Shown: positions 1 through 43,000 of the stretch, piece by piece | Layout: each line of letters opens with the position of its first letter | Numbering within the stretch: position 1 is the stretch's first letter | Source of the DNA: a virus | IMG/VR virus record: IMGVR_UViG_3300023440_000009 | Location: 1 to 43,000 of that record | DNA: 43,000 bases | Direction: 5' to 3' (one strand) | The notes under the pieces: model-generated | Databases searched by the model: none | The model's input: the letters and a program-made list of their open reading frames with translations, nothing else | What the model was told of the DNA's origin: nothing | Made by a program: the position numbers and the translations under genes

Positions 1-127
1 GCTGCCAGAAGTTCTTATATGACAAAATTCCTCGCTGATCAAGCTAACCAAGTTGCGTATGATAGATATCGGGAAAAGATGAACGCACTTGGAAACCTGT
101 TCAGATATGGGAATGCACTCGGACAAA
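1..127. repeat. Terminal overlap, copy 1 (circular assembly join)
   Basis: Bases 1-127 are identical to 42874-43000. The repeated stretch lies inside one open reading frame that reads through in the same frame at both ends. A 127-base overlap equals a common largest assembly word length, so this is most simply the join of a circular or circularly permuted genome of 42,873 bp rather than a biological terminal repeat. Confidence 0.93.
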
Positions 128-318
128 CTGGAATCAACACCGCAATAAATCTCGGGAAAATTCAATCTGATATAAATATGGCTAATGCTGGTGTTTACAA
201 CCAGAATCGTGCTCTTCTTGGGAACGCTGTCACTGATATTTTCTCAAATCAGCGAGATCCTAGAATTGATGCAATCATGGATCTTATTTACCAGCGCGCA
301 AAAGAAGCTGTGAGCTAA
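1..318 (+). CDS. Internal virion protein, C-terminal part (gene split by window ends)
   Basis: This is the 3' part of the gene that starts at 42139. Reading 42139-42873 and then 1-318 gives one 350-residue protein ending at the TAA at 316-318. The part here is helical and polar (Asn, Gln, Ala, Arg rich) with no enzyme motif. The gene follows the P22-like neck genes and precedes two further long proteins of the same kind, the place where short-tailed phages encode proteins ejected with the DNA (such as P22 gp7/gp16/gp20 or T7 gp14). The role is inferred from position and composition; there is no family match I can name. The gene at 330 follows 11 bases later after a GGGAG ribosome site. Confidence 0.8.
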   Translation, partial: AARSSYMTKFLADQANQVAYDRYREKMNALGNLFRYGNALGQTGINTAINLGKIQSDINMANAGVYNQNRALLGNAVTDIFSNQRDPRIDAIMDLIYQRAKEAVS

Positions 319-329
319 GGGAGTAATAT

Positions 330-1538
330 ATGGCAAACGGTATTCGAGATCTCAGCACAATGCTTGGTCTGCTCCAGACGCTCGATACGATGGAGCAAGA
401 AAAGCGTCGAAGAGCTGCTTTGCAACAGTTCTCGCAGATGACTCGCTCTGCGTTTTCTGGGGGGTATTCTCCTGACAAACTGTCGCAACTAATTGCTCAG
501 ATTATGGCAACTAATGCTCCGGGAAATCTGGAATACGCGAATCAGCTGCGCAGCTTAGGAAGCGCCCTCGGAAAACTGACGGCTCCTACAGACCCTATCT
601 CTGATATGACTGCCCAGATGCCCGCAAAAGTTAGGGCAGCTTTTGAGGCATACGTTGCTGATCAGACGGGACTCACATCCTCTGAAATTCCTAGGGAAGG
701 CGCGGAAGAACTTTTTAAAACGTTCCTTGAGAAGGATCAAACTACAGGTGTTGCGCCTCTTGACACCTATGGGCAACGTCTCGCAAATATTCTCACAGAA
801 GATAAGATAAAAGATCTCGGACGAGATCCCGAAACCGGGGAGGGCATCTTCTACGATCCAAAAAGGGCAACGATTTCTAGGAGAAAGCTTCCTGGAATGA
901 TCCCAATGAAACAGGAGGCTCTTGATAGCACTACTCGCCAGAAACTGGATAGTCTCTATAGTGTTATGAATATTGGGAAAAGGCTTTTGCCGTTTCTTGG
1001 GGATAAAGATTTCGTCGGCTTTCTCCAAGGTCGTGTTGGAAAGCTGAAAGAAAAGTTTATGGATACTCCCCGCTTTACACGTTTTAGAAACATGGTCTCG
1101 CAACTTGTCTCTATTATTTATGGTATTTCTGGTAAAGCAATCAATGAGGGGGAGATTGCATGGTTGAACAGCATTCTACCGCAACTTGAAAACCAAGAAG
1201 GCAACTTCCTCGCGAACCTCACGTCTATCATGGAGTGGGTGACGGATCAGTATAATACCACAGTTAAAAATGCTGCTAAAGATAATCGGTATACTAGTAG
1301 AGAGCTTATTGGAGAAGACCTCCTTGACGAGTTATATATGCAGCTGGACGACGCAGCTAGGATCTCCTCTCCTGGACGTTCTCCACTGTCGGAAGAAGAG
1401 AGGGCTCGTGCACGTAAAATGAAAAAGTTAATGGACAAGGGGATGTCATACAAAGAGGCATATGATGTTACGGCATCTCAGAGCAACCCTGACAAACAGA
1501 AACAAAATAAAAAAGTAGTTCGTTTCAAAATTAAATAG
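330..1538 (+). CDS. Putative internal virion / ejection protein (402 aa)
   Basis: The start has a good ribosome site (AGGGAG about 8 bases upstream) and follows the previous gene by 11 bases. The protein is mostly helical, with a charged N-terminal stretch (EQEKRRRAALQQF near residue 25), a moderately hydrophobic centre, and a very basic Lys/Gln-rich C-terminal tail (SNPDKQKQNKKVVRFKIK). No catalytic motif or signal peptide is seen. Position between the glycine-rich protein split by the join and a 527-residue protein suggests one of the set of proteins that leave the capsid with the DNA. The basic tail would suit contact with DNA. Function is inferred from synteny only. Confidence 0.72.
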   Translation: MANGIRDLSTMLGLLQTLDTMEQEKRRRAALQQFSQMTRSAFSGGYSPDKLSQLIAQIMATNAPGNLEYANQLRSLGSALGKLTAPTDPISDMTAQMPAKVRAAFEAYVADQTGLTSSEIPREGAEELFKTFLEKDQTTGVAPLDTYGQRLANILTEDKIKDLGRDPETGEGIFYDPKRATISRRKLPGMIPMKQEALDSTTRQKLDSLYSVMNIGKRLLPFLGDKDFVGFLQGRVGKLKEKFMDTPRFTRFRNMVSQLVSIIYGISGKAINEGEIAWLNSILPQLENQEGNFLANLTSIMEWVTDQYNTTVKNAAKDNRYTSRELIGEDLLDELYMQLDDAARISSPGRSPLSEEERARARKMKKLMDKGMSYKEAYDVTASQSNPDKQKQNKKVVRFKIK

Positions 1539-1547
1539 TGAGGGATT

Positions 1548-3131
1548 ATGGCAGAAAACACTTTCACATACGTTCTTGAACTTGATGACGGAACGGAACT
1601 CCAAATTGACGGTCCCGAAGGACTGTCTCTTGAGGACGTGGTTCAGCGTGTCGTAGCCCAGAATCCTGACGCTCTGAAACAAGTACCTAAATTAGCTAAA
1701 TATCTGCCGAAAAAAGAAGAGCCTTCCCTTGGCGAAGCTGTGTGGCAGGGAACAAAGATGTTTCCCGAAGCTGTTGGGAATATTGCCGGCTCTGTGTGGA
1801 ATGCGGTTGCCAACACAGATGCCCCGCAGCTTCCTGATGGAAGTGGTCCTGCTGGAATGCTTCCTATTCCCAAGGGCGTACTTGATATGATTGCAGCTGT
1901 TCCTGCAATTGGTGTTGGGGGACTACAAGCTCTTGTGAATAAGATCGCTGGTGTAGAGCCATCCCCAGAAACTGATTTGCGGGGAGCGTTTCATCAGTTT
2001 GCAGATCCATATCTTTCCTTATTTCAGGGAGACACTGGTCCACTAAAAGAAGCTCTTGTAGATCCTAATAGGAGCGTTGCCCTCGATGTCGCATCTATGG
2101 CCGCCCCGACTATGAACATCGTTGGCAATATTCCAAGAACTCTTGGGGTGCCCTTTGGAAAACTTGGAATGCCGATTGCTAGAAAGCTTGGTGCAAAAGC
2201 TCTTGCGCGCGGTGGAAAGTTAAATCCTGAATACGCTTCGCAGATTGTTGAGAATGCATTTTCTCTTGATCTTCCTCTTGCTGGTCCTGGTGCGCGCAAG
2301 GCTGCACGACGGGCAAAAGCAGAGTTTGGTCGCCGTATTGGCGAAGCTATTGACAGAGCAACGACAGAAGGAAAAAATGTAGACACCCGCGCATTTAAGG
2401 AGGAACTTTTGAAGAGTGCGGATGACGCTGCAAAAAGGGGTGCCCTCGAAGTTGCTGATGTAATTCGCGATGAGATGGTTCCCAGATTTGACCGGTGGCT
2501 TGTTGAGCTTTCTGGGCAAAGGGAAAAAACAAAAGTAGTTCTTCCTGAAAAGGTGTCCGTAAACGCCTTACAAGAATACAAAAAACTATTCAACAAAAGA
2601 ATTGAAGGTTTCTTCCGCAAAGAGGCTTCAGAAGCCGACCCTGTTCATGGTGATCGTGCAAGAGCGTCCGCTGTTAAGGGAGCACAACTTGCAGATGCGA
2701 TTGCTGCACAAGTACCAGAACTCCGCGTTCCAGTCCAATCTAAGGATATACCTGCAGGATTGGCTAGACCAGCTGTTCGTCCTACGCTTAATGAGGCATA
2801 TCGAACTGCGAGTGCAATCGAAAGACAAATTACAAACGCTGCAATGAGTAAGATGCAGCAGAATCCTATTCCAGTAGAGGTCATGCTACCCGGTATGATT
2901 GAGTATGCGTACCGCAGCTCTCTCGGGGTTCCCACAGCAATTGCTCTTGCCAGAGCTGCAAACAACGCAGGAGCAGGAATACTTGCACGGGCGATCAACC
3001 GTCGTGCTCGCGGACTGCATATTACCAAGAATCCGATTCTTCGCAAGTTCCTCTCTAGTACCGAGGATATGTTGACGAGAGGAGCTATCGTTCGCCAGAG
3101 TGTTCCCAGAATTCATGAGGAGAAAGAGTAA
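1548..3131 (+). CDS. Putative internal virion / DNA-transfer protein (527 aa)
   Basis: The start follows a GAGGG ribosome site and the end overlaps the next gene by one base (TAATG). The N-terminal 45 residues form a compact module (ELDDGTELQIDGPEGLSLED). Residues about 95-130 are Gly/Ala/Pro-rich and hydrophobic (LDMIAAVPAIGVGGLQALV) and could insert into a membrane. The rest is helical and Ala/Arg/Lys-rich. Small beta module, hydrophobic centre and long basic helices is typical of podovirus ejection proteins that help cross the cell envelope. I see no lytic transglycosylase or peptidase motif. It is the third large protein in a row in this part of the late operon. Confidence 0.7.
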   Translation: MAENTFTYVLELDDGTELQIDGPEGLSLEDVVQRVVAQNPDALKQVPKLAKYLPKKEEPSLGEAVWQGTKMFPEAVGNIAGSVWNAVANTDAPQLPDGSGPAGMLPIPKGVLDMIAAVPAIGVGGLQALVNKIAGVEPSPETDLRGAFHQFADPYLSLFQGDTGPLKEALVDPNRSVALDVASMAAPTMNIVGNIPRTLGVPFGKLGMPIARKLGAKALARGGKLNPEYASQIVENAFSLDLPLAGPGARKAARRAKAEFGRRIGEAIDRATTEGKNVDTRAFKEELLKSADDAAKRGALEVADVIRDEMVPRFDRWLVELSGQREKTKVVLPEKVSVNALQEYKKLFNKRIEGFFRKEASEADPVHGDRARASAVKGAQLADAIAAQVPELRVPVQSKDIPAGLARPAVRPTLNEAYRTASAIERQITNAAMSKMQQNPIPVEVMLPGMIEYAYRSSLGVPTAIALARAANNAGAGILARAINRRARGLHITKNPILRKFLSSTEDMLTRGAIVRQSVPRIHEEKE

Positions 3132-3418
3132 TGCACGAGCACGAATACTGCGATAAAGGACCACAGCTTGCTCGGCTTGAGAAATGCCAATTGCGTATGG
3201 AAGAAAAACTTGACAGGCTTATTGAAAAGCAAGAACAGATTGCACAATTATCTAGTAGAGTTAATCAACTTGAAAATACGAATGCTGATTACACACTGCC
3301 AACCCTGAGGGAACTGAAAACGTTTAAGGATAAATGGGCTGGAGTTGGTGCGCTGGTAATTATTATCGGCGCGGTGCTTAACGTGGTAGTTCTTGTATAT
3401 TCATTTGTAGGTGGCTAA
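3131..3418 (+). CDS. Coiled-coil protein with C-terminal membrane segment, lysis-related candidate
   Basis: The 95-residue product starts in a TAATG overlap with the preceding gene. Residues 10-50 form an amphipathic, charged coiled coil (EEKLDRLIEKQEQIAQLSSR) and residues about 70-93 form one clear membrane span (GALVIIIGAVLNVVVLVYSF). The N-terminus is His/Cys-containing (MHEHEYCDKG). A cytoplasmic coiled coil plus one C-terminal membrane helix directly upstream of a holin-like gene resembles phage holin partners or antiholins. It could also be a structural membrane protein. The lysis link is inference from topology and neighbourhood. Confidence 0.6.
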   Translation: MHEHEYCDKGPQLARLEKCQLRMEEKLDRLIEKQEQIAQLSSRVNQLENTNADYTLPTLRELKTFKDKWAGVGALVIIIGAVLNVVVLVYSFVGG

Positions 3419-3419
3419 T

Positions 3420-3824
3420 ATGGGATGGTTCACAGTTATTAAAGAAGTGCTCGGTCTTGGGGGAACACTCATCAGTGGATGGGCAAAAAGAAAGCAACTG
3501 GAAGCAGAAACAAAAGTAGAAATCACTCGTATGAAAGCGGAGGCTGTCATTGAACAGGCTAAAACTGCCCAACAAGCTGAGATCGAGTGGGACAAGCAGC
3601 AAGCAAAGAATGCACAGTCTTCTTGGAAGGATGAGTATTGGACAATTGTATTGTCTATTCCCGCAATCTTGTGCTTTATTCCCGGACTTTCTGAATATGT
3701 CGCACAAGGTTTTGATGCGTTGAAACACACACCCGAGTGGTACCAGTATGCTCTTCTTGTCGCTATTGCTGCAGCTTTTGGTGTGAGACAACTTATCAAC
3801 TACAAAAAGGGAGTTGGTAAATGA
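3420..3824 (+). CDS. Putative holin (3TM/gene-transfer-release type)
   Basis: I place the start at the ATG at 3420, after an AGGTGG ribosome site and just past the previous stop; an upstream in-frame GTG at 3411 is possible. The 134-residue protein begins with a short hydrophobic stretch (WFTVIKEVLGLGGTLISGWA), continues with a charged Glu/Lys/Ala helix, and then has two membrane segments around WTIVLSIPAILCFIP and YALLVAIAAAFGV. This resembles the Holin_3TMs family as I know it, including the WxDEYW stretch before the second span. It would sit in the inner membrane and release the amidase encoded on the opposite strand at 5950-6387. The amidase is not adjacent on the same transcript, which is unusual for a lysis cassette. 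Confidence 0.65.
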   Translation: MGWFTVIKEVLGLGGTLISGWAKRKQLEAETKVEITRMKAEAVIEQAKTAQQAEIEWDKQQAKNAQSSWKDEYWTIVLSIPAILCFIPGLSEYVAQGFDALKHTPEWYQYALLVAIAAAFGVRQLINYKKGVGK

Positions 3825-4132
3825 TTCAAGTAAAACGTGGAGATACTTTTTCGCTTGTTGCATCTGTTACAGAAGACGGGGCTCCCAAAGATATTACTGG
3901 ATGGATAATTAGATGTCAAGCAAGGACATCTGATGGAACTGCTGTAGAAACATTTACGATTACAATCACCGATGCTGCTAACGGACTGTTTCGCATAGAT
4001 ACAGCTCTCCCGACGTCTACCCAAGGATGGCCAGTGGGTACGATTTATTCTGACATCGAATATAACACTGGTTCTGAGACAATTAGTACACAGACTTTTA
4101 CAATTGCGGTGTTGGAGGATCAAACGATATGA
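3821..4132 (+). CDS. Small beta-rich tail-associated protein (103 aa)
   Basis: The gene overlaps the previous one by four bases (ATGA) and the next by four, so the three are translationally coupled. The sequence is beta-rich (RGDTFSLVASVTEDGAP, DITGWIIRCQARTSDG) and resembles the small immunoglobulin-like domain found in phage baseplate or fibre-attachment proteins, which often begin with a polar RGDTF-like strand. It lies directly before the tail fibre, so it may link the fibre to the tail. I see no enzyme motif, signal peptide or membrane segment. Confidence 0.62.
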   Translation: MIQVKRGDTFSLVASVTEDGAPKDITGWIIRCQARTSDGTAVETFTITITDAANGLFRIDTALPTSTQGWPVGTIYSDIEYNTGSETISTQTFTIAVLEDQTI

Positions 4133-5541
4133 TCAAAACAACTCTCACAAGTAATGTGCCGACAACGTATGTTGTTGGGAATGTTACACTTGGCCTGATT
4201 ACAACTATTATTGGGTGGCCGTCCCCGGCTGGTACAAGCGAAGTTACAGCCCATGAAGCAGCGTATAATCACGGAGATATTTCACAGAACACGGCCCATC
4301 GCAACAACACTAACAACCCCCACGGGGTAACAACAACACAGATCGGGGCTATCCCCAACACCGTTGACATCGGTCGTATTATGAACCCCCTCGTCCACCT
4401 GCCGCTCAAGCACGCTGAGGAAATTACCGGCACCCAAGCAGCGGCAGGGGCGAAGTATAGCGGCACAGCGTCGTTCACCCGAGCCTCGACGGCTACCTAC
4501 ATTGACCCGCTCGATGGTTTGCTCAAGACGGCGGCTATTGATACCCCAAGGTTTGAGCGCATGGCAGATGGTGGGGTTGGGTTGTTGGTTGAGGGGAGTA
4601 GTACGAACTTGCTGTTGCAGAGCGCTGCGTTTGACACAACTTCTTGGACAAAGGGCGCAGGCGCAACTGTAACAGCAAACACAGGAACGGCTCCAGATGG
4701 CACAGCAACCGCTGATAAAATCACATTCCCTGACGGTGCAAACGTTCCATACATTTATCAAATTCCCACTGCGAGTACGTGGGATAATAGAACGTTTACC
4801 TTTTCTATGTGGATTCGGCGAGTATCTGGATCGGGCACAATTACGATACGGATCGGAGACGCGGGAGAAGCAGACTCAACATCGAAAGATATCACTGCGT
4901 CGTTAACAACATCTTGGCAGCGATTTTATATAACAACTACGTATAATGCAGGGACAACGAACAATAACAGTGTGTGGGTATTCCGAAGCGGTTCTGTCGG
5001 CCTAGATGAGATTGAAGTGTGGGGCGCTCAACTCGAAGAACTCCCCTTCGCCTCATCCTATATCCCAACTACCACGGCGGCTGTGACGAGAGCGGCTGAT
5101 GATTTCAGTATCTCCCTCCCTTTTAATATTGTGGATGGTTCATATACTGTTCTATATGATGTCGAAAGAGATCCTAATTCAAAAGGCACTCGTATTGATA
5201 TACGGGCCGACAGTGTTTCAAACGTCTTTGCAAGTGAGTGGGACGACGGTTCGGGAAATTCGAAATATTACTTCACAACTACCGCACTTTACACCGGTGT
5301 AGTCTCTAATGCTGTTACAGCAACAGGTTTTGTTTCTGACGGCACTAATGTGAAGTTGTACCTAGATAACGTATTGAAAGCTACAGGATCGTATAGTAAA
5401 CCAGCGACACAAAATGCGTCATCTGGGTTAATTGGGCTAAACAGGCAGGTTTTTGGAGGTACTTCCATAGGAAGTTGTCTACTTCGCAACCTCCGCATCT
5501 ACGACGTGGCTCTCACCGATGAAGAAATGAAGGTGGCATGA
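4129..5541 (+). CDS. Tail fibre / receptor-binding protein with LamG-like domains
   Basis: This 470-residue protein begins with a short virion-binding region (residues 1-75), including HRNNTNNPHGVTTTQIG, a motif common in phage fibres. Residues 100-160 contain ASFTRASTATYIDPLDGLL and LVEGSSTNLLLQSAAFD, which often precede carbohydrate-binding beta-sandwiches. Two concanavalin/LamG-like sandwiches seem to follow: about 160-310, ending FASSYIPT, and 325-470, ending LRNLRIYDVALTDEEM, a typical end of a Laminin_G_3 domain. It probably recognises surface polysaccharide. Base composition is patchy: about 4360-4640, 5030-5100 and 5480-5530 are visibly richer in G+C than the centre, as expected if modules were exchanged by recombination. 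Confidence 0.8.
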   Translation: MIKTTLTSNVPTTYVVGNVTLGLITTIIGWPSPAGTSEVTAHEAAYNHGDISQNTAHRNNTNNPHGVTTTQIGAIPNTVDIGRIMNPLVHLPLKHAEEITGTQAAAGAKYSGTASFTRASTATYIDPLDGLLKTAAIDTPRFERMADGGVGLLVEGSSTNLLLQSAAFDTTSWTKGAGATVTANTGTAPDGTATADKITFPDGANVPYIYQIPTASTWDNRTFTFSMWIRRVSGSGTITIRIGDAGEADSTSKDITASLTTSWQRFYITTTYNAGTTNNNSVWVFRSGSVGLDEIEVWGAQLEELPFASSYIPTTTAAVTRAADDFSISLPFNIVDGSYTVLYDVERDPNSKGTRIDIRADSVSNVFASEWDDGSGNSKYYFTTTALYTGVVSNAVTATGFVSDGTNVKLYLDNVLKATGSYSKPATQNASSGLIGLNRQVFGGTSIGSCLLRNLRIYDVALTDEEMKVA

Positions 5542-5936
5542 TGAATTACACAGACCTTATTACTTATTGCCCTGATACGACGGCTCTCATGAACGAAGTG
5601 GCTCGGGTTGCTCCTGACCGCATCATCAAAGACGAAAACGATCAGCCGGTCGGTTTTAGCATCACCAAAACCCCGACGGTCCGTAATGGCAATGAAACCC
5701 TTGCAGTCGTCCGGGTCAACGACGCTGATCTAGCTCTGATCGAGAGCCTGACCACGCTGCAAATCCTCGCCAAAGTGCCTGCCGGCGGTGACCTGATTGC
5801 TGCGATCAACGCTAACCGGACTGCCCGTGCCATCTACGATCGCGTCTATCCTCGGACACCAGTCGATGTAGTCGATGAGGCCGGTAACGTCATCGGGACA
5901 TGGACACCGCCTGAACTTATCGGGGAGTTCGCGTAA
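5538..5936 (+). CDS. Hypothetical protein after tail fibre, possible fibre chaperone or tip (132 aa)
   Basis: The start ATG (5538) overlaps the stop of the fibre gene (ATGATGA), and a second ATG directly follows, so translation is coupled to the fibre. The product has MNYTDLITYCPDTTALMNEV at its start and ends GTWTPPELIGEFA. No named domain is recognised. The DNA is clearly richer in G+C than most of the genome, matching the outer parts of the fibre gene, so the two may have been acquired together. Genes in this place are often tail fibre assembly proteins, but that is a guess from position. It is the last gene of the rightward operon. Confidence 0.62.
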   Translation: MMNYTDLITYCPDTTALMNEVARVAPDRIIKDENDQPVGFSITKTPTVRNGNETLAVVRVNDADLALIESLTTLQILAKVPAGGDLIAAINANRTARAIYDRVYPRTPVDVVDEAGNVIGTWTPPELIGEFA

Positions 5937-5942
5937 AAGAAA

Positions 5943-5964
5943 AGCGGGGCTATTTCGCCCCGCT
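5943..5964. terminator. Hairpin terminator at the meeting point of both operons
   Basis: AGCGGGGC (5943-5950), loop TATTTC, GCCCCGCT (5957-5964). Read on the minus strand the stem is followed by TTTTCTTTT, a good intrinsic terminator for the leftward operon. On the plus strand the run of T is missing, so it is weaker there. The amidase stop codon (5950-5952) lies at the stem-loop boundary. Confidence 0.85.
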
Positions 5965-6387
5965 CAATCCCATATTATCATATTTATAAAACTCAGCAAC
6001 ATTAAAGCATGGACAAGCTTTCTTGCGGGTGTACTCATTGTGCCCCGCAATTTTTTTGATCGTGCCGTAGGTATCTAGGAGAGAGCTGACCAAATCATCA
6101 AGAGCGCGCATTTGAAACTGCGTGTAGTCAAACTTCTCTTCCCAACCGCCCACAAGACATATACCAATACTGTCACTATTTTGTCCAAGACAATGTGCAC
6201 CGATATATTCCAGCGGACGTCCTTTCTCTACCGTCCCATCTCTCCGAATAACATAGTGATATCCGATGTCATCAAACCCCCGTTCGAGGTGCCATTGACG
6301 AATTGTATCTGCCCCAATGTCTAAATGGGTCGGACTATAGGATGCATGAATAATGATCTGCGCAATCGGCTTTGTACGCTTATTCAT
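5950..6387 (-). CDS. N-acetylmuramoyl-L-alanine amidase (endolysin, T7 lysozyme type)
   Basis: This 145-residue enzyme cleaves the bond between N-acetylmuramic acid and L-alanine in peptidoglycan. Family signatures are visible: IIIHASYSPT with the zinc ligand His14, GYHYVIRRDGTVEKGRP with Tyr43, and GHNEYTRKKACPCF with His116, Lys123 and Cys125, corresponding to the His17, Tyr46, His122, Lys128 and Cys130 set of T7 lysozyme with a one-residue shift. Length is close to the 150 residues of T7 lysozyme. There is no signal peptide, so a holin is needed. It is the last gene of the leftward operon, overlaps the upstream gene by eight bases, and ends inside the terminator hairpin. T7 lysozyme also inhibits T7 RNA polymerase, but no such polymerase is seen here. 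Confidence 0.92.
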   Translation of the reverse strand: MNKRTKPIAQIIIHASYSPTHLDIGADTIRQWHLERGFDDIGYHYVIRRDGTVEKGRPLEYIGAHCLGQNSDSIGICLVGGWEEKFDYTQFQMRALDDLVSSLLDTYGTIKKIAGHNEYTRKKACPCFNVAEFYKYDNMGLSGAK

Positions 6388-6640
6388 TGGGAACCTCGCC
6401 AGCTTTTTTTACGAACTCTTCTTGTAGTTTGGGATAAAGTTCCTGCATCAAAAGAGATCGTTCGATTTTTTCATAGTGTTCAAAAGCATCGAGACTATCG
6501 TTAGAAATGTAAAGATACCGAGAAGACGAAACTTTCACGTCATCGACCGTAAGAGTTGCGGACAACCGGAATACAGTACTGTGTTTCCCAGTGGAAATCT
6601 TTTTAACAGTATACACTTCCTGCATAAAATCTTTAGACAT
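6380..6640 (-). CDS. Hypothetical protein (86 aa)
   Basis: The start has a strong ribosome site (AAGGAGGCGAT before ATG) and the stop overlaps the amidase start by eight bases. The sequence has a beta-like first half (YTVKKISTGKHSTVFRLSATLTV split over strands) and an acidic helical second half (EHYEKIERSLLMQELYPKLQ). No membrane span, signal or cysteine motif is present. Its place between a predicted lipoprotein and the endolysin suggests a late or lysis-linked role, but nothing in the sequence proves that. Confidence 0.7.
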   Translation of the reverse strand: MSKDFMQEVYTVKKISTGKHSTVFRLSATLTVDDVKVSSSRYLYISNDSLDAFEHYEKIERSLLMQELYPKLQEEFVKKAGEVPNE

Positions 6641-6649
6641 ATCGCCTCC

Positions 6650-6949
6650 TTATTTGATGATGTAGATTACTCTAGTACTAAAAAAATCAAGTCCGTAATT
6701 AGGGTATCTTCCGATACCTAGCTGTGCCCCATTAGAGAAGTGGTTCCATTCAGTTTGGAGCACAATATTTTCTGTCAACTGGGTTCTATTACCGACGCTA
6801 ATGTGGAATTGTTCGTGTCCAGTTAGGTGTGTCTTCGGGATATTAGCTACGTAGGCTGGCCCAATGCCTACTTCTAAGCAACCAGAAAGACAAAGGGCCA
6901 GCGCAACAATCGCAACTTTAAATCCCGCAGACACCCCCTTTGCAAACAT
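6650..6949 (-). CDS. Predicted outer-membrane lipoprotein with PagL-like lipid A deacylase signature
   Basis: From the ATG at 6949 the 99-residue protein has a short signal peptide (MFAKGVSAGFKVAIVALALC) and a lipobox LSGC with the lipidated cysteine at residue 24. The mature part contains EWNHFSNGAQLG and RYPNYGLDF. The H-x-S-N motif (His70, Ser72) followed by an N-x-G resembles the active-site region of PagL-type lipid A 3-O-deacylases, which also use a Glu I cannot place with certainty. The usual family is longer (about 150-185 residues) and not lipidated, so this would be a short derivative. The N-terminus overlaps the 3' end of nrdJ by 32 bases in another frame. An alternative is a small Rz1-like lipoprotein. 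Upstream starts at 6967 and 6976 are possible. Confidence 0.55.
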   Translation of the reverse strand: MFAKGVSAGFKVAIVALALCLSGCLEVGIGPAYVANIPKTHLTGHEQFHISVGNRTQLTENIVLQTEWNHFSNGAQLGIGRYPNYGLDFFSTRVIYIIK

Positions 6950-7780
6950 TTTCTGCGGACTCTTCATAAACAGCATTCTGTTTTTTTACGGCCTCATCAT
7001 AAGGAACAGCAACAAGAGGCTGCCCACCTCGAGCACCATTAGGATATACAGTAATACCACGGAGTCTTTCGCAATAGTTTGCAAGCGTATAAGCCAATTG
7101 CTTAGCTGTGTCTTCATTATTCTCCTCCGTACCCCACTCTGGGAGATTGATTGTTGAACTAATCCCCATATCTACATACTGCTGAATGTCTGCCTGAAAT
7201 GCGATGCGCTTTTCAGGAGTTGCTGCAAGAGACATCGCTGTCTCAATGCTATCCGGAGAGAGTCCGTGTTCTTTAATAATACGCTCTGCAGTCGGGTCGA
7301 TTACGAATTGATATTTCCATCTGTTTCCGTCAAGGAATCTTCGCTTGTAGGCGACTGTATAGATTGGCTCAATTCCTGTAGTCGTTGACGCAAGGATTCC
7401 GATTGTACCCGCAGGCGCAACAGCTCTGTATTTGCGTGGGCGATTGATGTAGAATCGGTCACAATGCTCATTTGCCGCTGCTTCAGACTCTTCGGCGTAA
7501 ACTCTAAGCCATTCATGAAGCTCTGGTACGACTTCGTATCCATAACCACGCTGAAGCAACCATTCGTGGAGTCCCATGAGGCCGAGGCCGATCTTCCTGT
7601 TGCGCTCTCGTACCACCCGAACTTTCTCGTAGGGGAGGTCTCCACGCAGAGTGCCACACACAAGAAACTTAGCAGCGAGATGTACCACGTCTCTGAGCTC
7701 ATCAATTGTGGAAATATTAGCCACATTGATAGAACCAAGATTGCAAACGTCACTATCGTCCTCAGAAGTAAATTCCGTAC
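6918..7780 (-). CDS. nrdJ: Class II (B12-dependent) ribonucleotide reductase, exon 2
   Basis: This is the 3' exon of nrdJ. Joining 9351-8571 to 7780-6918 keeps the frame and gives about 547 residues. The exon starts with GT, which completes the split codon for the catalytic cysteine: exon 1 ends RNA-T and exon 2 adds GT-ACG-GAA, restoring N-A-C-T-E, the NxCxE active-site motif. Twelve residues later lies the redox cysteine in DVCNLGSIN. The motif PAGTIGILASTTTGIEP (residues about 370-385) and the C-terminal pair VCKGGVCGI, which re-reduces the active site, are typical of the family. The enzyme makes deoxyribonucleotides using adenosylcobalamin. Its 3' end overlaps the lipoprotein gene. A free-standing start at MANISTID would lack the catalytic cysteine. 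Confidence 0.9.
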
Positions 7781-8570
7781 CAAACGTTCATATGTCCTGT
7801 CATTTCTGAACAGGCCCCGTGTCACCACGGGTATCGGACTATCTCACCACCCTTTTCAGGGGCCGAACACACGACTAAGGCAGCTTATATACGAAGCTCG
7901 GTTTGACGAAAGGCTGAACACCACGTTTAAATTTCTCGTAATCCTTAGCCCGTAGTGTGAGAAACCATCTGTGGTAGTGCCTATGAATATTCCACTCAAG
8001 GTCCAGCTTATCTCTAAGTGCCTTCTTTAGTAAGAGTTGATCTCCATACGAAAGCCGTTTTAAATTGAGTTTCGCTGCGGGGGTGGCGTTACAACGTCTG
8101 TCTACATTACACGAACCATCGTCCATAAACAGAATAGCGAGCATCTCCCAATCAAGAAGTTTTAGGTAATGGGGATCTACAGACTTATAATTGCCGACAT
8201 ATAGTCTGTTACGCACTCGCGTATACATTGGATGTGTTCGTGTTAACGTACACAAAACTGGTTGCCTATTCTCTCGATGATCATTGGTCTCATAGACACG
8301 AACATGTGTAAGGTTTGAGAGAATATCCGCTCGCCACCCAATATAGTCTTCGTGTTTCGCAAGTTGGTTACACACGAAACGACAGTGCTTTCCGGAGTAA
8401 TAAACTCCACCATCTCCCATCACAAAGGCACTTACATATTTCGTCAATTCACGCTTAGTCATAGTCTCTACACCTCCCATAACGGGTTGGCACGGGATTG
8501 GGTCAGTGACCTTTCCCCGTTTTTCGTTCGGTTATTCGACGCTGATTACTCAGCGAAGGCGCATACATTT
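7781..8570 (-). ncRNA. Group I self-splicing intron in nrdJ
   Basis: A 790-base insertion interrupts the catalytic cysteine codon. Exon 1 ends with U at 8571 and the intron ends with G at 7781, as the class requires. P1: exon GCGU pairs with intron GCGC (intron positions 9-12) with U.G at the splice site, extended beyond one mismatch by GAA/UUC. P10: exon 2 GUAC pairs with intron GUAU (positions 5-8). P7: GACUAU (8466-8461) pairs with AUAGUC (7842-7837) in a context like the T4 phage introns. P9: CCCGUG, GUGA tetraloop, CACGGG (7831-7816), followed by a second hairpin CCUGU/ACAGG. The endonuclease gene lies between the two P7 strands, in the P8 loop region. Confidence 0.9.
7875..8462 (-). CDS. 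LAGLIDADG homing endonuclease inside the nrdJ intron
   Basis: The 195-residue protein has two LAGLIDADG-type helices, KYVSAFVMGDGGVYY near residue 10 and EMLAILFMDDGSCN near residue 115, each ending in the acidic residue that binds the metal. Two motifs in one chain indicate a monomeric enzyme that would cut intronless nrdJ alleles and promote copying of the intron. I start it at 8462, where ATG follows GGAGG by 10 bases; an in-frame ATG at 8480 lacks a ribosome site. The start codon lies on the 5' strand of the intron's P7 helix, so translation initiation and intron folding compete. The reading frame is intact, so the element may still be mobile. Confidence 0.88.
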   Translation of the reverse strand: MTKRELTKYVSAFVMGDGGVYYSGKHCRFVCNQLAKHEDYIGWRADILSNLTHVRVYETNDHRENRQPVLCTLTRTHPMYTRVRNRLYVGNYKSVDPHYLKLLDWEMLAILFMDDGSCNVDRRCNATPAAKLNLKRLSYGDQLLLKKALRDKLDLEWNIHRHYHRWFLTLRAKDYEKFKRGVQPFVKPSFVYKLP

Positions 8571-9351
8571 ACGCATTCCGGCAAGTCTCATATTCATTCT
8601 CAAAGAAATTGTAACAGTGTCCAGGTTCTCCTGTTTCACACATTTTTCTAACAGACTCAAACCAGAGTTCTGGAAGCTCGTGTTCATACAGGCAGCATTC
8701 AACAAATTCAGTATCCCAGTTGATACTAATATTTGTCATATCCAAAGGAGCGGGAAAATTAAAATCCTGCTCCTTTAGTTTTTTAATTTCTAGGGACCAA
8801 TCCTTGATTTTTATAAAGTCCCAAATGTCCCCATGCTGCCAATTCAAGGAAGCAAAAATTGCAGAACGGCGTGAACCCCCTTGACGTACATTGCGCCCAA
8901 TTTCATTGATGCTGCACATAAGAGGGATGGGACCAGAAGCCACCCCGCCAGTTCGTTTAAGAACGCGGCCACTTTCCCGAAGAATTGAGTAATCAACACC
9001 GATACCACCTCCAGACATCAGGCAATCAGAGGCACGTTTACAAAGATTGCCCCACTCTTCTCGAGTATCTTCCTCGGCCTTTAGCGCGAAGCAGTTATTA
9101 TAAAACTTTGCGTCGCGTCCGGCATAGTAGAGATACCGTCCACCAGGAATAAATTTCATTTGGATAATATACTGAACCAGTTGGTCTTGATCATCCTTGC
9201 TCATGAGTGGTGGCAACGTACCCCAACGTGTGCCGCAGACATCTTCGACAAGTCTACGGGCAAGAATGGGCCAGGTATCCTCTGGCCCTTGCGCATATTT
9301 AAGACGGAATACATTTTCTGCGAATGTCGTTCTAAATTGAAACTTACTCAA
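8571..9351 (-). CDS. nrdJ: Class II (B12-dependent) ribonucleotide reductase, exon 1
   Basis: This is the 5' exon (260 codons plus one base). Visible motifs are FIPGGRYLYYAGRD, NNCFAL with the redox cysteine at residue 87, the SGGGIGVDYS substrate-loop region, and RQGGSRRSAIFASL, all expected for NrdJ. It ends ETCRNA plus T, directly before the catalytic cysteine. Without splicing, translation meets a TAA two bases into the intron. No N-terminal ATP-cone is present and no second subunit gene is seen, consistent with a short monomeric class II enzyme. The start is unusual: no ATG is available, and I favour the TTG at 9351, six bases after GGGGG; TTG at 9357 is the alternative. It feeds the deoxynucleotide pool with the nearby MazG and dATP/dGTP diphosphohydrolase genes. 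Confidence 0.9.
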
Positions 9352-9365
9352 CTCCAACCCCCAAC

Positions 9366-9530
9366 TTACTCATCCTCAAACATTTGCATCAGAACATCCC
9401 CACATTTGTCACAAACAACCACATCATCATCAGACAATTCAAGATCCTTGAGTTCCTCGTCTTCAATCAGAATTTCACAAAACGGACAAATAAATGTCCC
9501 TTCCTGCTCACCGCGAATAGTACGAATCAT
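9366..9530 (-). CDS. Small zinc-ribbon protein (54 aa)
   Basis: A 54-residue product beginning MIRTIRGEQEGTFICPFC and ending VVCDKCGDVLMQMFEDE. Two CxxC knuckles about 27 residues apart separated by an acidic stretch form a likely zinc ribbon. It starts directly after the stop of the upstream gene (TGAATG) following a GGAGG site, and its end lies 14 bases before the nrdJ start. It may be a nucleic-acid or protein adaptor; no function can be assigned. It is one of many tiny Cys-rich genes in the leftward arm. Confidence 0.75.
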   Translation of the reverse strand: MIRTIRGEQEGTFICPFCEILIEDEELKDLELSDDDVVVCDKCGDVLMQMFEDE

Positions 9531-9710
9531 TCAATTCTCCTCCAACACAAATGTTTCTTCAATTTCATCTGCAAACTGGTCTGCATTATCCAGCAACCAC
9601 GGATAAAGTTCTTGTACCAACTCTTCAATATCAATACCAATATGCTCCACAAATTCAGGTGGAGAATATCGGTCTTTCCAAATATCAATCAATTTCTCGT
9701 ACAGATTCAT
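9531..9710 (-). CDS. Hypothetical acidic protein (59 aa)
   Basis: A 59-residue acidic, helical protein starting MNLYEKLIDIWKDRYSPPEF and ending EIEETFVLEEN. It overlaps the MazG-like gene upstream by four bases and its stop is immediately followed by the next start, so it is an integral part of the operon. A GAGATG sequence about six bases upstream acts as a weak ribosome site. No domain is recognised. Confidence 0.72.
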   Translation of the reverse strand: MNLYEKLIDIWKDRYSPPEFVEHIGIDIEELVQELYPWLLDNADQFADEIEETFVLEEN

Positions 9711-10027
9711 CTTACATCTCCATCCCCTCTAATTACATTTCGCCGCTTTCTATCAGCGAGTTTTTCGAGATTCATCTCAGCAATTTCCTGAAGCGAATAT
9801 CCAATATCGTACGCCGCATTGGACAGTGCCCACAAAACGTCGCCGAGTTCATATGCGATTTTCTCGCGATCATTCGTATTTATTTTACCGTCTTTGTCCC
9901 GGAGAATTTTCTTTACTTTTTCCGCGACTTCGCCAGCCTCTCCACACAATTCAAGGTACGGGTAGAGCCAATGTTTATAAATTGCAGTGTCACGAGCAAA
10001 AGTCTGATACTCGTTCAAATGAAGCAT
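9707..10027 (-). CDS. MazG-like nucleotide pyrophosphohydrolase
   Basis: This 106-residue protein carries the MazG metal-binding signature: ELCGEAGEVAEKVKK (ExxE) followed by EKIAYELGDVLWALS (ExxD). The family hydrolyses nucleoside triphosphates to monophosphates and pyrophosphate; phage versions have been proposed to adjust nucleotide or alarmone levels in the host. I start it at 10027, where ATG follows GGAGGTAACATCG; upstream in-frame ATGs at 10054 and 10060 lack this site. It overlaps the upstream dATP/dGTP diphosphohydrolase gene by 38 bases, so the two are coupled and probably act on the same pools as the NrdJ encoded downstream. Confidence 0.85.
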   Translation of the reverse strand: MLHLNEYQTFARDTAIYKHWLYPYLELCGEAGEVAEKVKKILRDKDGKINTNDREKIAYELGDVLWALSNAAYDIGYSLQEIAEMNLEKLADRKRRNVIRGDGDVR

Positions 10028-10397
10028 CGATGTTACCTCCTTCCGAAAAGGCATTTTCATAATCTCGAATAATCAGTTCAAGTCTTGCGAGAGCATTCCA
10101 CGCAGTATGTGCAGCATGAAGAAGTTGACTATCAGGATCGCGCCCCTCTCCACACGCTTCCGCAAGATAATGCCGGAACATCGCATTTGTATACCGACGA
10201 ATTCCGTCGGGGACATCTTCCCACCCGTCGTCAGTATACTTATTGGCACCGTATGTTGCAACATCAATCACAGCGCTAAGTGCTTTTGCCATACTACGAA
10301 GTATAAGATCTGGCTTAGGTTTTCCTGCATCAAGTTTCGCCCCAGATTCGTGGGGGTTTTTGCCGTGGGGGTCCTGCTCAATCACACACATTCCCAT
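9990..10397 (-). CDS. dATP/dGTP diphosphohydrolase-like protein (DUF5664 type)
   Basis: The 135-residue protein has the features of the family formerly called DUF5664: SGAKLDAGKPKPDLIL near residue 20, YGANKYTDDGWEDVP near residue 50, RHYLAEACGEGRDPDSQLLH, and an aromatic/hydrophobic helix AHTAWNALARLELI. Members are annotated as dATP/dGTP diphosphohydrolases, releasing dAMP or dGMP. I start it at 10397 after GGGAGAAG with seven bases of spacing; this overlaps the end of the exonuclease gene by 20 bases. Related enzymes occur in phages that replace adenine by diaminopurine, but no PurZ-like adenylosuccinate synthetase is seen here, so that chemistry is not supported. Confidence 0.82.
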   Translation of the reverse strand: MGMCVIEQDPHGKNPHESGAKLDAGKPKPDLILRSMAKALSAVIDVATYGANKYTDDGWEDVPDGIRRYTNAMFRHYLAEACGEGRDPDSQLLHAAHTAWNALARLELIIRDYENAFSEGGNIDASFERVSDFCS

Positions 10398-11148
10398 GGA
10401 CAATCTTCTCCCTGTCAACCAGATTATGTCTCCCCCGAGACCACGAACCGCACTTTTTACAAACATACCGTTGGTAAACGGAGACAGCCGTCTTGCGAGT
10501 ACCGCTCTTAACCAACGCATCCTCTCCGCACTTTGGACAAAGAGGATTACTAGAAAGATTATCCTCGTCATCCGCATACAAAGCAACATTCGGATGATTT
10601 GTAATCCAAGGAAGCAGTTTATGATACACTGCCTCTGTGAGAAGCACATCTTTTTTGTTGTACTTCTCCATAGTTCTCCATGCTTTTACGTTTCCTTGGA
10701 TGCAATCTCTCCACAATTGAAAATCAACATCTTTCTTTTCTTTCTCACCGCACCCTAGCTTATCAGCCACATATTCCAGTTTAGAACTGGGAAATCTAAA
10801 CCGACGCTTTACCGTATGGTAAAGATCAATTTGTTTAAAAGGTGCGGGAGGAGGAAAGCCGGCAAGAACAAACTCACTATTAAGTGTTGGAATATCAAAC
10901 AATGTGCCGTTGTAGTGAATAACTGCATCACACTCATTTAGAAGAAGCCAAACATTGTGGAGCATCTCCTCTTTACCATTGTGATAGATTGAATCAAACA
11001 TCACATCATCAGAGCCCACCCACTTTGCGGACCAACAGAGGACTTGGCCAGCTTCTTGTAACCGGACCAACGGGATATTCTGCTTCCAAAGTCCCCATAC
11101 ATATGCGAGATTCGGGGATGTTTCAATATCAATTACGAGTGTTTTCAT
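10378..11148 (-). CDS. DnaQ/RNase H-like 3'-5' exonuclease with C-terminal zinc ribbon
   Basis: The 256-residue protein shows the DEDD exonuclease motifs: LVIDIETSPNLAYVWGLW (Asp6, Glu8), AVIHYNGTLFDIPTLNSEF and YNKKDVLLTEAVYHKLLP. This arrangement resembles the YprB-like RNase_H_2 group. The C-terminal 60 residues add a CPKCG/CKKCG zinc ribbon ending in a basic stretch (SWSRGRHNLVDREK), probably for nucleic-acid binding. The polymerase of this phage already has its own proofreading domain, so this enzyme more likely acts in recombination, host DNA breakdown or end processing. It starts at ATG 11148 after AGGATG and overlaps the gene upstream by 20 bases. Confidence 0.85.
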   Translation of the reverse strand: MKTLVIDIETSPNLAYVWGLWKQNIPLVRLQEAGQVLCWSAKWVGSDDVMFDSIYHNGKEEMLHNVWLLLNECDAVIHYNGTLFDIPTLNSEFVLAGFPPPAPFKQIDLYHTVKRRFRFPSSKLEYVADKLGCGEKEKKDVDFQLWRDCIQGNVKAWRTMEKYNKKDVLLTEAVYHKLLPWITNHPNVALYADDEDNLSSNPLCPKCGEDALVKSGTRKTAVSVYQRYVCKKCGSWSRGRHNLVDREKIVHGNVCD

Positions 11149-11398
11149 GATTCATCCTATATATGAAATTACATTGTAGACAATTCACCCTCGGTTTCCT
11201 CTTTCCTTTATAGTGTGGATGATCCGTGCATTTATGCGTAGCCACGACCCGCATACCCGCGCACTGCCCATCAAAGTATGCACGTTGTAGGCTTGTTGCA
11301 ATTTCTTCTTCTAAATTTAGCTTGTCTCCAGATGAGAGGATTGATTGTCTATAATTATCTAAAAGCTCTTTTGCAATTTCTCTGAAATCAACTGGCAT
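11129..11398 (-). CDS. Small zinc-binding protein (89 aa)
   Basis: An 89-residue protein with a helical N-terminal half (FREIAKELLDNYRQSILSSG, LEEEIATSLQRAYFDG) and a C-terminal knuckle HKCTDHPHYKGKRKPRVNC then LQC. The His/Cys set (HxC, HPH, CLQC) with Lys/Arg between could bind zinc and nucleic acid. It overlaps its neighbours on both sides (11 and 20 bases). I do not recognise a named family. Confidence 0.7.
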   Translation of the reverse strand: MPVDFREIAKELLDNYRQSILSSGDKLNLEEEIATSLQRAYFDGQCAGMRVVATHKCTDHPHYKGKRKPRVNCLQCNFIYRMNHENTRN

Positions 11399-11747
11399 AC
11401 TTACCTACTCTATAAACACAAACCCAAAGCCCCTGCTCAAGGGCTGAATCAATCATGTGTTTAGTGCCTTTAGACTCTCCATCCCAAATAGCTAGGAGAG
11501 CATCCGCATACAGGGCCATCTCCTTATTTCTAATATACCCCGCTCTCTTACCATACTTATTCCATTCAGCAGGAAATCTAGTAATTGGGATATTTCGTTT
11601 TTGTGCCCATAGCTCACCTAACCTATCGACACCCTTTGCGCCACCAGAAACAACTTCTGTAATTGGCCACTCAATGATGTTGCCTGCAGCAGCAAGGAGA
11701 ATACTCATATCCTCTATAGATCTACTACCTGCAATTATCAATTTCAC
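11388..11747 (-). CDS. SLOG-family (YspA/DUF2493-like) nucleotide-binding protein
   Basis: The 119-residue protein has a Rossmann-like SLOG fold signature: KLIIAGSRSIED at the N-terminus, VVSGGAKGVDRLGELWAQKRNIPITRFPAEWNKYG, and ALYADALLAIWDGESKGTKHMIDSA. SLOG proteins bind nucleotides or nucleotide-derived signals, and the free-standing YspA-like group occurs in many phages and near conflict systems. No catalytic role is proven for this subgroup. It starts with GTG at 11747, eight bases after AAAGG and within the 3' end of the upstream gene (23-base overlap), so it is co-translated with the predicted nuclease. Roles in nucleotide metabolism or counter-defence are both possible. Confidence 0.85.
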   Translation of the reverse strand: MKLIIAGSRSIEDMSILLAAAGNIIEWPITEVVSGGAKGVDRLGELWAQKRNIPITRFPAEWNKYGKRAGYIRNKEMALYADALLAIWDGESKGTKHMIDSALEQGLWVCVYRVGKYAS

Positions 11748-12099
11748 TTCGATAACCTTTCCTAACCAAGTCTAAAAACACGGACCATTCCATTATAACA
11801 ATCGGAGACTGCCGATTGGATTTAACGACAAGCAGCCACGATGTTCCAGGAAGTGTGTTCTGTTTTGCCTGTGCAATCCATTCCTTTAGTCGCCAAGTCT
11901 CTTGATTTTTGCACTCAACCGAGAAAGGAAATCTTTCAAGCGCTTCACGAGAGAGTACCACATCTGTCCCACTTTGGCCCATACCACGAGAAGAAACATC
12001 TTGATCTTTTCCATAAACTGCATCAATGACCTCCGCAATGTCTTTAGCTACTTTTACTTGAAGTCTTCGACCTTTTGATTTCCTGCTTCGTGTCTTCAT
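11725..12099 (-). CDS. Putative Holliday-junction-resolvase-like PD-(D/E)XK nuclease
   Basis: The 124-residue basic protein starts MKTRSRKSKGRRLQVKVAKD and has the motif pair GQSGTDVVLSREA and FPFSVECKNQETW, matching the D-x(n)-E-x-K core of the PD-(D/E)XK superfamily (Asp in GTD, then ECK). A Lys/Arg-rich N-terminus before the core is typical of small phage resolvases. It probably processes branched DNA in replication or packaging. The ribosome site is poor; the gene starts 56 bases inside the phosphatase-like gene, so translational coupling is likely. It could instead be a mismatch- or nick-directed nuclease; the fold assignment is firmer than the substrate. Confidence 0.7.
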   Translation of the reverse strand: MKTRSRKSKGRRLQVKVAKDIAEVIDAVYGKDQDVSSRGMGQSGTDVVLSREALERFPFSVECKNQETWRLKEWIAQAKQNTLPGTSWLLVVKSNRQSPIVIMEWSVFLDLVRKGYRSEIDNCR

Positions 12100-12448
12100 A
12101 TTGTTTTAGAATCATTCTTTGAAGTGTCTCATCCATATACCCAAACATATCTGGAAGTCTGAGTACCACAAGTTTGCTCTCTGCCAACGGCCCAAACATT
12201 TTCACGAGTTGATTTGCATGGCGTTCTTCTGCACACACAATTTCGTCAGCCCAGTGTACAAGTACTTTATCAACTGGAATGAGTGCGTGATCTTCATCAG
12301 TACCAGCAGCCCTTGTGTTATAGCCGTACTTTTCTTGAAGTACCACTGCCATTGTAGGACTACGGAGAAGTCCTGCTGAACATACACAGAGAACCTTTCG
12401 AACGTCTCCTTGATATGGATTCTTGCAATTATACAGACGATTCAGCAT
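12044..12448 (-). CDS. Low-molecular-weight protein tyrosine phosphatase-like protein
   Basis: The 134-residue protein carries VLCVCSAGLLRSPTMAVVL, with the C-x5-R-S phosphate loop at Cys23-Arg29. It begins a short, LMWP-like Rossmann protein; the general acid may be in the VLRLPDMFGYMD region, though a classical DP motif is not clear. LMWP enzymes remove phosphate from tyrosine, and relatives act on arsenate. I start it at 12448 (ATG, 10 bases after AAGGAG) rather than at upstream in-frame ATGs that lack spacing. A phosphatase in the replication part of a lytic phage could act on host regulators, but no target is visible. Confidence 0.72.
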   Translation of the reverse strand: MLNRLYNCKNPYQGDVRKVLCVCSAGLLRSPTMAVVLQEKYGYNTRAAGTDEDHALIPVDKVLVHWADEIVCAEERHANQLVKMFGPLAESKLVVLRLPDMFGYMDETLQRMILKQYEDTKQEIKRSKTSSKSS

Positions 12449-12824
12449 AATAACCATGCTCCTTTGCACACTCGTTACAGAGGCATTTTACCCAGCCACC
12501 TTCTCGTTGCTTGCCAGGTTTCCCGCATTCTTCACAAATCTTCGTGGAAAAATGCTCCGCAAACCAGACTGCCCCTTCTACAAAACTAGTGTCCCTTTTA
12601 AAGGGATTACCCGTAGTGTTCTCTTCTGTAGAGAAGTAAAAGCAGAGCTGTCCAAACTTCTCTTTAATTTGAAGAGCAACTGTTTGTGGGTAGCCATTCT
12701 TATCATGATGCCACTGAAGAAAGTGTGCAAGAGATTCGATAAGAGGTAGCCACCCATCCCCAACACAGATCGCAGTATTCCCAAATATCTTTGGGTATTT
12801 TTCTTGGAGTTCTTCCCTAGTCAC
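12429..12824 (-). CDS. Hypothetical protein with C-terminal zinc ribbon (131 aa)
   Basis: The best start is GTG at 12824, seven bases after GGAAGGAG and overlapping the stop of the nuclease gene; an upstream ATG at 12860 has no ribosome site. The protein runs MTREELQEKYPKIFGN, then GDGWLPLIESLAHFLQWHH, IKEKFGQLCFYFST, and ends with a CEECGKPGKQ/CLCNEC zinc ribbon. The pattern, an N-terminal helical part with conserved aromatic residues and a zinc ribbon, is common in phage proteins of unknown function. An 18-bp palindrome (12844-12861) lies just upstream of its ribosome site. Confidence 0.72.
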   Translation of the reverse strand: MTREELQEKYPKIFGNTAICVGDGWLPLIESLAHFLQWHHDKNGYPQTVALQIKEKFGQLCFYFSTEENTTGNPFKRDTSFVEGAVWFAEHFSTKICEECGKPGKQREGGWVKCLCNECAKEHGYYAESSV

Positions 12825-13689
12825 TGCAAAACTCCTTCCACTGGTTGCAGAAATCTGCAACAGGGCAGTAGTCAGAACAACGTTTCCTCGTACCGGGCCG
12901 GCGTTCTACAAAAAACTTCTCTCCCTTCTTAGCCGATCTCCTAAGATTCTTTAGATGAGCATATGCGCCAGACTCAGTTTCGTGAATAGCTATTGCTCGT
13001 TTCCTACCCTCTTTCTTTACGGCGAATGTCGTAGGAGATTCCCACATCTCTTCTGCGAGACACGGGGGCAGCGCGTTATCAGGAAGCTGTTCTGCCTCTT
13101 TGTGCAACCGAACACGATCTTTGAGAAAAGACATTGCGTCACTTCCGGCCCACAATTTCAACGGTATCATTTGGACAGGTGCCTTCGGATAGTCTGAACT
13201 CTCTTTTGCTTTCTGCTCGCTAAAGTCTCTAAGTATTGCGCATATTTGAAGTTTGCTTACTGGGTAGCCATTTGCACGAAGAAGGGTTGCGTACAAATTA
13301 GCCTGTGACTCCCACTCTTCAACGCGACTGCCATAGACTAGGGTCCACGCCGATGTGACCTTATAATCTGTCAGCATCTCTTTGTGATAATGGTCAACTT
13401 GCCCACCAACTTTTACACCATCTACATCAAGGTATAAACGCTGTTCAACAAGAGCAGAATTGTCGGCTCCTCCCTCAAGGAGAGTATGAACGCCAGAACC
13501 AAGCACACTCCAAATAAGATCAACAACGTCGGTTTCCAATTGATCTTGATATCGTCGTTCAAGTTGCACCATCCGAGGCGGTTTGAGGAGTGTTGTAACA
13601 GAAAACTCAGAATCCCCTGGATTATAGAGGTGCTGAGCCAGCACATTATATACTGGCTCAGGCAACCCATACTTATTCGTAATGTTCAT
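12817..13689 (-). CDS. Cas4/RecB-like PD-(D/E)XK exonuclease with Cys cluster
   Basis: The 290-residue protein contains VGGQVDHYHKEMLTDYKVTSAW, which fits the GxxD...D-Y-K core of RecB-family nucleases, followed by an aromatic/Gln motif EEWESQANLYATLLRANGY that matches the QxxxY helix of the Cas4/AddB group. The C-terminus carries RKRCSDYCPVADFC and a further Cys, like the iron-sulphur cluster cysteines of Cas4 and AddB; the fourth ligand usually lies near the N-terminus and is not obvious here. Such phage nucleases act in recombination and DNA-end processing. I start it at ATG 13689 (MNITNKYGLPEPV), overlapping the upstream gene by 17 bases. There is no CRISPR array nearby, so a CRISPR role is not implied. 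Confidence 0.82.
   Translation of the reverse strand: MNITNKYGLPEPVYNVLAQHLYNPGDSEFSVTTLLKPPRMVQLERRYQDQLETDVVDLIWSVLGSGVHTLLEGGADNSALVEQRLYLDVDGVKVGGQVDHYHKEMLTDYKVTSAWTLVYGSRVEEWESQANLYATLLRANGYPVSKLQICAILRDFSEQKAKESSDYPKAPVQMIPLKLWAGSDAMSFLKDRVRLHKEAEQLPDNALPPCLAEEMWESPTTFAVKKEGRKRAIAIHETESGAYAHLKNLRRSAKKGEKFFVERRPGTRKRCSDYCPVADFCNQWKEFCSD
12844..12861. repeat. 18-bp palindrome, copy A (exact)
   Basis: GTTGCAGAAATCTGCAAC, a perfect 8-bp inverted repeat with two central bases. It lies in the 3' end of the nuclease gene, 19 bases before the GTG start of the gene 12429-12824. It is one of five exact copies in the window. Confidence 0.85.
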
Positions 13690-14197
13690 TGAAAGATTCT
13701 TGCTCCAGGTCATCCTCACCGGTTACAGACACACCGCCAGCAGTCAGGTAAGCATCAAATTCACGGGCAAGATCCAATACCAATGCTACATAACTAGTAG
13801 GATCATTCTTTTTAATAGAGACAACCCCGGCACCCATTAGGGCATGTGCGCCGTCCATCCCAGCTTTCAGTGCAACCGAGCGATTGATTCTCGCTACTTT
13901 ATCAGGATGGTCATCCTTCATAGTTTCGTTTTGCGGTTGGTATCGAGTGCGCTCCTGCCCATTAGGAGGAGACACCTTCATAAACTCAACGGGATTGTTA
14001 AACCTGCCCCGCTGTTCAAACCGAATGTCTGCCCAGTCCCCCTCCTGCAATCCAGCAGTCTTGAATGACATGATGGCTTCACCACGGTCAAACAGAAAAT
14101 GTGTTTCAGTGTTTCGAGAATTAAGTTCTTTCAGAACAATTTCCAAACCTTTGTACTTACCGCGACGACCATTACTAATACTAACAATTTCGTACAT
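13673..14197 (-). CDS. Hypothetical protein, possible single-strand DNA-binding protein (174 aa)
   Basis: The start has a strong ribosome site (AAGGAGGATGT before ATG). The first 85 residues look like a small beta-barrel (MYEIVSISNGRRGKYKGLEI, GDWADIRFEQRGRFNNP, EFMKVSPPNG), the middle is polar, residues 105-155 are helical, and the C-terminus is acidic (EDDLEQESFNEHYE). A beta-barrel followed by an acidic tail, encoded next to the DNA polymerase and recombination nucleases, suggests a replacement for the missing single-strand DNA-binding protein of this phage. This is inference from composition and place; no SSB family motif is certain. Confidence 0.6.
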   Translation of the reverse strand: MYEIVSISNGRRGKYKGLEIVLKELNSRNTETHFLFDRGEAIMSFKTAGLQEGDWADIRFEQRGRFNNPVEFMKVSPPNGQERTRYQPQNETMKDDHPDKVARINRSVALKAGMDGAHALMGAGVVSIKKNDPTSYVALVLDLAREFDAYLTAGGVSVTGEDDLEQESFNEHYE

Positions 14198-14213
14198 ACA
14201 TCCTCCTTATTAT

Positions 14214-14606
14214 TTATGCTCGTTCTCCGATTATACGTTTTAGTGCCTTAATTGCTACTTCACGAGAATACCACAGTACCGGCCCCTCTTTTGTGGTGAA
14301 TCTTAGGGAAGCATCGTCAAAAGTTTCCCACGTGCGAAGACATTTCTCCAACTCATCTGTTGGAGTATCTTCGTAAAACGTGCGGATGAATTCCTCCACT
14401 ACTTCAATGGGGTGGCTTTGCGTTTGATTCTTTGGAACATCTTCTGAAAACATCTGAAGATTAAAGTCATCTGCGTTTTGTACAATGACATCACCACGGT
14501 ATGAAAAACTAACTGTCGGGCTACCGCAACACCCACACCCAGAAATATTCATCTTAATGTCATGGGATGAAAGAATTGCTTTAATCAACTCTCTTTTATC
14601 ATCCAT
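14214..14606 (-). CDS. Hypothetical protein (130 aa)
   Basis: The protein has an N-terminal cysteine group (NISGCGCCGSPTVSFSYRGD) and an acidic helical C-terminal half (IEVVEEFIRTFYEDTPTDELEK). The CGCC motif could bind metal. It lies between the polymerase C-terminal gene and the possible single-strand-binding gene, with 16 bases or fewer on either side. A consensus promoter inside the polymerase gene (14790-14818) could give it extra transcription. No family is recognised. Confidence 0.68.
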   Translation of the reverse strand: MDDKRELIKAILSSHDIKMNISGCGCCGSPTVSFSYRGDVIVQNADDFNLQMFSEDVPKNQTQSHPIEVVEEFIRTFYEDTPTDELEKCLRTWETFDDASLRFTTKEGPVLWYSREVAIKALKRIIGERA

Positions 14607-14617
14607 CTATCATCCTA

Positions 14618-15352
14618 TTAAATTTTGAGTTTCTCAACGTCTCCCCACGATAACCCAGCTTCAGCATCTCCGTCAATGGGGACATTCATCTCCCAATTAA
14701 AATATTTCTTTGCTAACTCAGGCAATTCTCTGAAATACTTTAAACAAATACGCGCAACTTTTTCAACGTGCTTCTCCTCTACATCTATTATTATACTATC
14801 ATGCACAACATTTGTCAAGTAAATTTTTTCGGAGATTCCTTTTAACTCCTTCCTGATAAAAATTAGGGCCAGTTTTGCCAAATCACATGCGGTTCCCTGT
14901 ACTGGATAATTTCGTATCTGCCTTTCTGAGTAGTCTAGATAGCCCCCTTTTTGTGGTAGTTTCTTAAATTCCCAAATTCTACCGGTAGGCCCCCGATAAA
15001 GTCCCGTTCTACGAACTTCGCGAATCCATTCTTGATGTGCCGCAGAAAGCCCAGAGTATTTTTGGAAAAATCCTGTAAGAATATTTTTCCATTTTTCCTG
15101 CGAAAAGTTGGGCATCTTGGGGTCCATATAATAACCGTACCAGCCAGTCGCAGGATCACAATAAATTGCGCGAAAGTTGAAAATCTTGGCGTTTGATCTG
15201 TTAGCGTCATTGAGTGGCAATTCCATCAAGTTGACACACGTTGCTGTATGCTGATCTACACCATCCCACAATTCCTTGATCATGATCTGATCTTGGGATA
15301 ACGCAGCAGCAACACGCCATTCTATTTGCGCAAGGTCAACATCAAGAATCAT
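14618..15352 (-). CDS. DNA polymerase family A, C-terminal catalytic fragment (split gene)
   Basis: The 244-residue protein carries the palm and fingers of a Pol I-type polymerase: motif A (LDVDLAQIEWRVAAALSQ), motif B/O-helix (RSNAKIFNFRAIYC) and motif C (NVVHDSIIIDV). It begins exactly at motif A with ATG, two codons after an in-frame stop, and needs the exonuclease-thumb fragment encoded at 15985-17169. Unusual residues: the normal F-G-x-x-Y-G of the O-helix is F-R-A-I-Y-C, motif A lacks the usual Tyr-Ser (DLAQ instead of DYSQ), and motif C has Asp-Ser instead of Asp-Glu. The two metal-binding aspartates, the Arg, Lys and Tyr of motif B, and Phe at the E. coli 762 position remain, so activity is plausible when both parts assemble. 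Confidence 0.88.
   Translation of the reverse strand: MILDVDLAQIEWRVAAALSQDQIMIKELWDGVDQHTATCVNLMELPLNDANRSNAKIFNFRAIYCDPATGWYGYYMDPKMPNFSQEKWKNILTGFFQKYSGLSAAHQEWIREVRRTGLYRGPTGRIWEFKKLPQKGGYLDYSERQIRNYPVQGTACDLAKLALIFIRKELKGISEKIYLTNVVHDSIIIDVEEKHVEKVARICLKYFRELPELAKKYFNWEMNVPIDGDAEAGLSWGDVEKLKI
14790..14818 (-). promoter_or_regulatory. Consensus sigma70 promoter inside polymerase motif C
   Basis: On the minus strand TTGACA (14818-14813), 17 bases, TATAAT (14795-14790): a full match to both hexamers. It lies within the codons for the catalytic motif VHDSIII. It would serve the genes at 14214-14606 and downstream. Confidence 0.6.
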
Positions 15353-15527
15353 CTTTTAGGAAACACTCGTTGAAATAAAATTTCCAACAGTCTTTACAGG
15401 AATGATTTTCGTTCCACGAATCATCATCACAACAAATATATGGTTCTGGCGGACAAGTACCCTCGGCTGCAAGGAAAGTACATGCAACATCCAAGGCTTT
15501 CTCCAGTTGTTCTGTTAGTGCACCCAT
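15342..15527 (-). CDS. Small Cys-rich protein inserted in split polymerase, third gene (61 aa)
   Basis: I start this at ATG 15527 (MGALTEQLEKALDVACTF), nine bases after AAGGG; ATG at 15536 is too close to that site. The product contains GTCPPEPYICCDDD and NHSCKDCWKFYFNECF, seven cysteines in 61 residues, probably a small metal-binding domain. The stop codon overlaps the start of the polymerase C-terminal gene by 11 bases, so translation of the polymerase fragment depends on this gene. It has no endonuclease motif. Confidence 0.7.
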   Translation of the reverse strand: MGALTEQLEKALDVACTFLAAEGTCPPEPYICCDDDSWNENHSCKDCWKFYFNECFLKDDS

Positions 15528-15532
15528 AACCA

Positions 15533-15757
15533 TCATCCCTTCCGAAGTTCATTCAAAAGATACTCACGAATGAGGCAACTACCACCATTCACGATCACAG
15601 CATCGTCATGTGTGCATCCACAACCACAGTAAAAACTTGGTTGCTGTGTCTTAGGACAGATTTGATATTCCTCTTCTTCCCAAAACATGCATGCATCTGT
15701 CATACAATTGTCTTTTTTAAAGATACAATATTTTCTTTCTGCTTGTCCGTACAGCAC
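15533..15757 (-). CDS. Small Cys-rich protein inserted in split polymerase, second gene (74 aa)
   Basis: The start is GTG at 15757, about seven bases after AAAGGGG. The 74-residue product has about ten cysteines, including YCIFKKDNCMTDACMFW and PSFYCGCGCTHDD, suggesting one or two bound metals. It is followed without a gap by the next small gene. The cluster of three such genes separates the two polymerase fragments. No known family or homing endonuclease signature is seen. Confidence 0.72.
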   Translation of the reverse strand: MLYGQAERKYCIFKKDNCMTDACMFWEEEEYQICPKTQQPSFYCGCGCTHDDAVIVNGGSCLIREYLLNELRKG

Positions 15758-15769
15758 TCCAAACCCCTT

Positions 15770-15949
15770 TCAAAAATGCTCCTCATCTTCATCGGTTGCT
15801 GCCCAGTATACTTTGCCCATAAACCCTATTCGCTCAAACTCGGTCAAATACCCATCTACCGTTGTCTCTGGAGGAGCTTTGCACCTTGGGCATCGAGCAC
15901 ATTTCTTTTTTGTGTTCGGCTTACAGGGCTGGCAAAACTCGAACGCCAT
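15770..15949 (-). CDS. Small Cys-rich protein inserted in split polymerase, first gene (59 aa)
   Basis: This 59-residue product begins MAFEFCQPCKPNTKKKC and continues ARCPRCKAPPETTVDGY, with three CxxC-type knuckles in the first 25 residues, then an acidic tail (AATDEDEEHF). It starts 35 bases after the stop of the polymerase N-terminal gene. The ribosome site is the weak GGGGAGAC. It is the first of three tiny Cys-rich genes between the polymerase halves. Confidence 0.68.
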   Translation of the reverse strand: MAFEFCQPCKPNTKKKCARCPRCKAPPETTVDGYLTEFERIGFMGKVYWAATDEDEEHF

Positions 15950-15984
15950 CTAGTTTGTCTCCCCACTACAAATTATTTCCCGAA

Positions 15985-17169
15985 CTACTGCAGGCATGTA
16001 TTGCGCGCCTCTGCAAATCGAGTCACAAAACACTTTTTTACTGGACCTGTATTTCCTCTTGGGATGTTCTGACCATTCGGATTCGACGAACTAAACCGAG
16101 ATGTCGCAGTTACAGTGTTATTGATAGTTGGATGAATTACCCCATCAATCTGACGTTCGTACAATCCAATGAAATACATAGATAGAAGCTGACTCATTCT
16201 ACTACGCTCATACAGCAATTCAACAACACGCTTCTGCACCTTTGTCTTTGGCTTTAGCAGAGAGAGTGCCTGCACATTTGTTTCGTAAATCCCCGCATGT
16301 TTAGTTTCACTAATCCCTAATCTTTTAGGATCAAAGCCAATTCCTTTGACAAGCTTGTCTACTTTACACTTTCGCGTATAGGTTTTCACCTCCCCGCTTT
16401 TTAGTGTGCGAGTATACTCTTCAACTCCATCAACCTTGTAGGTGCCGCCGAACAATCCGCAAGAAAGCTGCTGTGCAGACCCTGGATTTTCAATACCAAG
16501 CAGTTCGGAAAGCTCTTTGTCAATTTCTTCTAGAGTCCTACTATACTCATCTTTATAAGAGCACAAAGTCTCCAAATCAAGAGCCATTCCATTATATTCC
16601 ATTGCAGCGATAGCAGGAATAACAGCCATGTCAAGCGAGATAGGAGTTTCAAGTTGCTGTTCTTTGATACTTTTTACTTGGCGTTTGAAAATTTCGAGGC
16701 AGAGCACCGTGTCTTTGACGACATACTCAAGCAGAATATCCAAAGGAATATCTGGAGTATCAATACCTTTGTTCCAGAATTCTGCAACACGGTCATCTTT
16801 CTGCCCCAATCCGTATTGCTCAGCGAGCGCATTGAGGGACAATCCATCAAGGCGCTGATGGTGTCGGATCACATATTCTGCAGTCTGCGTACAAAACAGA
16901 AGTTTATTATCAATGTCAATCCCAAGATGATGTAACCACATATAATCAAACTTGAGATTGTGTGCAATAATCCGATCCGCTTTTTTTAGGACTTCCTCGA
17001 ATCGATACAACTCCTCTCGAAAAGATTTGTAGCTATCTTTGTGATAAAAGACAAAAGTATCAGAGTGCCCAGTATCAGTTACCACAGCAGCGCACACTGC
17101 CTGTGAATCGGGAATATATGGAAGGTGTTTAGGGTCTTTTGTGGTCTCAAAGTCAACTGCGATATTCAC
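15985..17169 (-). CDS. DNA polymerase family A, exonuclease and thumb fragment (split gene)
   Basis: The 394-residue protein has the 3'-5' proofreading motifs IAVDFETTKDPK (Asp/Glu), RIIAHNLKFDYMWLHHLG and LEYVVKDTVLCLEIF, then the thumb and first part of the polymerase domain, including TATSRFSSSNPNGQNIPRG. It stops after KKCFVTRF plus nine unrelated residues (AEARNTCLQ), just before where motif A should follow. Comparison with E. coli Pol I suggests only about four residues are missing between this end and the C-terminal fragment. The start is GTG at 17169, overlapping the helicase stop (TAGTG). Three Cys-rich genes separate the two fragments; no group I intron pairing is visible, so two proteins that associate is the simplest reading. 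Confidence 0.88.
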   Translation of the reverse strand: MNIAVDFETTKDPKHLPYIPDSQAVCAAVVTDTGHSDTFVFYHKDSYKSFREELYRFEEVLKKADRIIAHNLKFDYMWLHHLGIDIDNKLLFCTQTAEYVIRHHQRLDGLSLNALAEQYGLGQKDDRVAEFWNKGIDTPDIPLDILLEYVVKDTVLCLEIFKRQVKSIKEQQLETPISLDMAVIPAIAAMEYNGMALDLETLCSYKDEYSRTLEEIDKELSELLGIENPGSAQQLSCGLFGGTYKVDGVEEYTRTLKSGEVKTYTRKCKVDKLVKGIGFDPKRLGISETKHAGIYETNVQALSLLKPKTKVQKRVVELLYERSRMSQLLSMYFIGLYERQIDGVIHPTINNTVTATSRFSSSNPNGQNIPRGNTGPVKKCFVTRFAEARNTCLQ

Positions 17170-18413
17170 TATCCAATATACCTCCCAGAATACCTATCAA
17201 GAACCACAACACCTCTCAGTTTTTCAGGTGGGACCGCCTTTTGTTTATTCTTACAAATATTGATGTACCTGTTTTCGGAATCTCCATGCTCCTTTCCGAT
17301 GCCAATAATATAATCAAATGCCCCGGGCTTACCCGTTTTACCGGAATCAAGATTCGACTGATAAAGCCACCGCTTCCCTTCAGCAGCAGCATCAGCCTGT
17401 CCAACAGTAATACAATCAATCTTCCATTGTTCGTTCATACGGATAATCATAGCCCTAATCTTATCGTAGAGCATCTTCAACCTATCCGCACCATTCCCTG
17501 CTCTACCCTCACCACGAAATGAAATCTTATCTCCCTGATCAATTGCGACGACCCGAGGACGATACTCCACGCACAACTTTTCAATTTCATCTAGTGTCAA
17601 AATGTCTTTTGTAATAAGGTGAATACGAGAACCGCCACGTTCAAGAAACTCCTCATTGGTAGCTCGCACGTCTGCAAGAATCTCTTCTTCTGGCTTACCA
17701 AGCATCGCGCAATGTTGCCTGATTAGAATTTTATTCGGTGCTTCTTCATTATTAAACCAGAGAATGCAAGCGTCACCTGCTAACTGCTCAGCAAAATTTG
17801 TAAGTTCCGAATGAAGAAACGACGTCTTCCCTGTCTCTGGTCTTGCGAAGACGTGTCCATGACTGCCACCAGGCAAAGGGCCGAGTGCTTCCTGTAGAAG
17901 AGAAAGTCTCCATGAAAGCCCGTCTTCTGCACGCTGCGCAAGAGCAGCTTCTAGACTCTTATCAAAAATAATACTATCCGGCTCTTCTTGCTCTTTCAAC
18001 TGATCCTGATATTTTTTTATTGTCTCTTCTAAATCTCCGAAATCAAGATTGTCAGTTTCCTCTGAAATAATAGGAATTAGTTTGTTGCAGATTTCTGCAG
18101 CACAAGTCTTGCGCACTAGTTTTTTAATATACTCCAGCGCAACGTCGTTAGAAACTTCTTGCGCGTAGATTACATCAATAAGATCTTGGTACTCTTCTTT
18201 CTTCGCATATGGTGGAAACTCAATTGCAAAGAAAGATTTGAACTCATCTTGCGCGATGTATGTATGATCTGGAAATGTTGCGTAGTAGTTTTTTATTGTA
18301 CGCAGAATGATTTTATGCGTAGTTTCAAGAGCAGAATTTTCTACAAGGGAAACGTATTTTTCAAACGTTTCCCTCTTTCTTAGAAATAGTTTTAGAATAA
18401 TAAGTTCTATCAT
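17169..18413 (-). CDS. DnaB/Twinkle-like replicative helicase
   Basis: The 414-residue protein has a helical N-terminal half and a RecA-like motor: Walker A HVFARPETGKTSFLHSEL (residues 188-204), ILWFNNEEAPNKILIRQ, Walker B PRVVAIDQGDKI (Asp292), and DCITVGQADAAAEGKRW as the later sensor region. The Walker A has Pro-Glu before TGKTS instead of the usual small residues. It would unwind the phage fork with the primase encoded separately just upstream, whereas T7 fuses both. It follows AGGAG by eight bases and a consensus promoter (18472-18500), making it the first gene of a strongly expressed helicase-polymerase unit. Confidence 0.88.
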   Translation of the reverse strand: MIELIILKLFLRKRETFEKYVSLVENSALETTHKIILRTIKNYYATFPDHTYIAQDEFKSFFAIEFPPYAKKEEYQDLIDVIYAQEVSNDVALEYIKKLVRKTCAAEICNKLIPIISEETDNLDFGDLEETIKKYQDQLKEQEEPDSIIFDKSLEAALAQRAEDGLSWRLSLLQEALGPLPGGSHGHVFARPETGKTSFLHSELTNFAEQLAGDACILWFNNEEAPNKILIRQHCAMLGKPEEEILADVRATNEEFLERGGSRIHLITKDILTLDEIEKLCVEYRPRVVAIDQGDKISFRGEGRAGNGADRLKMLYDKIRAMIIRMNEQWKIDCITVGQADAAAEGKRWLYQSNLDSGKTGKPGAFDYIIGIGKEHGDSENRYINICKNKQKAVPPEKLRGVVVLDRYSGRYIG

Positions 18414-18439
18414 ATAATATACTCCTATATAATTATATT

Positions 18440-18467
18440 ATATCTAATATTCTTATATATTAGATAT
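18440..18467 (-). promoter_or_regulatory. 11-bp hairpin at the 5' end of the helicase transcript
   Basis: ATATCTAATAT, six-base loop, ATATTAGATAT: a perfect 11-bp stem. With transcription starting about seven bases after the -10 box (near 18465), the hairpin forms the very 5' end of the mRNA and may protect it from decay. As DNA it is also a palindrome that could bind a regulator over the start site. Confidence 0.65.
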
Positions 18468-18471
18468 TAGT

Positions 18472-18500
18472 ATTATATAGTACCTATTCTATTTTGTCAA
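18472..18500 (-). promoter_or_regulatory. Consensus sigma70 promoter for helicase-polymerase genes
   Basis: Minus strand TTGACA (18500-18495), 17 bases, TATAAT (18477-18472), perfect in both hexamers and spacing. The -35 box overlaps the stop codon of the gene 18497-18721. It lies in the only AT-rich gap in this part of the leftward arm and reads into the helicase gene. Confidence 0.88.
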
Positions 18501-18721
18501 GGGTTTAGTACTCTCTTAACTTTAGGGGGTTTTTGTACTAGACGACGAAAAAGACTTCTCGCTATGTATTCTTGTGATACTTGGCAGTCTGGGAAATGCT
18601 TACTTTTTCTACTGTGCCATTCTCCAACCAGTGCGAAATCAGCATACTGGGTTCCCAAGAATACTGACCGTCTTCGAACACCATATTTCCCATTATCAAA
18701 CTCTACCAATTCGTACTTCAT
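18497..18721 (-). CDS. Hypothetical protein (74 aa)
   Basis: I start this at ATG 18721 after GTTAGGGG; the frame is open further upstream but overlaps the primase. The product begins MKYELVEFDNGKYGVRRRS, continues LGTQYADFALVGEWHSRKS, and ends in a basic run (LFRRLVQKPPKVKRVLNP). The N-terminal YxxxFDNGKYGVRR pattern looks like a small beta domain. The function is unknown. It fills the gap between primase and the helicase promoter. Confidence 0.68.
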   Translation of the reverse strand: MKYELVEFDNGKYGVRRRSVFLGTQYADFALVGEWHSRKSKHFPDCQVSQEYIARSLFRRLVQKPPKVKRVLNP

Positions 18722-18728
18722 AAAACCC

Positions 18729-19556
18729 CTAACAATGAAGCAATTTCTGTATACACATTCCAGAGACAGCTTTTGGATCTTCATCGGTGTACAGAACCAC
18801 TGTACGCACACCCATTCCCCGAAGCTTGTTCGCAAACTTCATCGCCTCCTTATATTTATTCGCATCCAACCAAATATAGGTACACTGGTATTTCCTCGCA
18901 ATCAAGTAAAAATTATCGGGCATGTGTGAGCCAAGCAATGCGAGAGAATCAACAAATCTACCAGTTTTGATTGCTGAGACAATATCTTCAACAACAACCA
19001 ATTTATTACTTCCACGAAAAACCCTAAAATAGGGAGCCCGACCAACACCTTCATATACAGTATACCACTTAATTGTCGATTTGTCAAGATCATCTACCCA
19101 TCTTCCCTGATACGCAAGTAGTTTCGTTTTTGTTTTATTTTTAATTGGAAAGATAAGTCTGTTTAACGCCTCACTCCACCAAATGTCGTATTCTGATATT
19201 TCCTGTGGCGTAATCTGATATTGACTAAGCCAATTAATAGCTTTTGTTGGAAGATCTTTTGTAACATCTGGTGGCAGTTTTGTAATAATTTCTTGTTGCT
19301 TCCCCTTGTCATCCGCCACTGGCTGATGTGTCAGCCCGTTCCACTGCTCTATAATTTGACTTGGCCCCAGATCGGTCCATCGATGTCTGCCAGAGAACTT
19401 CTGGCAATGATGGCAGTGAAACACAAAGCCATTGTTCACCCGCAAAACGACAAGAGAATTTCGATGATCTCCACATTCAGAATGTGTGAATCGTTTTTTT
19501 GTACCGACGGGCTCGTTAAATCGGTACTTTTCAGGCAGAATCATCTGCTTCCTCAT
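18729..19556 (-). CDS. DNA primase (zinc-binding and TOPRIM domains)
   Basis: The 275-residue protein starts at ATG 19556, six bases after GGAGG. The N-terminal 60 residues form a zinc-binding domain (HSECGDH, then FVFHCHHCQKF) like that of T7 gp4, for template recognition. Residues 130-190 cover the RNA-polymerase N-terminal part (ISEYDIWWSEALNRLIFPI, YQGRWVDD). A TOPRIM domain follows: KLVVVEDIVSAIKTGR with the catalytic Glu, TYIWLDANKYKEA and VVLYTDEDPKA with the acidic pair. It makes RNA primers for the split family-A polymerase and is encoded next to, but not fused with, the helicase. Confidence 0.87.
   Translation of the reverse strand: MRKQMILPEKYRFNEPVGTKKRFTHSECGDHRNSLVVLRVNNGFVFHCHHCQKFSGRHRWTDLGPSQIIEQWNGLTHQPVADDKGKQQEIITKLPPDVTKDLPTKAINWLSQYQITPQEISEYDIWWSEALNRLIFPIKNKTKTKLLAYQGRWVDDLDKSTIKWYTVYEGVGRAPYFRVFRGSNKLVVVEDIVSAIKTGRFVDSLALLGSHMPDNFYLIARKYQCTYIWLDANKYKEAMKFANKLRGMGVRTVVLYTDEDPKAVSGMCIQKLLHC
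19059..19087 (-). promoter_or_regulatory. Near-consensus sigma70 promoter inside primase gene
   Basis: Minus strand TTGACA (19087-19082), 17 bases, TATACT (19064-19059). It lies within the coding region for the primase (LDKSTIKWYTVYEG). It could add transcription to the end of primase, the 74-residue gene and the helicase unit. Confidence 0.5.
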
Positions 19557-19725
19557 CCCATTCCTCCGGGTCAATACGAATAAGATTATCAATTGCTTTC
19601 ACGAGAGAAGAATCTTCAAGATTATCGGCACGAAGATATGAGGCAACCTCAAAAAGACATTCAGCACACAGTTCATCATCAAGAGAAAAATCTATAGGGG
19701 CATCACACGCTTTACATCTTAGCAT
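19531..19725 (-). CDS. Small zinc-ribbon protein (64 aa)
   Basis: The 64-residue product begins MLRCKACDAPIDFSLDDELC and continues AECLF, giving two CxxC knuckles 16 residues apart, then an acidic helical tail (IRIDPEEWDEEADDSA). It starts in a TAATG overlap with the ATP-grasp gene and overlaps the primase start by 26 bases. Small zinc ribbons with acidic tails often bind nucleic-acid enzymes; here a partner such as primase is possible but unproven. Confidence 0.75.
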   Translation of the reverse strand: MLRCKACDAPIDFSLDDELCAECLFEVASYLRADNLEDSSLVKAIDNLIRIDPEEWDEEADDSA

Positions 19726-20516
19726 TACAACAACTCCTCTCTGTGTTTAATGACAGCTTTGCAAAAGTTTTCAAGAAATGATCCTTCCATACCCGGTGCA
19801 CTATTAATTTCGATTATTTTCATTTCTCCAGACGCGGTAACAAGGAAGTCTACAGCACCAAACTCAAGACTGATAGTCTCAAGAGCACGAATAGCGGTTT
19901 TAAGATGGCTTTGCTCCGGCATATCCACATTATTCCGGGCGAACACCCACCCGTTTTTCCTCGTACGTATGTACGGGTGTGCTTCAGTAAGGCCTTCCTG
20001 TGACAGTCGTTCCTTTGATAGTTTTCTTTTTTGTGCTAGTCCAATGATCTCATCATCGAAAATAAGTGCACGATATTCTGTATAATCTTCTTTAGGTGCC
20101 ACACTGTAAAATTCAGCTCCGGGGATAACTTCATTTAGAACAATCCCCTGACCAGAATGTCCAGTCGCCGTCATTCGTGAGAAAACAACTCTTCCACTTT
20201 GTTTCCAGTTTTCTGCTATTGTGGGAAGAGTTGTCACTTCGATAATAGGAAGTTGATCGATTGTCAGCTCAGTAAATGTCCGCAATTTGTCCTTCGCAAC
20301 ACCTACTCTGACAGGTCCGTTGCAGATATAATTTGTATCTTCTTCGATTTGTAAATTTGAACATCCAAAGTTAACAACAAATTTATTTTTATACGGCTGT
20401 TCATTATATCGATTAGTCCACCTAAGAGCAACACATTCTCCTGTCATTTCTTCCAATTTGTTTTTAATACGACGGGCGGTGCGAGATTTACGATTACGAA
20501 CGACAACAAGTTGCAT
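19725..20516 (-). CDS. ATP-grasp ligase (RimK-like)
   Basis: The 263-residue enzyme has ATP-grasp features: an N-terminal pre-ATP domain (MQLVVVRNRKSRTARRI), a central nucleotide-binding part (VVFSRMTATGHSGQGIVLNEV), EYRALIFDDEIIGLAQKRKL, and the magnesium-binding end FGAVDFLVTASGEMKIIEINSAPGMEGSFLENF. Family members activate a carboxylate with ATP and join it to an amine, often making peptide or isopeptide bonds; RimK adds glutamate to a protein tail. It is near two glutamine-synthetase-fold ligases, a glutamine amidotransferase and a gamma-glutamylcyclotransferase-like protein, a combination predicted in phages to make unusual amide bonds. The start ATG follows GGAG by six bases. The substrate is unknown. 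Confidence 0.85.
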   Translation of the reverse strand: MQLVVVRNRKSRTARRIKNKLEEMTGECVALRWTNRYNEQPYKNKFVVNFGCSNLQIEEDTNYICNGPVRVGVAKDKLRTFTELTIDQLPIIEVTTLPTIAENWKQSGRVVFSRMTATGHSGQGIVLNEVIPGAEFYSVAPKEDYTEYRALIFDDEIIGLAQKRKLSKERLSQEGLTEAHPYIRTRKNGWVFARNNVDMPEQSHLKTAIRALETISLEFGAVDFLVTASGEMKIIEINSAPGMEGSFLENFCKAVIKHREELL

Positions 20517-20796
20517 CAAAAACTCCTTTGAGCGTTTGGAGATCTTTCAATAATTCCTTTCCCCGCTCGATCTCTTTCTTTACGTCGCCTTCAATACCCG
20601 CAATAAGTGCGTGGATAGCTTCGGTCTTATGGTTGTCTAGAAAATAGACGGCGTTTGCAGAGAGATTTATGTAAAATTTTTGGGGGTAATCCCATTCAAA
20701 CCAGCCCCCAGTAGGTGCTTTTTTAGACCATGTATAGATCTTAAGCTTTCCTCGAACTCTGGTAATTTGCGCAATAGAATACCTTTTAATTTTCAT
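20494..20796 (-). CDS. Hypothetical protein in amide-ligation cassette (100 aa)
   Basis: Start ATG 20796 overlaps the amidoligase stop (TAATG) and follows GGAG by five bases. The product is basic at its start (MKIKRYSIAQITRVRGKLKI), has an aromatic centre (TGGWFEWDYPQKFYINLS), and ends with a charged helix (KKEIERGKELLKDLQTLKGV). Its 3' end overlaps the ATP-grasp gene by 23 bases. Lying between two ligases and coupled to both, it may be an accessory subunit or a substrate carrier. No family is recognised. Confidence 0.7.
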   Translation of the reverse strand: MKIKRYSIAQITRVRGKLKIYTWSKKAPTGGWFEWDYPQKFYINLSANAVYFLDNHKTEAIHALIAGIEGDVKKEIERGKELLKDLQTLKGVFDATCCRS

Positions 20797-22346
20797 TACA
20801 GCTCCCATGCTTTTTTGAGAAGGTTGTATTTTTTGGTACGGTGGTGTTTCAAATAATTCAAAAAGTCTTTAAAAGTGTACTCAGAAACTTTTAGATTCAT
20901 TCGTTGTGTCCAATGATAAGCCGCATCCAAAAATTGAATACGTGTGAGCAGCTCATCGTTGTTTTGTGTCGCACTGAACAACCTTATTTCGACAGTTTTA
21001 TTCCCAATGTGAGCCCACACATATCTAGATTCGTGAGATGTTTTATACTTTGCTTTGTCAATAATTCGTTCTTCAAATGCCGAGCAATATCTATTTCCAC
21101 GGCGGCTTCCCACAAACCGAGTTCCCCGGCCAAACAAATTTCTATTTCGCTGTCGCTGACAAAGCTGAAGAAATTTCAAGAATTTGTACAAATGTCCTTT
21201 TGTAAATGCTGCCAAACTCATATGGATGTGGGTGCCGGCGGTCTCGTAGTTATTTTCTCCGTAAATAGTTAGAACGGGGGGCACAAAGGTAGTTTCTAGG
21301 CATTTGTGGAATGGCTTTGGGTCAAATACAATTTCAAAACCATTGTACAAACTACCATCATGAATCGCAAAAATATCATCTCTATGAAGATACGCATTTC
21401 TCAAAGCGTCAGCATGCTCACGAGCATTAAGCCTCGCAAAATCAAACTCTAATTCAACACCATAAAGTAGATGATGTGTGTCGTCTATCTCGTAGTTTTT
21501 GTGGAAGTTCCAGGGAAAGACTGGAAGTGGCAGACATTCACTGCAATAATTGTTAACGAAGTAGTCGTGGTGTCCCTTTCGTCCAACAAATAGACACTCT
21601 TTTTCACATGATTTGCAGCTGCCAGTTTGCCACGAACCTGTGTATAAACATCTGCTACAGATGGTTACTGGCTTTGTTTTACTCCAATAATAGACGTCTT
21701 TTGCTGCTGGAATCTTACCACAAATTTCACAAAGTTCTACCTCTGGAATAGCCGGTTTTTCAGAACTACAAATTGAGCATTTAGTTATATAGGAAACGAT
21801 CTGATGATAACTGCTTCCAAGCTCATGTGTGATAAAGTGATAATTTCCGCAATGGGTGCATGTAAACAACAAATAGTCATCAAACTGATTGCTTCTATAA
21901 CACAAATTACAAATTTTTCTTTTGTTATCAAAGTCAATCGTAATTATCTCACGATAATTATCTAGTAGAGAATTCCCACAACATTCACATTTTGGGGTAT
22001 TCTCAAGACAGTTCTTGCAAATAATCCGCTCATGATTCGTATATTCAGAATCAACAAAGTCAACAACATTTATTCTCTGTGAACAGTGTCTGCAGCATAG
22101 TGCTCGTACAACGGAATGACATGCGGGGCAAAGTTCATCAGACTCTACGTTAAGATGTTCAACCCCACAAGCCCAACAAACCTTAGCTGAAACACATCTT
22201 GCACAGACATACTCATTATTAATCTGTCTTGTGTAGCGCTCCTCACCACATCTATCACAAATACCACGGGAACTAAGACGCCTTGTGGCACGAAACGACA
22301 AATCCAATTTCCGGTAAAGAAAATAAAGTCGCGTTTCTGGTGTCAT
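20796..22346 (-). CDS. Amidoligase fused to seven tandem zinc-ribbon modules
   Basis: The 516-residue protein has two parts. Residues about 28-290 hold seven CxxC...CxxC units (starting CDRC, CWAC, CRHC, CECC, CTHC, CEIC and CKSC), spaced roughly 30-40 residues apart. Residues 300-516 resemble the Amidoligase_2 family with a glutamine-synthetase fold: LLYGVELEFDFARL with the metal-binding glutamates, IHDGSLYNGFEIVFDP, ETAGTHIHMSLAAF with the His pair, and NKTVEIRLFSAT with the Arg. Such enzymes are predicted to form amide bonds between carboxyl and amino groups. A zinc-ribbon array this long on an amidoligase is unusual and may recruit the substrate. Start ATG 22346 overlaps the upstream stop (TGATG) and follows GGGGG by five bases. 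Confidence 0.85.
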   Translation of the reverse strand: MTPETRLYFLYRKLDLSFRATRRLSSRGICDRCGEERYTRQINNEYVCARCVSAKVCWACGVEHLNVESDELCPACHSVVRALCCRHCSQRINVVDFVDSEYTNHERIICKNCLENTPKCECCGNSLLDNYREIITIDFDNKRKICNLCYRSNQFDDYLLFTCTHCGNYHFITHELGSSYHQIVSYITKCSICSSEKPAIPEVELCEICGKIPAAKDVYYWSKTKPVTICSRCLYTGSWQTGSCKSCEKECLFVGRKGHHDYFVNNYCSECLPLPVFPWNFHKNYEIDDTHHLLYGVELEFDFARLNAREHADALRNAYLHRDDIFAIHDGSLYNGFEIVFDPKPFHKCLETTFVPPVLTIYGENNYETAGTHIHMSLAAFTKGHLYKFLKFLQLCQRQRNRNLFGRGTRFVGSRRGNRYCSAFEERIIDKAKYKTSHESRYVWAHIGNKTVEIRLFSATQNNDELLTRIQFLDAAYHWTQRMNLKVSEYTFKDFLNYLKHHRTKKYNLLKKAWEL

Positions 22347-23089
22347 CAGATCCCCCACAAAGTTTTGCTAACAGATTTGGCTCTTTCAATATCACCAGTA
22401 TTGATGATATCACGGACTTCTTCGGAAATGTTCAGCGTTTTGTAGTCATTGACCGCTGCCTGCACCTGCTCAAAGATGATTTCCTGCAAATTCTCATCAA
22501 ACACCCAATTGTTCGATGGTGTTCGATACTCAACCCCGTAGATCTTAGTACGGAACGCGCCGGCTTTGCCGTACAATTTGCGACGCTCCGACTTCTTCTC
22601 GTGTGCAAGAAGGGGAATTCCAACGAAGAGATCCAGACATCGCACAAAGCGAGGCATATCAGTAATTTTAATATCTCCAATGTGAATATGCCCACCAACA
22701 CACCGTAGTGTGGTTTCCTCCAAACACGGTTTGGGGTTTGGTTTCCCGTTTAACCACGCATCAAAATCAAGTGCGCACCCAGCTCTTTGAGAAAGTGGAT
22801 GCTTCAGATCCTCTTTATTGAACTGATGGGTGTCTTTTTCCTTACATAAGGAAAGGTTTTTTGGGGAAATAAATTCCTCTACAACTTCAATGGCATCTTT
22901 GATCATTTTCCTAAACGCTTTTACTGTTTTTGCTGGCTGGATGCCGAATTCTACTGCGACGTTATCACAGTGGAATGTGACATCTCCTCGAGATACTGCC
23001 ATACGTTTGGGTATGGGAAAGAAGTCAGCGAAGGAAACAATCTTACCTTTTTGAGATACGAAAATCTCAGGGTCACATCCCAGGTTCAT
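22346..23089 (-). CDS. COOH-NH2 ligase, type 2 (phiEco32-like)
   Basis: The 247-residue protein fits the phage COOH-NH2 ligase type 2 family, a glutamine-synthetase-fold group first seen in phiEco32-like phages: NLGCDPEIFVSQKGKI at the start with the conserved Asp-Pro-Glu, CDNVAVEFGIQPA, LRCVGGHIHIGDIKI with the His pair, and KIYGVEYRTPSNNWV with the Arg. It is predicted to use ATP to link a carboxylate to an amine. The next gene also encodes a ligase of this fold, so two related enzymes may act in order. I start it at ATG 23089, eight bases after AGGG; GTG at 23095 is too close to that site. Confidence 0.88.
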   Translation of the reverse strand: MNLGCDPEIFVSQKGKIVSFADFFPIPKRMAVSRGDVTFHCDNVAVEFGIQPAKTVKAFRKMIKDAIEVVEEFISPKNLSLCKEKDTHQFNKEDLKHPLSQRAGCALDFDAWLNGKPNPKPCLEETTLRCVGGHIHIGDIKITDMPRFVRCLDLFVGIPLLAHEKKSERRKLYGKAGAFRTKIYGVEYRTPSNNWVFDENLQEIIFEQVQAAVNDYKTLNISEEVRDIINTGDIERAKSVSKTLWGI

Positions 23090-23288
23090 GTTCACGTCCC
23101 TTTTGAAATCCAGAGATAAAAGGAAAAATTGAATCCCAGTTTGCTACATAGATAATTGGCTTTCCATTAAAACGAATAATAAACTTATCCTCAGCCTCTT
23201 GCTCTATTTCAAGCCCAGATTCCGCAGCAAATCTTTTATAAAAATTAAAAATGTCTTTTTTATTCTCGTCTTTCATAATCCCGTTCAT
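23073..23288 (-). CDS. Hypothetical protein in amide-ligation cassette (71 aa)
   Basis: I start this at ATG 23288 after AAGGTAGG. The 71-residue product has a charged helical first part (MKDENKKDIFNFYKRFAAES) and a beta-like second part (KFIIRFNGKPIIYVANWDSIF). It overlaps the ligase gene downstream by 17 bases. An exact copy of the 18-bp palindrome lies 15 bases upstream of its start, between this gene and the glutamine amidotransferase gene. The function is unknown. Confidence 0.68.
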   Translation of the reverse strand: MNGIMKDENKKDIFNFYKRFAAESGLEIEQEAEDKFIIRFNGKPIIYVANWDSIFPFISGFQKGREHEPGM

Positions 23289-23303
23289 TTTCGTACCTAC
23301 CTT

Positions 23304-23321
23304 GTTGCAGATTTCTGCAAC
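23304..23321. repeat. 18-bp palindrome, copy C (exact)
   Basis: GTTGCAGATTTCTGCAAC in the gap between the glutamine amidotransferase gene and the gene 23073-23288, directly before the ribosome site of the latter. Confidence 0.88.
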
Positions 23322-23322
23322 G

Positions 23323-24294
23323 TCAAGTGTTAACAAGTTTCAGTGCCCAGCCAACTTTAGAATATTCGTCGGCACACTGCTTACAAATAGCCCCTACATA
23401 GCCACTTGTGTTATCGTATGCTTTGTACTGTGTTGTTCCTCCGCAATCTTCACAGGTATACATTGTTGTTTCTTTCTTTTTTAGGAAATCCTCAAGAGTT
23501 TCTGATGTATACCAGTCTGCTTTGAAATCATATTTTCTCCACTCATTGAAATAATGAACCCAAACAAACGTAGCTGTTCCAATCGCAATAGCGTAAAAAT
23601 TGATGAGGTTGTCCCACCAAACAGCGTATTGTTTTCGGTACTTTTTCGGGGGTTTGTGTGCCTTTCGTTCCTTCCCTCTAGAATAGGCATGAGAATTTTT
23701 CTCCCACTCGTAGCCGCTCCAGTATCCATATGGATTCCGGAACTGTTTTACTGTTCCCCTCCAGTAATCAGATGAGTATTCAATTCCCCCATGTTTCTCC
23801 CATTTGTGTGAGTTTAGCAGTAGCGCCCGACCATCTCTGGCCAGAATCGCGACACGGGAAAAGTCAATCAGGTTTTCGAGGAGGAAGTGGATACTCTGGT
23901 TTTCAAACCAATCCTCCGGAAGTTCGTCAATTAGTTTTGCGAGTTTCGATGAGTCCGACTCTTCATCCCCAAACTTTGTAAGTGATGTAATAGTCCCGTT
24001 GTGCATTAGGGCATACTCCCCGTTATTAATGACAAACGGGTGACAATTTTTTATATTTGTTTCCCCAGCAGTTGTGTTTCGCAAATGCAGAATGATTCTT
24101 GATTTTGGGAACTCCTTAAACACCTCATCGTATTTCTTTTTAAACTCTTCAAAATCAAGCGTTTTGAATGTTCGGACTGGACCTTCGTCTGCATGCCACA
24201 TCAGCCCGAATCCGTCCTTGTTATGCAAATAAGAATTTTCAAGATGTTCTTCAGGTACTTTAATGCCAATATCTGGAACAATGATGATACACAT
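23323..24294 (-). CDS. Class II glutamine amidotransferase with hydrophobic segment and zinc ribbon
   Basis: The 323-residue protein begins Met-Cys, giving the N-terminal nucleophile Cys of class II (Ntn) glutaminases. Family motifs follow: LHNKDGFGLMWHADEG, RIILHLRNTTAGETNIKNCHPFVINNGEYALMHNG, and SDSSKLAKLIDELP. The domain would release ammonia or transfer a glutamyl group from glutamine. Two extra parts are unusual: a strongly hydrophobic segment at about residues 230-252 (LINFYAIAIGTATFVWVHYF) and a C-terminal zinc ribbon (YTCEDCGG, then AICKQCADEY). The Met must be removed for activity. It lies among two amidoligases, an ATP-grasp protein and a gamma-glutamylcyclotransferase-like gene, so it probably supplies nitrogen or a glutamyl unit to that pathway. 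Confidence 0.86.
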   Translation of the reverse strand: MCIIIVPDIGIKVPEEHLENSYLHNKDGFGLMWHADEGPVRTFKTLDFEEFKKKYDEVFKEFPKSRIILHLRNTTAGETNIKNCHPFVINNGEYALMHNGTITSLTKFGDEESDSSKLAKLIDELPEDWFENQSIHFLLENLIDFSRVAILARDGRALLLNSHKWEKHGGIEYSSDYWRGTVKQFRNPYGYWSGYEWEKNSHAYSRGKERKAHKPPKKYRKQYAVWWDNLINFYAIAIGTATFVWVHYFNEWRKYDFKADWYTSETLEDFLKKKETTMYTCEDCGGTTQYKAYDNTSGYVGAICKQCADEYSKVGWALKLVNT

Positions 24295-24310
24295 GATTTG
24301 TTACATTCTC

Positions 24311-24550
24311 CTAGACGTTTGAAAGAGTTATCTCGCCAGTAAAGTCTTCAAAACGACTCTCGTCCCACGAATTACTATTATGTCCAACAGATGTGTGTGG
24401 ACGCGTAGAGTAGACAACAGTTCCAGACTTTCTCCTATAAAAGAGAACAATAATTATGTGATTTGTAGAAGGATATTTAAATTTTTTCAAACGGGGATAT
24501 AAGGCAACGATATTACTTTGTTTGTTTTTAATCTCACTTTTTACTGACAT
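24311..24550 (-). CDS. Hypothetical basic protein in amide-ligation cassette (79 aa)
   Basis: The start ATG 24550 overlaps the stop of the cyclotransferase-like gene (TAATG), nine bases after GGAGG. The product is Lys/Asn/Ser-rich with a beta-like centre (HIIIVLFYRRKSGTVVYSTR) and an acidic end (ESRFEDFTGEITLSNV). It is translationally coupled to the cyclotransferase-like gene. No family is recognised. Confidence 0.68.
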   Translation of the reverse strand: MSVKSEIKNKQSNIVALYPRLKKFKYPSTNHIIIVLFYRRKSGTVVYSTRPHTSVGHNSNSWDESRFEDFTGEITLSNV

Positions 24551-24885
24551 TACCAACAACCTCCTTCAACAACAGGTAGATCTCCGTAAACCTTATCATC
24601 AGACACCCACAGAGAAACAGGTTCACCATCTGTGGTTTTCGTTTCTTCCAGCCAGTAGCCAGCCCCTTCCTCTATAGAAGCGACTATGTTATAGGTATCC
24701 TTATCTACTTCGTAAACCTCTCCATGTACCACGTCGTTTTTATCTCCGTGGAATACGACAGGATAAGGACCAGCATCCCTAAGAGAGTATCCTTTCACAG
24801 ATGCATGTCCAATATACGTACTGTCGGAAAGAATCCGATTTAGACCAAAACCTTTTTTCAACGTACCATAAACAAACATTCGCAT
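24550..24885 (-). CDS. Gamma-glutamylcyclotransferase-like (AIG2/GGCT) protein
   Basis: The 111-residue protein has the GGCT-fold signature at its start, MFVYGTLKKGFGLNRIL, then GYSLRDAGPYPVVFHG and VVHGEVYEVDKDTYNIVASIEEGAGYWLEE, where the acidic residue of the SIEEG stretch corresponds to the catalytic Glu position. Family members cleave gamma-glutamyl amides, releasing 5-oxoproline, or form related bonds. In a cassette with ligases that can build such amides it may trim, proofread or transfer the product. The start has AAGGAG eight bases upstream and overlaps the gene before it by 28 bases. Confidence 0.88.
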   Translation of the reverse strand: MRMFVYGTLKKGFGLNRILSDSTYIGHASVKGYSLRDAGPYPVVFHGDKNDVVHGEVYEVDKDTYNIVASIEEGAGYWLEETKTTDGEPVSLWVSDDKVYGDLPVVEGGCW

Positions 24886-25109
24886 TGAATTACTCCTTTA
24901 CGATACCCCCCCAAAAAGACGTCCTTGGAAGTCTGTTCACCGTTATTCTGATAGATTTCTACGAGAGGCATACAATCACACTTACTTTCCCCTTTGCTTT
25001 TTTCAGCGATTTCTTCTAACAAAGAAAGTCCACCTTCGTTTACTTCAAGATTAATAAATGTTTCAGAATGGCATCCCACTAAAACAATAGTTACAGGAAT
25101 CTTATCCAT
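24858..25109 (-). CDS. Hypothetical protein (83 aa)
   Basis: I start this at ATG 25109 (MDKIPVTIVLVGCHSETFIN); an upstream in-frame ATG at 25142 lies inside the palindrome and lacks a ribosome site. The product is beta-rich at its start, acidic in the middle and Cys-containing (ESKCDCMPLVEIY, VIQCECLFMVR). A metal-binding role for the two CxC motifs is possible. An exact palindrome copy lies 16 bases upstream. Its end overlaps the cyclotransferase-like gene by 28 bases. Confidence 0.65.
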   Translation of the reverse strand: MDKIPVTIVLVGCHSETFINLEVNEGGLSLLEEIAEKSKGESKCDCMPLVEIYQNNGEQTSKDVFLGGYRKGVIQCECLFMVR

Positions 25110-25125
25110 ATTATACAACCTTTCT

Positions 25126-25143
25126 GTTGCAGATTTCTGCAAC
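25126..25143. repeat. 18-bp palindrome, copy D (exact)
   Basis: GTTGCAGATTTCTGCAAC between the stop of the gene 25145-25960 (one base away) and the start of the gene 24858-25109 (16 bases away). Confidence 0.88.
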
Positions 25144-25144
25144 G

Positions 25145-25960
25145 TTAGTAACTCTCGAACAGATATTCGTAGAACTTCATAACGAAATCTTCAGAAATAG
25201 TCTCTGCATTAATTTTTACGCCACGATACGCACCCTGCCAGTCATTATAGTACATTTGTTTTAAAATGTGCTCATCCCAAGGTGGCAATGTGATTTTTTG
25301 TGCAAATTCGCGTGCAGTATCTTCCATATAATATGTATAGCTATCAAGCGCAACATCATACATTTCTTTAATACATTGTGACAGATCTTTTGGTGAGTGC
25401 ACGGATTGTGATGTGTGTGAAAACCAAAACCGGAAGGGAAAATATCCCCCATCAGTACCATGAGCGTACCATTCATCATCTCCATATTGCTGTGCAAGCA
25501 GCAGTGCCCGTTCCCACGGGATCCCAAACTTATAGAATCTGATAAACAGGAGCACCCACCACGGATATGCCCAAAGCATCCGTTGGGTGATCATTGCGGG
25601 GTAGTAGTTTTTCGGTTCTCCATCATATTCCATCCAGTAGTAGGTGTTCCGATATTTGTGTTTAAAGGTTTTTGCAATATGCCTTAAACGAGTTTTCCCA
25701 AGTGTTTCTGAAATAAAAAACTCTGATTCATTTTTGTATACCACGCCAACGAGGTATCTGGTATCGTTTGGAGCAGACACCCATCCTGGAGGCGAATCAG
25801 CCCCGTATGCTACTGAAAACTGCTCCAAAGACATACACCCAAATTCTGCAACGTCCCCATCTTGTGTTTTGACAAGAGAGAATTTTGGAACTGGGTGGTT
25901 TTTAATGTTCTCAACATCTCCAAAATACAGCAGACGATCTACAAGTGACTTTTTAGGCAT
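25145..25960 (-). CDS. Hypothetical protein (271 aa)
   Basis: The start ATG 25960 follows AAGGAG by eight bases; upstream in-frame starts lie inside the small membrane protein gene. The protein begins MPKKSLVDRLLYFGDVENIK, has a PPGWVSAPNDTRYLVGVVYK stretch, an aromatic, partly hydrophobic centre (MLWAYPWWVLLFIRFYKFG at about 140-160) and many Tyr/Trp residues toward the C-terminus. The centre could touch a membrane, but the rest looks soluble. I recognise no family. It is the first large gene upstream of the amide-ligation genes and could belong to that pathway. Confidence 0.72.
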   Translation of the reverse strand: MPKKSLVDRLLYFGDVENIKNHPVPKFSLVKTQDGDVAEFGCMSLEQFSVAYGADSPPGWVSAPNDTRYLVGVVYKNESEFFISETLGKTRLRHIAKTFKHKYRNTYYWMEYDGEPKNYYPAMITQRMLWAYPWWVLLFIRFYKFGIPWERALLLAQQYGDDEWYAHGTDGGYFPFRFWFSHTSQSVHSPKDLSQCIKEMYDVALDSYTYYMEDTAREFAQKITLPPWDEHILKQMYYNDWQGAYRGVKINAETISEDFVMKFYEYLFESY

Positions 25961-26129
25961 TGTTTCTACTCCTTTTCTTATTAAGAACAACCGTGTCTAC
26001 GTACCAATGACGGTATCTAACGGGCCACATTGGAAAGTAGTAACCTAGAGAAACAATCTGAGCGATGTTTCCTAGTAAATCAATCCAATAAATCAACCAG
26101 CGAAAGAACCACAGAATTAATGCGCGCAT
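25953..26129 (-). CDS. Small hydrophobic membrane protein (58 aa)
   Basis: A 58-residue product from ATG 26129, preceded by GGGAGG with five bases of spacing. It begins MRALILWFFRWLIYWIDLLG and continues NIAQIVSLGYYFPMWPVRY: a single, Trp-rich membrane segment near the N-terminus followed by a basic tail (NKKRSRNNA). It overlaps neighbours on both sides (13 and 8 bases), so it belongs to the operon. It may be an early membrane-active or exclusion protein, but this rests only on its topology. Confidence 0.7.
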   Translation of the reverse strand: MRALILWFFRWLIYWIDLLGNIAQIVSLGYYFPMWPVRYRHWYVDTVVLNKKRSRNNA

Positions 26130-26317
26130 TTACACCTCCCATTCCCACAGCATGTGTTAACACTCCCATCAGAAATTACCAAAATATGTTGTAAGTTATA
26201 CAATGCGCACACGTCGCCGTTTTTGAGAAATGCGAGGAAGGAATCACCAATAATTTTGAAATTATCTGCTTCTTGCTGGAATTTTCCAAAAGTCGTTTCA
26301 ATTTCAAACGTTTTCAT
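26117..26317 (-). CDS. Hypothetical Cys-rich-tail protein (66 aa)
   Basis: I start this at ATG 26317, nine bases after GGAG (MKTFEIETTFGKFQQEADNF). The frame is open to 26446, so a 109-residue form starting MSSFILITREPHG is possible but has no ribosome site. The C-terminus is VNTCCGNGRCKCAH, a compact Cys/His cluster that could bind metal. It follows a terminator (26452-26485), so its transcription depends on read-through or an unseen promoter. Confidence 0.62.
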   Translation of the reverse strand: MKTFEIETTFGKFQQEADNFKIIGDSFLAFLKNGDVCALYNLQHILVISDGSVNTCCGNGRCKCAH

Positions 26318-26451
26318 TTTGTTTTTCTCCTTTCTCAAAAATTGTTTTAGTTGCTTCTCTTGATTTTTGTCCAAACAAACCCCACCACCTCTTGTTATAA
26401 TCTGCAGACCGTGGGGTTCTCTCGTAATCAGAATAAACGAAGACATGAGAC

Positions 26452-26485
26452 AAAAGAAAAGCCCGGAAACAAACGCCTCCGGGCT
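26452..26485 (-). terminator. Intrinsic terminator on the leftward strand
   Basis: Minus strand AGCCCGGA, ten-base loop, TCCGGGCT (26485-26460), followed by TTTTCTTTT (26459-26451 region). It lies after the gene 26508-26714 and a palindrome copy. It would limit transcription from the small-gene block into the amide-ligation block. Confidence 0.82.
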
Positions 26486-26488
26486 TGT

Positions 26489-26506
26489 GTTGCAGAAATC
26501 TGCAAC
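26489..26506. repeat. 18-bp palindrome, copy E (exact)
   Basis: GTTGCAGAAATCTGCAAC, one base after the stop of the gene 26508-26714 and directly before the terminator stem. It is the only exact copy not placed just before a start codon. Confidence 0.88.
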
Positions 26507-26507
26507 G

Positions 26508-26714
26508 TTACACAGCGAGTTTCAACGTAAATGGCTTTCCGAATCCACGGTTCTTCTTTTTAGCCGGGACGATGGTGACATAAGCCACAAACTGGTTCTG
26601 TCGAATCGCCGTGATCCGACTTCCCGGCCTGATATAAGGAGCGCCGGGCAACTTCACACCACGCTTACACACCATCGGGTTTTTCAGATTACAGGTCAAT
26701 TTCTTAGCAGTCAT
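26508..26714 (-). CDS. Small basic beta-rich protein (68 aa)
   Basis: The start ATG 26714 follows AAGGAG by about eight bases and overlaps the gene before it by 11 bases. The product begins MTAKKLTCNLKNPMVCKRG and continues VKLPGAPYIRPGSRITAIRQNQFVAYVTIVPAKKKNRGFGK in strands. It is basic, with two Cys, and looks like a small beta-barrel that might bind nucleic acid. No family is recognised. Confidence 0.68.
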   Translation of the reverse strand: MTAKKLTCNLKNPMVCKRGVKLPGAPYIRPGSRITAIRQNQFVAYVTIVPAKKKNRGFGKPFTLKLAV

Positions 26715-26886
26715 TTTCACGTCTCCTTTCCGGTTTCTGGTTCCAGCAATCACACACGACGGGACCATCGTAAACATACCCGATATAGTGCTGATCTCCA
26801 CTGGCGATCTGGACCCCTTTTTCGCAAACCCACCCACGAGGACGGATTCTGCGAAGACACACAGGCTGCTGATTCTTTTTCGTCAT
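26704..26886 (-). CDS. Small Cys-rich protein (60 aa)
   Basis: The start ATG 26886 follows AGGAG by seven to eight bases. The 60-residue product begins MTKKNQQPVCLRRIRPRGWVC and ends PVVCDCWNQKPERRRENDC, with five Cys and many Arg/Lys. It may be a small zinc-binding protein. It belongs to a run of four similar-sized genes (26508-27340) joined by short overlaps. Confidence 0.68.
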   Translation of the reverse strand: MTKKNQQPVCLRRIRPRGWVCEKGVQIASGDQHYIGYVYDGPVVCDCWNQKPERRRENDC

Positions 26887-26922
26887 GATTTTTCTCCTAC
26901 CAAGTTTGAGTTTCTTCCTCAA

Positions 26923-26958
26923 GCGACAGAATCAGGAACATTTTCTGTCGCAGCGACA
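26923..26958. promoter_or_regulatory. Nested palindromes between small genes
   Basis: GCGACAG (26923-26929) pairs with CTGTCGC (26945-26951), 7 bp with a 15-base loop. The right arm is also part of the palindrome TGTCGCAGCGACA (26946-26958). The two structures exclude each other. They lie in the 95-base gap before the gene 26704-26886. No T-run follows, so this is not a normal terminator. Confidence 0.5.
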
Positions 26959-26981
26959 CCTTTTGAATCTGGCAAATCATT

Positions 26982-27161
26982 TTACGAAACACGTTGATAC
27001 CTCTTGAGTTTATCATTGAACATAGTCATCGGAGATACATAACAGATCCGGCACCGAAACTTGTCATAAACCCGGATCATATCGAGATTTTTTAAATACC
27101 GCTTTTTCTTCACGTGTTTCGCATTATGCATTTTTACAAGTTCTTTGAGGAACACTTTCAT
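26982..27161 (-). CDS. Small basic protein (59 aa)
   Basis: The start ATG 27161 overlaps the stop of the gene before it (TAATG), seven bases after GGAG. The product begins MKVFLKELVKMHNAKHVKKKR, very rich in Lys and His, and continues DKFRCRICYVSPMTMFNDK with a CxxC knuckle. The basic helix plus knuckle suggests nucleic-acid binding. Function is unknown. Confidence 0.68.
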   Translation of the reverse strand: MKVFLKELVKMHNAKHVKKKRYLKNLDMIRVYDKFRCRICYVSPMTMFNDKLKRYQRVS

Positions 27162-27340
27162 TAGCTTTCTCCTTTCTTTTCTATTTTCCAATACGAGAAC
27201 CCGCAATTCCCACAACAGGGAAACTCTTTCGCAATGCGGATTCTCCAGTTATTTTTGTGTGCCTCTGTGCAATCAGCACAGAAGCTGTTATGGCAGAAAC
27301 AACGGAGATCAAAAATTTCTCTGAGGTCTTTGCTTTTCAT
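27161..27340 (-). CDS. Small zinc-binding protein (59 aa)
   Basis: The start ATG 27340 follows GGGAG by seven bases. The 59-residue product has three cysteine groups: LRCFCHNSFCADC and FPCCGNCGFSYW, giving a likely two-zinc knuckle. It is the first gene after a 370-base structured gap, and an exact palindrome copy lies 16 bases upstream of its start, so it heads the run of small genes. Confidence 0.7.
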   Translation of the reverse strand: MKSKDLREIFDLRCFCHNSFCADCTEAHKNNWRIRIAKEFPCCGNCGFSYWKIEKKGES

Positions 27341-27356
27341 TTTTTGTCTCCCTCTT

Positions 27357-27374
27357 GTTGCAGAATTCTGCAAC
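27357..27374. repeat. 18-bp palindrome, copy F (exact)
   Basis: GTTGCAGAATTCTGCAAC, fully symmetrical including the centre, 16 bases before the start of the gene 27161-27340. Confidence 0.88.
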
Positions 27375-27660
27375 ATGGATTTGACCAGATCTTTTATCTG
27401 GCCTGCTCTTTAAGGCACCCGGGATCTGCCACCACAAATCCCGGGATTTTAAAAAACAGGCCACAGTGCCAGATCTTTCAATGTTGTTCCGCCCCGGTAC
27501 TGTTCCCTGAAACGCAATAGGCTTTGCCTATAGGAACACGTCTTTTGCGGTATTCCGCGCGCCACCATGACGGCACCAAAAGATCCAGCTATTATCGGGA
27601 ATACCCTGCGTTGCAGAAACCTGTAACATTCAAAAATATGAATATTACAATGTTTCAGAA
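27375..27660 (-). promoter_or_regulatory. Structured non-coding leader, possible attenuator or RNA element
   Basis: No convincing gene is seen here; a 39-codon frame on the minus strand (27449-27568) has a weak ribosome site. Several hairpins occur: CCAGAT/ATCTGG (27385-27401), CCCGGGAT/ATCCCGGG (27418-27445), GGCCTG/CAGGCC enclosing it (27400-27462), and ATAGGC/GCCTAT (27517-27531). ATCTGGC (27396-27402) can pair either with CCAGAT upstream or with GCCAGAT at 27468-27474, so two folds exclude each other, as in attenuators. An imperfect palindrome copy lies at 27610-27627. No consensus promoter was found. Confidence 0.5.
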
Positions 27661-27663
27661 CGC

Positions 27664-27691
27664 AAAAAGGCCCCGGCTGTTAACCGGGGCC
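27664..27691 (-). terminator. Intrinsic terminator after gene 27744-28208
   Basis: GGCCCCGG, seven-base loop, CCGGGGCC (27669-27691); on the minus strand followed by TTTTTGCG. It ends transcripts of the gene at 27744-28208. The plus strand reads CCTTTCACC after the stem and is weaker. Confidence 0.85.
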
Positions 27692-27696
27692 TTTCA

Positions 27697-27723
27697 CCTA
27701 TGCTCTTTATTATGGACGGGATC
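27697..27723. repeat. Inverted repeat 1, left arm
   Basis: CCTATGCTCTTT, three bases, ATGGACGGGATC. The reverse complement occurs at 28234-28260 with 12 + 12 identical bases. The arms enclose the gene 27744-28208. Confidence 0.9.
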
Positions 27724-27743
27724 GGGTTGCTGTTCTAGGGGCC

Positions 27744-28208
27744 TTATTTGGCTCCCTCGACGATCAGTTCCCGAAGTTCCCGCCAAAGCCGCACTGCTTT
27801 GGCCTGCCTTCTCTTCGGGAGAGTATCGATAAATCGGGTCAGCCCCTCCTCGATCTTGGAAAGACTGACAACCTTGCCGGAACGCTTACTAGTAGACTTC
27901 TTCTTGGAAGTCTCTTTCCGCCCGGTGTCCCGCAACCATTGGTCATAGGCGCGGGACCGGCGCGCCAACTCTGCTAGCTTGCCGCCTTCTTCCTGCATCT
28001 TACGGAGACCCAAGGGCTTGCCTTTGTCATCGACCGGCCATTGACCGATAGAAACCAAAGCTTCAACGAGCTTAGCCCGGTCCGTAACCCCGGCATTGTA
28101 CAATGCCTCGTTCCGGGTGGCTACCGTGGCCAGACTCACAGCCACGCTGTCCCATGCCTGGAGCCAACTCTTGATAAGAGTGCTAACGCTGATCTTCTTC
28201 TTTGCCAT
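27744..28208 (-). CDS. Lys/Arg-rich protein bracketed by inverted repeats (154 aa)
   Basis: The start ATG 28208 follows AAAGGATC by eight bases; an in-frame upstream ATG lies inside the inverted repeat. The product begins MAKKKISVSTLIKSWLQAWD, has a helical centre (VATRNEALYNAGVTDRAKLV), a basic stretch (TGRKETSKKKSTSKRSGK at about 108-125) and a basic C-terminal helix (KRRQAKAVRLWRELRELIV). It looks like a nucleic-acid-binding protein. The coding DNA is noticeably richer in G+C than surrounding genes, suggesting recent arrival. The gene is flanked by arms of a 27-base inverted repeat and has its own terminator. Confidence 0.78.
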   Translation of the reverse strand: MAKKKISVSTLIKSWLQAWDSVAVSLATVATRNEALYNAGVTDRAKLVEALVSIGQWPVDDKGKPLGLRKMQEEGGKLAELARRSRAYDQWLRDTGRKETSKKKSTSKRSGKVVSLSKIEEGLTRFIDTLPKRRQAKAVRLWRELRELIVEGAK

Positions 28209-28233
28209 AGTCGTGATCCTTTCTAGAGATAAA

Positions 28234-28260
28234 GATCCCGTCCATAGCAAAGAGCATAGG
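28234..28260. repeat. Inverted repeat 1, right arm
   Basis: GATCCCGTCCAT, three bases, AAAGAGCATAGG, complementary to 27697-27723. It lies 25 bases before the start codon of the enclosed gene, in its leader. Two bases separate it from inverted repeat 2. Confidence 0.9.
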
Positions 28261-28262
28261 CT

Positions 28263-28290
28263 GTTGACGGCTCTTGACGAGGCACCTTGC
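28263..28290. repeat. Inverted repeat 2, left arm
   Basis: GTTGACGGCTCTT, five bases, GGCACCTTGC. The reverse complement occurs at 28516-28543 with 13 + 10 identical bases. The arms enclose the gene 28299-28499. Confidence 0.9.
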
Positions 28291-28298
28291 GGTTAGAG

Positions 28299-28499
28299 TT
28301 AATAATTAATCGCCTTTATGTAATCTGCATGACTGCGAAAGGCTACATGAGCAAGCGTCCCCTGCTCATCCTCATCATGACGGACGATTACAGGGACGTT
28401 TGTTTCGGGCGTTCTTTGCGGACCCTCAGGCAGGCCCGCAAGCCAAAAATCCCGGCTCGTTGTCGCGTCAAATTCAACAATACGCCAGTAAAGGCTCAT
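28299..28499 (-). CDS. Small protein bracketed by inverted repeats (66 aa)
   Basis: The start ATG 28499 follows GAGGTG. The 66-residue product begins MSLYWRIVEFDATTSRDFWL and ends HVAFRSHADYIKAINY; it looks like a small alpha-beta protein. It is the most upstream gene of the leftward arm, a place where phages often encode early host-takeover proteins. The ribosome site sits in a possible hairpin GCACCT...AGGTGC (28527-28501), which could limit translation. The whole gene lies between arms of a 28-base inverted repeat. Confidence 0.72.
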   Translation of the reverse strand: MSLYWRIVEFDATTSRDFWLAGLPEGPQRTPETNVPVIVRHDEDEQGTLAHVAFRSHADYIKAINY

Positions 28500-28515
28500 A
28501 TGCACCTCACTTTCT

Positions 28516-28543
28516 GCAAGGTGCCCCCTTAAGAGCCGTCAAC
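28516..28543. repeat. Inverted repeat 2, right arm
   Basis: GCAAGGTGCC, five bases, AAGAGCCGTCAAC, complementary to 28263-28290. It lies 16 bases before the start codon of the enclosed gene. Confidence 0.9.
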
Positions 28544-29010
28544 TGGGTATTCCCAGGTATGTCAAAGATCATCGCCCAGCGCTACAGAATTCTGCAACGC
28601 CTCGCGCGCCCTATTCTATATGCAGACCCTGTGCCAACATCAGATATGGTACAAATGTAGTATAATTATCATATAATTAAGCATAATTAGACCTAATTGT
28701 AACCAATATCTGGTACAGAAAAAGACGGAAATCTGTCACTAGCACAAGTAAAACTGTTAAAAATCTGTCAATACAGTTATATCAAGCAGTTACACTGGAA
28801 ATGTAATTATAATTATGCTTAATTATGGTCCTAAAGCCCGTGAACGATGACAAAAATCTGTCAAAATGGCACGCCAGTTGCGCCAATATCTTTGCATTCA
28901 TATATATGGAAAATCATATGTTTGTATGCAAGATGTGTGCCAGAGCAAATACGCAAAAACCCTAGCGTTGCAGGAATCTGGAACGGGAATTCGGACAGGG
29001 AAAAGGCAAA
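28544..29010. promoter_or_regulatory. Non-coding regulatory region with inverted repeat and direct repeats
   Basis: No gene is supported here. It holds a 16-base inverted repeat TAATTAAGCATAATTA (28674-28689) and TAATTATGCTTAATTA (28810-28825); three direct copies of AAATCTGTCA (28729, 28761, 28854), two of which read TTGACAGATTTT on the minus strand and so resemble -35 boxes, though no good -10 box follows at 17 bases; CCAATATCT twice (28703, 28882); and two imperfect palindrome copies (28581-28598, 28967-28984). Most of it is AT-rich. It may carry leftward early promoters or operator sites. Confidence 0.55.
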
Positions 29011-29037
29011 AGAAAACCCGGCGACTAGGGCCGGGTT
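29005..29037 (-). terminator. Intrinsic terminator after the 31-aa peptide gene
   Basis: Minus strand AACCCGG, nine-base loop, CCGGGTT (29037-29015), followed by TTCTTTTGCC. It closes a single-gene unit with the promoter at 29193-29221. Confidence 0.85.
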
Positions 29038-29066
29038 AACGAAGGATTGGTGATAGATTGTAGGGA

Positions 29067-29162
29067 TTAGAAGAAGATCAGCTTTGCAAAGAGCAGGAAC
29101 GGGCCAGCAACGCCGATACCCATCAGTCCCAGAATGATACCATCAACGATACGTCCGATCAT
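29067..29162 (-). CDS. 31-residue single-span membrane peptide with its own promoter
   Basis: The product is 31 residues, beginning MIGRIVDGIILGLMGIGVAG and ending PFLLFAKLIFF: almost entirely hydrophobic with one Arg, one Asp and one Lys, so a single membrane helix. ATG 29162 follows GGAGG by five bases, a strong site. A promoter with perfect -35 and 17-bp spacer lies 31 bases upstream and a terminator follows, making a complete one-gene unit between the origin-like repeats and the leftward operon. Possible roles are superinfection exclusion, membrane depolarisation or inhibition of a host membrane protein. It is too short for family assignment. Confidence 0.78.
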   Translation of the reverse strand: MIGRIVDGIILGLMGIGVAGPFLLFAKLIFF

Positions 29163-29192
29163 AATCGCCTCCATTTGTTAGGGTTCGGGTTC
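29163..29192 (-). promoter_or_regulatory. Short leader of the 31-aa peptide gene
   Basis: About 25 bases lie between the predicted transcription start (near 29186) and the ATG. They include the strong GGAGG ribosome site and a repeated GAACCC/GAACCCT sequence. No stable hairpin is seen. Confidence 0.5.
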
Positions 29193-29221
29193 CCTATATC
29201 AGGGTTTTGTGTCCCTGTCAA
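29193..29221 (-). promoter_or_regulatory. Sigma70 promoter for the 31-aa peptide gene
   Basis: Minus strand TTGACA (29221-29216), 17 bases, TATAGG (29198-29193). It reads toward the peptide gene and, if its terminator leaks, toward the leftward operon. Confidence 0.82.
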
Positions 29222-29322
29222 GCAAAAAAATCTTCTCCGGGCTCTTTCATGCATGCCCAGGTATGTGCGGGCACACATACGCACGCATATATTGCATTCT
29301 TCGTGCCAAGTCTCTTTAATCC

Positions 29323-29397
29323 TGTGGATATCTTGTTGATAGCTTGTGCATAGCTTGTGGATAGGCTGTTGGCATCCTGTGGACAGGCTGTGGATAA
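29323..29397. other. Putative replication origin: seven DnaA-box-like 9-mers at 11-bp period
   Basis: Nine-mers start at 29323, 29334, 29345, 29356, 29367, 29378 and 29389: TGTGGATAT, TGTTGATAG, TGTGCATAG, TGTGGATAG, TGTTGGCAT, TGTGGACAG, TGTGGATAA. The last is the exact complement of the DnaA box TTATCCACA and most others differ at one to three positions. All have the same orientation and exact 11-base spacing, one helical turn. An AT-rich stretch (29460-29515) follows. No gene is supported in 29222-29482. Confidence 0.78.
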
Positions 29398-29482
29398 AGC
29401 CCCGGGGGGAGGGGATTCGGTTCATGAAAAAAAGGAAAAGATACCCTTTCTTGGCACGACGTAATTTTTTTGGTTTTAGGTA

Positions 29483-29511
29483 TTGACTTTTCTTTAAAAA
29501 TATGGTATAAT
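29483..29511 (+). promoter_or_regulatory. Sigma70 promoter of the rightward (structural) operon
   Basis: TTGACT (29483-29488), 17 bases, TATAAT (29506-29511). It is the only strong promoter found on the plus strand and reads into the terminase and virion genes. Confidence 0.9.
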
Positions 29512-29515
29512 ATTA

Positions 29516-29611
29516 GTAGAAGTAGTAAGATAGATACTTACTACATACTACTTCTACCGCGCTAATACAAAGCGCGGATAGCTAATACAAATTGCTAATC
29601 GGGGGAGGTCT
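29516..29611 (+). promoter_or_regulatory. Structured leader of the structural operon with repeated hairpin loops
   Basis: The transcript starts near 29518. GTAGAAGTAGTA (29516-29527) pairs with TACTACTTCTAC (29546-29557), 12 bp at the 5' end. Then CCGCGC-TAATACAAA-GCGCGG (29557-29577) and TAGC-TAATACAAATT-GCTA (29579-29597) form two hairpins that share the loop sequence TAATACAAA. The ribosome site GGGGGAGG follows at once. Confidence 0.68.
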
Positions 29612-29617
29612 ATCCTT

Positions 29618-30085
29618 TTGAAAAAGGATCATAAAACTATGCGTGCGCAAACTAAAGAAGAAACTAAATCTTCCCGCAAAGCGGGAAAACCTAAAGGTTC
29701 TCGCAATAAAAAGACTCTTGAATTGTTCGCACTTCTGGATAAGGGATACGAACCTGAGCATGCCTTTAAGCTGGTTTACGGAAAACTACCCGCGTACAGG
29801 ACACAGAAGCATCACCTACAGGAGTATCGCAAGCATGTTGCTGATCGTCCTGAGATCGTTGAGGCGGCGCATCAGGCGTTGGAAGACGCCTTGAAAATGA
29901 AGCCGATTAAACGGAAAGGCGAAGTTATCATGCCTAACTATAACACCAGGATGCAGGCAATCAAGATGGTACTGGATCGAGTTGATCCGGTGGTAAACAT
30001 CAATCATAATTTGAATGTGACGAAACATCTGGCTCCTGTTGATTTGGAGAAATATAAAACTGTTGATGCCGAGGTAGTAGAATGA
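29618..30085 (+). CDS. Putative terminase small subunit
   Basis: The 155-residue protein has a basic N-terminus (KSSRKAGKPKGSRNKKTLELF) that leads into a likely helix-turn-helix (LLDKGYEPEHAFKLVYGKLP), a helical centre and a C-terminal assembly part (NYNTRMQAIKMVLDRVDPVV). DNA-binding helix plus oligomerisation region at the head of the structural operon, before the large terminase, fits the small subunit that recognises the packaging site. The start is probably TTG 29618, nine bases after GGGGGAGG; ATG 29639 with a weaker AAGGAT site is the alternative. The TTG lies in a small hairpin ATCCTTTT/AAAAGGAT. It overlaps the next gene by four bases. Confidence 0.68.
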   Translation: MKKDHKTMRAQTKEETKSSRKAGKPKGSRNKKTLELFALLDKGYEPEHAFKLVYGKLPAYRTQKHHLQEYRKHVADRPEIVEAAHQALEDALKMKPIKRKGEVIMPNYNTRMQAIKMVLDRVDPVVNINHNLNVTKHLAPVDLEKYKTVDAEVVE

Positions 30086-30870
30086 GTTCTCGGATTTATC
30101 CCGGAAATTTTAATTCTCCGCACAAAAACTTTGAGCTAGATGTTATTCGGGGTAACTGGGCTGGATACGAAGTTGTCCATAAGTTTGGGACTACTGGAAA
30201 CGTTTTGGCAACACCCGTAACTGTGTGGGAAGGGGCAGATCTCGGTGCAACTACCGCGCTTTACACTTATTCCACTTCTGCAGCTATTGACACTTTGTCT
30301 AGTGACAATGCTGCTGATACTGGTATTGATATTCAAGTTGACGGTCTGGATGCAAACTGGGCTCCTGTTACTCAAACAGTTACCCTCAATGGTCAGACGC
30401 AGGTCACACTTCAAACACCATTGATTCGCGTTTATCGATTGAAGAATATCTCTGCAACAGAGCTTACAGGAATTGTTTACTGTTATGAAAATGTGACTGC
30501 TACAGGTGGTGTTCCTGACGATCAAACAAAGATTCGCGCAGGGATAACCCCAGGAAATAACCAGTCTCTCATGGCGGTGTACACAGTCCCTGCGGGATAT
30601 ACTGCGTACCTGTACAACATGAATTTCTGGCCGGCAAAACGACTTGCCGCAATCATTGAATTTGAAGTTTATCGGAGAGAATTTGGCGGAGTGTTTCAGA
30701 AGAAACATGTCGCTTCCTTGAATACCCAGGGTGGAACAATGTCTCTGCGGTATATCTTTCCAGAAATTTTCCCGGAGAAAACCGATATCGAAGTTCGCGC
30801 AGCAACTGATTCTACTGGTGTGGGTGCTGCTGCTATCTTTGAACTTTTACTGATTCGCAATGGTGTTTAA
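30082..30870 (+). CDS. Putative virion structural protein (262 aa)
   Basis: The protein is beta-rich and Thr/Ala/Gly-rich with few charged residues: YPGNFNSPHKNFELDVIRGN at the start, WAPVTQTVTLNGQTQVTLQT in the middle, and FPEIFPEKTDIEVRAATDS near the end. The strand pattern (TPLIRVYRLKNISATELTG, YTVPAGYTAYLYNMNFWP) looks like a jelly-roll capsid decoration or fibre domain. It lies between the small and large terminase genes, an unusual place for a virion protein. The next gene starts with no gap. No named family is certain. Confidence 0.62.
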   Translation: MSSRIYPGNFNSPHKNFELDVIRGNWAGYEVVHKFGTTGNVLATPVTVWEGADLGATTALYTYSTSAAIDTLSSDNAADTGIDIQVDGLDANWAPVTQTVTLNGQTQVTLQTPLIRVYRLKNISATELTGIVYCYENVTATGGVPDDQTKIRAGITPGNNQSLMAVYTVPAGYTAYLYNMNFWPAKRLAAIIEFEVYRREFGGVFQKKHVASLNTQGGTMSLRYIFPEIFPEKTDIEVRAATDSTGVGAAAIFELLLIRNGV

Positions 30871-31101
30871 ATGTCTATTGAAATAAACCTACGAACAAGT
30901 CTATTTCAATCTGATGATATTGGGGATGCCCTTATTCAGATGCGCAAAGATGGGAGACTTGTTCAGCTAACTGTGAATCAACTTTATGCTGAGTTTGAAC
31001 GAAGATTGCTTGAGAAACTAAAAGGAGATTCTGATGGGAAGAACAAAAGCATTCAGCAACAGTTTGAAACGGCGCTCTCTGAAGCCGGCCAAGACGAATA
31101 A
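30871..31101 (+). CDS. Hypothetical protein (76 aa)
   Basis: Starts directly after the stop of the previous gene. The product is helical and charged: MSIEINLRTSLFQSDDIGDA, then LYAEFERRLLEKLKGDSDGK and an acidic end (ETALSEAGQDE). It might be a small capsid or packaging accessory. Its last 68 bases also encode the start of the next gene in another frame. Confidence 0.65.
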   Translation: MSIEINLRTSLFQSDDIGDALIQMRKDGRLVQLTVNQLYAEFERRLLEKLKGDSDGKNKSIQQQFETALSEAGQDE

Positions 31102-31213
31102 AAAAGTTCGGACTATTAAGCAGAAGAAATCTATGACGCAACACGATCTTGCGAAAGCTGCAAGCAAATCTCCGGTTAAAGTACAGAGTCGCAAACTCGA
31201 TATTGTACTGTAA
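31034..31213 (+). CDS. Small very basic protein, overlapping gene (59 aa)
   Basis: ATG 31034 follows AAAGGAG by six bases, a strong site inside the end of the preceding gene. The 59-residue product begins MGRTKAFSNSLKRRSLKPAK and continues KVRTIKQKKSMTQHDLAKAA, ending VQSRKLDIVL; about one third is Lys/Arg. The frame differs from the gene 30871-31101, with 68 bases of overlap. A DNA-binding or capsid-internal role is plausible. The strong ribosome site and intact frame beyond the overlap support a real gene. Confidence 0.68.
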   Translation: MGRTKAFSNSLKRRSLKPAKTNKKVRTIKQKKSMTQHDLAKAASKSPVKVQSRKLDIVL

Positions 31214-31236
31214 CAAAGAATAGATTAGGGGGTCAT

Positions 31237-31761
31237 ATGCCGCGAAAAAAGTCTGTTGATAAGAATAAACTAGCTGCTCGGAAACCTGGACACAAAGCTC
31301 CCAGCCCGAAAGGTCCGTTCCGACTTAATCTTGGTTGCGGGGACGATATTCGGGACGGGTTTATTAACATCGATAAGATTGAGAAAGACGGGATTCTGAC
31401 GCTTGATCTTGAACTTATTGGCACGGAAAAACGATTTCCGTATCCTGATGGTTCTGTTGAGTATATTCAGGCGTTTCATGTTCTTGAGCATCTAAACAAC
31501 TTTGTCGGACTGATGCAGGAGTGCTACCGCGTTCTCAAACACAATGGCGTTTTGTGTGTAGCTGTTCCTATTTATCCGTCTACCCAAGCATTTCAAGATC
31601 CGACACATGTCAGATTCTTTACTGATAAGACCTTTTATTATTGCCTTCAAGGATCTCCGCTGTGGGATCCGCACGGTAAGAATTACGGGCTGCCCGGTTT
31701 TCGCATTCTGAATCAAGATATTCGTAATGGATGGGAGTTGATTGCTACATTGAGGAAGTAA
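31237..31761 (+). CDS. SAM-dependent methyltransferase (class I)
   Basis: The 174-residue protein has a basic N-terminus (PRKKSVDKNKLAARKPGHKA) then the Rossmann methyltransferase core: RLNLGCGDDIRDGFINIDK as the SAM-binding motif I, FPYPDGSVEYIQAFHVLEHL, and CYRVLKHNGVLCVAVPIYP. This matches the Methyltransf_11-like group, which acts on small molecules, sugars or proteins; DNA methylase motifs (DPPY, NPPY) are absent. It lies directly before the large terminase and is co-expressed with virion genes. With the glycosyltransferase at 37918 it could modify a virion or surface sugar, but no target is shown. Confidence 0.83.
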   Translation: MPRKKSVDKNKLAARKPGHKAPSPKGPFRLNLGCGDDIRDGFINIDKIEKDGILTLDLELIGTEKRFPYPDGSVEYIQAFHVLEHLNNFVGLMQECYRVLKHNGVLCVAVPIYPSTQAFQDPTHVRFFTDKTFYYCLQGSPLWDPHGKNYGLPGFRILNQDIRNGWELIATLRK

Positions 31762-33303
31762 ATGATTGACTTTGAGCCGAGAAAAGATTGTAAATACAAA
31801 TACAATTATGAGGCCATCTTTCGGGATGTGGCAAATAGCGAAATCCCAATAGAAGCGGCAGTTCGTAACCTGTGCCTAAATGATTTGTTTTTCATTGTCT
31901 ATTTCATCATGGAAATCCCTCCCGCAAACCACCCATTTGTGGTGGATATGTGTCGTACCGTGGAGGAAGGTCCAAAAACAAAAACGCTGGATATCTGGGC
32001 ACGTGAGCACTTTAAGTCTACGATTATTACGATGGCGGAGACTGTCCAAGCGATTCTCCGTAATCCAGAGTGTACGACTGCGATCTTTTCGTTTAAGAAG
32101 CCGGCCGCCACTAAATTCCTAGACGGGATTCGGAAAACCCTTGAGAAACCGATTCTTGTTCAGGCATTTCCTGATATTCTGTACGAGAAACCCGATACAC
32201 AAGCCCCTGTGTGGTCATTAGAAAATGGGATTCGAGTTAAACGAAACAGTGTATCCCGTAAAGAGAATACAGTAGAGGCTTTTGGTCTTGTTGAGGGGAT
32301 GCCTACCGGCGGCCACTTCGATCGTCGAATCTATGATGATATTGAGACAGCTGACTTGGCAAAGAATATTGAGCAGCTGGATCAGTGTTTTTCTCAGTTT
32401 GAGTATTCAAGTTATCTTGGAACAGATGGTGGTATTGAACGGGTGATTGGGACATATTACCATCATGCTGGGCCGTTGAAGAGAATCCAGGATAAGAAAA
32501 CAGTACATGGTACGCCCATGTACTACACAAGAATTATTCCTGGTTCTGATGATGGAACAAAAGACGGAAAACCTGTTCTCGTTAGTCAGGAGCGGTGGGA
32601 AGAGCTGAAGGTTGGTGAACACTTTAATCAACAGATTCTCTGTGACCCAACCCCCGCAACAGATAGATCACTGCCGGCAGACCAACTGATTGAGATGCCT
32701 CCTGAGGAACTTCCGCAGGATATTTTGAAGTTTATGTTGGTCGATCCTGCTGGCGACCAGGCAACCCAGTCTGGAGATGATGCGTGGGCACTCGGGGTGG
32801 TTGGTGTTTCTCCACACGCAGATGATGCAGGTGCGAGCGACGTCTATATTCTTGATCTCGAAATTCGCCCCATGACCCACGCAGAAGCCATTGACGAGAT
32901 TGCACGTATGTATCTTCGCAATGGTGTTGTTATGGCGCTTGGCGTGGAGAAGGTTGGCCAGAGTACGGCAGAGATTCATATCGCAAATGCACTACGTGCC
33001 TATAATCGTCATTTGTCTATTGATGCTGGGACACTTCGGATCTTGTCCCCCAAAGGGAGAAACAAAGTTGATCGGATTGTTCAGGCACTGCAGTGGCCGC
33101 TGAACAATGGAAAAATCCATTATCTAAGTACGCTAAAACCAGAAGCTATTAATCGTCTCAAACAGGAAATGGACATGTTCCCTGTTTGGCATGATGATGG
33201 CCTGGATATGTTGGCGTACCTGTACGATATTATCAAAGACTATCGGTTTGCAAGAACTCGAAAGTTGGAACCGCTTCCTTATGCTAATACAGGGGTTGTT
33301 TAA
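31762..33303 (+). CDS. Terminase large subunit
   Basis: The 513-residue motor has an N-terminal ATPase with a variant Walker A, LDIWAREHFKSTIITM (residues 77-91), and Walker B RRIYDDIETADLA (188-200). The C-terminal RNase H-like nuclease shows KFMLVDPAGDQATQSGDDAW (Asp328), MALGVEKVGQSTAEI (Glu396) and DMFPVWHDDGLDMLAYLYD (third acidic group). It drives DNA into the prohead and cuts the concatemer. The start follows the methyltransferase stop directly, and its own stop overlaps the portal start (TAATG). The circularly permuted look of the genome would agree with headful cutting. Confidence 0.93.
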   Translation: MIDFEPRKDCKYKYNYEAIFRDVANSEIPIEAAVRNLCLNDLFFIVYFIMEIPPANHPFVVDMCRTVEEGPKTKTLDIWAREHFKSTIITMAETVQAILRNPECTTAIFSFKKPAATKFLDGIRKTLEKPILVQAFPDILYEKPDTQAPVWSLENGIRVKRNSVSRKENTVEAFGLVEGMPTGGHFDRRIYDDIETADLAKNIEQLDQCFSQFEYSSYLGTDGGIERVIGTYYHHAGPLKRIQDKKTVHGTPMYYTRIIPGSDDGTKDGKPVLVSQERWEELKVGEHFNQQILCDPTPATDRSLPADQLIEMPPEELPQDILKFMLVDPAGDQATQSGDDAWALGVVGVSPHADDAGASDVYILDLEIRPMTHAEAIDEIARMYLRNGVVMALGVEKVGQSTAEIHIANALRAYNRHLSIDAGTLRILSPKGRNKVDRIVQALQWPLNNGKIHYLSTLKPEAINRLKQEMDMFPVWHDDGLDMLAYLYDIIKDYRFARTRKLEPLPYANTGVV

Positions 33304-35321
33304 TGGCACTTCGACAAACGAAGAAAAATAAAAAATTTCTTGAGACAATTGTTAACAAACTGTCTCATGCCAAAACATCAGTTGCCGAAATTTTGGAGTC
33401 TGCAGAGGATGGGCTCAAAGCCTATCAGATGGAGAAATATGGCAACGAGGTTAAAGGCAGATCGCAGTTTGTTACATCAGAAGTTCTTGAAACCGTGGAG
33501 TGGATTCTTCCCACTCTGATGAAGTTGTTTACCTCAAGCGGACAAATTGCTGAGATTCTTCCTCGGGGTCCTGAGGATGAAGAAGGTGCTAGTCTCATGA
33601 CGAAAAAGGTCAACTATGACCTAATGAGCCCAGAGAATAATGGATTCCTTCTTCTTTACGATTGGTGTAAAGCGGCGCTTTTGGAAGACTATGCCGTCGT
33701 AAAATTCTGGTGGGAATCCGGCATCGAAAAGGAACCTGCTGAATGGCAGGACTTGACTCCTGAAGAGTTGGATGCGCTACTCGAAAATCCTGACGTAGAG
33801 ATTCATGAGCGTCTCATGGATATTGATTCAGGATTGTATGATGCTACTGGGTATCTGGTGCACTATTACACGAGACCGCGAGTTAAGCTGTGCCTTCCTG
33901 AAGAAATCTACACAGACAGTTCTGCGATCACGTCTATTCAAGAATCTGATTTCGTGGCGCATCGAGTAAAGATGCACCGCAACGCTGCAATGAAAAAATT
34001 CAGGCTGTCCGCAACTGACCTGAATGAGATGGTTGTCCGTTTCCAGGACAACGATTGGTTGGCAGAGCAGCGTTACGATAACATTGGTGGTACATCCTTT
34101 CTCTATGACCCCAACGATACTGATTTTGTGTACGTATGGGAATGTTATGTAAATGATTATGATGGGAACGGCGTCAAAGTCCCAATGAAAGTTTCTGTTA
34201 TCGGTGATAGAGTTGTCGATGTCGTTGAAAATACGTACGGACGCCCCCCGTTTGCTGCACTGTCTACATTTAGGCTTCCCCACAGACTTATCGGAATGTC
34301 TATGGCCAAAGTCATTGGGGAACTTCAGAAACTTAGAACAGCACTGATGCGGAGTATTCTAGATAATATTTATTACCAGAACAATGGCATTAACGTTGTT
34401 AATCCGTACCGCATCAATCTGGATGATGTTCTGAATAGAAAGGAGCCGGGAGCTGTTTGGAGAACGCTTCATGATATTGATCCAAGTTCGGCAATCTATC
34501 CAGTCCCGGTTACCCCGCTTGCTCCGCAGACTATGCAGATTCTGGGGGTAACAGATACACTGGTTAGCCGTCGCTCCGGTGTTACAACGTTTGATGCTGA
34601 ATTTCAACAGAGTTCGATGGCACATTCTAAAAGCCTTGCGGTTGCTCAGATTCTTGGGGCTGCGCACGAACGTGTTGAGATGCTTGCAAGGCTTTTTGCG
34701 GAAACCGGCTTGAAAGAACTTATTACAGCCTTCGTTGACATGAACTTGAAATTTTTCGATGCGGAAGAGAATATCAAAGTTGACGAGGGTTGGATTCAGG
34801 TTGATCCTGAGAGTATTAAGGGCCGGTATGATTTGCGTGTTGAGTATTCTGCAGGAGCTGTTGGCAAAGAGGTTCGTATTCAGCAGATGCTCACACTTTT
34901 GCAGACTGTTTTGCCGATCGTTCAGGCTGGTTATGAGGGGGTTGTCACGGGTGAGAATATTTATAATCTCATTAGTAACATCCTGAATCACATGGGAATT
35001 GTTTCTACAAATAAGTATGTGTCTAATCCTGGAGCAATTGATCCGGCAATTGCACAGAAAATGCAGCAGTATGAGCTTATGCTGCAGCAAGCACAGCAGA
35101 ATATTCAACTGCTTCAGCAGGCTAATCAGCAATTGCAGCAGCAGGTTAACGAAGCAAAACTTGATAAGGAGGTGGATATTCTCAAGATTCAGCAGAAAGA
35201 ACAAGAGTCTCTTAGAGACGCAATGTTGGAAGAAAAGAAGATTGAATTGGAAACCGCGGTTGATACACTAAATATTGTTGCTCCACAGGGGAGCGGGAAA
35301 GAAGGTGATCAGGGGGTCTAA
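33303..35321 (+). CDS. Portal protein (P22-like, long C-terminal coiled coil)
   Basis: The 672-residue protein has the order of features seen in large podovirus portals: an N-terminal helical region (EDGLKAYQMEKYGNEVKGRS), SEVLETVEWILPTLMKLFTS, the wing and stem region (RPPFAALSTFRLPHRLIGMS preceded by Gly), and a long C-terminal helix rich in Gln (LMLQQAQQNIQLLQQANQQL) that resembles the barrel of P22 gp1. The portal is the ring at one capsid vertex through which DNA is packaged and ejected and to which the neck binds. Length agrees with P22 gp1 (about 725 residues). Terminase and scaffold genes flank it. Confidence 0.9.
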   Translation: MALRQTKKNKKFLETIVNKLSHAKTSVAEILESAEDGLKAYQMEKYGNEVKGRSQFVTSEVLETVEWILPTLMKLFTSSGQIAEILPRGPEDEEGASLMTKKVNYDLMSPENNGFLLLYDWCKAALLEDYAVVKFWWESGIEKEPAEWQDLTPEELDALLENPDVEIHERLMDIDSGLYDATGYLVHYYTRPRVKLCLPEEIYTDSSAITSIQESDFVAHRVKMHRNAAMKKFRLSATDLNEMVVRFQDNDWLAEQRYDNIGGTSFLYDPNDTDFVYVWECYVNDYDGNGVKVPMKVSVIGDRVVDVVENTYGRPPFAALSTFRLPHRLIGMSMAKVIGELQKLRTALMRSILDNIYYQNNGINVVNPYRINLDDVLNRKEPGAVWRTLHDIDPSSAIYPVPVTPLAPQTMQILGVTDTLVSRRSGVTTFDAEFQQSSMAHSKSLAVAQILGAAHERVEMLARLFAETGLKELITAFVDMNLKFFDAEENIKVDEGWIQVDPESIKGRYDLRVEYSAGAVGKEVRIQQMLTLLQTVLPIVQAGYEGVVTGENIYNLISNILNHMGIVSTNKYVSNPGAIDPAIAQKMQQYELMLQQAQQNIQLLQQANQQLQQQVNEAKLDKEVDILKIQQKEQESLRDAMLEEKKIELETAVDTLNIVAPQGSGKEGDQGV

Positions 35322-35605
35322 TGCTAACAAGAAAACGGAAGCGTCGCTCTAGAGAGGAGCAAGTTCGTTTGGCCCACGTAGCAAAACTCTTTGAAGAAGA
35401 ATTGGTACAAAAGTTCTTTGACGAGAGTGAGTTTCAGCTATGGAATCGTTGGACGAACACTTCGACTCCGGAGGACAGAGAAAAGATTTTTCTTCAAGTG
35501 CAGGGAATTCGAGCGTTCAAAGAATTCATCGATCAGGTGATTGTTGAAGGCAAAATGGCCCAAAAAGAACTTGAAGAAGCTGAAGAAAATCGTATTAACA
35601 GATGA
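35321..35605 (+). CDS. Hypothetical charged helical protein (94 aa)
   Basis: The start overlaps the portal stop by one base (TAATG). The product has a very basic start (MLTRKRKRRSREEQVRLAHV) and is highly charged and helical, ending KMAQKELEEAEENRINR. Position between portal and scaffold suggests a small assembly factor. No signal, membrane span or motif is seen. Confidence 0.68.
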   Translation: MLTRKRKRRSREEQVRLAHVAKLFEEELVQKFFDESEFQLWNRWTNTSTPEDREKIFLQVQGIRAFKEFIDQVIVEGKMAQKELEEAEENRINR

Positions 35606-35644
35606 CACCAACCGTAATGGAGTGTCGAAAGGAGAATCAAAACG

Positions 35645-36616
35645 ATGAGTGAACTGTTGGGTGGTAGCGTTGCAGAACCGAAAGGTCAACTGGACGTGAA
35701 CCAAGAAGATTTCGAGCAGGTTGTTGAAGACCATATTCCTGAAGAAGACTCTGGGGAGTTTATTGAGGAACCTGTCGCAGAAGATCATGAGGACGTGACT
35801 TCTGAAACGCAGGATGGTGAGAAACAACCGTATACTCCCGAAGAAATCCGTGAGCTGCTGGATGCGGGTGATTTTTCTAAAATCGATACCTCGCGTCTGT
35901 CGGATGAAGGCAAGCTGCTGATGCGCTCGATGCAAGCTGGGCTTACCCCGAAACTGCAGGAAGCGAGCGAAATCAGAAAGCAGAATGAGATTCTTCAGGA
36001 AGAACTCAAGGCAATCAGGCAGCAGATTGAGCAGAAGCAGAAAGAGCCGGAAACGATCTACGATTACTACGACCAAGACCCTGAGGGCACAGTCGCGTAT
36101 ATCGAGAATACGATTTCCGAAATGATGCGAACCGATCCCGAAGCTCATTCGCTGCAGATTAAAAAACTTGAGGGTCTGCTTCGAGATCTTGAGCGGTACG
36201 AAGTCAGGAAACTTCGGCAATCCGCACAGGAGCAGGAATTCCGAGCACAGGCTGCGGCTAAGATTAGTACTGAAATCCCGAACTTCGGGGAAATCAGAGA
36301 AGATCTTAGCAACTTTGCAAAGGAGATGTTCGGATATACTGACCAGGAGCTTGCACGGCTCACCGATATTGGATCCCGGGGCTGGGATGCAGTAGACACT
36401 GTAATCAGGCTCTACAGGGCGTATAAAAAGGTGAACGCTAAAAAGGCTGTTCATACAAAGCGTGTACCACACCGCCCCACGAAAGTTGAAGAGCCTAGTG
36501 TTCAGAGATCGGCTCCGCCGAATCCTGATTATGACCACTTTGAACTTCGCAAGAAAGCAGCTCGTGGCGAAGTTTCTTGGACAGAAGTATTCTTGGATCT
36601 TAATAAGAACAACTAG
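35645..36616 (+). CDS. Scaffolding protein
   Basis: The 323-residue protein has the profile of a phage scaffold: an acidic N-terminal half (EDFEQVVEDHIPEEDSGEFI), a long coiled-coil centre (KQNEILQEELKAIRQQIEQK) and a basic C-terminal region (AYKKVNAKKAVHTKRVPHRP) that would bind the coat protein. The gene is directly upstream of the coat gene, the usual place. AAAGGAG lies before the ATG. The protein would be needed for prohead assembly and lost before DNA packaging. No protease motif is seen. Confidence 0.86.
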   Translation: MSELLGGSVAEPKGQLDVNQEDFEQVVEDHIPEEDSGEFIEEPVAEDHEDVTSETQDGEKQPYTPEEIRELLDAGDFSKIDTSRLSDEGKLLMRSMQAGLTPKLQEASEIRKQNEILQEELKAIRQQIEQKQKEPETIYDYYDQDPEGTVAYIENTISEMMRTDPEAHSLQIKKLEGLLRDLERYEVRKLRQSAQEQEFRAQAAAKISTEIPNFGEIREDLSNFAKEMFGYTDQELARLTDIGSRGWDAVDTVIRLYRAYKKVNAKKAVHTKRVPHRPTKVEEPSVQRSAPPNPDYDHFELRKKAARGEVSWTEVFLDLNKNN

Positions 36617-36626
36617 GAGGTAGGCA

Positions 36627-37529
36627 ATGGCTACTTATCAAACGTATCAGTCGGTTGGTAATCGGGAAGACCTGACTGACATCATCGAAAATATTTCTCC
36701 GATGGACACTTGGTTTACGTCGAATACGGGTTCGACTAAAGCACGGTCTACTTACCATGAGTGGCAGACCGATGAGCTGGCTGCTCCCGGTAGCAACGCT
36801 CTCGTTGAAGGTGCGGCTACTGTGGACGGTACCATTAGCCCGACCGTCCGTCTCGGGAACTATACCCAGATTCTTGGGAAAGCATTCAAAATTGCGAACA
36901 CCCAGGAAGCTATCGACAAAGCTGGCCGCGATTCCGAGATTGCGTATCAGACCGAGAAGCATATGAAAGAGCTTGCTCGGGATATTGAGTATGCTCTGCT
37001 CTTCAACTCTGCTCAGAATTCGGGCGCTTCTGGATCTGCTCGTCAGCTTGGTGGTGCTCTGTACTTCATCACTACTAACGTTGAAACGGGCACGGGCACT
37101 GGTACCGAAGCTCTGACTGAGGATATGCTCAACGACGCTCTCCAGACTGTCTGGGCTGCCGGTGGTATGGTTGAGGGTGCTACGCTTCTTGCGGGCGCTT
37201 TCCAGAAGCGGGCTATCTCGAACTTCACTACCAACACCCGGTTCATGGTTGCCGATGAAAACAAACTGGCGTCTGCTGTTGATGTTTATCAGTCTGACTT
37301 TGGTACTATCAAGGTTCGGCTGCATCATCAGGTCAACAGCACGACTCCGGAGAAAGTGTTTATCTTTGGTGACATGAATCATTGGCAGAAGGCGTGGCTC
37401 CGTCCTGTCCAGCGGAAACAGGAGCCGTTCGCTGGTGATGCCGAGCTCTATAGCATTCGTGGCGAACTGACTCTTGTTTGTAAGCAGGAAAAAGGGCATG
37501 GTCTGATCGACGAACTGACTACTGCCTAA
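36627..37529 (+). CDS. Major capsid protein (SU10/DUF5309-like, HK97 fold)
   Basis: The 300-residue protein begins MATYQTYQSVGNREDLTDII and contains ISPMDTWFTSNTGSTKARST and HEWQTDELAAPGSNALVEGA, which characterise the SU10/DUF5309 major capsid family found in phiEco32-like and related podoviruses. Later motifs EKHMKELARDIEYALLFN and FIFGDMNHWQKAWLRPV fit the spine helix and A-domain of the HK97 fold. The ribosome site AGGAGG is strong, codon use is noticeably richer in G+C than neighbours, as expected for a highly expressed gene, and a strong hairpin follows the stop. Confidence 0.93.
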   Translation: MATYQTYQSVGNREDLTDIIENISPMDTWFTSNTGSTKARSTYHEWQTDELAAPGSNALVEGAATVDGTISPTVRLGNYTQILGKAFKIANTQEAIDKAGRDSEIAYQTEKHMKELARDIEYALLFNSAQNSGASGSARQLGGALYFITTNVETGTGTGTEALTEDMLNDALQTVWAAGGMVEGATLLAGAFQKRAISNFTTNTRFMVADENKLASAVDVYQSDFGTIKVRLHHQVNSTTPEKVFIFGDMNHWQKAWLRPVQRKQEPFAGDAELYSIRGELTLVCKQEKGHGLIDELTTA

Positions 37530-37538
37530 ATCTCTTCT

Positions 37539-37561
37539 GGGGGAGGGTTTATCCCTCCCCC
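37539..37561 (+). terminator. Strong hairpin after the coat gene
   Basis: GGGGGAGGG, loop TTTAT, CCCTCCCCC: a 9-bp GC-rich stem directly after the coat stop. It lacks a following T-run and the next gene starts 13 bases later, so it probably protects the coat mRNA end or acts as a partial terminator that lowers expression of later genes. Confidence 0.68.
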
Positions 37562-37573
37562 ATTAGGAGGACT

Positions 37574-37897
37574 ATGATTTTCAAAGGTGACGGAAACGAT
37601 ACAGGACTTCTTTCAGTAGAATCTGAAAAAGACCAATTTAAGTTTACTCATATTCAGAGACTAGACGATGCGGAAGAAGAGCTCCGTATGATGGAAGCCC
37701 ATGGTAGTACGGATGGATTTTCAAAAGACCGCACCATGCGATACTTGGGAACAATTCCCGCTATTATTTGGTTAGAGCATCCTGAGTGGCAACACGACGA
37801 TAAAGCTCTGATGCGGTGGCTACAATCAGATGAAGGTCGTAAATGGTGCGTACATTTGCCTGATACAGGGCGTTCTGGGAAAGTAATCGTTAAGTAA
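37574..37897 (+). CDS. Hypothetical protein after coat gene (107 aa)
   Basis: The start follows TTAGGAGG by five bases. The product begins MIFKGDGNDTGLLSVESEKD and has SKDRTMRYLGTIPAIIWLEH and ALMRWLQSDEGRKWCVHLPD. It looks like a small mixed alpha-beta protein. Position after the coat gene suggests a head-completion or virion accessory role. It is followed by a glycosyltransferase gene. No family is assigned. Confidence 0.65.
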   Translation: MIFKGDGNDTGLLSVESEKDQFKFTHIQRLDDAEEELRMMEAHGSTDGFSKDRTMRYLGTIPAIIWLEHPEWQHDDKALMRWLQSDEGRKWCVHLPDTGRSGKVIVK

Positions 37898-37917
37898 GAG
37901 TTATTTAGGGGGTCATT

Positions 37918-39030
37918 ATGGATGAATTTAAAGTAATGTATTATTTGCGGGACGATGGTGCCTGTGGATACTATCGGGTTGATCTTCCAATTCCTTATAT
38001 GGCACAACGATGTGGCATTCCATATTCTAGGATTATGAAGGGAGATCCCGTATCGAAAATTGCAGAGTGCACAAACGCAGATCTTTGCGTTATTCCTCGT
38101 CCAAATGACCCTTATATTTTAGAACTCCTGAAAATAATGCAGGAGGGGAATGTCAAAGTTGTCGTAGATCATGATGACAATATGTTTGAAATCTCTCCCC
38201 TCTCACCACATTATCAAGACTTTGGAACAGAAGAAGTCAAAGTAGAAACACCACAAGGTGTTATTGACTTGTGGGTTGATGGAAAAAATATAAATTTGAA
38301 AGAGAATAGACAGCGCATTGATAACTTTAAACGTGCGCTTGAAATAGCAGATGCTGTTACTGTTACCACAGAGTCTCTCGCAAATGTATACCGAGAATAC
38401 AATGACAATGTGTATGTATTGCCGAACTGCGTTGATATGACTCTGTGGGAGCCGCTGGCACTCAAGCGGGACAATCCGGATGAGATTAGATTATTCTGGG
38501 CGGGAGGTTCTAGTCACTACGAGGACTGGCTTATTCTCAAAGATGTGCTGCCCGTGATATTGAAAAAGTATCCAAGCGCTGTGATGCATATCATGGGTTG
38601 TAAGTGGGACAGTACACTGCAAGGATGCCCTCCGCATCAAATCAAGTTTCATAAATGGGTTCCGACGCCCGCTTATCCGTATGCAATTAGAATTGTTGAT
38701 CCTGACATCGCTTTGATTCCGTTACAGGATACTAAGTTCAATAGAGGAAAGTCTCCAATTAAATGGATTGAGCAGGCGTCTTTGTCGGTCCCGTCTGTAA
38801 CTTCTTATGTGACCCCCTATAAGGAGGTATATGACGGGACCAATGGAGCGTTTGTAGAAAATAATAATCCTGATGCTTGGATCTCTGCAGTTTCCTATTT
38901 GATTGAAAACAGACTCGATGCTGCTGTTATGGGAGGGAAAGCGCAGGAAACAGTGCGGCGTAACTTTTCAATTGACAGCCAGTACCATTTGTGGTATGAC
39001 GCTTACAGGGAGATTGTAAATGGCCACTAG
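37918..39030 (+). CDS. Glycosyltransferase (GT-B, family 4-like)
   Basis: The 370-residue protein has a GT-B layout. The N-terminal domain includes VYYLRDDGACGYYRVDLPIP-like text (starting KVMYYLRDDG) and VVVDHDDNMFEISPLSPHYQ. The C-terminal domain has RLFWAGGSSHYEDWLILKDV, VMHIMGCKWDSTLQG, and PDIALIPLQDTKFNRGKSPI followed by KWIEQASLSVPSVTSY, the nucleotide-sugar binding part. It would transfer a sugar from an activated donor. Lying inside the head-neck block, it is expressed with the virion proteins and might glycosylate one of them, or host surface sugars. No signal or membrane segment is seen. Its end overlaps the next gene by 11 bases. Confidence 0.8.
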   Translation: MDEFKVMYYLRDDGACGYYRVDLPIPYMAQRCGIPYSRIMKGDPVSKIAECTNADLCVIPRPNDPYILELLKIMQEGNVKVVVDHDDNMFEISPLSPHYQDFGTEEVKVETPQGVIDLWVDGKNINLKENRQRIDNFKRALEIADAVTVTTESLANVYREYNDNVYVLPNCVDMTLWEPLALKRDNPDEIRLFWAGGSSHYEDWLILKDVLPVILKKYPSAVMHIMGCKWDSTLQGCPPHQIKFHKWVPTPAYPYAIRIVDPDIALIPLQDTKFNRGKSPIKWIEQASLSVPSVTSYVTPYKEVYDGTNGAFVENNNPDAWISAVSYLIENRLDAAVMGGKAQETVRRNFSIDSQYHLWYDAYREIVNGH

Positions 39031-39694
39031 TAATCAGTATAACTATAATCCCACTGTTGGGGATATTGTAAAAGATGCTCTCTCTAACCTTGGGATTATT
39101 GGTCTTGGGGAGACTCCAGACAATGATATGGAGTCTATGGCCCTGAGCAGACTCGAAAAACTGCTCAAAGCTTTGCAGAATGATATGGTTATTGTTAACA
39201 GGTTTTCTACGCAATCTGCGGCGACTACCCCACAGCAAGCAACCGTCGATATTTCTACCTACGGATTCAAAAGAATTTACGATGTGGTGATAAAACAGAA
39301 TAATGTAGACACACCGTTGACAATTATTCCAGAAGAGACTTACCTTGAAATTCCTGAAAAAACGACTGCTGGTATCCCTCTGTATTGCGTAGTTTCTTCG
39401 GACGAATCTACATTGAAATTGTATCCCGTTCCTGATTCAGCCTATACGTTGTCCGTTTATGGGCAATTGAAAATTGAAGACGCCGTTGCCATGACAAGTA
39501 ATCTCAGTATTGATAGCGGAGCTTATGAGATGCTGGTCACAATGCTCACACATAAACTGGCGTCGGCTTTTCGCAAACCACTTGATGAGCGTCTATACTG
39601 GGGGAAACTTGCGGATAAGGAGTTGTCGAGATATAAGGCGGGACAATATTCGACAAGCCCTAATAAAATTAAAGTTCCTGTTGGAGTTGTGTAA
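39020..39694 (+). CDS. Neck protein, P22 gp4-like head-tail adaptor
   Basis: The 224-residue protein has a helical N-terminal part (TVGDIVKDALSNLGIIGLGE, then ESMALSRLEKLLKALQ), a beta-rich centre (GFKRIYDVVIKQNNVDTPLT, STLKLYPVPDSAYTLSVYGQ) and a helical end (AYEMLVTMLTHKLASAF). This resembles the tail accessory factor gp4 of P22, which binds the portal and closes the filled head. The order gp4-like then gp10-like matches P22. It overlaps the glycosyltransferase by 11 bases. The assignment rests on layout and position. Confidence 0.74.
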   Translation: MATSNQYNYNPTVGDIVKDALSNLGIIGLGETPDNDMESMALSRLEKLLKALQNDMVIVNRFSTQSAATTPQQATVDISTYGFKRIYDVVIKQNNVDTPLTIIPEETYLEIPEKTTAGIPLYCVVSSDESTLKLYPVPDSAYTLSVYGQLKIEDAVAMTSNLSIDSGAYEMLVTMLTHKLASAFRKPLDERLYWGKLADKELSRYKAGQYSTSPNKIKVPVGVV

Positions 39695-41508
39695 TGGCTC
39701 TCATAAAACAAGATTTGCTGGAATTACTAATTCCACAAATTACAAATAGGAATAACCAGCAGCAGTCCAGTGTAATTTATGGGTCTCTGGATTTTGATCC
39801 CCTCGTAGGGCCGATAAACGGATTTTACTATAACGGGGCTGTTTGTACATTTCCTGGTTGTTATATTAAAGAAGTCATTACAAACTCGACGGACTATTGG
39901 CTGCTCGGTGTCGCACCTATTATCGGTGAAGATAATAATACAATTGCTGTTTGTATGTGCGATACTGGGCTGACGACTTACTATATTTATCACATCGAAA
40001 ACGTTTCAACAGCAACTGCAACACAGGCGGTAATCCTCGGGTACGGACCGATTAAGGAGCCTATAACTACTGTTTCTCAGCTCGGTCATCAGTTCAGGAT
40101 TGCAAAAATTGACACCCACGCATATGTATTCACTGTCGGAAATTATTTGTATGGTCTTCGTGGTGAAACATCCATGACCGTGGAGCATGGCGGGACAAAA
40201 TATTACTGTATCAAGTCCCACTTTGCAGATAAAGCGACGACAGAGCCTGGAGTAGGGTCTTCTTGGACAACTTACTGGACTAGTGTCGGAGCGGCAGACG
40301 GTAGTGATCCAGCGTGGGAAGAAAACGCTAATTATATTTATAGGTTCTCAGTTTTTGATTTAAAATACTCTTCTGGAAATAATATTATAAACGTACGTTC
40401 CGTAATACCATTTAATGACTTTGTTGTCTATAACAGCAAAGACAGAATGGAGTGGTCAACTGTTACAAATTACTATAAATTTGATGGGGAGTTTAATGAT
40501 GCTGGCTCTTGGGTAACAGACATCACAAAATTGAATGATACCTTTCTTGTAAACACAAACGCAGATCTTCAAGTTTGGTATTATGATAAGGTAACTCCAT
40601 TTTCTAAATCTATTGGCAGAGAATCATCAACCAAACTTATTCCAGGAACTATCGCAAAGTATGACTTAGATAATGCAATAGCTGTTGCTTATACGGGTGA
40701 ACTGGTCCAAGTTAATAGCAATGGTGTAACTGTTCTTGATGATAGCTTCGTTGGGGAACTGATTAAAAAGGAAAAGCTTTATTATCCCACGTATACGAAC
40801 AATGTACCAACTGCTGAGAATACTGTTGGAAATGTTGTAACGATTTTCGCAAAGAAATATTACCTACTCGCATCGCAAGCCGTTGGCGAAATCCCCACAA
40901 GTTATTTGTTTGATATTGAATCTCGAAGGTGGTCGAGATTCCAACATGATCATACAGACGGATCACATCTAACCCCGTACTTTATTTATGGGGGGACCCT
41001 CGGGCTTCCGTACGAGTCCATCTTTGTTGCTCGCACTTACAATACAAAAGAAGTTCATGATGTGTATAATCCCCCCAAAATTTATTTCGCCCAGTTGTAT
41101 AGAGATGCTGGTGCACAAAACTACCTCGCAGACACAGCAGAGTATGAAAGCAAACGATTTTCTGTTGTATTCCCGCAACTAACATATGGGACTGCGCAGA
41201 GAAAAGTTACGAGTAAACTCGTCGTACGTGCTCGACTTCAGTATCCCTACGGGTTGTTTGCAGCCGATGTTCCTGACCTGTATGTTCGCTGGCGAAAAGA
41301 CGATGGTTCCTTTTCCACAAGCAGGAAGATGCAACTGAAACGCGTCCCAACAAATGCCACTGGAACCCATACACTGGAAACATTTGAATTTGTGCTTCAC
41401 AATCTTGGAAGCTGGTATACCAGACAGTATGAGTTGTACACGAGCACGGAAGTTCCTCTCACAATCACTCAGGTAATTGAATATGTAGAGGTTCCTGATG
41501 ACTACTAA
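39694..41508 (+). CDS. Neck protein, P22 gp10-like DNA stabilisation protein
   Basis: The 604-residue, mostly beta protein begins MALIKQDLLELLIPQITNRN and has repeated propeller-like stretches (GKYYCIKSH-like, FNDFVVYNSKDRMEWSTVTN, SWVTDITKLNDTFLVNTNAD, GELVQVNSNGVTVLDDSFVG), typical of the beta-propeller neck protein of P22-like phages such as gp10, the hub between gp4 and the tail needle. Length is close to the approximately 470-620 range of such proteins. It starts one base after the previous gene ends (overlap TAATG) and overlaps the next by 11 bases. Confidence 0.74.
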   Translation: MALIKQDLLELLIPQITNRNNQQQSSVIYGSLDFDPLVGPINGFYYNGAVCTFPGCYIKEVITNSTDYWLLGVAPIIGEDNNTIAVCMCDTGLTTYYIYHIENVSTATATQAVILGYGPIKEPITTVSQLGHQFRIAKIDTHAYVFTVGNYLYGLRGETSMTVEHGGTKYYCIKSHFADKATTEPGVGSSWTTYWTSVGAADGSDPAWEENANYIYRFSVFDLKYSSGNNIINVRSVIPFNDFVVYNSKDRMEWSTVTNYYKFDGEFNDAGSWVTDITKLNDTFLVNTNADLQVWYYDKVTPFSKSIGRESSTKLIPGTIAKYDLDNAIAVAYTGELVQVNSNGVTVLDDSFVGELIKKEKLYYPTYTNNVPTAENTVGNVVTIFAKKYYLLASQAVGEIPTSYLFDIESRRWSRFQHDHTDGSHLTPYFIYGGTLGLPYESIFVARTYNTKEVHDVYNPPKIYFAQLYRDAGAQNYLADTAEYESKRFSVVFPQLTYGTAQRKVTSKLVVRARLQYPYGLFAADVPDLYVRWRKDDGSFSTSRKMQLKRVPTNATGTHTLETFEFVLHNLGSWYTRQYELYTSTEVPLTITQVIEYVEVPDDY

Positions 41509-42130
41509 GATTAGGCACTTTCCTCCACAGACAACAAATACTGAAGATTTATCCCGAGCACTCCGGGATATTGTCGATGAGCTTAATTGCGTTGATACTC
41601 GATATAATATTGTCCCGATTCCGTGGCAAAAGGATAGCACATCTCCACCTGCATCAAAACGATATGGAACCGGGAGTTCTGTTGGAGTGGAAGTGCCTTC
41701 CTTTTCAGCTGGTGCAGATGGATATGTAAATGCAACAGTAGCTCTTCCGTCTGATTACAAAGAGGGAACGACTGTTTATTTACAAGCCATTTGTACTGAT
41801 GATGCGGATTCGGGAAATTCGTATATACTCGTTGTTGAGTATGGCTTTGTGGTTCCAGATAACGGGGACACCCTAACAACAACTGGGACAACGCTCACAT
41901 CCACAACAATTACTCCCACTGGTGCTGCAAACACGTTTGCTAGAAAGACGTTTACACTTGCGGCAAGTAAGTCTTTGAAAGTAGGCTCTGGAGTTGCCGT
42001 TCGGTTTGGGAGAAATGGGGCTTCTGCAGGAGACACGTACACAAAGACAGTAGATTTGTTGGGACTTCATTTGGTGTATGAGGTTGATGATATTAGGGGT
42101 AGTGAGTCTACAACTAGTAAATATGTATAG
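41498..42130 (+). CDS. Putative virion protein (210 aa)
   Basis: The N-terminal 40 residues are helical (TEDLSRALRDIVDELNCVDT); the rest is a beta-sandwich rich in Thr, Ser, Gly and Ala (NATVALPSDYKEGTTVYLQA, TTGTTLTSTTITPTGAANTF). It looks like a trimeric stalk helix plus a small globular domain, as in tail needles or head fibres. It overlaps the gp10-like gene by 11 bases and ends just before the internal protein. No family is named with confidence. Confidence 0.65.
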   Translation: MTTKIRHFPPQTTNTEDLSRALRDIVDELNCVDTRYNIVPIPWQKDSTSPPASKRYGTGSSVGVEVPSFSAGADGYVNATVALPSDYKEGTTVYLQAICTDDADSGNSYILVVEYGFVVPDNGDTLTTTGTTLTSTTITPTGAANTFARKTFTLAASKSLKVGSGVAVRFGRNGASAGDTYTKTVDLLGLHLVYEVDDIRGSESTTSKYV

Positions 42131-42138
42131 GAGAAATT

Positions 42139-43000
42139 ATGGGCTGGCTCAGTAAACGGCTGAAAAGCGTTGGAAATTTTTTCAAACATCCCGGCAGAAC
42201 AATTAAAGAAGCCTATAAAGACGGGATGGACACTATCCGGGATCTCCCCAAAGATACCTGGGATACTCTCGACAAAAACTGGCATGACATTGTAGTTGAT
42301 CCTATTTTCTCTGGAAAAGAGTCCCGTTTTTGGAAAACTCTTGCCGCTGTCGTCGGAACAGTTGCAGGAGGATCACTGTTATCTGGCGGGGGTAGTGCTT
42401 CTGGAGGAGCTACTGCAGCTATCGGAGGAGGCATGGGCGGAATTGGAGATATCTTTTCTGGACTTAAAAACATTTTCTCTGGTAATTTCGGGGAAGGCCT
42501 CTCTGGTGTTCTCGAGGGTGTGGGGAATATCGGACAGAATTTTCTTGGGGGTTCCGGAGGATCCGGCAGTGGCCTGAATCTTGGAAATCTTGGTCCTCTG
42601 CTTGGGTGGGGTCTCGCACAAAACACAAAAAATGTTCCCCAACTTGATAATCTGTATTCTTTGTTGAACCCCATAAATCAGAGAAGCGTTGTTGGGTCTG
42701 ACATTGCTACAACGGCACTTCTTGGAAATCTTGCAAACACTCCCTATGCAAATAATGTTGGGCAAGGTCTTCTCGGACTCGCGTTTAGTGATCCCCTTGC
42801 TGGAGACGTGACTACTCAATTTTTCCAAGACCAGGCGTATGAAAACGCGCTTCGCGCCGCAAGAGGAACTGGTGCTGCCAGAAGTTCTTATATGACAAAA
42901 TTCCTCGCTGATCAAGCTAACCAAGTTGCGTATGATAGATATCGGGAAAAGATGAACGCACTTGGAAACCTGTTCAGATATGGGAATGCACTCGGACAAA
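42139..43000 (+). CDS. Internal virion protein, N-terminal part (continues at base 1)
   Basis: Starts at ATG 42139 after AGGAG. The frame is open to the window end and continues at bases 128-318 after the 127-base overlap, giving 350 residues. The N-terminus is basic and amphipathic (MGWLSKRLKSVGNFFKHPGR), followed by a Trp/Asp-rich part (DTWDTLDKNWHDIVVD), a Gly/Ser/Ala-rich hydrophobic centre (VGTVAGGSLLSGGGSASGGA) and a helical end. An amphipathic start plus a glycine-zipper-like centre suggests a protein that enters the host membrane during DNA ejection. The role is inferred from composition and position. Confidence 0.8.
   Translation, partial: MGWLSKRLKSVGNFFKHPGRTIKEAYKDGMDTIRDLPKDTWDTLDKNWHDIVVDPIFSGKESRFWKTLAAVVGTVAGGSLLSGGGSASGGATAAIGGGMGGIGDIFSGLKNIFSGNFGEGLSGVLEGVGNIGQNFLGGSGGSGSGLNLGNLGPLLGWGLAQNTKNVPQLDNLYSLLNPINQRSVVGSDIATTALLGNLANTPYANNVGQGLLGLAFSDPLAGDVTTQFFQDQAYENALRAARGTGAARSSYMTKFLADQANQVAYDRYREKMNALGNLFRYGNALGQ
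42874..43000. repeat. Terminal overlap, copy 2 (circular assembly join)
   Basis: Identical to 1-127 over all 127 bases. See the first copy. Confidence 0.93.

Follow-up and report, generated by a model that had tools for sequence, protein, structure and literature searches.

The viral DNA analysed here, referred to as the window, is a stretch of 43,000 nucleotides (positions 1 to 43,000 of IMG/VR record IMGVR_UViG_3300023440_000009). Two open frames on its minus strand, 9357-8569 and 7724-6918, are both parts of a ribonucleotide reductase, and between them lies an insertion that harbors a gene of its own:

8571..9357, minus strand: nrdJ 5' exon, with a TTG start, ending in ...AAT GCG T and contiguous with homologues
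7781..8570, minus strand: predicted group I intron of 790 nt, the first two bases of which complete an in-frame UAA
8559..8574, minus strand: P1, formed by exon GCGU (8574-8571) and internal guide sequence GCGC (8562-8559), with U.G at the splice site; covaries in 19 introns
8540..8555, minus strand: P2 hairpin CGCUGA-GUAA-UCAGCG; all 6 pairs covary among 14 relatives
8526..8531, minus strand: P3 5' strand CCGAAC; covaries with 7868-7863 in 19 introns
8463..8520, minus strand: P4-P5-P6-P6a and the P7 5' strand (GACU-A), placed by covariation and the family model
8471..8478, minus strand: likely ribosome-binding site GGGAGGUG of the endonuclease gene, within P6a/P6; read directly, its function being putative
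8454..8462, minus strand: P7.1 5' strand AUGACUAAG, comprising the endonuclease start codon and the next two codons; 9 bp with 7879-7871
7875..8462, minus strand: LAGLIDADG homing endonuclease gene, 195 aa (LAGLIDADG_2, I-SceI relatives, dN much below dS)
7871..7879, minus strand: P7.1 3' strand CUUAGUCGU, in which the endonuclease stop codon lies
7863..7868, minus strand: P3 3' strand GUUCGG, placed by covariation with the P3 5' strand
7850..7862, minus strand: P8 hairpin, read directly
7837..7841, minus strand: P7 3' strand UAGUC, placed by the RF00028 alignment and relatives
7816..7831, minus strand: P9 hairpin CCCGUG-GUGA-CACGGG; covaries
7796..7814, minus strand: second P9-region hairpin with a conserved CAGAAAUG loop, from comparison with relatives
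6918..7780, minus strand: nrdJ 3' exon, from the GT of the cysteine codon to the stop at 6918-6920

Excision of positions 7781-8570 (790 nt) yields a single open frame of 549 codons from the TTG at 9357. The original prediction of a restored frame therefore holds, its count of 547 residues corresponding to a TTG two codons further on. The joined exons read ...CGG AAT GCG T|GT ACG GAA TTT..., translated as R N A C T E F, with the cysteine codon split as T|GT. In the alignment to NrdJ that had been proposed as a check, all 80 of the best IMG/VR homologues (54-65% identity) cross the junction as NAC(T/A/C)E, none of them carrying additional residues at the site of the insertion, and the reductases of the isolated roseophages CRP-3 and CRP-212 are likewise uninterrupted at this point. 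The split cysteine aligns with that of the NPCGE motif in the B12-dependent reductase of Thermotoga maritima; the claim that the insertion divides the codon of the thiyl-radical cysteine is thus borne out. The last base of the 5' exon is U and that of the intron is G, as in group I introns. An in-frame stop lies 0-9 codons past the 5' splice site in all 19 introns compared, the window having an immediate UAA; such early stops are a common guard against ribosome entry into the intron.

The reductase itself is class II-like. It matches NrdJ_Z (E 1e-62) better than NrdE_NrdA (6e-40), both matches lying under the model cut-offs, and it reaches the curated cut-off of none of the NCBIfam models; its best structure match is the T. 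maritima NrdJ. A small subunit (PF00268) was not found in the record searched, which may be a fragment. As read from the DNA, the predicted 790-nt intron splits the catalytic-cysteine codon of this gene.

Assignment of the element to group I relies on comparison within its own family. The general covariance model RF00028 matches 8580-7815 at 27.2 bits, with an E-value of 1.2e-4 when the search is limited to the region, and reports nothing when the whole window is searched. This score is below the gathering score of 50, which is a curator's cut-off and not a defining biochemical feature. The low value is explained by the endonuclease gene lying between P7 and the P3 3' strand: the alignment sets the P3 3' strand and P8 within that gene, for which reason RF00028 was dropped as sole judge. 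A family covariance model was instead built from the 5' half of the core of 14 relatives, excluding the window, and this model recovers the window with a score of 105.5 bits and E 1.1e-27, whereas its second-best match is at chance level. Among the same 14 relatives 97.5% of cells are paired in the model structure, compared with 36-49% in slid controls, and 14 of the 20 model pairs have changed on both sides somewhere. A sub-threshold RF00028 score had been listed in advance as counting against an intron, and literally that is what was obtained; the objection fails because the family model reaches 105 bits and the homologues have no residues in the gap.

The long-range helices were examined in 19 introns by comparing the pairing of each 5' strand with its own 3' strand and with those of the other introns, using 5000 permutations. 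Own pairing exceeded cross pairing in P1 (100% vs 68%), P3 (98% vs 63%), P4 (99% vs 78%), P6a (100% vs 80%) and P9 (99% vs 60%), and for none of the five was it matched in 5000 permutations, these counts not being probabilities, since they ignore kinship and related sequences inflate them. P7 is nearly invariant (GACUA/UAGUC in 18 of 19 introns). P1 is the most telling helix because it pairs exon with intron, and here exon and guide change together (GCGU/GCGC, CCGU/GCGG, GUGU/GCAC, CCCU/GGGG, GCCU/GGGC). The P1 with its U.G pair, the P7 and the P9 with a GUGA loop, all invoked in the original prediction in support of the splice sites, are present; the P10 it also cited is short, of about 4 bp (GUAC/GUAU), and was given no weight in the identification. 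Placement in subgroup IA, a feature of which is P7.1 (and P7.2) between P7 and P3, is tentative: P7.1 is supported, and P2 is also present.

The product of the internal gene, which has a second in-frame ATG at 8480, matches Pfam LAGLIDADG_2 (E 4.9e-23) and resembles I-SceI relatives (E 1e-5), I-SceI being the nearest solved enzyme. Both acidic motifs, FVMGDGG and LFMDDGS, are in place, as in the two-motif, monomeric LAGLIDADG endonucleases, and D17 and D115 do not vary among 9 relatives, which confirms that a LAGLIDADG enzyme is encoded within the nrdJ intron. Between the endonucleases of two related introns (L131 and L133) dN is 0.16 and dS 1.9, and between those of the window and L096 pN is 0.22 and pS 0.78; non-synonymous values so far under the synonymous ones indicate purifying selection.

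Several other readings of the locus have been weighed. The endonuclease gene could have broken nrdJ into two pieces that are expressed without splicing and assemble as separate chains, as the split reductase chains of Aeromonas phage Aeh1 (nrdA/mobE) reportedly do; both exons are open and the insertion gives exon 1 an immediate stop. Nevertheless, on either side of the endonuclease gene lies a complete group I core with covarying helices, exon and guide covary, and the cut falls within the catalytic codon, so that the cysteine is not encoded in frame by either chain on its own. This reading was rejected on account of the full core, and is extremely unlikely. It is very unlikely that the intron has decayed, no longer splices and leaves nrdJ as a remnant: although its 3'-terminal segment GAACGUUUG departs from the GUAACAA-NG ending usual in the family, the core helices are all intact, the frames of both exons and of the endonuclease are open, and purifying selection acts on the endonuclease. 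An intein might be suspected at a cysteine that is occupied by inteins in the NrdE of SPbeta and phage A9, but the exon 1 frame runs into a UAA at once and the endonuclease gene has a start codon of its own, and the intein was discarded on these reading frames. The same frames speak against an assembly or frameshift artefact, as does the recurrence of the arrangement in independent contigs, and the chance of either is close to negligible. The element is therefore very probably what the original prediction held, a group I intron, and from its sequence a mobile one that carries a LAGLIDADG gene.

Within the intron, the endonuclease gene occupies the space between P7 and P3. Its start codon follows P7 directly (GACU-AUG), and the P7.1 helix that contains this codon is 93% paired in its own register over 19 introns, compared with 71% cross-sequence and 35-48% in slid registers. 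Since the start codon lies in P7.1 and the ribosome-binding-like GGGAGGUG in P6a/P6, folding may hide the translation start, which suggests that ribozyme folding and endonuclease translation would be mutually exclusive; the folded ribozyme would conceal the start codon and the endonuclease would be made only from unfolded or unspliced RNA. The pairing of the start codon (U.G, G-C) could instead be kept for the ribozyme alone. Whether the ribozyme core acts as a translation switch, by which the RNA would either splice or make endonuclease, common to the family on the catalytic cysteine codon of both reductase classes, is a tentative proposal that we consider somewhat more doubtful than not. Endonuclease genes located in P6a, P8 and P1, and their overlap with core sequence, are listed in a review (PMC3073962), so that the overlap as such was already known; a description of the P7.1/start-codon arrangement was not found in the literature examined.

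Relatives were searched by intron core sequence without exons, using patterns taken from known members. At least 24 phage or viral introns share the core and a related LAGLIDADG gene, 24 being included in the endonuclease tree (the window among them), counts that say nothing of true abundance because the patterns were built from known members. Sixteen of the 24 lie in or beside the same cysteine codon, 15 in class II reductases and one in the class I nrdA of Pseudomonas phage SPA01. The class II cases comprise three with NAC (the window, L096 and L130, all of the same nrdJ lineage) and twelve with NPC (L085, L131, L132, L133, L137, L138, L139, L141, L143, L144, L147 and L148), a further class II case, L091, being truncated. 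The insertion is at T|GY, one base upstream in L139, and the joined proteins read on wherever both exons are present, L144 being cut off at the 3' end. L148 comes from a bacterial MAG contig where the neighboring genes look like a phage replication module. The NPC relatives differ from the window in belonging to other reductase lineages and in their diverged endonucleases. The remaining members of the tree are found in nrdB (two, FBPa8 and L142), at the GEP site of reductases (two, L094 and L145), in a major capsid gene (three) and in a capsid-like gene (one, L095). Of the capsid cases, L087 and L089 are at GDA-L, L140 is in the same major capsid gene and L095 in another, capsid-like gene. Six further candidates (L090, L092, L093 and L134-L136) were dropped as apparent chance hits to the pattern. 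The tree clusters by site with five site changes, the minimum, the shuffled mean being 8.8, and this fits site-specific homing. Of 80 intron-less relatives, 6 have GCG ahead of the cysteine codon; in the intron-bearing T|GY cases this preceding codon is nearly always NCG, which matches the guide sequence. The remark in the original prediction that such an intron is less common in phages thus undersells the family, members of which occupy this codon in many phage reductases of class II and in many unrelated phages.

The introns of Pseudomonas phages FBPa8, HHBS10_2 and SPA01 share the core of the window intron (82% identity over 79 nt with FBPa8), and their LAGLIDADG proteins are 46-47% identical to that of the window; existing annotation shows nothing there beyond hypothetical genes or homing endonuclease genes. 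Those of FBPa8 and HHBS10_2 sit in nrdB at VHAP(T|TC), unlike the nrdJ intron of the window, and that of SPA01 follows a complete nrdA cysteine codon (TGT|CAA), whereas in the window the codon is split. SPA01 (OP875100.2) has two further group I intron matches, at 32142-32983 and 57260-58014, both below the cut-off. The 18.8-kb viral contig IMGVR_UViG_3300028894_000029 (G001, with L085 and L104-L106) shows five RF00028 matches, three over the cut-off. In the window, the family A DNA polymerase gene (14621-17169, minus strand) is likewise interrupted, some 4 residues ahead of motif A, its parts corresponding to phrog_17 positions 673-1003 and 1008-1235. The insertion of about 630 nt contains three short ORFs, of which the third overlaps the beginning of the C-terminal part; RF00028 and family-model searches of the window detected no intron there.

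Other elements also occupy the catalytic cysteine. Listeria phage A511 nrdA (gp123/gp124) has an ORF-less group I intron right after the catalytic TGT (48 bits with RF00028 and 37 bits with R1), at A511 88589-88920 (L126 1590-1921); it is related to the intron of the window but has no endonuclease gene and lies in a class I reductase. The A511 nrdA split, earlier read as traces of an intein (PMC3653736), is explained by this intron, which belongs to group I and lies within the catalytic cysteine motif, and not by an intein remnant. In L097, a related intron with a GIY-YIG-like gene, the family being judged by eye from YTVYKIEC...GRCYFG, lies right after the cysteine codon. In L094, around 2154-2257 (minus strand) and downstream, one class II phage reductase gene contains two group I-like introns. 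One is at GEP| and has a LAGLIDADG gene; the other, of a different type and without an ORF, interrupts the cysteine codon. The NrdE inteins of SPbeta and Brochothrix phage A9 begin exactly at the catalytic cysteine (SNL|C), the site of the window intron, but rely on protein splicing with no ribozyme. Twort nrdE has no intron at the cysteine, the Twort and SPbeta sites having been read directly from sequence. The catalytic codon is thus a meeting point of unrelated elements. The group I introns with a homing endonuclease in T4 td, nrdB and nrdD, Twort nrdE and yeast omega (I-SceI) are in other genes or at other sites than that of the window. In phages, group I intron endonucleases more often belong to other families, such as HNH or GIY-YIG (PMC3984707). 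Introns and inteins are known to favor conserved sites (PMC2814812), and the placement is therefore expected in kind; what is new here is the breadth of the occupied site across reductase classes.

From the anatomy of the locus and from established knowledge of these families, we infer splicing, cleavage and homing. In infected cells the intron would excise itself in two guanosine-initiated steps, rejoining U|GU and restoring the thiyl-radical cysteine, with a predicted joined-exon product that reads ...AAUGCGUGUACGG. The LAGLIDADG enzyme would cut intron-less nrdJ where the gene encodes the conserved N-x-C-x-E, and the intron would be copied in during repair of the cut allele. Residence in a catalytic codon may be a persistence strategy, as a mutated target or imprecise loss of the intron would cost the host the enzyme. 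The start codon's place inside a ribozyme helix offers a simple, testable model for the balance between splicing and endonuclease expression. Taken together, these data describe a little-described phage intron family found repeatedly at the codon of the radical-carrying cysteine, in class I and class II reductases and at a site also taken by inteins, and provide a clear example from nature of convergence by selfish elements on a target that the host is hardly able to mutate.

Follow-up and report, generated by a model that had tools for sequence, protein, structure and literature searches.

The topoisomerase genes 39 and 60 of phage T4 are split by mobA and hold a 50-nt insert that is bypassed (PMC2988022, PMC5009743, as far as their accessible text goes), and this gene 60 insert is described in the available part of PMC5009743 as a possible protection. 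In phage Aeh1 nrdA is split by mobE; the accessible sections of PMC2988022 also treat the split gene 43A/43B, and activity is reported there for split NrdA as well as for 43A/43B. A split polymerase III is described in the available portion of PMC7824862, introns and endonucleases form the background given by the accessible text of PMC11878797 and PMC7468147, and the word "split" is absent from that of PMC6302109. A split polymerase gene in MEP401, MEP402 and most group I relatives is described in the available portion of PMC10580990, where an intron was raised as a possibility.

The window, that is, the whole stretch of 43,000 nucleotides of viral DNA analysed here, carries a family A DNA polymerase (PF00476) in two ORFs, as judged from profile matches and from motifs A, B, and C. 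PolA-N (15985..17169, minus strand; 394 aa, GTG start) comprises the 3'-5' exonuclease, the thumb and the first palm segment (PF01612, and PF00476 positions 46-147), and PolA-C (14618..15352, minus strand; 244 aa) the palm and fingers with motifs A, B, and C (PF00476 positions 154-381). In agreement with the original prediction, the ORF translations placed the C-terminal end of PolA-N (...KKCFVTRFAEARNTCLQ, followed by the stop) nine residues past KKCFVTRF and the first residues of PolA-C (MILDVDLAQIEWR) at motif A, whose codons (MILDVDLAQIE; 15320..15352, minus strand) are uninterrupted in the window and are, in relatives, the site of endonuclease insertions and indels. The gap between both genes spans 632 bases (15353-15984). 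Both translated ORFs matched PF00476 (profile length 381) above the cut-off; on the window DNA, profile positions 46-148 came from PolA-N and 150-381 from PolA-C, and the halves combined filled the profile but for 1-6 positions, close to the approximately four residues predicted to be missing. Pfam, PHROG, and PDB profiles matched both halves. In an alignment of 15 PolA-C rows, D6, E11, R52, K56, F60, Y64, H184, and D185 were conserved in every row; we take D6 to be the motif A aspartate, K56, F60, and Y64 the K..F..Y of motif B, and H184 and D185 the HD of motif C. Each polymerase hallmark is present once over both halves. Together with the retention of both genes in relatives and with genes that can abut or overlap, this supports the proposal that the two proteins could rebuild one enzyme. 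The segment after motif B in the window PolA-C (IYCDPATGWYGYY) is longer than in L088 and L011.

When modelled alone with AlphaFold2, PolA-C reached a mean pLDDT of 92.6 and a pTM of 0.88, and Foldseek matched the model to family A polymerases in the PDB (5dku_A, E 5.5e-14, TM 0.77). For PolA-N alone, whose PDB matches were phage and bacterial family A polymerases, these values were 83.9 and 0.67, with residues 349-371 and 386-394 below 50. A confident PolA-C together with a poorly modelled palm stub in PolA-N is as expected if the stub needs its partner, and these models thus suggest that the palm stub would need PolA-C for folding.

Three small genes occupy the spacer on the minus strand: small gene 1 (15770..15949; 59 aa, 5 Cys), small gene 2 (15533..15757; 74 aa, 8 Cys, GTG start) and small gene 3 (15342..15536; 64 aa, 7 Cys). 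The tight packing predicted for them held, the third gene overlapping the PolA-C start by 11 nt; the 6-10 cysteines expected in each did not, the counts being 5, 8, and 7. Their codon usage was gene-like (scores 0.118, 0.130, and 0.151, as compared to 0.148 for PolA-N and 0.111 for PolA-C, with a maximum of 0.029 among ten wrong-frame ORFs used as control). None of the three matched a Pfam family, no PHROG match was convincing (a single one, E 0.08), and tblastn gave zero matches among 50,697 phage records. Pfam and PHROG profiles detected no endonuclease in the window spacer, as had been anticipated, and a search of it for remnants of the motif A start was negative. These genes had been proposed to be either remains or replacements of a homing element; replacement, by genes that settled where the polymerase gene was already divided, fits better than remains. 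The Cys-rich genes have the look of later arrivals in an old gap. They fall outside the cluster formed by the common spacer gene of related loci, the usual occupant in the spacers of 70 such loci (e.g., L004:3766-3999) being a small acidic gene of about 60-100 aa, whose conservation suggests a role alongside the split polymerase.

Relatives of the window proteins in viral contigs were not found by single-protein queries and were recovered by alignment queries; tblastn matched 1,165 phage records with PolA-C and 850 with PolA-N. The survey, made up of two IMG/VR profile searches, the phage records, the window and its two own copies, comprised 156 sequences, 136 split, 18 intact, and 2 with the C part only; these counts represent no natural frequency, since the loci were the best 80 per search, chosen by their likeness to split genes. 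With the window and its own copies set aside, 133 loci of this survey, some of them from cultured phages, were split at the site used in the window. The distance between PolA-N and PolA-C in the 116 distinct split loci (of 137) ranged from -17 to 3,598 nt, with 15 loci at 5 nt or less (abutting or overlapping), 67 at 60-350 nt and 26 above 350 nt. Methylophilales phage MEP402 (one small gene in between) and MW202697 present a split like that of the window, the pieces are 3.6 kb apart with a cytosine methyltransferase in between in MW202796, and the two polymerase genes of Alcaligenes phage QDWS535 overlap by 1 nt. Of the 74 viral loci retrieved by a later search, many on contigs already surveyed, 64 were split, 2 intact, and 8 incomplete, as compared to 78 intact, 0 split, and 2 incomplete among 80 bacterial control loci. 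The polymerase split is, as judged from sequence comparison, inherited. In Vibrio phages ICP2, Saratov-12, and VP41s3 PolA is split about 15 residues earlier; the early-split PolA of L253, L254, and L259 (ICP2_2013, VP41s3, and Saratov-12) is annotated partly as hypothetical proteins. No second intact PolA-C copy was seen in 11 records with odd loci, which may themselves be incomplete; only one of them (G007) had two PolA-C matches, each to another part of the query.

The closest relative of the window is L156 (41% identity in PolA-N, 55% in PolA-C), other close relatives being L088 (split) and L263 (split, with a gap of 3,027 nt), and the intact relatives that the original prediction had advised to look for were found, L011 and L264 lying near the window. 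A 36-row tree placed all of them in one clade (support 100/98) with the arrangement ((L088,(window,L156)),(L264 intact,(L263,L011 intact))). Split and intact genes interleave, and the split state changed more than once near the window; at least three split/intact changes are needed in this tree, or four if the Icepovirus type is counted as a separate state. These changes may be splits or fusions, the tree being compatible with both. A single origin of the split by ordinary mutation or gene shuffling, with endonucleases as later invaders only, is the alternative that survives best, and we consider it rather unlikely. The absence of an endonuclease from most split loci and the grouping of the large MEP-type set as one clade (100/100) are in its favor, and a later endonuclease invasion was considered for gene 43 of Aeromonas phage 25 in the accessible part of PMC2988022. 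Against it stand the intact L011 and L264, which interleave with split loci (L263 and the window group), the Icepoviruses, cut about 15 residues earlier, and the AU tests: placing the 23 non-ICP2 split rows in a single clade was rejected (p-AU 0.0015), and so was placing in a single clade the four split rows that lie near the window (p-AU 0.0188). On an earlier set of 42 rows, from which L263 and L264 were absent, the single split clade had not been rejected (p 0.367), and the p value was 0.0447 with the ICP2 type added; the group tested in the second tree was fixed before that tree.

Endonuclease genes are found in the gap of several relatives. The L156 spacer contains a zinc-ribbon gene (PF09723) and an HNH_3 ORF (PF13392) whose first codons duplicate the motif A start, the PolA-C start coming after it; a gap endonuclease, as in genes in pieces of the mobE/mobA kind, is present in L156 and lacking in the window. 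HNH_3 ORFs lie in the gap of L014 and L065/L066 too, with motif A uninterrupted. L033 and L059 carry in their gap an ORF of 147-149 aa, family A5, which has no Pfam family and whose stretch DRID..GY..N we take to be EndoVII- or HNH-like. A search with this ORF gave ten loci; in nine of them (five on contigs already present in earlier surveys) it lies between PolA-N and PolA-C, truncated in one (L251), and the tenth (L252, 36% identity) had no polymerase match. Promoter-like boxes were seen by eye ahead of the A5 ORF. When the empty allele L036 was compared with the occupied L244, left flanks were near-identical and the insertion lay inside the catalytic Asp codon, after which the cassette supplies its own PolA-C start. 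Upstream of the scar, a single difference in 2,679 positions separates L244 from L245; downstream of it they differ at 45 positions in the first 800 and at 732 of 1,857 overall, a pattern as expected of exchange ending near the scar. The view that motif A is a target of homing elements is supported at the sequence level by the HNH ORF in the L156 spacer and by the endonuclease-like A5 family in nine relatives. The HNH ORF of its nearest relative also makes a homing-endonuclease origin of the window split likely. Elsewhere in the window (6918-9357), a class II ribonucleotide reductase is encoded by two ORFs that flank a LAGLIDADG_2 endonuclease ORF (7875-8480), and no Rfam intron match was found in 6900-9400.

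Six surveyed loci (L005, L033, L059, L088, L110, and L156) had a break in the PolA-C frame after the catalytic Asp codon and before the Glu codon that follows. A motif A indel occurred in 9/9 A5 loci (+6, +4 in four, +2, and -1 in three), and a search for the interrupted motif A pattern, restricted to one codon type, retrieved 74 stretches; 5 of these were PolA-C genes, each of which was accompanied by the A5 ORF. In the 116-locus set, 3 loci had endonuclease and indel, 2 the endonuclease only, 3 the indel only and 108 neither (Fisher p 7.6e-4), endonucleases being recognised by eye in a listing that hides short single ORFs. One break elsewhere was found in the surveyed polymerase genes (L046) by a control that detects stop codons within matches as well as adjacent fragments and is weak near gene ends, as it missed five loci recognised otherwise (L005, L059, L088, L110, and L156). 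The +4 indel is identical in four records (L244-L247). Pairs with the same indel displayed PolA-C dN/dS values of 0.03-0.13 where computable, which, because cassettes move, are no proof of selection after the break. The first PolA-C codons remain coding despite the break as seen by eye, those of L243 and L248 differing at synonymous positions only. In L243 and L088 a stop codon lies between two identical Leu codons. Matched codons that would allow slippage are present in L243, L244-L247, L088, L005, and the -1 group L249-L251, and absent in L248, L110, and L156; they are also expected if the indels come from duplication. The PolA-C of MW202697 (L005:3985-4040) is annotated from an internal start, due to the motif A frame break. 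At L263:4001 and L097:2261 PolA-C apparently begins from ATA after a Shine-Dalgarno-like stretch, a usual start codon being absent at motif A.

A broader reading, which we advance tentatively and hold to be improbable as a whole, is that, in phage PolA, the catalytic Asp codon would be a recurrent landing site of unrelated homing endonucleases that split the enzyme repeatedly, that the cassette would restore the PolA-C start with an indel spoiling cleavage, and that a ribosomal slip or hop would tolerate the broken frame, in two phages over a Leu-flanked stop. If true, stops of the L243/L088 type would be natural stop-hops; according to the available text of PMC5009743, no natural in-frame stop-hop is known.

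The same frame-breaking indels in the PolA-C of some relatives could mean that one half is dead and that the phage relies on the other half or on the host polymerase. This is very unlikely: motif A is intact in the window and motifs are kept in both halves, relatives keep both halves, and even in indel-bearing loci the pairwise PolA-C dN/dS, where finite, was 0.085-0.134 vs. a median of 0.142 in 13 control pairs.

Slightly less probable still is that the 632 bases constitute a self-splicing intron with small ORFs, the mature mRNA encoding one polymerase, even though phage DNA polymerase genes often hold group I introns, according to the accessible text of PMC10580990 and PMC11878797. In line with the original prediction of no visible intron, no Rfam family reached its gathering score in the whole window, and the folding energy of the split region was ordinary (z-score -1.19). 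At a relaxed cut-off, 15300-16100 gave a single Rfam match at chance level (E 3), so that the conserved RNA structure of a group I intron was found at neither cut-off. Splicing is further contradicted by the overlapping or abutting genes in relatives, which leave no space for an intron, by the absence of intron matches in Rfam, and by the ordinary genes that fill the 3.6-kb gap of one relative.

An assembly error or chimera, named in the original prediction as a possible refutation, could be suspected for a window known from an assembled virus record alone, and is highly improbable given that independent records carry the same split (L156, L088, L263, and the isolate genomes of MEP402 and QDWS535) and that the ORFs flanking the L088 split resemble, by eye, the neighbours of the window genes. 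Split inteins are known in DNA polymerase genes, and one joining both proteins post-translationally has a practically negligible probability here, as PolA-N stops nine residues past KKCFVTRF and PolA-C opens at motif A, leaving no room for intein halves, and neither protein has a Pfam intein match.

All these factors taken together make it quite probable, in our opinion, that the window holds a family A polymerase gene in pieces encoding two putative non-covalent subunits, the split arising from invasion by a homing endonuclease that was later lost and replaced. One operon would yield the exonuclease-thumb subunit PolA-N and the palm-fingers subunit PolA-C, translation of the latter being probably coupled to the small gene overlapping its start, and both would most likely assemble without a covalent join into one replicative polymerase. 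The endonuclease would have invaded the motif A codons, causing the split, and would subsequently have been lost and replaced, in the window lineage by the three small Cys-rich genes. What looked like an isolated oddity becomes a repeated natural experiment in which phages kept a replicative polymerase that had been cut, probably on several occasions, next to its catalytic aspartate. The function of a two-chain polymerase, the role of homing endonucleases as drivers of splits, and whether recoding in their own polymerase is the price that phages pay for endonuclease immunity can all be tested. Gene callers and PolA surveys using one half alone will miss or misread such phages.

Among known systems, the polymerase of phage LUZ24 is in pieces too, two of which flank an endonuclease VII gene; as a precedent for the same site it was discarded, its break points being others (a separate exonuclease, gp25, and the motif C end on gp36, by eye). 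The MEP401/MEP402-type of Methylophilales phages resembles the window in having the family A polymerase in two ORFs with small gene(s) between, broken between an SRF-like PolA-N end and motif A. The window, however, belongs to a different clade, with L156, L088, L263, L264, and L011 (100/98), its PolA-C shares 34% identity with that type and its three spacer genes lie outside the common spacer-gene cluster. As far as the available descriptions go, Aeh1 nrdA and gene 43A/43B are cases in which two polypeptides were reported to rebuild an active enzyme, whereas the window concerns another enzyme family and a putative activity. T4 genes 39/60, in the accessible accounts, and the relatives of the window have in common that the split falls in a critical region of the gene, that the gap holds an endonuclease and that the downstream gene carries a small indel; in contrast, the gene affected here is a family A polymerase, the indels range from -1 to +8 nt, as compared to 50 nt in T4, bypassing is putative, and the window itself has neither gap endonuclease nor downstream indel. 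A literature search largely outside subscription journals found no report of endonuclease-linked indels in PolA motif A or of a repeated origin of the split. Thus, while the MEP401-type split is already published, as the available part of PMC10580990 attests, the repeated change of state, the gap endonucleases, the insertion in the Asp codon and the motif A indels appear to be new.

Follow-up and report, generated by a model that had tools for sequence, protein, structure and literature searches.

The window, a stretch of 43,000 nucleotides covering positions 1 to 43,000 of IMG/VR record IMGVR_UViG_3300023440_000009, encodes a mixed version of an enzyme cassette familiar from many phages, and its relatives reveal that a gamma-glutamyl-removing enzyme is tightly linked to the PF14395 ligase of this cassette, a link that goes beyond the earlier literature. 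Profile and PHROG searches of the minus strand identified a compact set of five enzymes for making or breaking amide bonds within positions 19725-25109: an ATP-grasp ligase, a PF12224 amidoligase, a PF14395 ligase, a class II glutamine amidotransferase (GATase), and a GGCT-like enzyme. These are the five that an earlier note had predicted from the DNA alone, and each was recovered above a family cut-off or by PHROG/PDB match: the PF12224, PF14395, GATase, and GGCT assignments passed Pfam cut-offs, and the ATP-grasp was assigned through PHROG 2599 and RimK-type PDB matches. The description of the set as an undescribed system did not hold, because published work (PMC5498523, PMC6256558, and PMC11945000, which draw on Iyer 2009 and/or Hardies 2013) already names this set, next to phage replication genes, a "peptidoglycan modification cassette." In the accessible text of these papers peptidoglycan modification is proposed rather than demonstrated, and in the accessible literature, which reaches Iyer 2009 and Hardies 2013 through citing papers only, we found no demonstrated reaction for the cassette. 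The cassette is widespread in phages and its role has only been guessed since 2009; its relatives reveal separable units, which makes its chemistry easier to test.

All genes described here lie on the minus strand. The PF14395 protein (COOH-NH2 ligase type 2; 22346..23089, longer ORF to 23095) scored 72.3 bits against a cut-off of 25 and matched PHROG 3815 (E 6e-57). Its structure model (pLDDT 93) has a glutamate-cysteine-ligase/YbdK-like fold, with VIA-align Z scores of ~13 to YbdK and the N-terminal part of GshF; glutamine synthetases and Dop are tied, and the fold matches do not discriminate between YbdK/GshF, glutamine synthetase, and Dop/PafA types. The PF12224 amidoligase (20796..22346, longer ORF to 22358; 26.9 bits, cut-off 22) begins with ~285 aa containing 14 CxxC motifs, a putative zinc array that is poorly modeled (pLDDT mostly <50), followed by a domain modeled with a glutamine-synthetase fold (Z ~12). 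Its alignment contains conserved E302, E304, D334, E342, G375, H377, R419, E457, and R459. The models and Pfam matches thus bear out the expectation of two glutamine-synthetase-fold ligases, and such a fold, with conserved acidic, His, and Arg residues, is supported for both proteins. At least two CxxC motifs precede the glutamine-synthetase domain in 64 of 67 amidoligases of the window's lineage (A-type, below), and these predicted zinc-binding arms would fit a macromolecular partner better than free muropeptides.

The class II GATase (23323..24294) scored 30.7 bits with PF13230 (cut-off 23) and 27.6 with PF13522 (cut-off 27). It carries the class II (Ntn) features of a Cys directly after the initiator Met and R, HPF, HNG, and D motifs (conserved C2, R72, H85, P86, F87, H98, N99, G100, and D114 in the alignment), and ends in a C-terminal CxxC ribbon. 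The ATP-grasp ligase (19725..20516 from ATG, with a possible TTG start at 20519) matched PHROG 2599 with an E of 2.5e-44, and a profile built from six phage proteins found RimK-type ligases (S6 ligases) as best PDB matches (E 1.7e-13). The alignment of these six has 34 invariant columns, including a lysine, a glycine-rich loop, and an E-x-N motif. The protein scored 16 bits against the RimK family PF08443 (cut-off 21), and the curated cut-offs of the R2K ATP-grasp clade were not reached (22.3 versus 26.2 bits for PF18299 and 18.9 versus 26.3 bits for PF14243). A paper on a Pseudomonas syringae ATP-grasp gene was set aside as a parallel, since it concerns a host gene. The fifth enzyme is a GGCT-like gamma-glutamyl(amine) cyclotransferase (24550..24885; PF06094 58.3 bits, cut-off 22.8) with PH0828, YtfP, and AIG2-like protein 1 as PDB relatives. 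It has a YGTLK motif, and Glu72/73, which by analogy may be the catalytic glutamate, falls inside the aligned region.

Judged by lineage scores, the window cassette is a chimera, in which a zinc-array amidoligase and a GATase of A-type (the two-gene lineage of the OM43-phage type) accompany a canonical PF14395 ligase. The amidoligase and GATase were assigned to A-type because they scored 69.6 and 107.7 bits with A-type HMMs versus 25.6 and 54.6 bits with B-type HMMs, the window sequence having been left out for the amidoligase comparison; the canonical pairing of a B-type amidoligase with a B-type GATase is thus not what the window holds. A DNA-level search of phages with the window sequence gave no match, and because single-sequence scans of viral contigs with the window PF14395 ligase and amidoligase gave no confirmed relatives, alignments were used as queries. 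PF14395 genes are present in 317 of 50,697 phage records and in 521 viral stretches. The phiEco32/LUZ24/RIO-1-type cassette (Iyer 2009; Hardies 2013; PMC5498523) shares with the window the PF14395 ligase, PF12224 amidoligase, class II GATase, and ATP-grasp as one cluster, often with GGCT, upstream of primase/helicase, and the Zobellviridae phages KZY1 and T5S1 have the same order (GATase - PF14395 ligase - amidoligase - ATP-grasp). Unlike the phiEco32 type, the window has neither the class I/C26 GATase (62/73 loci) nor the ~200-aa protein HYP200 (49/73 loci), and its amidoligase, with a zinc array, and its GATase come from the other lineage. That lineage is represented by OM43 phages MEP401/402 together with numerous metagenomic phages (PMC10580990), whose amidoligase-GATase pair also neighbors primase, helicase, and PolA genes. 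In those loci PF14395 is absent and the pair is adjacent, whereas in the window it is split by the PF14395 ligase. Besides the window, one clear mix of A-type and canonical genes was seen: IMG/VR contig 3300026120_000001 (L115) sets an A-type zinc-array amidoligase and GATase beside a PF14395 ligase, an ATP-grasp, and a GGCT, but its order differs, its ligase is longer, and its second GATase-like protein lacks the N-terminal Cys. The mixed window cassette indicates that units can be exchanged between lineages.

The cassette lies upstream of genes for a primase (18729-19592) and a DnaB-like helicase (17169-18413). The overlapping starts described in the earlier note are found at seven junctions, which with ATG starts comprise four stop/start overlaps (GGCT/82-aa ORF, PF14395 ligase/amidoligase, amidoligase/104-aa ORF, and ATP-grasp/64-aa ORF) and three longer ones (94-aa ORF/GGCT, 87-aa ORF/PF14395 ligase, and 104-aa ORF/ATP-grasp), but the GATase gene is flanked by gaps, toward the 82-aa and 87-aa ORFs. 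The latter gap contains an 18-bp palindrome (23304..23321), and another of 18 bp (25126..25143) lies between the 281-aa and 94-aa ORFs. The coupled unit is larger than 19725-25109, with a 64-aa acidic protein containing two CxxC pairs on the ATP-grasp side (19531..19725, coupled by TAATG and just before the primase) and an orphan ORF upstream (25145..25960 from ATG; 281 aa from TTG, ORF to 25990), whose membership is uncertain.

Four small ORFs are, as had been noted, coupled to the enzymes: a 104-aa ORF (20494..20796, about 100 aa) between the amidoligase and ATP-grasp that overlaps both, an 87-aa ORF (23073..23288; its ATG gives 71 aa) that extends over the start of the PF14395 ligase gene, an 82-aa ORF (24311..24550; its ATG gives 79 aa) joined to GGCT through a TAATG junction, and a 94-aa ORF (24858..25109; its ATG gives 83 aa) that extends over the start of GGCT. 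Their suggested role as conserved subunits, carriers, or substrates gained no support. The 82-aa ORF matches PHROG 34898, of unknown function (E 6e-10); tblastn searches of the 50,697 phage records with the 104-, 87-, and 94-aa ORFs found nothing, even with the threshold relaxed to E 1, and neither these three nor the 281-aa ORF had a match at the corresponding slots of other loci. In phage T5S1, the slot of the 104-aa ORF holds a 137-aa ORF of undetectable similarity. The 281-aa orphan had no family match and no relative in phages; by eye, some of its stretches resemble hypothetical proteins encoded upstream of the canonical cassettes, and the idea that it is a divergent form of these was rejected as unsupported by any search. 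Many relatives have a similar-looking zinc/acidic family before the primase, which in A-type loci is linked to the ATP-grasp (38/39 versus 29/62). The 64-aa ORF was not accepted as a LysW-like amino-group carrier, because its C-terminal residue is Ala rather than Glu, the profile of this family misses it, and the family also occurs without the cassette.

The link between ligase and removing enzyme emerges from the viral loci. The "GAT1" protein of relatives is a Peptidase C26 (E 2e-21), and the GAT1 profile found no C26-type gene in the window. Either C26 or GGCT is present in 66 of 67 viral loci with a PF14395 ligase versus 8 of 70 without, in a sample of the best-scoring loci of each scan that includes related, non-independent phages; by 60% identity clusters the counts are 44/45 and 2/23. 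Among 61 canonical loci with an ATP-grasp, 43 have C26 only, 10 have GGCT only, 8 have both, and none has neither, so that every canonical locus without C26 has GGCT, the pattern also seen in the window. GGCT and C26 families also perform other reactions. The A-type pair is likewise tightly joined: of 119 A-type viral loci, 115 have the class II GATase directly after the amidoligase, with a median gap of 0 nt, and the two adjoin in 16/16 loci from genome contigs.

We hypothesize that the cassette is an early-region operon encoding amide chemistry as separable units that would act on peptide-like substrates early in infection. The zinc-array amidoligase and GATase may form a two-subunit glutamine-dependent amide synthetase, in which the GATase would free ammonia from glutamine and the glutamine-synthetase-fold subunit would activate a substrate carboxylate with ATP and amidate it. 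The PF14395 ligase would make a gamma-glutamyl bond that GGCT, or in most relatives the C26-type class I amidotransferase, would remove; the gamma-glutamyl group would therefore be an intermediate or protecting group. The RimK-like ATP-grasp may add a further amino acid. Families, motifs, predicted folds, and co-occurrence are observed, and from them we infer the reactions, their joining into one pathway, the target, and the benefit; a common pathway is not required, because the A-type pair often occurs without the other two units. We favor this three-unit reading tentatively, at a little under an even chance. It fits the scheme of the earlier note (glutamine or glutamate activation, successive ligation, and gamma-glutamyl removal), part of which gains new support from the ligase/removing-enzyme link. 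Immediate expression of the PSA-HP1 cassette ("expressed immediately," PMC7082346) counts for early timing. If the chemistry is right, host envelope peptides or their precursors are the likeliest target, although at somewhat less than even odds. With the units split and the link established, a vague idea becomes a set of specific biochemical tests.

In the Puu pathway (PuuA/PuuD) and in butirosin biosynthesis (BtrJ/BtrG), a ligase adds a gamma-glutamyl group that a C26 hydrolase or GGCT then takes off; their substrates and ligase families differ from those of the phage cassette, and we use them as an analogy only. We know of no gamma-glutamyl protect-and-release pathway in a virus. A doubtful extension is that the phage couples such a pathway, with GGCT and C26 interchangeable, to glutamine-dependent amidation of a macromolecule recognized by the zinc array, be it a protein, an envelope precursor, or a nucleic acid.

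RimK modifies S6 and PafA attaches Pup, and on these models the RimK-like ATP-grasp and glutamine-synthetase-fold ligases could put glutamyl or amide groups on host or phage proteins, taking over transcription, translation, or replication. The closest solved ATP-grasp relatives are S6 ligases, Dop and PafA are among the fold matches, the zinc arms suggest protein or nucleic-acid binding, replication genes accompany the cassette in both architectures, and R2K ATP-grasps have been proposed as host-protein modifiers (PMC4431377). Such tagging does not account for the gamma-glutamyl-removing enzyme that accompanies the PF14395 ligase, however, and no protein that could serve as carrier or substrate strictly follows the cassette; we consider tagging rather unlikely. 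Should either envelope or protein modification prove true, it would be a new phage way of altering the host early in infection. Less likely still, the genes could be auxiliary metabolic genes that supply phage replication by producing or recycling glutamine and glutathione-like or gamma-glutamyl metabolites, given that every family has small-molecule relatives. Growth promotion with nitrate or ammonium has been reported for phage-ZRK32, whose genes include an amidoligase, a GATase, a "glutathione synthase," and a GGCT (PMC10945688); in the accessible part of that report the effect is described for the phage as a whole. Zinc-array fusions are moreover unusual among small-molecule enzymes, and hosts already possess nitrogen assimilation.

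The cassette may also be no single pathway, its amidoligase-GATase, PF14395 ligase-deglutamylase, and ATP-grasp being independent units with unrelated roles that share a recombination-prone slot upstream of the primase. The A-type pair stands alone in most of the 119 loci, three loci (L034, L037, and L038) have the PF14395 ligase with C26 and/or GGCT but without the rest, and the window itself mixes lineages. We regard independence as improbable, as the amidoligase, class II GATase, and ATP-grasp all accompany the PF14395 ligase in 68 of its 73 loci, and their order is mostly the same. Amino-acid modification of phage DNA or nucleotides against restriction would suit a location in the replication region, but normal bases offer no carboxylate, no base-hypermodification gene is among the window genes scanned, and the BASEL authors point to a dCTP deaminase instead. 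DNA of the LUZ24-like phage tf is cut by RsaI, HpaI, EcoRV, SmaI, and HaeIII (PMC3517423) and that of LUZ24-like U17 by 11 of 16 enzymes (PMC11945000), making this reading very improbable.

PF14395 ligases were also sought in cellular genomes. A search of 398 genomes of the phylum of G001 gave no match but is uninformative, as the controls went undetected too, and a Lokiarchaeota match (L208) was not used as an argument against peptidoglycan, since it is probably a viral contig, with terminase, SSB, and DnaB among its neighbors. In Bacillota chromosomes the ligase adjoins or is fused to a YheC/D ATP-grasp in 20/20 loci, a ligase with an ATP-grasp partner as in the window, although the proteins are larger, the ATP-grasp family differs, and the genomes are cellular. 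An AstE/M99-like carboxypeptidase lies next to the ligase in 12 of these 20 loci. Pfam describes M99 as a carboxypeptidase that controls cell shape, and this neighborhood of ligase, carboxypeptidase, and YheC/D ATP-grasp is a point in favor of an envelope target.

The window cassette (19725-25109) lies on the minus strand, directly upstream of primase and DnaB-like helicase genes, and encodes a RimK-like ATP-grasp ligase, a PF12224 amidoligase, a PF14395 COOH-NH2 ligase, a class II glutamine amidotransferase (GATase) and a GGCT-like protein. Because these five families, their conserved residues and overlaps between most adjacent genes were all found, the earlier note described the sequence correctly; its proposal of a new system was not borne out. 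The cassette is real, was well described, and is a mixed variant of a published one. Relatives of the PF14395 ligase were detected by tblastn in 317 of 50,697 phage records; in phages KZY1, T5S1, QDWS535, Teru and Bas91 it is grouped, upstream of primase/helicase, with genes for an amidoligase, a GATase and an ATP-grasp. Under the name peptidoglycan modification cassette, this set has been proposed to block superinfection (PMC5498523, PMC6256558, PMC11945000, PMC10580990), and PSA-HP1 expresses its genes as soon as infection has taken place (PMC7082346); none of these accounts demonstrates its chemistry.

Viral contigs fetched with alignments as queries revealed two architectures. Most canonical loci follow the order class I GATase, PF14395 ligase, about 200-aa protein, amidoligase, class II GATase, ATP-grasp, with GGCT present or absent, and amidoligase, class II GATase and ATP-grasp accompany the PF14395 ligase in 68 of 73 loci with enough flank. 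In the second architecture, of the OM43-phage kind, an amidoligase usually bearing N-terminal CxxC motifs is followed directly by a different class II GATase in 115/119 loci (median gap 0 nt), and an ATP-grasp or GGCT gene sometimes joins the pair. When scored with type HMMs built with the window left out, the window amidoligase (69.6 versus 25.6 bits) and GATase (107.7 versus 54.6 bits) both match the second type much better than the canonical type. The window PF14395 ligase belongs to the canonical type, the ATP-grasp has close relatives in each, and the Zobellviridae form shares the window's gene order. The clearest other mix is locus L115, where a second GATase-like protein (11321-12085 of that locus), with a CxxC ribbon and no N-terminal Cys, adjoins an active-looking GATase and a Zn-array amidoligase, and is possibly a non-catalytic partner.

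The class I GATase proteins are Peptidase C26, a family that includes gamma-glutamyl hydrolases. Among loci with sufficient flank, 66 of 67 that carry the PF14395 ligase also encode C26 or GGCT, versus 8 of 70 that lack the ligase (Fisher p about 1e-28, which overstates certainty because the sample comprises the best-scoring loci of each scan, including related, non-independent phages). The strong pattern holds by 60%-identity clusters (44/45 versus 2/23). All 61 canonical loci with ATP-grasp carry at least one of these enzymes (C26 only in 43, GGCT only in 10, both in 8), the GGCT-only loci include several distant lineages, and the window conforms, with GGCT present and no C26 detected. This co-occurrence suggests that the PF14395 ligase forms a gamma-glutamyl bond that either enzyme removes.

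The confident predicted model of the PF14395 protein (pLDDT 93) most closely resembles YbdK and the N-terminal part of a bifunctional glutathione synthetase (Z about 13); glutamine synthetases tie with these, and Dop/PafA come close. In the amidoligase, the predicted C-terminal domain (residues about 291-520) is of glutamine-synthetase type (Z about 12), and the N-terminal 285 or so residues, poorly modeled, hold 14 CxxC motifs. The nearest solved relatives of the ATP-grasp are RimK-type glutamate ligases. From the families, motifs, folds and co-occurrence observed, we infer the reactions, their joining and a target, and favor a mechanism of three units: the amidoligase and GATase would perform glutamine-dependent amidation, the PF14395 ligase would add a gamma-glutamyl group that GGCT takes off, and the ATP-grasp would ligate an amino acid. 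This unit structure makes an old open question about the cassette testable, and therein lies its interest.

An envelope target, the commonest proposal in the literature, receives modest support. A PF14395 ligase is present in 52 of 398 sampled Bacillota genomes. Each of the 20 loci inspected has a YheC/D-type ATP-grasp next to it (in one case fused to it), and 12 of the 20 have an AstE/M99-like carboxypeptidase adjoining it; this context, though distant, favors a peptide substrate, possibly an envelope peptide. The fused form, at 118-2892 of locus L242, is a single chain. Zn-binding arms speak for the main rival, that the cassette tags proteins. Modification of DNA is unlikely because many restriction enzymes cut the DNA of carriers such as phages tf and U17, even though cassette-carrying Gordonclarkvirinae resist restriction. 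Amidoligase loci from genome contigs have a class II GATase partner in 16 of 16 cases, and several of those inspected appear viral or phage-like.

The 104-, 87-, 94- and 281-aa ORFs have no relatives in the phage records, so a role for them as conserved subunits or substrates is unsupported. The idea that the 64-aa CxxC protein beside the ATP-grasp gene is a LysW-like carrier was weighed and not accepted. A similar-looking family of small acidic proteins, which have two CxxC pairs and often end in Glu, lies upstream of primase in about 119 loci (L179, L198 and L143 among them), including 38 of 39 second-architecture loci with ATP-grasp, but also occurs in L224, a phage region lacking the cassette.

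The window, a virus record of 43,000 bases, begins and ends with the same 127 bases (1-127 and 42874-43000), a circular assembly overlap or terminal repeat, and therefore is probably a complete circular assembly. Its ribonucleotide reductase large subunit is split around a LAGLIDADG homing endonuclease (6918-9357), which suggests an intron or intein, and DNA polymerase is encoded by two separate ORFs (14618-17169), as in OM43 phage MEP402. The protein at 9990-10649 matches both PHROG 5033 ('endolysin; inhibits RNA polymerase') and a dATP/dGTP pyrophosphohydrolase family, and may be mislabelled as an endolysin. The 18-bp palindrome GTTGCAGAWWTCTGCAAC, which looks like a candidate operator, recurs ten times within 12844-28984 at up to 3 mismatches (0.05 expected), with sites including 23304-23321, 25126-25143, 26489-26506 and 27357-27374 and two of the ten copies in gaps of the cassette region. 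Since nine other viral contigs hold one copy each, the repeated array seems specific to the window phage.

Follow-up and report, generated by a model that had tools for sequence, protein, structure and literature searches.

Two adjacent early genes of a distant LUZ24-like phage each lie between long complementary arms predicted to pair in the message

Genomic context

The window (the whole 43,000-nt stretch analysed here, a 43-kb virus record) encodes an SU10-type portal protein (PF23899, E = 8e-123, Pfam scan), a terminase large subunit (PHROGs scan) and, according to Pfam, a gene block comprising amidoligase, COOH-NH2 ligase, class II glutamine amidotransferase and gamma-glutamyl cyclotransferase. 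The amidoligase-to-cyclotransferase block also lies, in whole or in part as annotated, in the leftmost gene block of LUZ24 and UFV-P2. The window phage is a distant LUZ24-like podovirus. Its nearest portal counterpart in viral contigs is 42% identical, and the portal, the terminase and the COOH-NH2 ligase, each used as a route to relatives, led to distant phages only or to none. Ribonucleotide reductase is encoded in two parts around a LAGLIDADG endonuclease ORF (6918-9357), where no intron family was found at the Rfam gathering threshold, and family A DNA polymerase is encoded in two reading frames (15985-17169 and 14618-15352); the LUZ24 polymerase is also annotated in parts.

Genes left of approximately 28.5 kb are mainly on the minus strand, with a plus-strand block at the far left, and structural genes occupy the plus strand right of 29.6 kb. 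The AT-rich region between the divergent blocks includes a perfect 17-bp inverted repeat (28673-28689/28810-28826) with AAAAATCTGTCAA repeats nearby. Five repeats at 29319-29396, mostly spaced 11 nt apart, contain TGTGGATA-like words that we take to resemble DnaA boxes, making this stretch a possible replication origin as judged from its letters. An 18-bp palindrome, GTTGCAGAWWYCTGCAAC, occurs at ten sites (12844, 16771, 18084, 23304, 25126, 26489, 27357, 27610, 28581 and 28967; 20 matches counting both strands, 0.25 expected), several of them just upstream of early genes, and is a candidate operator-like or RNA-hairpin element of the leftward block.

The first two genes of the leftward (minus-strand) block are each enclosed by complementary arms, forming two abutting units. 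Read along the coding strand, the order is the 5' arm of unit 2 (28516-28543, on the leader side), a gene encoding 66 aa from ATG 28499 or 68 aa from GTG 28505 with its stop ending at 28299 (28299-28499), the 3' arm of unit 2 (28263-28290), two bases, the 5' arm of unit 1 (28234-28260), a gene encoding 154 aa (27744-28208, start ATG 28208, stop ending at 27744), the 3' arm of unit 1 (27697-27723) and, directly after it, a terminator-like hairpin with a U run (27671-27694), all on the minus strand. The 3' arms were located by inverted-repeat scan and fold. The terminator-like hairpin was recognized from the sequence and is paired in the predicted fold; a terminator scan missed it, probably because three of the T residues are paired within its stem. 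The position of this hairpin after unit 1, together with the presence of only same-strand genes in the stretch, is consistent with both arms of each pair lying on one RNA. One operator-like palindrome copy (28581-28598, minus strand) sits just upstream of unit 2. The intergenic stretch that follows the unit 1 terminator (27378-27640) is a candidate structured RNA on the basis of its predicted minus-strand fold (z = -5.4; -103.3 compared with -79.4 for the other strand).

Measured against the codon usage of the phage, each ORF scores highest in its own reading frame. The 154-aa protein is basic and helical in a low-confidence model, and the 66/68-aa protein is polar as judged from its sequence. 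Both are ORFans, with no relatives in Pfam, PHROGs, PADLOC, viral contigs or phage records, and the 154-aa protein additionally has none among PDB sequences or plasmids. Neither matched a toxin or defence family in Pfam, PHROGs or PADLOC, and no Rfam family was found at the gathering threshold. Several leads on the 154-aa protein were discarded. Its sole genome-contig match (L024, 29% identity over 90 residues) was judged to be due to chance; it sits in an actinobacterial contig, in a reading frame that by our own reading of the protein is penicillin-binding-protein-like. A by-eye resemblance to the LUZ24 gp2 family was not upheld, with position the only thing in common: against an alignment of nine gp2-like proteins, two of which were scanned and both of which matched phrog_1448 (LUZ24 gp2-like early protein), hhalign returned a probability of 0.2. 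The predicted structure was set aside (mean pLDDT of 49).

Complementary arms around the two genes

Both arm pairs had been reported in a sequence-only reading of this DNA, and their positions, spacing and mismatch pattern hold on re-analysis. Pair 1 (27697-27723/28234-28260) is 27 nt long and 93% complementary. Pair 2 (28263-28290/28516-28543) encloses the neighbouring gene with a duplex of -48.2 kcal/mol and extends weakly to 28256-28290/28516-28550 (83%). The arms stand 25 nt (unit 1) and 16 nt (unit 2; 10 nt to the GTG) from the start codons and 20 and 8 nt, respectively, from the stop codons. Mismatches cluster in the centre of each pair, two in pair 1 and three in pair 2, with one G.U in the coding-strand RNA in each case.

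These repeats are unusually strong for the window. Each pair scores 23, higher than any other inverted repeat whose arms lie within 2.5 kb of each other; the best inverted repeat in each of 15 Markov-shuffled windows scored 15-19. The leader-trailer duplexes of the two genes (-54.0 and -54.1 kcal/mol) rank first and second among 446 called genes from the window and six phage genomes, and for either gene none of 1,000 shuffles gave a duplex as good. Long-range complementarity between the leader and the 3' untranslated region (UTR) is therefore beyond chance for both genes.

Units 1 and 2 have no arm sequence in common. The motif GCTCTT occurs at nearly the same place in both, although this carries little weight because the hexamer is over-represented in the window (41 occurrences versus 22.8 expected). 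Compared with the rest of the record, the arms match only each other, and a pattern search of viral contigs found no occurrence of them. No gene-enclosing repeats of this kind were detected in 18 portal relatives and six phage genomes. LUZ24-like and phiKMV-like phages with an early gene at the corresponding position also lack such arms: none was found around the same-position genes of LUZ24, UFV-P2 and Lyrsu03 or the gp2-like genes of six other phages (12 genes, 9 phages), the best candidate among these 12 genes (in L044) being equalled by 11 of 500 shuffles.

Predicted folds of the transcript

Folding of the full transcript is predicted to produce both helices, nearly every position of which has a pairing probability close to 1, and the transcript as a whole is more stable than 20 shuffles (z = -13.3). 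More structure is predicted for the coding strand than for its complement in leader 1 (-25.1 versus -14.6), in leader 2 (-21.3 versus -16.2) and over the whole (-421.8 versus -370.8). When minus-strand local folding was scanned from 12 to 29 kb, only 28351-28500 stood out over the two genes. From these models we infer that the arm helices form in cells; folding of a message that is under translation is likewise a model prediction.

The 5' arm of unit 1 has a second potential partner, being complementary to the part of its own gene that contains the ribosome-binding site and the start codon. In the absence of its distant partner, it is predicted to form an alternative local hairpin with the Shine-Dalgarno region and AUG 28208 (28199-28253, minus strand; 18 arm pairs, -25.1 kcal/mol), which only 2 of 2,000 shuffles of the 5' arm equalled in stability. 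G28248 and C28247, in the variable centre of the arm, are predicted to pair with C28204 and G28205 of codon 2, and a hypothetical 5' arm that matches the 3' arm perfectly gives a leader fold of only -16.1. The mismatched centre of the unit 1 arm may thus reflect a double duty. Predicted openness of the unit 1 AUG was 0.00 in every tested transcript prefix without the complete 3' arm and 0.64 with it, so that unit 1 may carry a start gate. For unit 2 such a gate is unsupported by the models, as 236 of 2,000 arm shuffles folded as well and predicted openness did not rise. Because unit 2 shows none of this behaviour, the start gate is retained as a secondary proposal, for unit 1 only.

A related possibility is that unit 1 is a type I toxin-like message, in which a metastable hairpin blocks the start codon during synthesis and 5'-3' pairing then keeps the full-length message silent until the 3' end is trimmed. 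The cited passages on AapA3 and hok describe messages of this kind (PMC6733600), and the predicted order in unit 1 (local start-blocking hairpin first, 5'-3' helix later) fits. Against this, the long helix of unit 1 opens rather than closes the predicted start, the window proteins are not short hydrophobic peptides, and neither has a toxin or defence family match. We regard this explanation as very unlikely.

Gene-enclosing units in Friunavirus-type phages

Forty loci (593,401 bases) were scanned for gene-enclosing repeats scoring at least 19. Besides the window, a single case had a gene occupying at least 0.9 of the interior; it lies in L045, an Acinetobacter phage, and the next, L018, reached 0.7. 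Two other repeat-rich stretches were seen, namely a cluster of several related inverted repeats in L018 (722-4028) and, in a Manatee Spring podovirus (L034, MW202554.1, 35772-36018), a 73-nt inverted repeat with a 101-nt spacer that overlaps annotated small genes.

The L045 stretch matched 153 phage records by blastn, 152 named as Acinetobacter phages plus one Friunavirus, and for many of the records among the matches listed only the flanks up to the arms match, with interiors differing in both sequence and length. Twelve of these records, 24 viral-contig stretches selected by arm pattern and L045 were sampled. Two kinds of row were removed before counting. The first comprised 11 left arms that had no right arm within 900 bases; these fall in seven loci of the 24 pattern matches, in L066 and L072, both truncated at the locus end, in L063, where a second arm lies at the truncated end, and in L076, where the match is antisense. 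The second comprised antisense readings of units already present, 30 of the 60 distinct interiors, which were eliminated by demanding the letters of the left arm. This yielded 30 distinct coding-strand units in 23 loci from the records, the viral-contig stretches and L045.

These 30 units hold 34 small ORFs, which fall into 14 families and all share one orientation with respect to the arms. Arms are of three types (A, B and a variant, B'), arranged as A then B in six loci, A then B' in one and a single B or B' in 15, with one locus cut after A. Units abut as closely as those of the window, and abutting units bear different arm types in all seven arrays. A further, degenerate arm pair follows in L057, apparently a third unit from its sequence. 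In 21 of the 23 loci the array as a whole is also bracketed by an outer clamp, a further complementarity of 9-10 nt; in the two loci without it, L057 and L063, the array runs past the stretch tested. Different genes occupy the equivalent slot in different Friunavirus-type phages, and of the 14 gene families, three are found with A arms as well as with B arms.

Four more records were inspected, three sought as exceptions and one with another match. Two contain ordinary units (L082 and L085). In L083, an inverted repeat with other letters surrounds 75 nt with no ORF of 30 aa (stem of -33.2 kcal/mol). Phage B3 (L084, ~985-1020) has an empty slot, a natural deletion product in which a short palindromic remnant is fused at CTAATTAG, a sequence common to both type-A arms, and still folds as a hairpin (-15.4 kcal/mol). 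Of the Friunavirus-type loci, 17 were taken as annotated regions; one of these lacks a unit and another has a stem but no gene. Such frequencies are uninformative for the genus as a whole because these loci were picked from matches to an arm-containing stretch.

The Friunavirus arms were then compared for covariation, with units that have the same arms but different interiors collapsed into 14 distinct rows of 22 pairs. All 308 cells are standard pairs in the coding-strand RNA, and double-sided changes affect five pairs (12 cells). Covariation scored 0.161 here, compared with 0.082 +/- 0.010 in shuffles, none of 500 of which reached it, and slid control structures contained no double-sided change. 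Eight further pair types were not above shuffles (340/500). The arm rows are related, so these counts represent a few events seen many times. On the opposite strand 280 of the 308 cells are standard pairs, as the one-sided departures are G.U on the coding strand; this strand difference comes mostly from two columns common to all or nearly all rows and thus reflects descent. Predicted panhandles prevailed over the junction hairpin of abutting arms in 6 of 6 tandem arrays tested. Mean predicted AUG openness was modestly higher with the pairing (0.44 versus 0.31), although a left arm of any kind, once deprived of its partner, would itself be expected to reduce openness. These sequences are most naturally read as an RNA stem that is retained in the Friunavirus slot while genes enter and leave its loop.

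The window units are like these in that small early genes lie in abutting inverted-repeat units, with distinct arms for each tandem unit and a single orientation. They differ in that Friunavirus arms measure 20-23 nt plus the outer clamp of 9-10 nt, compared with 27-28 nt in the window, and in that a promoter-like site follows the last Friunavirus unit whereas a terminator follows in the window. Friunavirus genes are exchanged between phages, and by-eye comparison found no sequence in common between their arms and those of the window. The likeness is thus one of plan only, as read from sequence, and by analogy the two sets of arms would do the same job.

Discussion

We propose, with a probability of roughly two-thirds, that the two window genes are carried in the loops of RNA stems, or panhandles, that act as processing or stabilizing clamps on the message. 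In this model the leftward transcript would hold two arm-gene-arm units back to back, with the terminator after the 154-aa unit, and each arm pair would form a 27-28 bp helix joining the leader of a gene to the sequence past its stop codon. Most likely the stem would serve as a double-stranded clamp, keeping the small early messages apart and protecting each of them, probably because RNase III cuts near the mismatched centre or because the message ends are shielded. Each message would then be cut free and left with paired ends. The sequence-only reading had suggested a panhandle of this type around a stabilized mRNA unit, and this is the best-supported of its suggestions, with pairing probabilities of approximately 1 over most of both helices, more predicted structure on the coding strand than on the other and, among the Friunavirus units, arms that co-vary and remain paired in coding-strand RNA. 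As the secondary part of the proposal, the unit 1 5' arm would otherwise fold onto its own ribosome site and start codon, and pairing with the 3' arm, available once the whole gene has been transcribed, should open the start; gating of translation by the unit 1 arms would follow from these modelled folds.

The closest processing precedent lies in T7-like phages, in which RNase III processes early messages at double-stranded RNA between small early genes, the stem being mismatched mid-way. The window resembles these sites in placing double-stranded RNA by small early genes, with mismatches mid-stem. Helix length suited to RNase III and a central interruption as in the T7 sites suggest that the messages are cut free. 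The T7 sites are local hairpins between genes, whereas in the window the gene itself would lie in the loop of the predicted helix.

Pairing of a leader with its own 3' UTR is described, in the passages cited, for icaR and RNAIII of Staphylococcus aureus and hbs of Bacillus subtilis, where it acts on translation, on RNase III cutting or on protection (PMC3868564, PMC7821165), with a 14-nt contact reported to protect the hbs message (PMC7821165). Plain protection of this kind is an alternative within the clamp model, in which RNase III cutting or protection would be the step acted on. The window shares with icaR, RNAIII and hbs a pairing of leader and 3' UTR, here predicted, within one message. 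However, those are single host messages with short contacts (a UCCCC motif; 14 nt in hbs), whereas the phage arms make helices of 27-28 bp, two in tandem with different addresses; in addition, the icaR 3' UTR blocks the ribosome site, whereas pairing in unit 1 is predicted to open the start. In the type I toxin messages hok and aapA, hairpins are described that block the start while the RNA is still being made, and a long-distance contact between the 5' and 3' ends forms afterwards (PMC6733600). They differ from the window in that the window has no hydrophobic toxin, no antitoxin RNA was identified there, and the long helix of unit 1 is predicted not to cover the start.

The alternative that survives best, although we consider it unlikely, places the function of the arms in DNA, as borders of exchangeable gene cassettes, with recombination between arm copies swapping the gene and the inverted order either a by-product or of use to a host recombinase. 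Friunavirus arms do mark the limits of the variable stretch, 3 of 14 gene families occur under both arm types, and recombination at the arms would likewise give both gene exchange and an empty slot such as that fused at the short palindrome common to both type-A arms. Yet exchange by homology needs no inverted repeats, and complementarity is nevertheless kept, through double-sided changes and G.U pairs on one strand. In the window the two units have no common arm sequence, no other copy of the arms was found in the record or, by pattern, in viral contigs, and no recombinase or transposase was found among 30 proteins scanned in Pfam (ten of them also in PHROGs). DNA exchange at the Friunavirus arms is likely, but alone it does not explain why the arms of a unit stay complementary. 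An earlier description of the units as possible small cassettes is accordingly upheld in part: different genes in one Friunavirus slot and one empty slot speak for it, and nothing points to a self-moving element.

Such an element, with the arms as the termini of two small insertion sequences or MITE-like units, would explain why each unit is a small ORF between imperfect inverted repeats. The flanks as read in sequence show no target-site duplication, as had been stated before; no further copies occur in the record or, by pattern, in viral contigs; the proteins have no transposase similarity (Pfam, PHROGs); and the units abut without a spacer, yet their arms are unrelated. This origin is highly improbable. 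Inversion of each gene by a site-specific recombinase, also suggested from the sequence, would fit inverted repeats of approximately 27 bp around each gene but is given up here as exceedingly improbable. All 30 Friunavirus units share one gene orientation, the Pfam scans of window proteins contained no recombinase, and the window arms differ at their centres, where site-specific recombinases need identical sites for strand exchange. Equally far-fetched are chance or neutral inverted duplications without function, since, although only one genome carries the window arms, their scores and duplexes are beyond shuffles, the two units adjoin at the same kind of position and the plan recurs with covariation in Friunavirus.

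The RNA clamp model also admits a broader proposition, which we advance tentatively and at somewhat less than even odds: that at least two unrelated phage groups independently built arrays of RNA-insulated early genes, each gene in its own orthogonal stem loop, so that the gain, loss or exchange of one gene would leave the processing and translation of adjacent genes undisturbed, and a message would become available to ribosomes only after its completion. Among bacterial messages, long-range 5'-3' pairing is known from a handful of single cases, and our search of openly licensed papers turned up no account of tandem stems that enclose genes, for phages in general or for Friunavirus. The idea can be tested directly in the Friunavirus set, for which cultured phages and many genomes exist. 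If it is true, tandem gene-sized RNA loops with separate addresses and a slot of changing genes would explain how phages add small early genes without upsetting early transcripts, and arms around single early genes would provide a sequence signature for finding such accessory genes.

Follow-up and report, generated by a model that had tools for sequence, protein, structure and literature searches.

A 31-codon open reading frame (ORF) on the minus strand of an environmental phage genome, at 29162-29067, is probably a real gene, and it sits within a compact transcription unit equipped with its own promoter and terminator. The window, meaning the whole stretch of DNA that was analysed, is 43,000 bases long and constitutes a virus record of its own (IMGVR_UViG_3300023440_000009). 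The explanation favoured here, held tentatively, is that a real monocistronic gene encodes a single-pass inner-membrane peptide, which would act early on a host membrane protein in the course of host takeover or exclusion. Phage microproteins are already a known kind. If translated, this one would be another case of a tiny phage membrane peptide that has been given its own transcription unit instead of a position in an operon.

Genomic context

The first 127 bases of the window are repeated exactly at its end (1-127 = 42874-43000), which would be expected if the phage genome is essentially complete and either circular or terminally repeated. An assembler using a 127-base word on a circular molecule may also have produced the repeat. 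Among the encoded proteins are a terminase, a portal, an SU10-type capsid protein, a ribonucleotide reductase, a DNA polymerase A, a DnaB-like helicase and a phiEco32-type ligase. Replication genes lie in the leftward block, and the rightward block starts at about 29.6 kb. The peptide unit occupies the divergence point of the two blocks, a region with the following features:

29319-29397, plus strand: six DnaA-box-like 9-mers of the TGTGGATAA type in 11-bp phase, about 100 bp upstream of the peptide promoter
29483-29511, plus strand: divergent rightward promoter, TTGACT-17-TATAAT

The DnaA-box-like array, which lies upstream of the rightward promoter, suggests a phage origin dependent on host DnaA. 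Cumulative GC skew reaches its minimum at 28-29 kb, and together with the array this indicates that the unit probably adjoins a replication origin. A similar array occurs at 469-511 of the relative L092, just upstream of a small-terminase-like ORF, as in the window; the two-box pattern was found in one of the 15 records searched.

The closest relative found with this region is IMGVR_UViG_3300044712_000158 (G001), which resembles the window in overall gene order and in its terminase (71%), capsid (68%) and ribonucleotide reductase (69%). By eye, it has its own divergent promoter pair at the corresponding place, and its rightward promoter closely resembles that of the window. No tiny membrane gene lies directly behind its leftward promoter. 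The control region of this relative, at 3500-3700, contains a long run of short repeats that code for, or resemble, a low-complexity protein. Searches with the genes at 27744-28205 and 29633-30082 yielded no further relatives. Assignment of a host through relatives of the terminase failed, as their bins disagree (Geobacteraceae, Kaiserbacteria and Spirochaetales contigs).

The transcription unit

The compact unit of the original prediction is present on the minus strand between 29221 and 29005, with each element where it had been placed:

29193-29221, minus strand: promoter, with TTGACA at 29221-29216, a 17-nt spacer and an extended -10, TGA-TATAGG, at 29198-29193
29168-29172, minus strand: Shine-Dalgarno sequence GGAGG, 5 nt 5' of the ATG at 29162
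29067-29162, minus strand: 31-codon ORF, MIGRIVDGIILGLMGIGVAGPFLLFAKLIFF, with one hydrophobic helix; its stop codon TAA ends at 29067
29005-29037, minus strand: intrinsic terminator with an 8-bp stem and a T-rich tail

The promoter matches the consensus at 10 of 12 bases and carries the additional TG. Its absence from a strict scan is due to a -10 element that lacks the conserved last T, an imperfection counted against the favoured explanation. By eye, the leftward promoters at 19087, 18500 and 14818 are nearer to consensus, which indicates that the genome commonly uses promoters of host type. Roughly 25 nt of leader separate the predicted start of the transcript from the gene. A second in-frame ATG at 29174 would give 35 aa, but it overlaps the Shine-Dalgarno sequence, and the 31-aa form is thus the likely product. 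The terminator stem (29037-29015) has eight pairs, six of them GC, followed by TTTTCTTTT, and folds at -15 kcal/mol (z -3.68). When the unit was compared with phage records by BLAST, only the terminator end (query 202 or 204 to 241) was matched among the best 20 of 149 records, with a best E of 0.06; these matches are read as a common terminator shape. The earlier view that ordinary gene finders would miss the gene is doubtful: its 96 nt just exceed the minimum gene length of Prodigal, which is 90 nt.

Coding signal and predicted peptide

The complete unit occurs once in the real window and in none of 400 whole-window or 6000 intergenic dinucleotide-preserving shuffles. The simpler combination of a Shine-Dalgarno sequence and a hydrophobic ORF averaged 0.075 occurrences in each whole-window shuffle and 0.0033 in each intergenic one. 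Since the thresholds were set after the unit had been seen, these figures serve as a guide and not as a strict p-value. Codon usage, referenced to 22 window genes, gave the ORF a log-likelihood of 4.95 in frame and of -18.93 and 0.78 in the other frames. None of 512 off-frame chunks reached the score of the ORF, and 22% of 256 in-frame chunks scored at or below it. Synonymous choice taken by itself was mildly informative, the value of the ORF being reached by 3.9% of the 512 off-frame chunks and by 2106 of 20000 random synonymous versions. Five decoy ORFs that overlap the gene or lie close by were scored as well: three came out clearly negative and two near zero.

AlphaFold, run without an alignment, models a single helix over residues 2-34 of the 35-residue form (pLDDT 93.8). 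One side of this helix bears small residues (G8, G12, G15 and A19); shuffling the helix produces such a face in 7% of cases, so its role in packing is only suggestive. If translated, the ORF, with its predicted helix and coding signals, would belong to the phage single-pass membrane microproteins (fewer than 50 codons, one membrane helix). The predicted self-contained unit for a membrane-type 31-residue peptide is therefore supported by its elements, the terminator fold, the shuffles, the helix model and codon usage, and the gene is probably monocistronic.

In the favoured explanation, host sigma-70 RNA polymerase would transcribe the gene soon after phage entry, since the promoter is of host type and lies where the two blocks diverge, next to the probable origin. 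The peptide would then enter the inner membrane through its one helix, and the G8-G12-G15-A19 face may pack on another helix, most likely that of a host membrane protein. Such packing could alter the host protein in favour of the phage, with takeover as one result and exclusion of a second phage as another possible outcome. The early location proposed originally is plausible, as no gene precedes this one in the leftward, replication-gene block, and expression may accordingly be early. T4 Imm and lambda Kil are small membrane proteins of superinfection exclusion and host takeover that are expected early. By analogy, the peptide would share their small size and expected timing, although Imm and Kil are longer.

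Phage small proteins form a recognised class (PMC11323111, excerpted text), and the peptide resembles them in being short, in lying in an intergenic gap and in having no known homologue. The small proteins in that excerpt are soluble regulators, with no 31-residue membrane example, whereas the peptide is predicted to be of membrane type. Its own transcription unit would make clean deletion and testing easy, and the target, once found, would reveal a control point in the host membrane.

Homologues and small ORFs of relatives

A search for the peptide among relatives, suggested in the original prediction as a check, found no homologue (six-frame scan of 110 loci and the records of L002-L004). 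In the six-frame scan of the 110 other loci, the best score was 33, compared with 26-42 for 20 shuffled peptides, and within its own record the peptide matched itself alone. No homologue was found in phage records, plasmids, the PDB (phmmer) or PHROGs, or with two degenerate DNA patterns of the gene run over viral contigs. This absence of homologues is counted against the favoured explanation. For an orphan such as this, the main lesson is that phage control regions can accommodate microprotein genes that stand alone.

Hydrophobic ORFs of 20-55 codons that are preceded by a Shine-Dalgarno sequence and lie clear of large ORFs numbered seven in 111 sequences, the window's own included; ORFs overlapping larger ones had been dropped beforehand, and L026 is a chance pattern match in a non-relative. 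Four of these ORFs, each from a distant relative (L024 of G001, L043, L063 and L083), are read leftward, as the peptide gene is, and count in support of the favoured explanation. A further small hydrophobic ORF, in L017, is on the opposite (rightward) strand. None of these five resembles the peptide in sequence. By eye, the complete unit is present in none of the four leftward cases, and the small ORFs of L024, L043 and L083 lie inside operons.

Alternative explanations

The rivals rank, in falling order, as an origin-linked transcript, a type I-like toxin, a non-coding element, a lysis-related peptide and a subunit mimic. An unlikely alternative, placed first among them, is that the short leftward transcript, from 29186 to about 29010, helps to open or prime the DnaA-box-type origin, with the peptide being secondary. 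The position of the promoter about 100 bp from the array and at the GC-skew minimum would suit this role, as would the comparable setting of the L092 array, but transcription heads away from the array, and a good Shine-Dalgarno sequence, a hydrophobic ORF and coding-like codon usage are unexpected of a pure primer. Moreover, the 468 bp to the left of the L092 array contain no comparable unit, and the nearest relative, G001, gave no match to the two-box pattern. Rather less probable is a membrane-depolarising toxin in the style of TisB, Ldr or Fst, either checked by an antisense RNA or damaging to the host. Small size, one helix and a short unit with its own promoter and terminator are typical of type I toxins, and all are predicted here; on sequence features, the peptide has the short hydrophobic ORF on its own predicted transcript. 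In the minimum-energy RNA fold, the 5' end also base-pairs with the terminator, yet the z of this fold, -1.36, is ordinary. TisB, 29 aa long (PMC11449926), is matched by the peptide in size, single helix and short predicted transcript of its own. The locus gave no sign of an antisense RNA: on the opposite strand of 28678-29300, no promoter exceeded 8 of 12 bases, weak ones being possible, and nothing in Rfam reached the gathering score. Weak Rfam matches, such as RF02278 at E=0.25, were rejected. That the ORF arose by chance, or that the transcript is a non-coding small RNA, is improbable. The missing homologues (110 loci, viral contigs and plasmids) are in keeping with such an origin, which is opposed by the shuffle statistics and codon usage.

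A role in lysis, as a holin, antiholin or pinholin, is very unlikely. A small membrane helix with a small-residue face would be compatible with it, and the phage does have an amidase endolysin (5950-6387); however, the endolysin maps 23 kb away from the peptide gene and the peptide matches no PHROGs lysis family, and it was not classed as a holin on these two grounds. Known holins are longer. The sole family resemblance of the peptide is to PetG, a subunit of the cytochrome b6f complex, and it raises the highly improbable idea that the peptide imitates, or serves as a decoy for, a small subunit of a host respiratory or photosynthetic complex. Residues 1-22 align with positions 1-22 of the NCBIfam profile PRK00665.1 (E=0.014), Pfam PetG (PF02529) is matched at E=0.16, and 11 of 26 residues are identical to one PetG in N-terminal register. 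A resemblance as good arose in 3 of 5000 shuffles by identity and in 3 of 20000 by HMM score; it thus beats shuffles yet is weak in view of the number of families considered, many short membrane families having been tested implicitly. The scores fall far under the curated cut-offs (15.6 against 60 bits for PRK00665.1, 12.3 against 23.7 bits for PF02529). PetG chains in the PDB carry a conserved C-terminal tail after the helix, whereas the peptide ends in AKLIFF, and for want of the cut-off and the tail it was not accepted as a PetG. In addition, phmmer against the PDB yields no PetG, and there is no sign of a cyanobacterial host. Least probable of all is a specific version in which the stand-alone gene, beside a DnaA-dependent origin, supplies a copy of a PetG-like N-terminal helix that would enter a host cytochrome complex and retune energy metabolism. 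The favoured explanation remains the early-acting membrane peptide.

Dispersed palindromes and other features

An 18-bp palindrome, GTTGCAGAWWTCTGCAAC, has 10 sites in the window at up to 3 mismatches, all of them in the leftward half:

12844, 16771, 18084, 23304, 25126, 26489, 27357, 27610, 28581 and 28967: GTTGCAGAWWTCTGCAAC sites
28967-28984, no strand assigned: the last of these sites, a degenerate copy just downstream of the peptide terminator

In G001 (loci L024, L002 and L023), 10 sites of TTGCCTAGAWWTCTAGGCAA were found at the same tolerance of up to 3 mismatches. The palindromes of the two phages have the core AGAWWTCT in common and differ in their arms; a DNA-binding protein or regulator and its sites have possibly changed together between them. 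When nearer relatives were sought through the dispersed palindrome, nine contigs with one site each were obtained, and these were taken as chance. Dispersed palindromes are known from Cluster O mycobacteriophages (PMC4351075). Palindromes that differ in their arms may merit more attention than the peptide gene.

The ribonucleotide reductase region (6918-9357) reads as two ORFs that are separated by a third, for a LAGLIDADG endonuclease (7875-8480), and this split is likely intron- or intein-like. Inverted repeats at 28256-28290 and 28516-28550 (83% complementary) surround the leftward ORF 28299-28505, and a second pair at 27697-27723 and 28234-28260 (93% complementary) surrounds the neighbouring leftward ORF 27744-28205; both pairs could be cassette ends.

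Follow-up and report, generated by a model that had tools for sequence, protein, structure and literature searches.

The window, a 43,000-nucleotide stretch of an IMG/VR virus record (IMGVR_UViG_3300023440_000009), carried two arms of genes diverging from a gap at 28250-29618. The left arm encoded a split DNA polymerase, a DnaB-like replicative helicase (17169-18413, minus strand; phrog_19), a primase and a cluster of amidoligase, COOH.NH2 ligase, glutamine-amidotransferase-like and RimK-like genes. The right arm encoded terminase, portal and structural proteins, including the large terminase subunit (31762-33303, plus strand; phrog_38). The gene at 29618-30085 (plus strand) was a probable small terminase subunit (terS) of 155 aa; it had no family hit and was recognised by its position, by motifs judged by eye, and by LUZ24 annotation and gene order. 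The gap lay upstream of this probable small terminase gene, the position of a phage terminus or packaging site. A 127-bp end repeat closed the record into a circle of 42,873 bp, the size given in the first-pass annotation; because 127 is a common assembly k-mer size, the ends of the record are not evidence of physical ends. The order of functions matched that of Pseudomonas phage LUZ24 gene for gene, and the convergent early and late arms, the amidoligase, COOH.NH2 ligase and RimK genes, the split polymerase and a LUZ24-type portal (about 28-30% identity to the LUZ24 group) were those of a LUZ24-like podovirus. No close named relative was found at the DNA level, and a prophage search with the terminase returned no match that would reveal the host. 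The record contained no DnaA C-terminal domain, in line with the earlier statement that a DnaA-like gene is absent; an initiator gene near the array, as in a bacterial-type origin, was likewise not found. Two left-arm genes were interrupted. Ribonucleotide reductase (6918-9357, minus strand) was in two pieces, 8569-9357 (model positions 2-99) and 6918-7724 (model positions 385-520), flanking a LAGLIDADG endonuclease gene (7875-8480); the interruption is probably an intron or intein. DNA polymerase A (14618-17169, minus strand) was split into ORFs at 15985-17169 and 14618-15352 with two small ORFs between; the LUZ24 polymerase is also in pieces.

Within the gap, seven tandem DnaA-box-like 9-mers occupied 29323-29397 (plus strand) at a pitch of exactly 11 bp, starting at 29323, 29334, 29345, 29356, 29367, 29378 and 29389. 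From left to right they read TGTGGATAT, TGTTGATAG, TGTGCATAG, TGTGGATAG, TGTTGGCAT, TGTGGACAG and TGTGGATAA, and were separated by the 2-bp spacers CT, CT, CT, GC, CC and GC. The last box (29389-29397) was the exact complement of TTATCCACA, so a perfect consensus stood at the right end of the array. The others were weaker: matches to TGTGGATAA numbered 8, 7, 7, 8, 5, 7 and 9 of 9, with the box at 29367 the poorest. The register ended cleanly on both sides. The summed in-register score was 51/63, far above chance, given that the best seven-box score in 300 first-order Markov genomes was 37 and that periods of 9, 10 and 12-15 bp in the window itself gave at most 36. Both the two-base spacing and the perfect final box reported in the first-pass annotation were thus upheld, as was the placement of the array between divergent arms with an AT-rich stretch and the late promoter nearby.

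A G-rich run, GGGGGGAGGGG, began 5 nt past the last box (29403-29413, plus strand), and a third conserved part, ACCCTTTCTTGGCACGACGTAATTTTTT, followed at 29443-29470 (plus strand). The stretch from 29431 to 29550 was about 65-80% AT. A sigma-70-like promoter, TTGACT-17-TATAAT (29483-29511, plus strand), preceded the structural (late) arm, and a second, TTGACA-17-TATAGG (29193-29221, minus strand), would drive a short leftward transcript. This transcript held a 31-aa hydrophobic ORF (MIGRIVDGIILGLMGIGVAGPFLLFAKLIFF; 29067-29162, minus strand) with a Shine-Dalgarno-like GGAGG; its promoter lay at 29221-29193 and a terminator-like hairpin at 29037-29015. A 12-bp hairpin (GUAGAAGUAGUA..UACUACUUCUAC; 29514-29558, plus strand) would open the late transcript; the leader containing it folded at z = -5.1, and its left arm resembled the DnaA-trios TAG-TAG-AAG-TAG-TAA. 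Further left, at 28729-28863, AAATCTGTCA occurred three times, one copy as the palindrome TGACAAAAATCTGTCA, and the corresponding gap of a relative (L531, 1602-1658) held three TGACA-N5-TGTCA palindromes; both sets are possibly operators of a phage regulator. An Rfam search of the gap gave chance-level matches only, a tRNA search found none, and no special DNA fold was found in the G-run region.

Same-orientation boxes with 2- or 3-bp gaps, as found here, are the arrangement of low-affinity DnaA arrays. In E. coli oriC such sites are separated by exactly 2 bp and lie on one helix face (PMC4451416). This corrects the earlier assertion that ordinary bacterial origins space their boxes unevenly. 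The oriC arrays (R5M-tau2-I1-I2, and C3-C2-I3-C1 with R4) share with the window same-strand boxes 2 bp apart and a strong box at one end; unlike them, the window has seven boxes in one run, in a phage, with no DNA-unwinding element (DUE) on the canonical side and no dnaA gene. ChIP work on E. coli DnaA showed a preference for box pairs with a gap of 2 or 3 bp and much poorer binding once the gap reached 4 bp (PMC11317965). When 2.9 million viral contigs were surveyed for three boxes in a row at a fixed pitch, pitches of 11 and 12 bp were each found in at least 120 contigs, compared with 8 contigs at 10 bp and 9 at 13 bp. With spacing left free from 0 to 30, dereplicated counts peaked at 11 (28), 12 (26), 20-22 (29) and 32-34 (19), with valleys between. 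Viral boxes therefore show DnaA's spacing rule and helical phasing, and the match to DnaA's own preference makes the register of the window array look functional. Tandem-duplication noise is an unlikely source of this register because boxes and spacers differ within the window while the period is exact, and because the 10- and 13-bp controls are rare.

Among published phages sampled from BLAST hits, the same box occurred in Arthrobacter phages, enterobacterial phages and Microviridae. In the Microviridae, the boxes lay just after the replication initiator gene (directly after it in bajarodmic virus 1126), and no terminase is annotated. Since no single terminase can explain a box with this distribution, a terminase as its sole reader is unlikely. 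Boxes at the same 11-bp spacing were seen at 3781-3815 of L559 and in similar records of these small ssDNA phages. In the T7-like phages phiEap-1 and FBKp16 (L252, 71-174; L256, 4093-4252), boxes were mostly 20-22 bp apart, about two helical turns, and sat either at the left end or in non-coding DNA ahead of the RNA polymerase gene. From the virus-wide spacing and the lack of a DnaA domain in the record, we infer that the window array probably binds host DnaA, in support of the first-pass proposal that the phage may borrow the host initiator.

The array and G-run recurred together. Among 138 dereplicated arrays chosen regardless of any G-run, 15 had one in the 50 nt on the last-box side and 1 on the other side; the frequency in random windows was 0.9%. 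A dedicated scan recovered boxes plus G-run in 46 dereplicated viral contigs, most of which carried a third motif of the type CC.CTCAGGCACAAAAAAG some 40 nt after the G-run. An automatic pattern detected this motif in 35 of the 46, at 34-42 nt past the G-run in 27 of those 35. The window's third part was matched by ACCCCTTCTAGGTACGAAGTAATTTTTT in the relative L002, and both were assigned to the looser motif of the other viruses by eye. Of 55 contigs with at least three boxes and a G-run, 33 had a terS-like motif downstream, at distances of 310-1470 nt that in nearly all cases did not exceed 770 nt. The composite was also present in L029, a lineage with practically no relationship to the window in terminase or portal, indicating that it recurs across lineages by transfer or convergence. 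As to whether close relatives lose the 11-bp period, a question raised in the first-pass annotation, the outcome was mixed. In L002 (TerL 71% identical) the array was retained with mixed 11/12-bp spacing and with no terS next to it; no such array was found in the gaps of four relatives with about 50% TerL identity, or in the LUZ24 gap. The array is thus dispensable in the group and an accessory of some lineages.

LUZ24 has a 184-bp direct terminal repeat in its divergent gap, and the related phage tf has one of 186 bp with the left end 5'-CCCCGG. The gap of the window is therefore the expected site of its physical ends. Bruynoghevirus LUZ24 and phage tf resemble the window in gene order and amidoligase cluster; unlike the window, LUZ24 has no box array in its gap. 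Boxes at or near genome or contig ends were seen in related or analogous viruses. The viral record G010 had an exact 146-bp end repeat that held the boxes and the G-run; its boundary stood immediately ahead of TCCCTCTCAGATACAAAA, at a distance of 42 nt from the last box. An independent contig, L386, stopped 45 nt beyond its last box, which comparison with its relatives showed to be the corresponding base, and on the opposite side the ends of G012 and G010 differed by no more than one base. L457, whose end is identical in sequence to that of G010, is probably the same contig and was not counted as independent. Seahorse, a cultured phage of Arthrobacter, carried four boxes spaced 11-12 bp and then GGGTGGGGGGAGG; its record ended on the right 48 nt beyond the last box, and terS started at position 64 of the left end. 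Seahorse resembles the window in this order of boxes, GGGTGGGGGGAGG, genome end and terS; unlike the window, it has an actinobacterial host, unrelated genes and no described short terminal repeat (its record starts at terS, and a cos-type end is assumed). Eight boxes lay inside a repeat present at both record ends of Berlinvirus A7 (Shigella phage Ship_A7, T7-like), and boxes also lay inside the annotated terminal repeat of Tequintavirus BF23 (T5-like). BF23 is similar in that consensus boxes, two of the three spaced 12 bp, stand within a terminal repeat and are flanked by divergent promoters; it differs in its 9.7-kb repeat, few boxes, unrelated genes and no adjacent G-run seen.

Arrays with the 11-bp pitch lay within 500 bp of a contig end in 19 of 65 whole contigs (9.8 expected) and those with the 12-bp pitch in 8 of 52 (7.3 expected); as a sign of termini this is only suggestive. 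The relatives are mostly metagenomic, and their contig ends may be artefacts. From the end positions in G010, L386 and Seahorse, we infer a terminus, or terminase cut, in the window at about 29443 (29442-29444, no strand assigned), 46 nt past the last box, which would place the array inside the repeat. The array would then be the first part of a composite element at a probable physical genome end beside the small terminase gene. According to a 2026 paper, repeats and DnaA boxes mark a proposed injection stop signal in T5 (PMC13250531). Apart from that remark, no box array next to a phage terminus was found described in open-access full text. DnaA boxes in T5 ends are thus already known, and the composite of boxes, G-run and third motif is apparently undescribed.

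The locus had been called a likely origin. That proposal was supported in part, for the DnaA-type boxes and the functional-looking register; an origin is a possible reading only. A cumulative GC-skew minimum, predicted near 29.3 kb, was indeed found at 28,899; it coincided with the switch of gene direction at the divergence, and the maximum lay at 5.5 kb, where the two arms converge, instead of at the antipode of about 7.5 kb. LUZ24 has a broad minimum around its gap too, with boxes absent there, and GC skew was therefore rejected as origin evidence, being confounded with gene direction and transcription. The G-run and the AT-rich side lay 5' of TTATCCACA, opposite to where a canonical DUE would be, and no AT-rich DUE with trios was found on the 3' side of TTATCCACA. 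A single DnaA-trio-like run, TAGTAGAAGTAGTAA, was present at 29514-29528, 117 bp from the array and inside the transcript-leader hairpin; it was not seen in L002 and was rejected as an origin part, also because it is in the wrong place.

Our preferred reading, which we hold with about even confidence, is that the window carries a host-DnaA array embedded at the genome terminus, most likely for replication at the joined ends. Host DnaA would nucleate on the perfect right-end box and extend from there, head to tail, along the weaker ones, as it does on the low-affinity sites of E. coli oriC. This would take place at the short direct terminal repeat of a LUZ24-like podovirus, probably within it, with the packaging cut about 46 bp from the array. 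After the ends join, in a circle or a concatemer, DnaA might open the DNA or load a DnaB-like helicase at the array, which would act as an origin or in copying the terminal repeat; this replication step is the least certain. A replication role is favored because the Microviridae arrays adjoin a replication initiator gene and because the phage has a DnaB-like helicase (17169-18413), a possible client of DnaA-directed loading. More tentatively, and with a rather low probability, host DnaA on the phased array could link replication to the processing of the ends, both terminase cutting and duplication of the terminal repeat.

Other functions were weighed against this reading. The array, G-run and third motif may form a pac or cos region. 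Terminase, or DnaA as an architectural factor, would then recognise the array, which would position the cut about 45 bp away or protect the end. IHF is such an architectural factor at lambda cos. The arrays upstream of terS, with a terS-like motif downstream in 33 of the 55 contigs, the tight distance from G-run to third motif and the ends at matching places past the last box (42, 45 and 48 nt) all argue for packaging; we nevertheless consider it unlikely, since Microviridae, for which no terminase is annotated, carry the same arrays, L002 has no terS adjacent to its array, box sequence and spacing track DnaA and not terminase, and LUZ24 packages without boxes. DnaA bound between the leftward (29221-29193) and late (29483-29511) promoters might instead repress or activate the divergent arms, with late timing set by host DnaA-ATP. 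Two promoter-like sites do flank the array, the BF23 boxes are likewise between divergent promoters, and DnaA is a known transcription regulator (PMC11317965). However, the -35 boxes lie about 86 and about 100 bp away, rather far for direct control, several phages have the boxes within the terminal repeat itself, and register and box number suggest a filament; we consider transcriptional control improbable.

Titration of DnaA is less probable still: multiplying phage DNA would soak up the initiator and halt new host initiations in a datA-like takeover. It fits the presence of several boxes on DNA that multiplies, and of arrays in many unrelated phages, but leaves the fixed terminal position, the G-run and the third motif unexplained. 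Least probable of all, and very doubtful, is that DnaA on the leading end pauses injection, in the manner of the proposed T5 stop signal with its repeats and DnaA boxes (PMC13250531). The array is near a probable genome end, but two-step entry is not known for the LUZ24-like group.

If the terminus-embedded DnaA array is real, the chromosomal initiator of the host has been recruited to genome ends repeatedly, in phages unrelated to each other. The array would then offer a direct test of DnaA in phage replication, terminal-repeat duplication or packaging, processes that, to our knowledge, are poorly understood except in T7 and lambda. On independent, evolutionary grounds, the spacing statistics confirm DnaA's 2-3 bp spacing rule across bacterial hosts, and boxes together with a G-run may be useful for finding the ends of assembled phage genomes.
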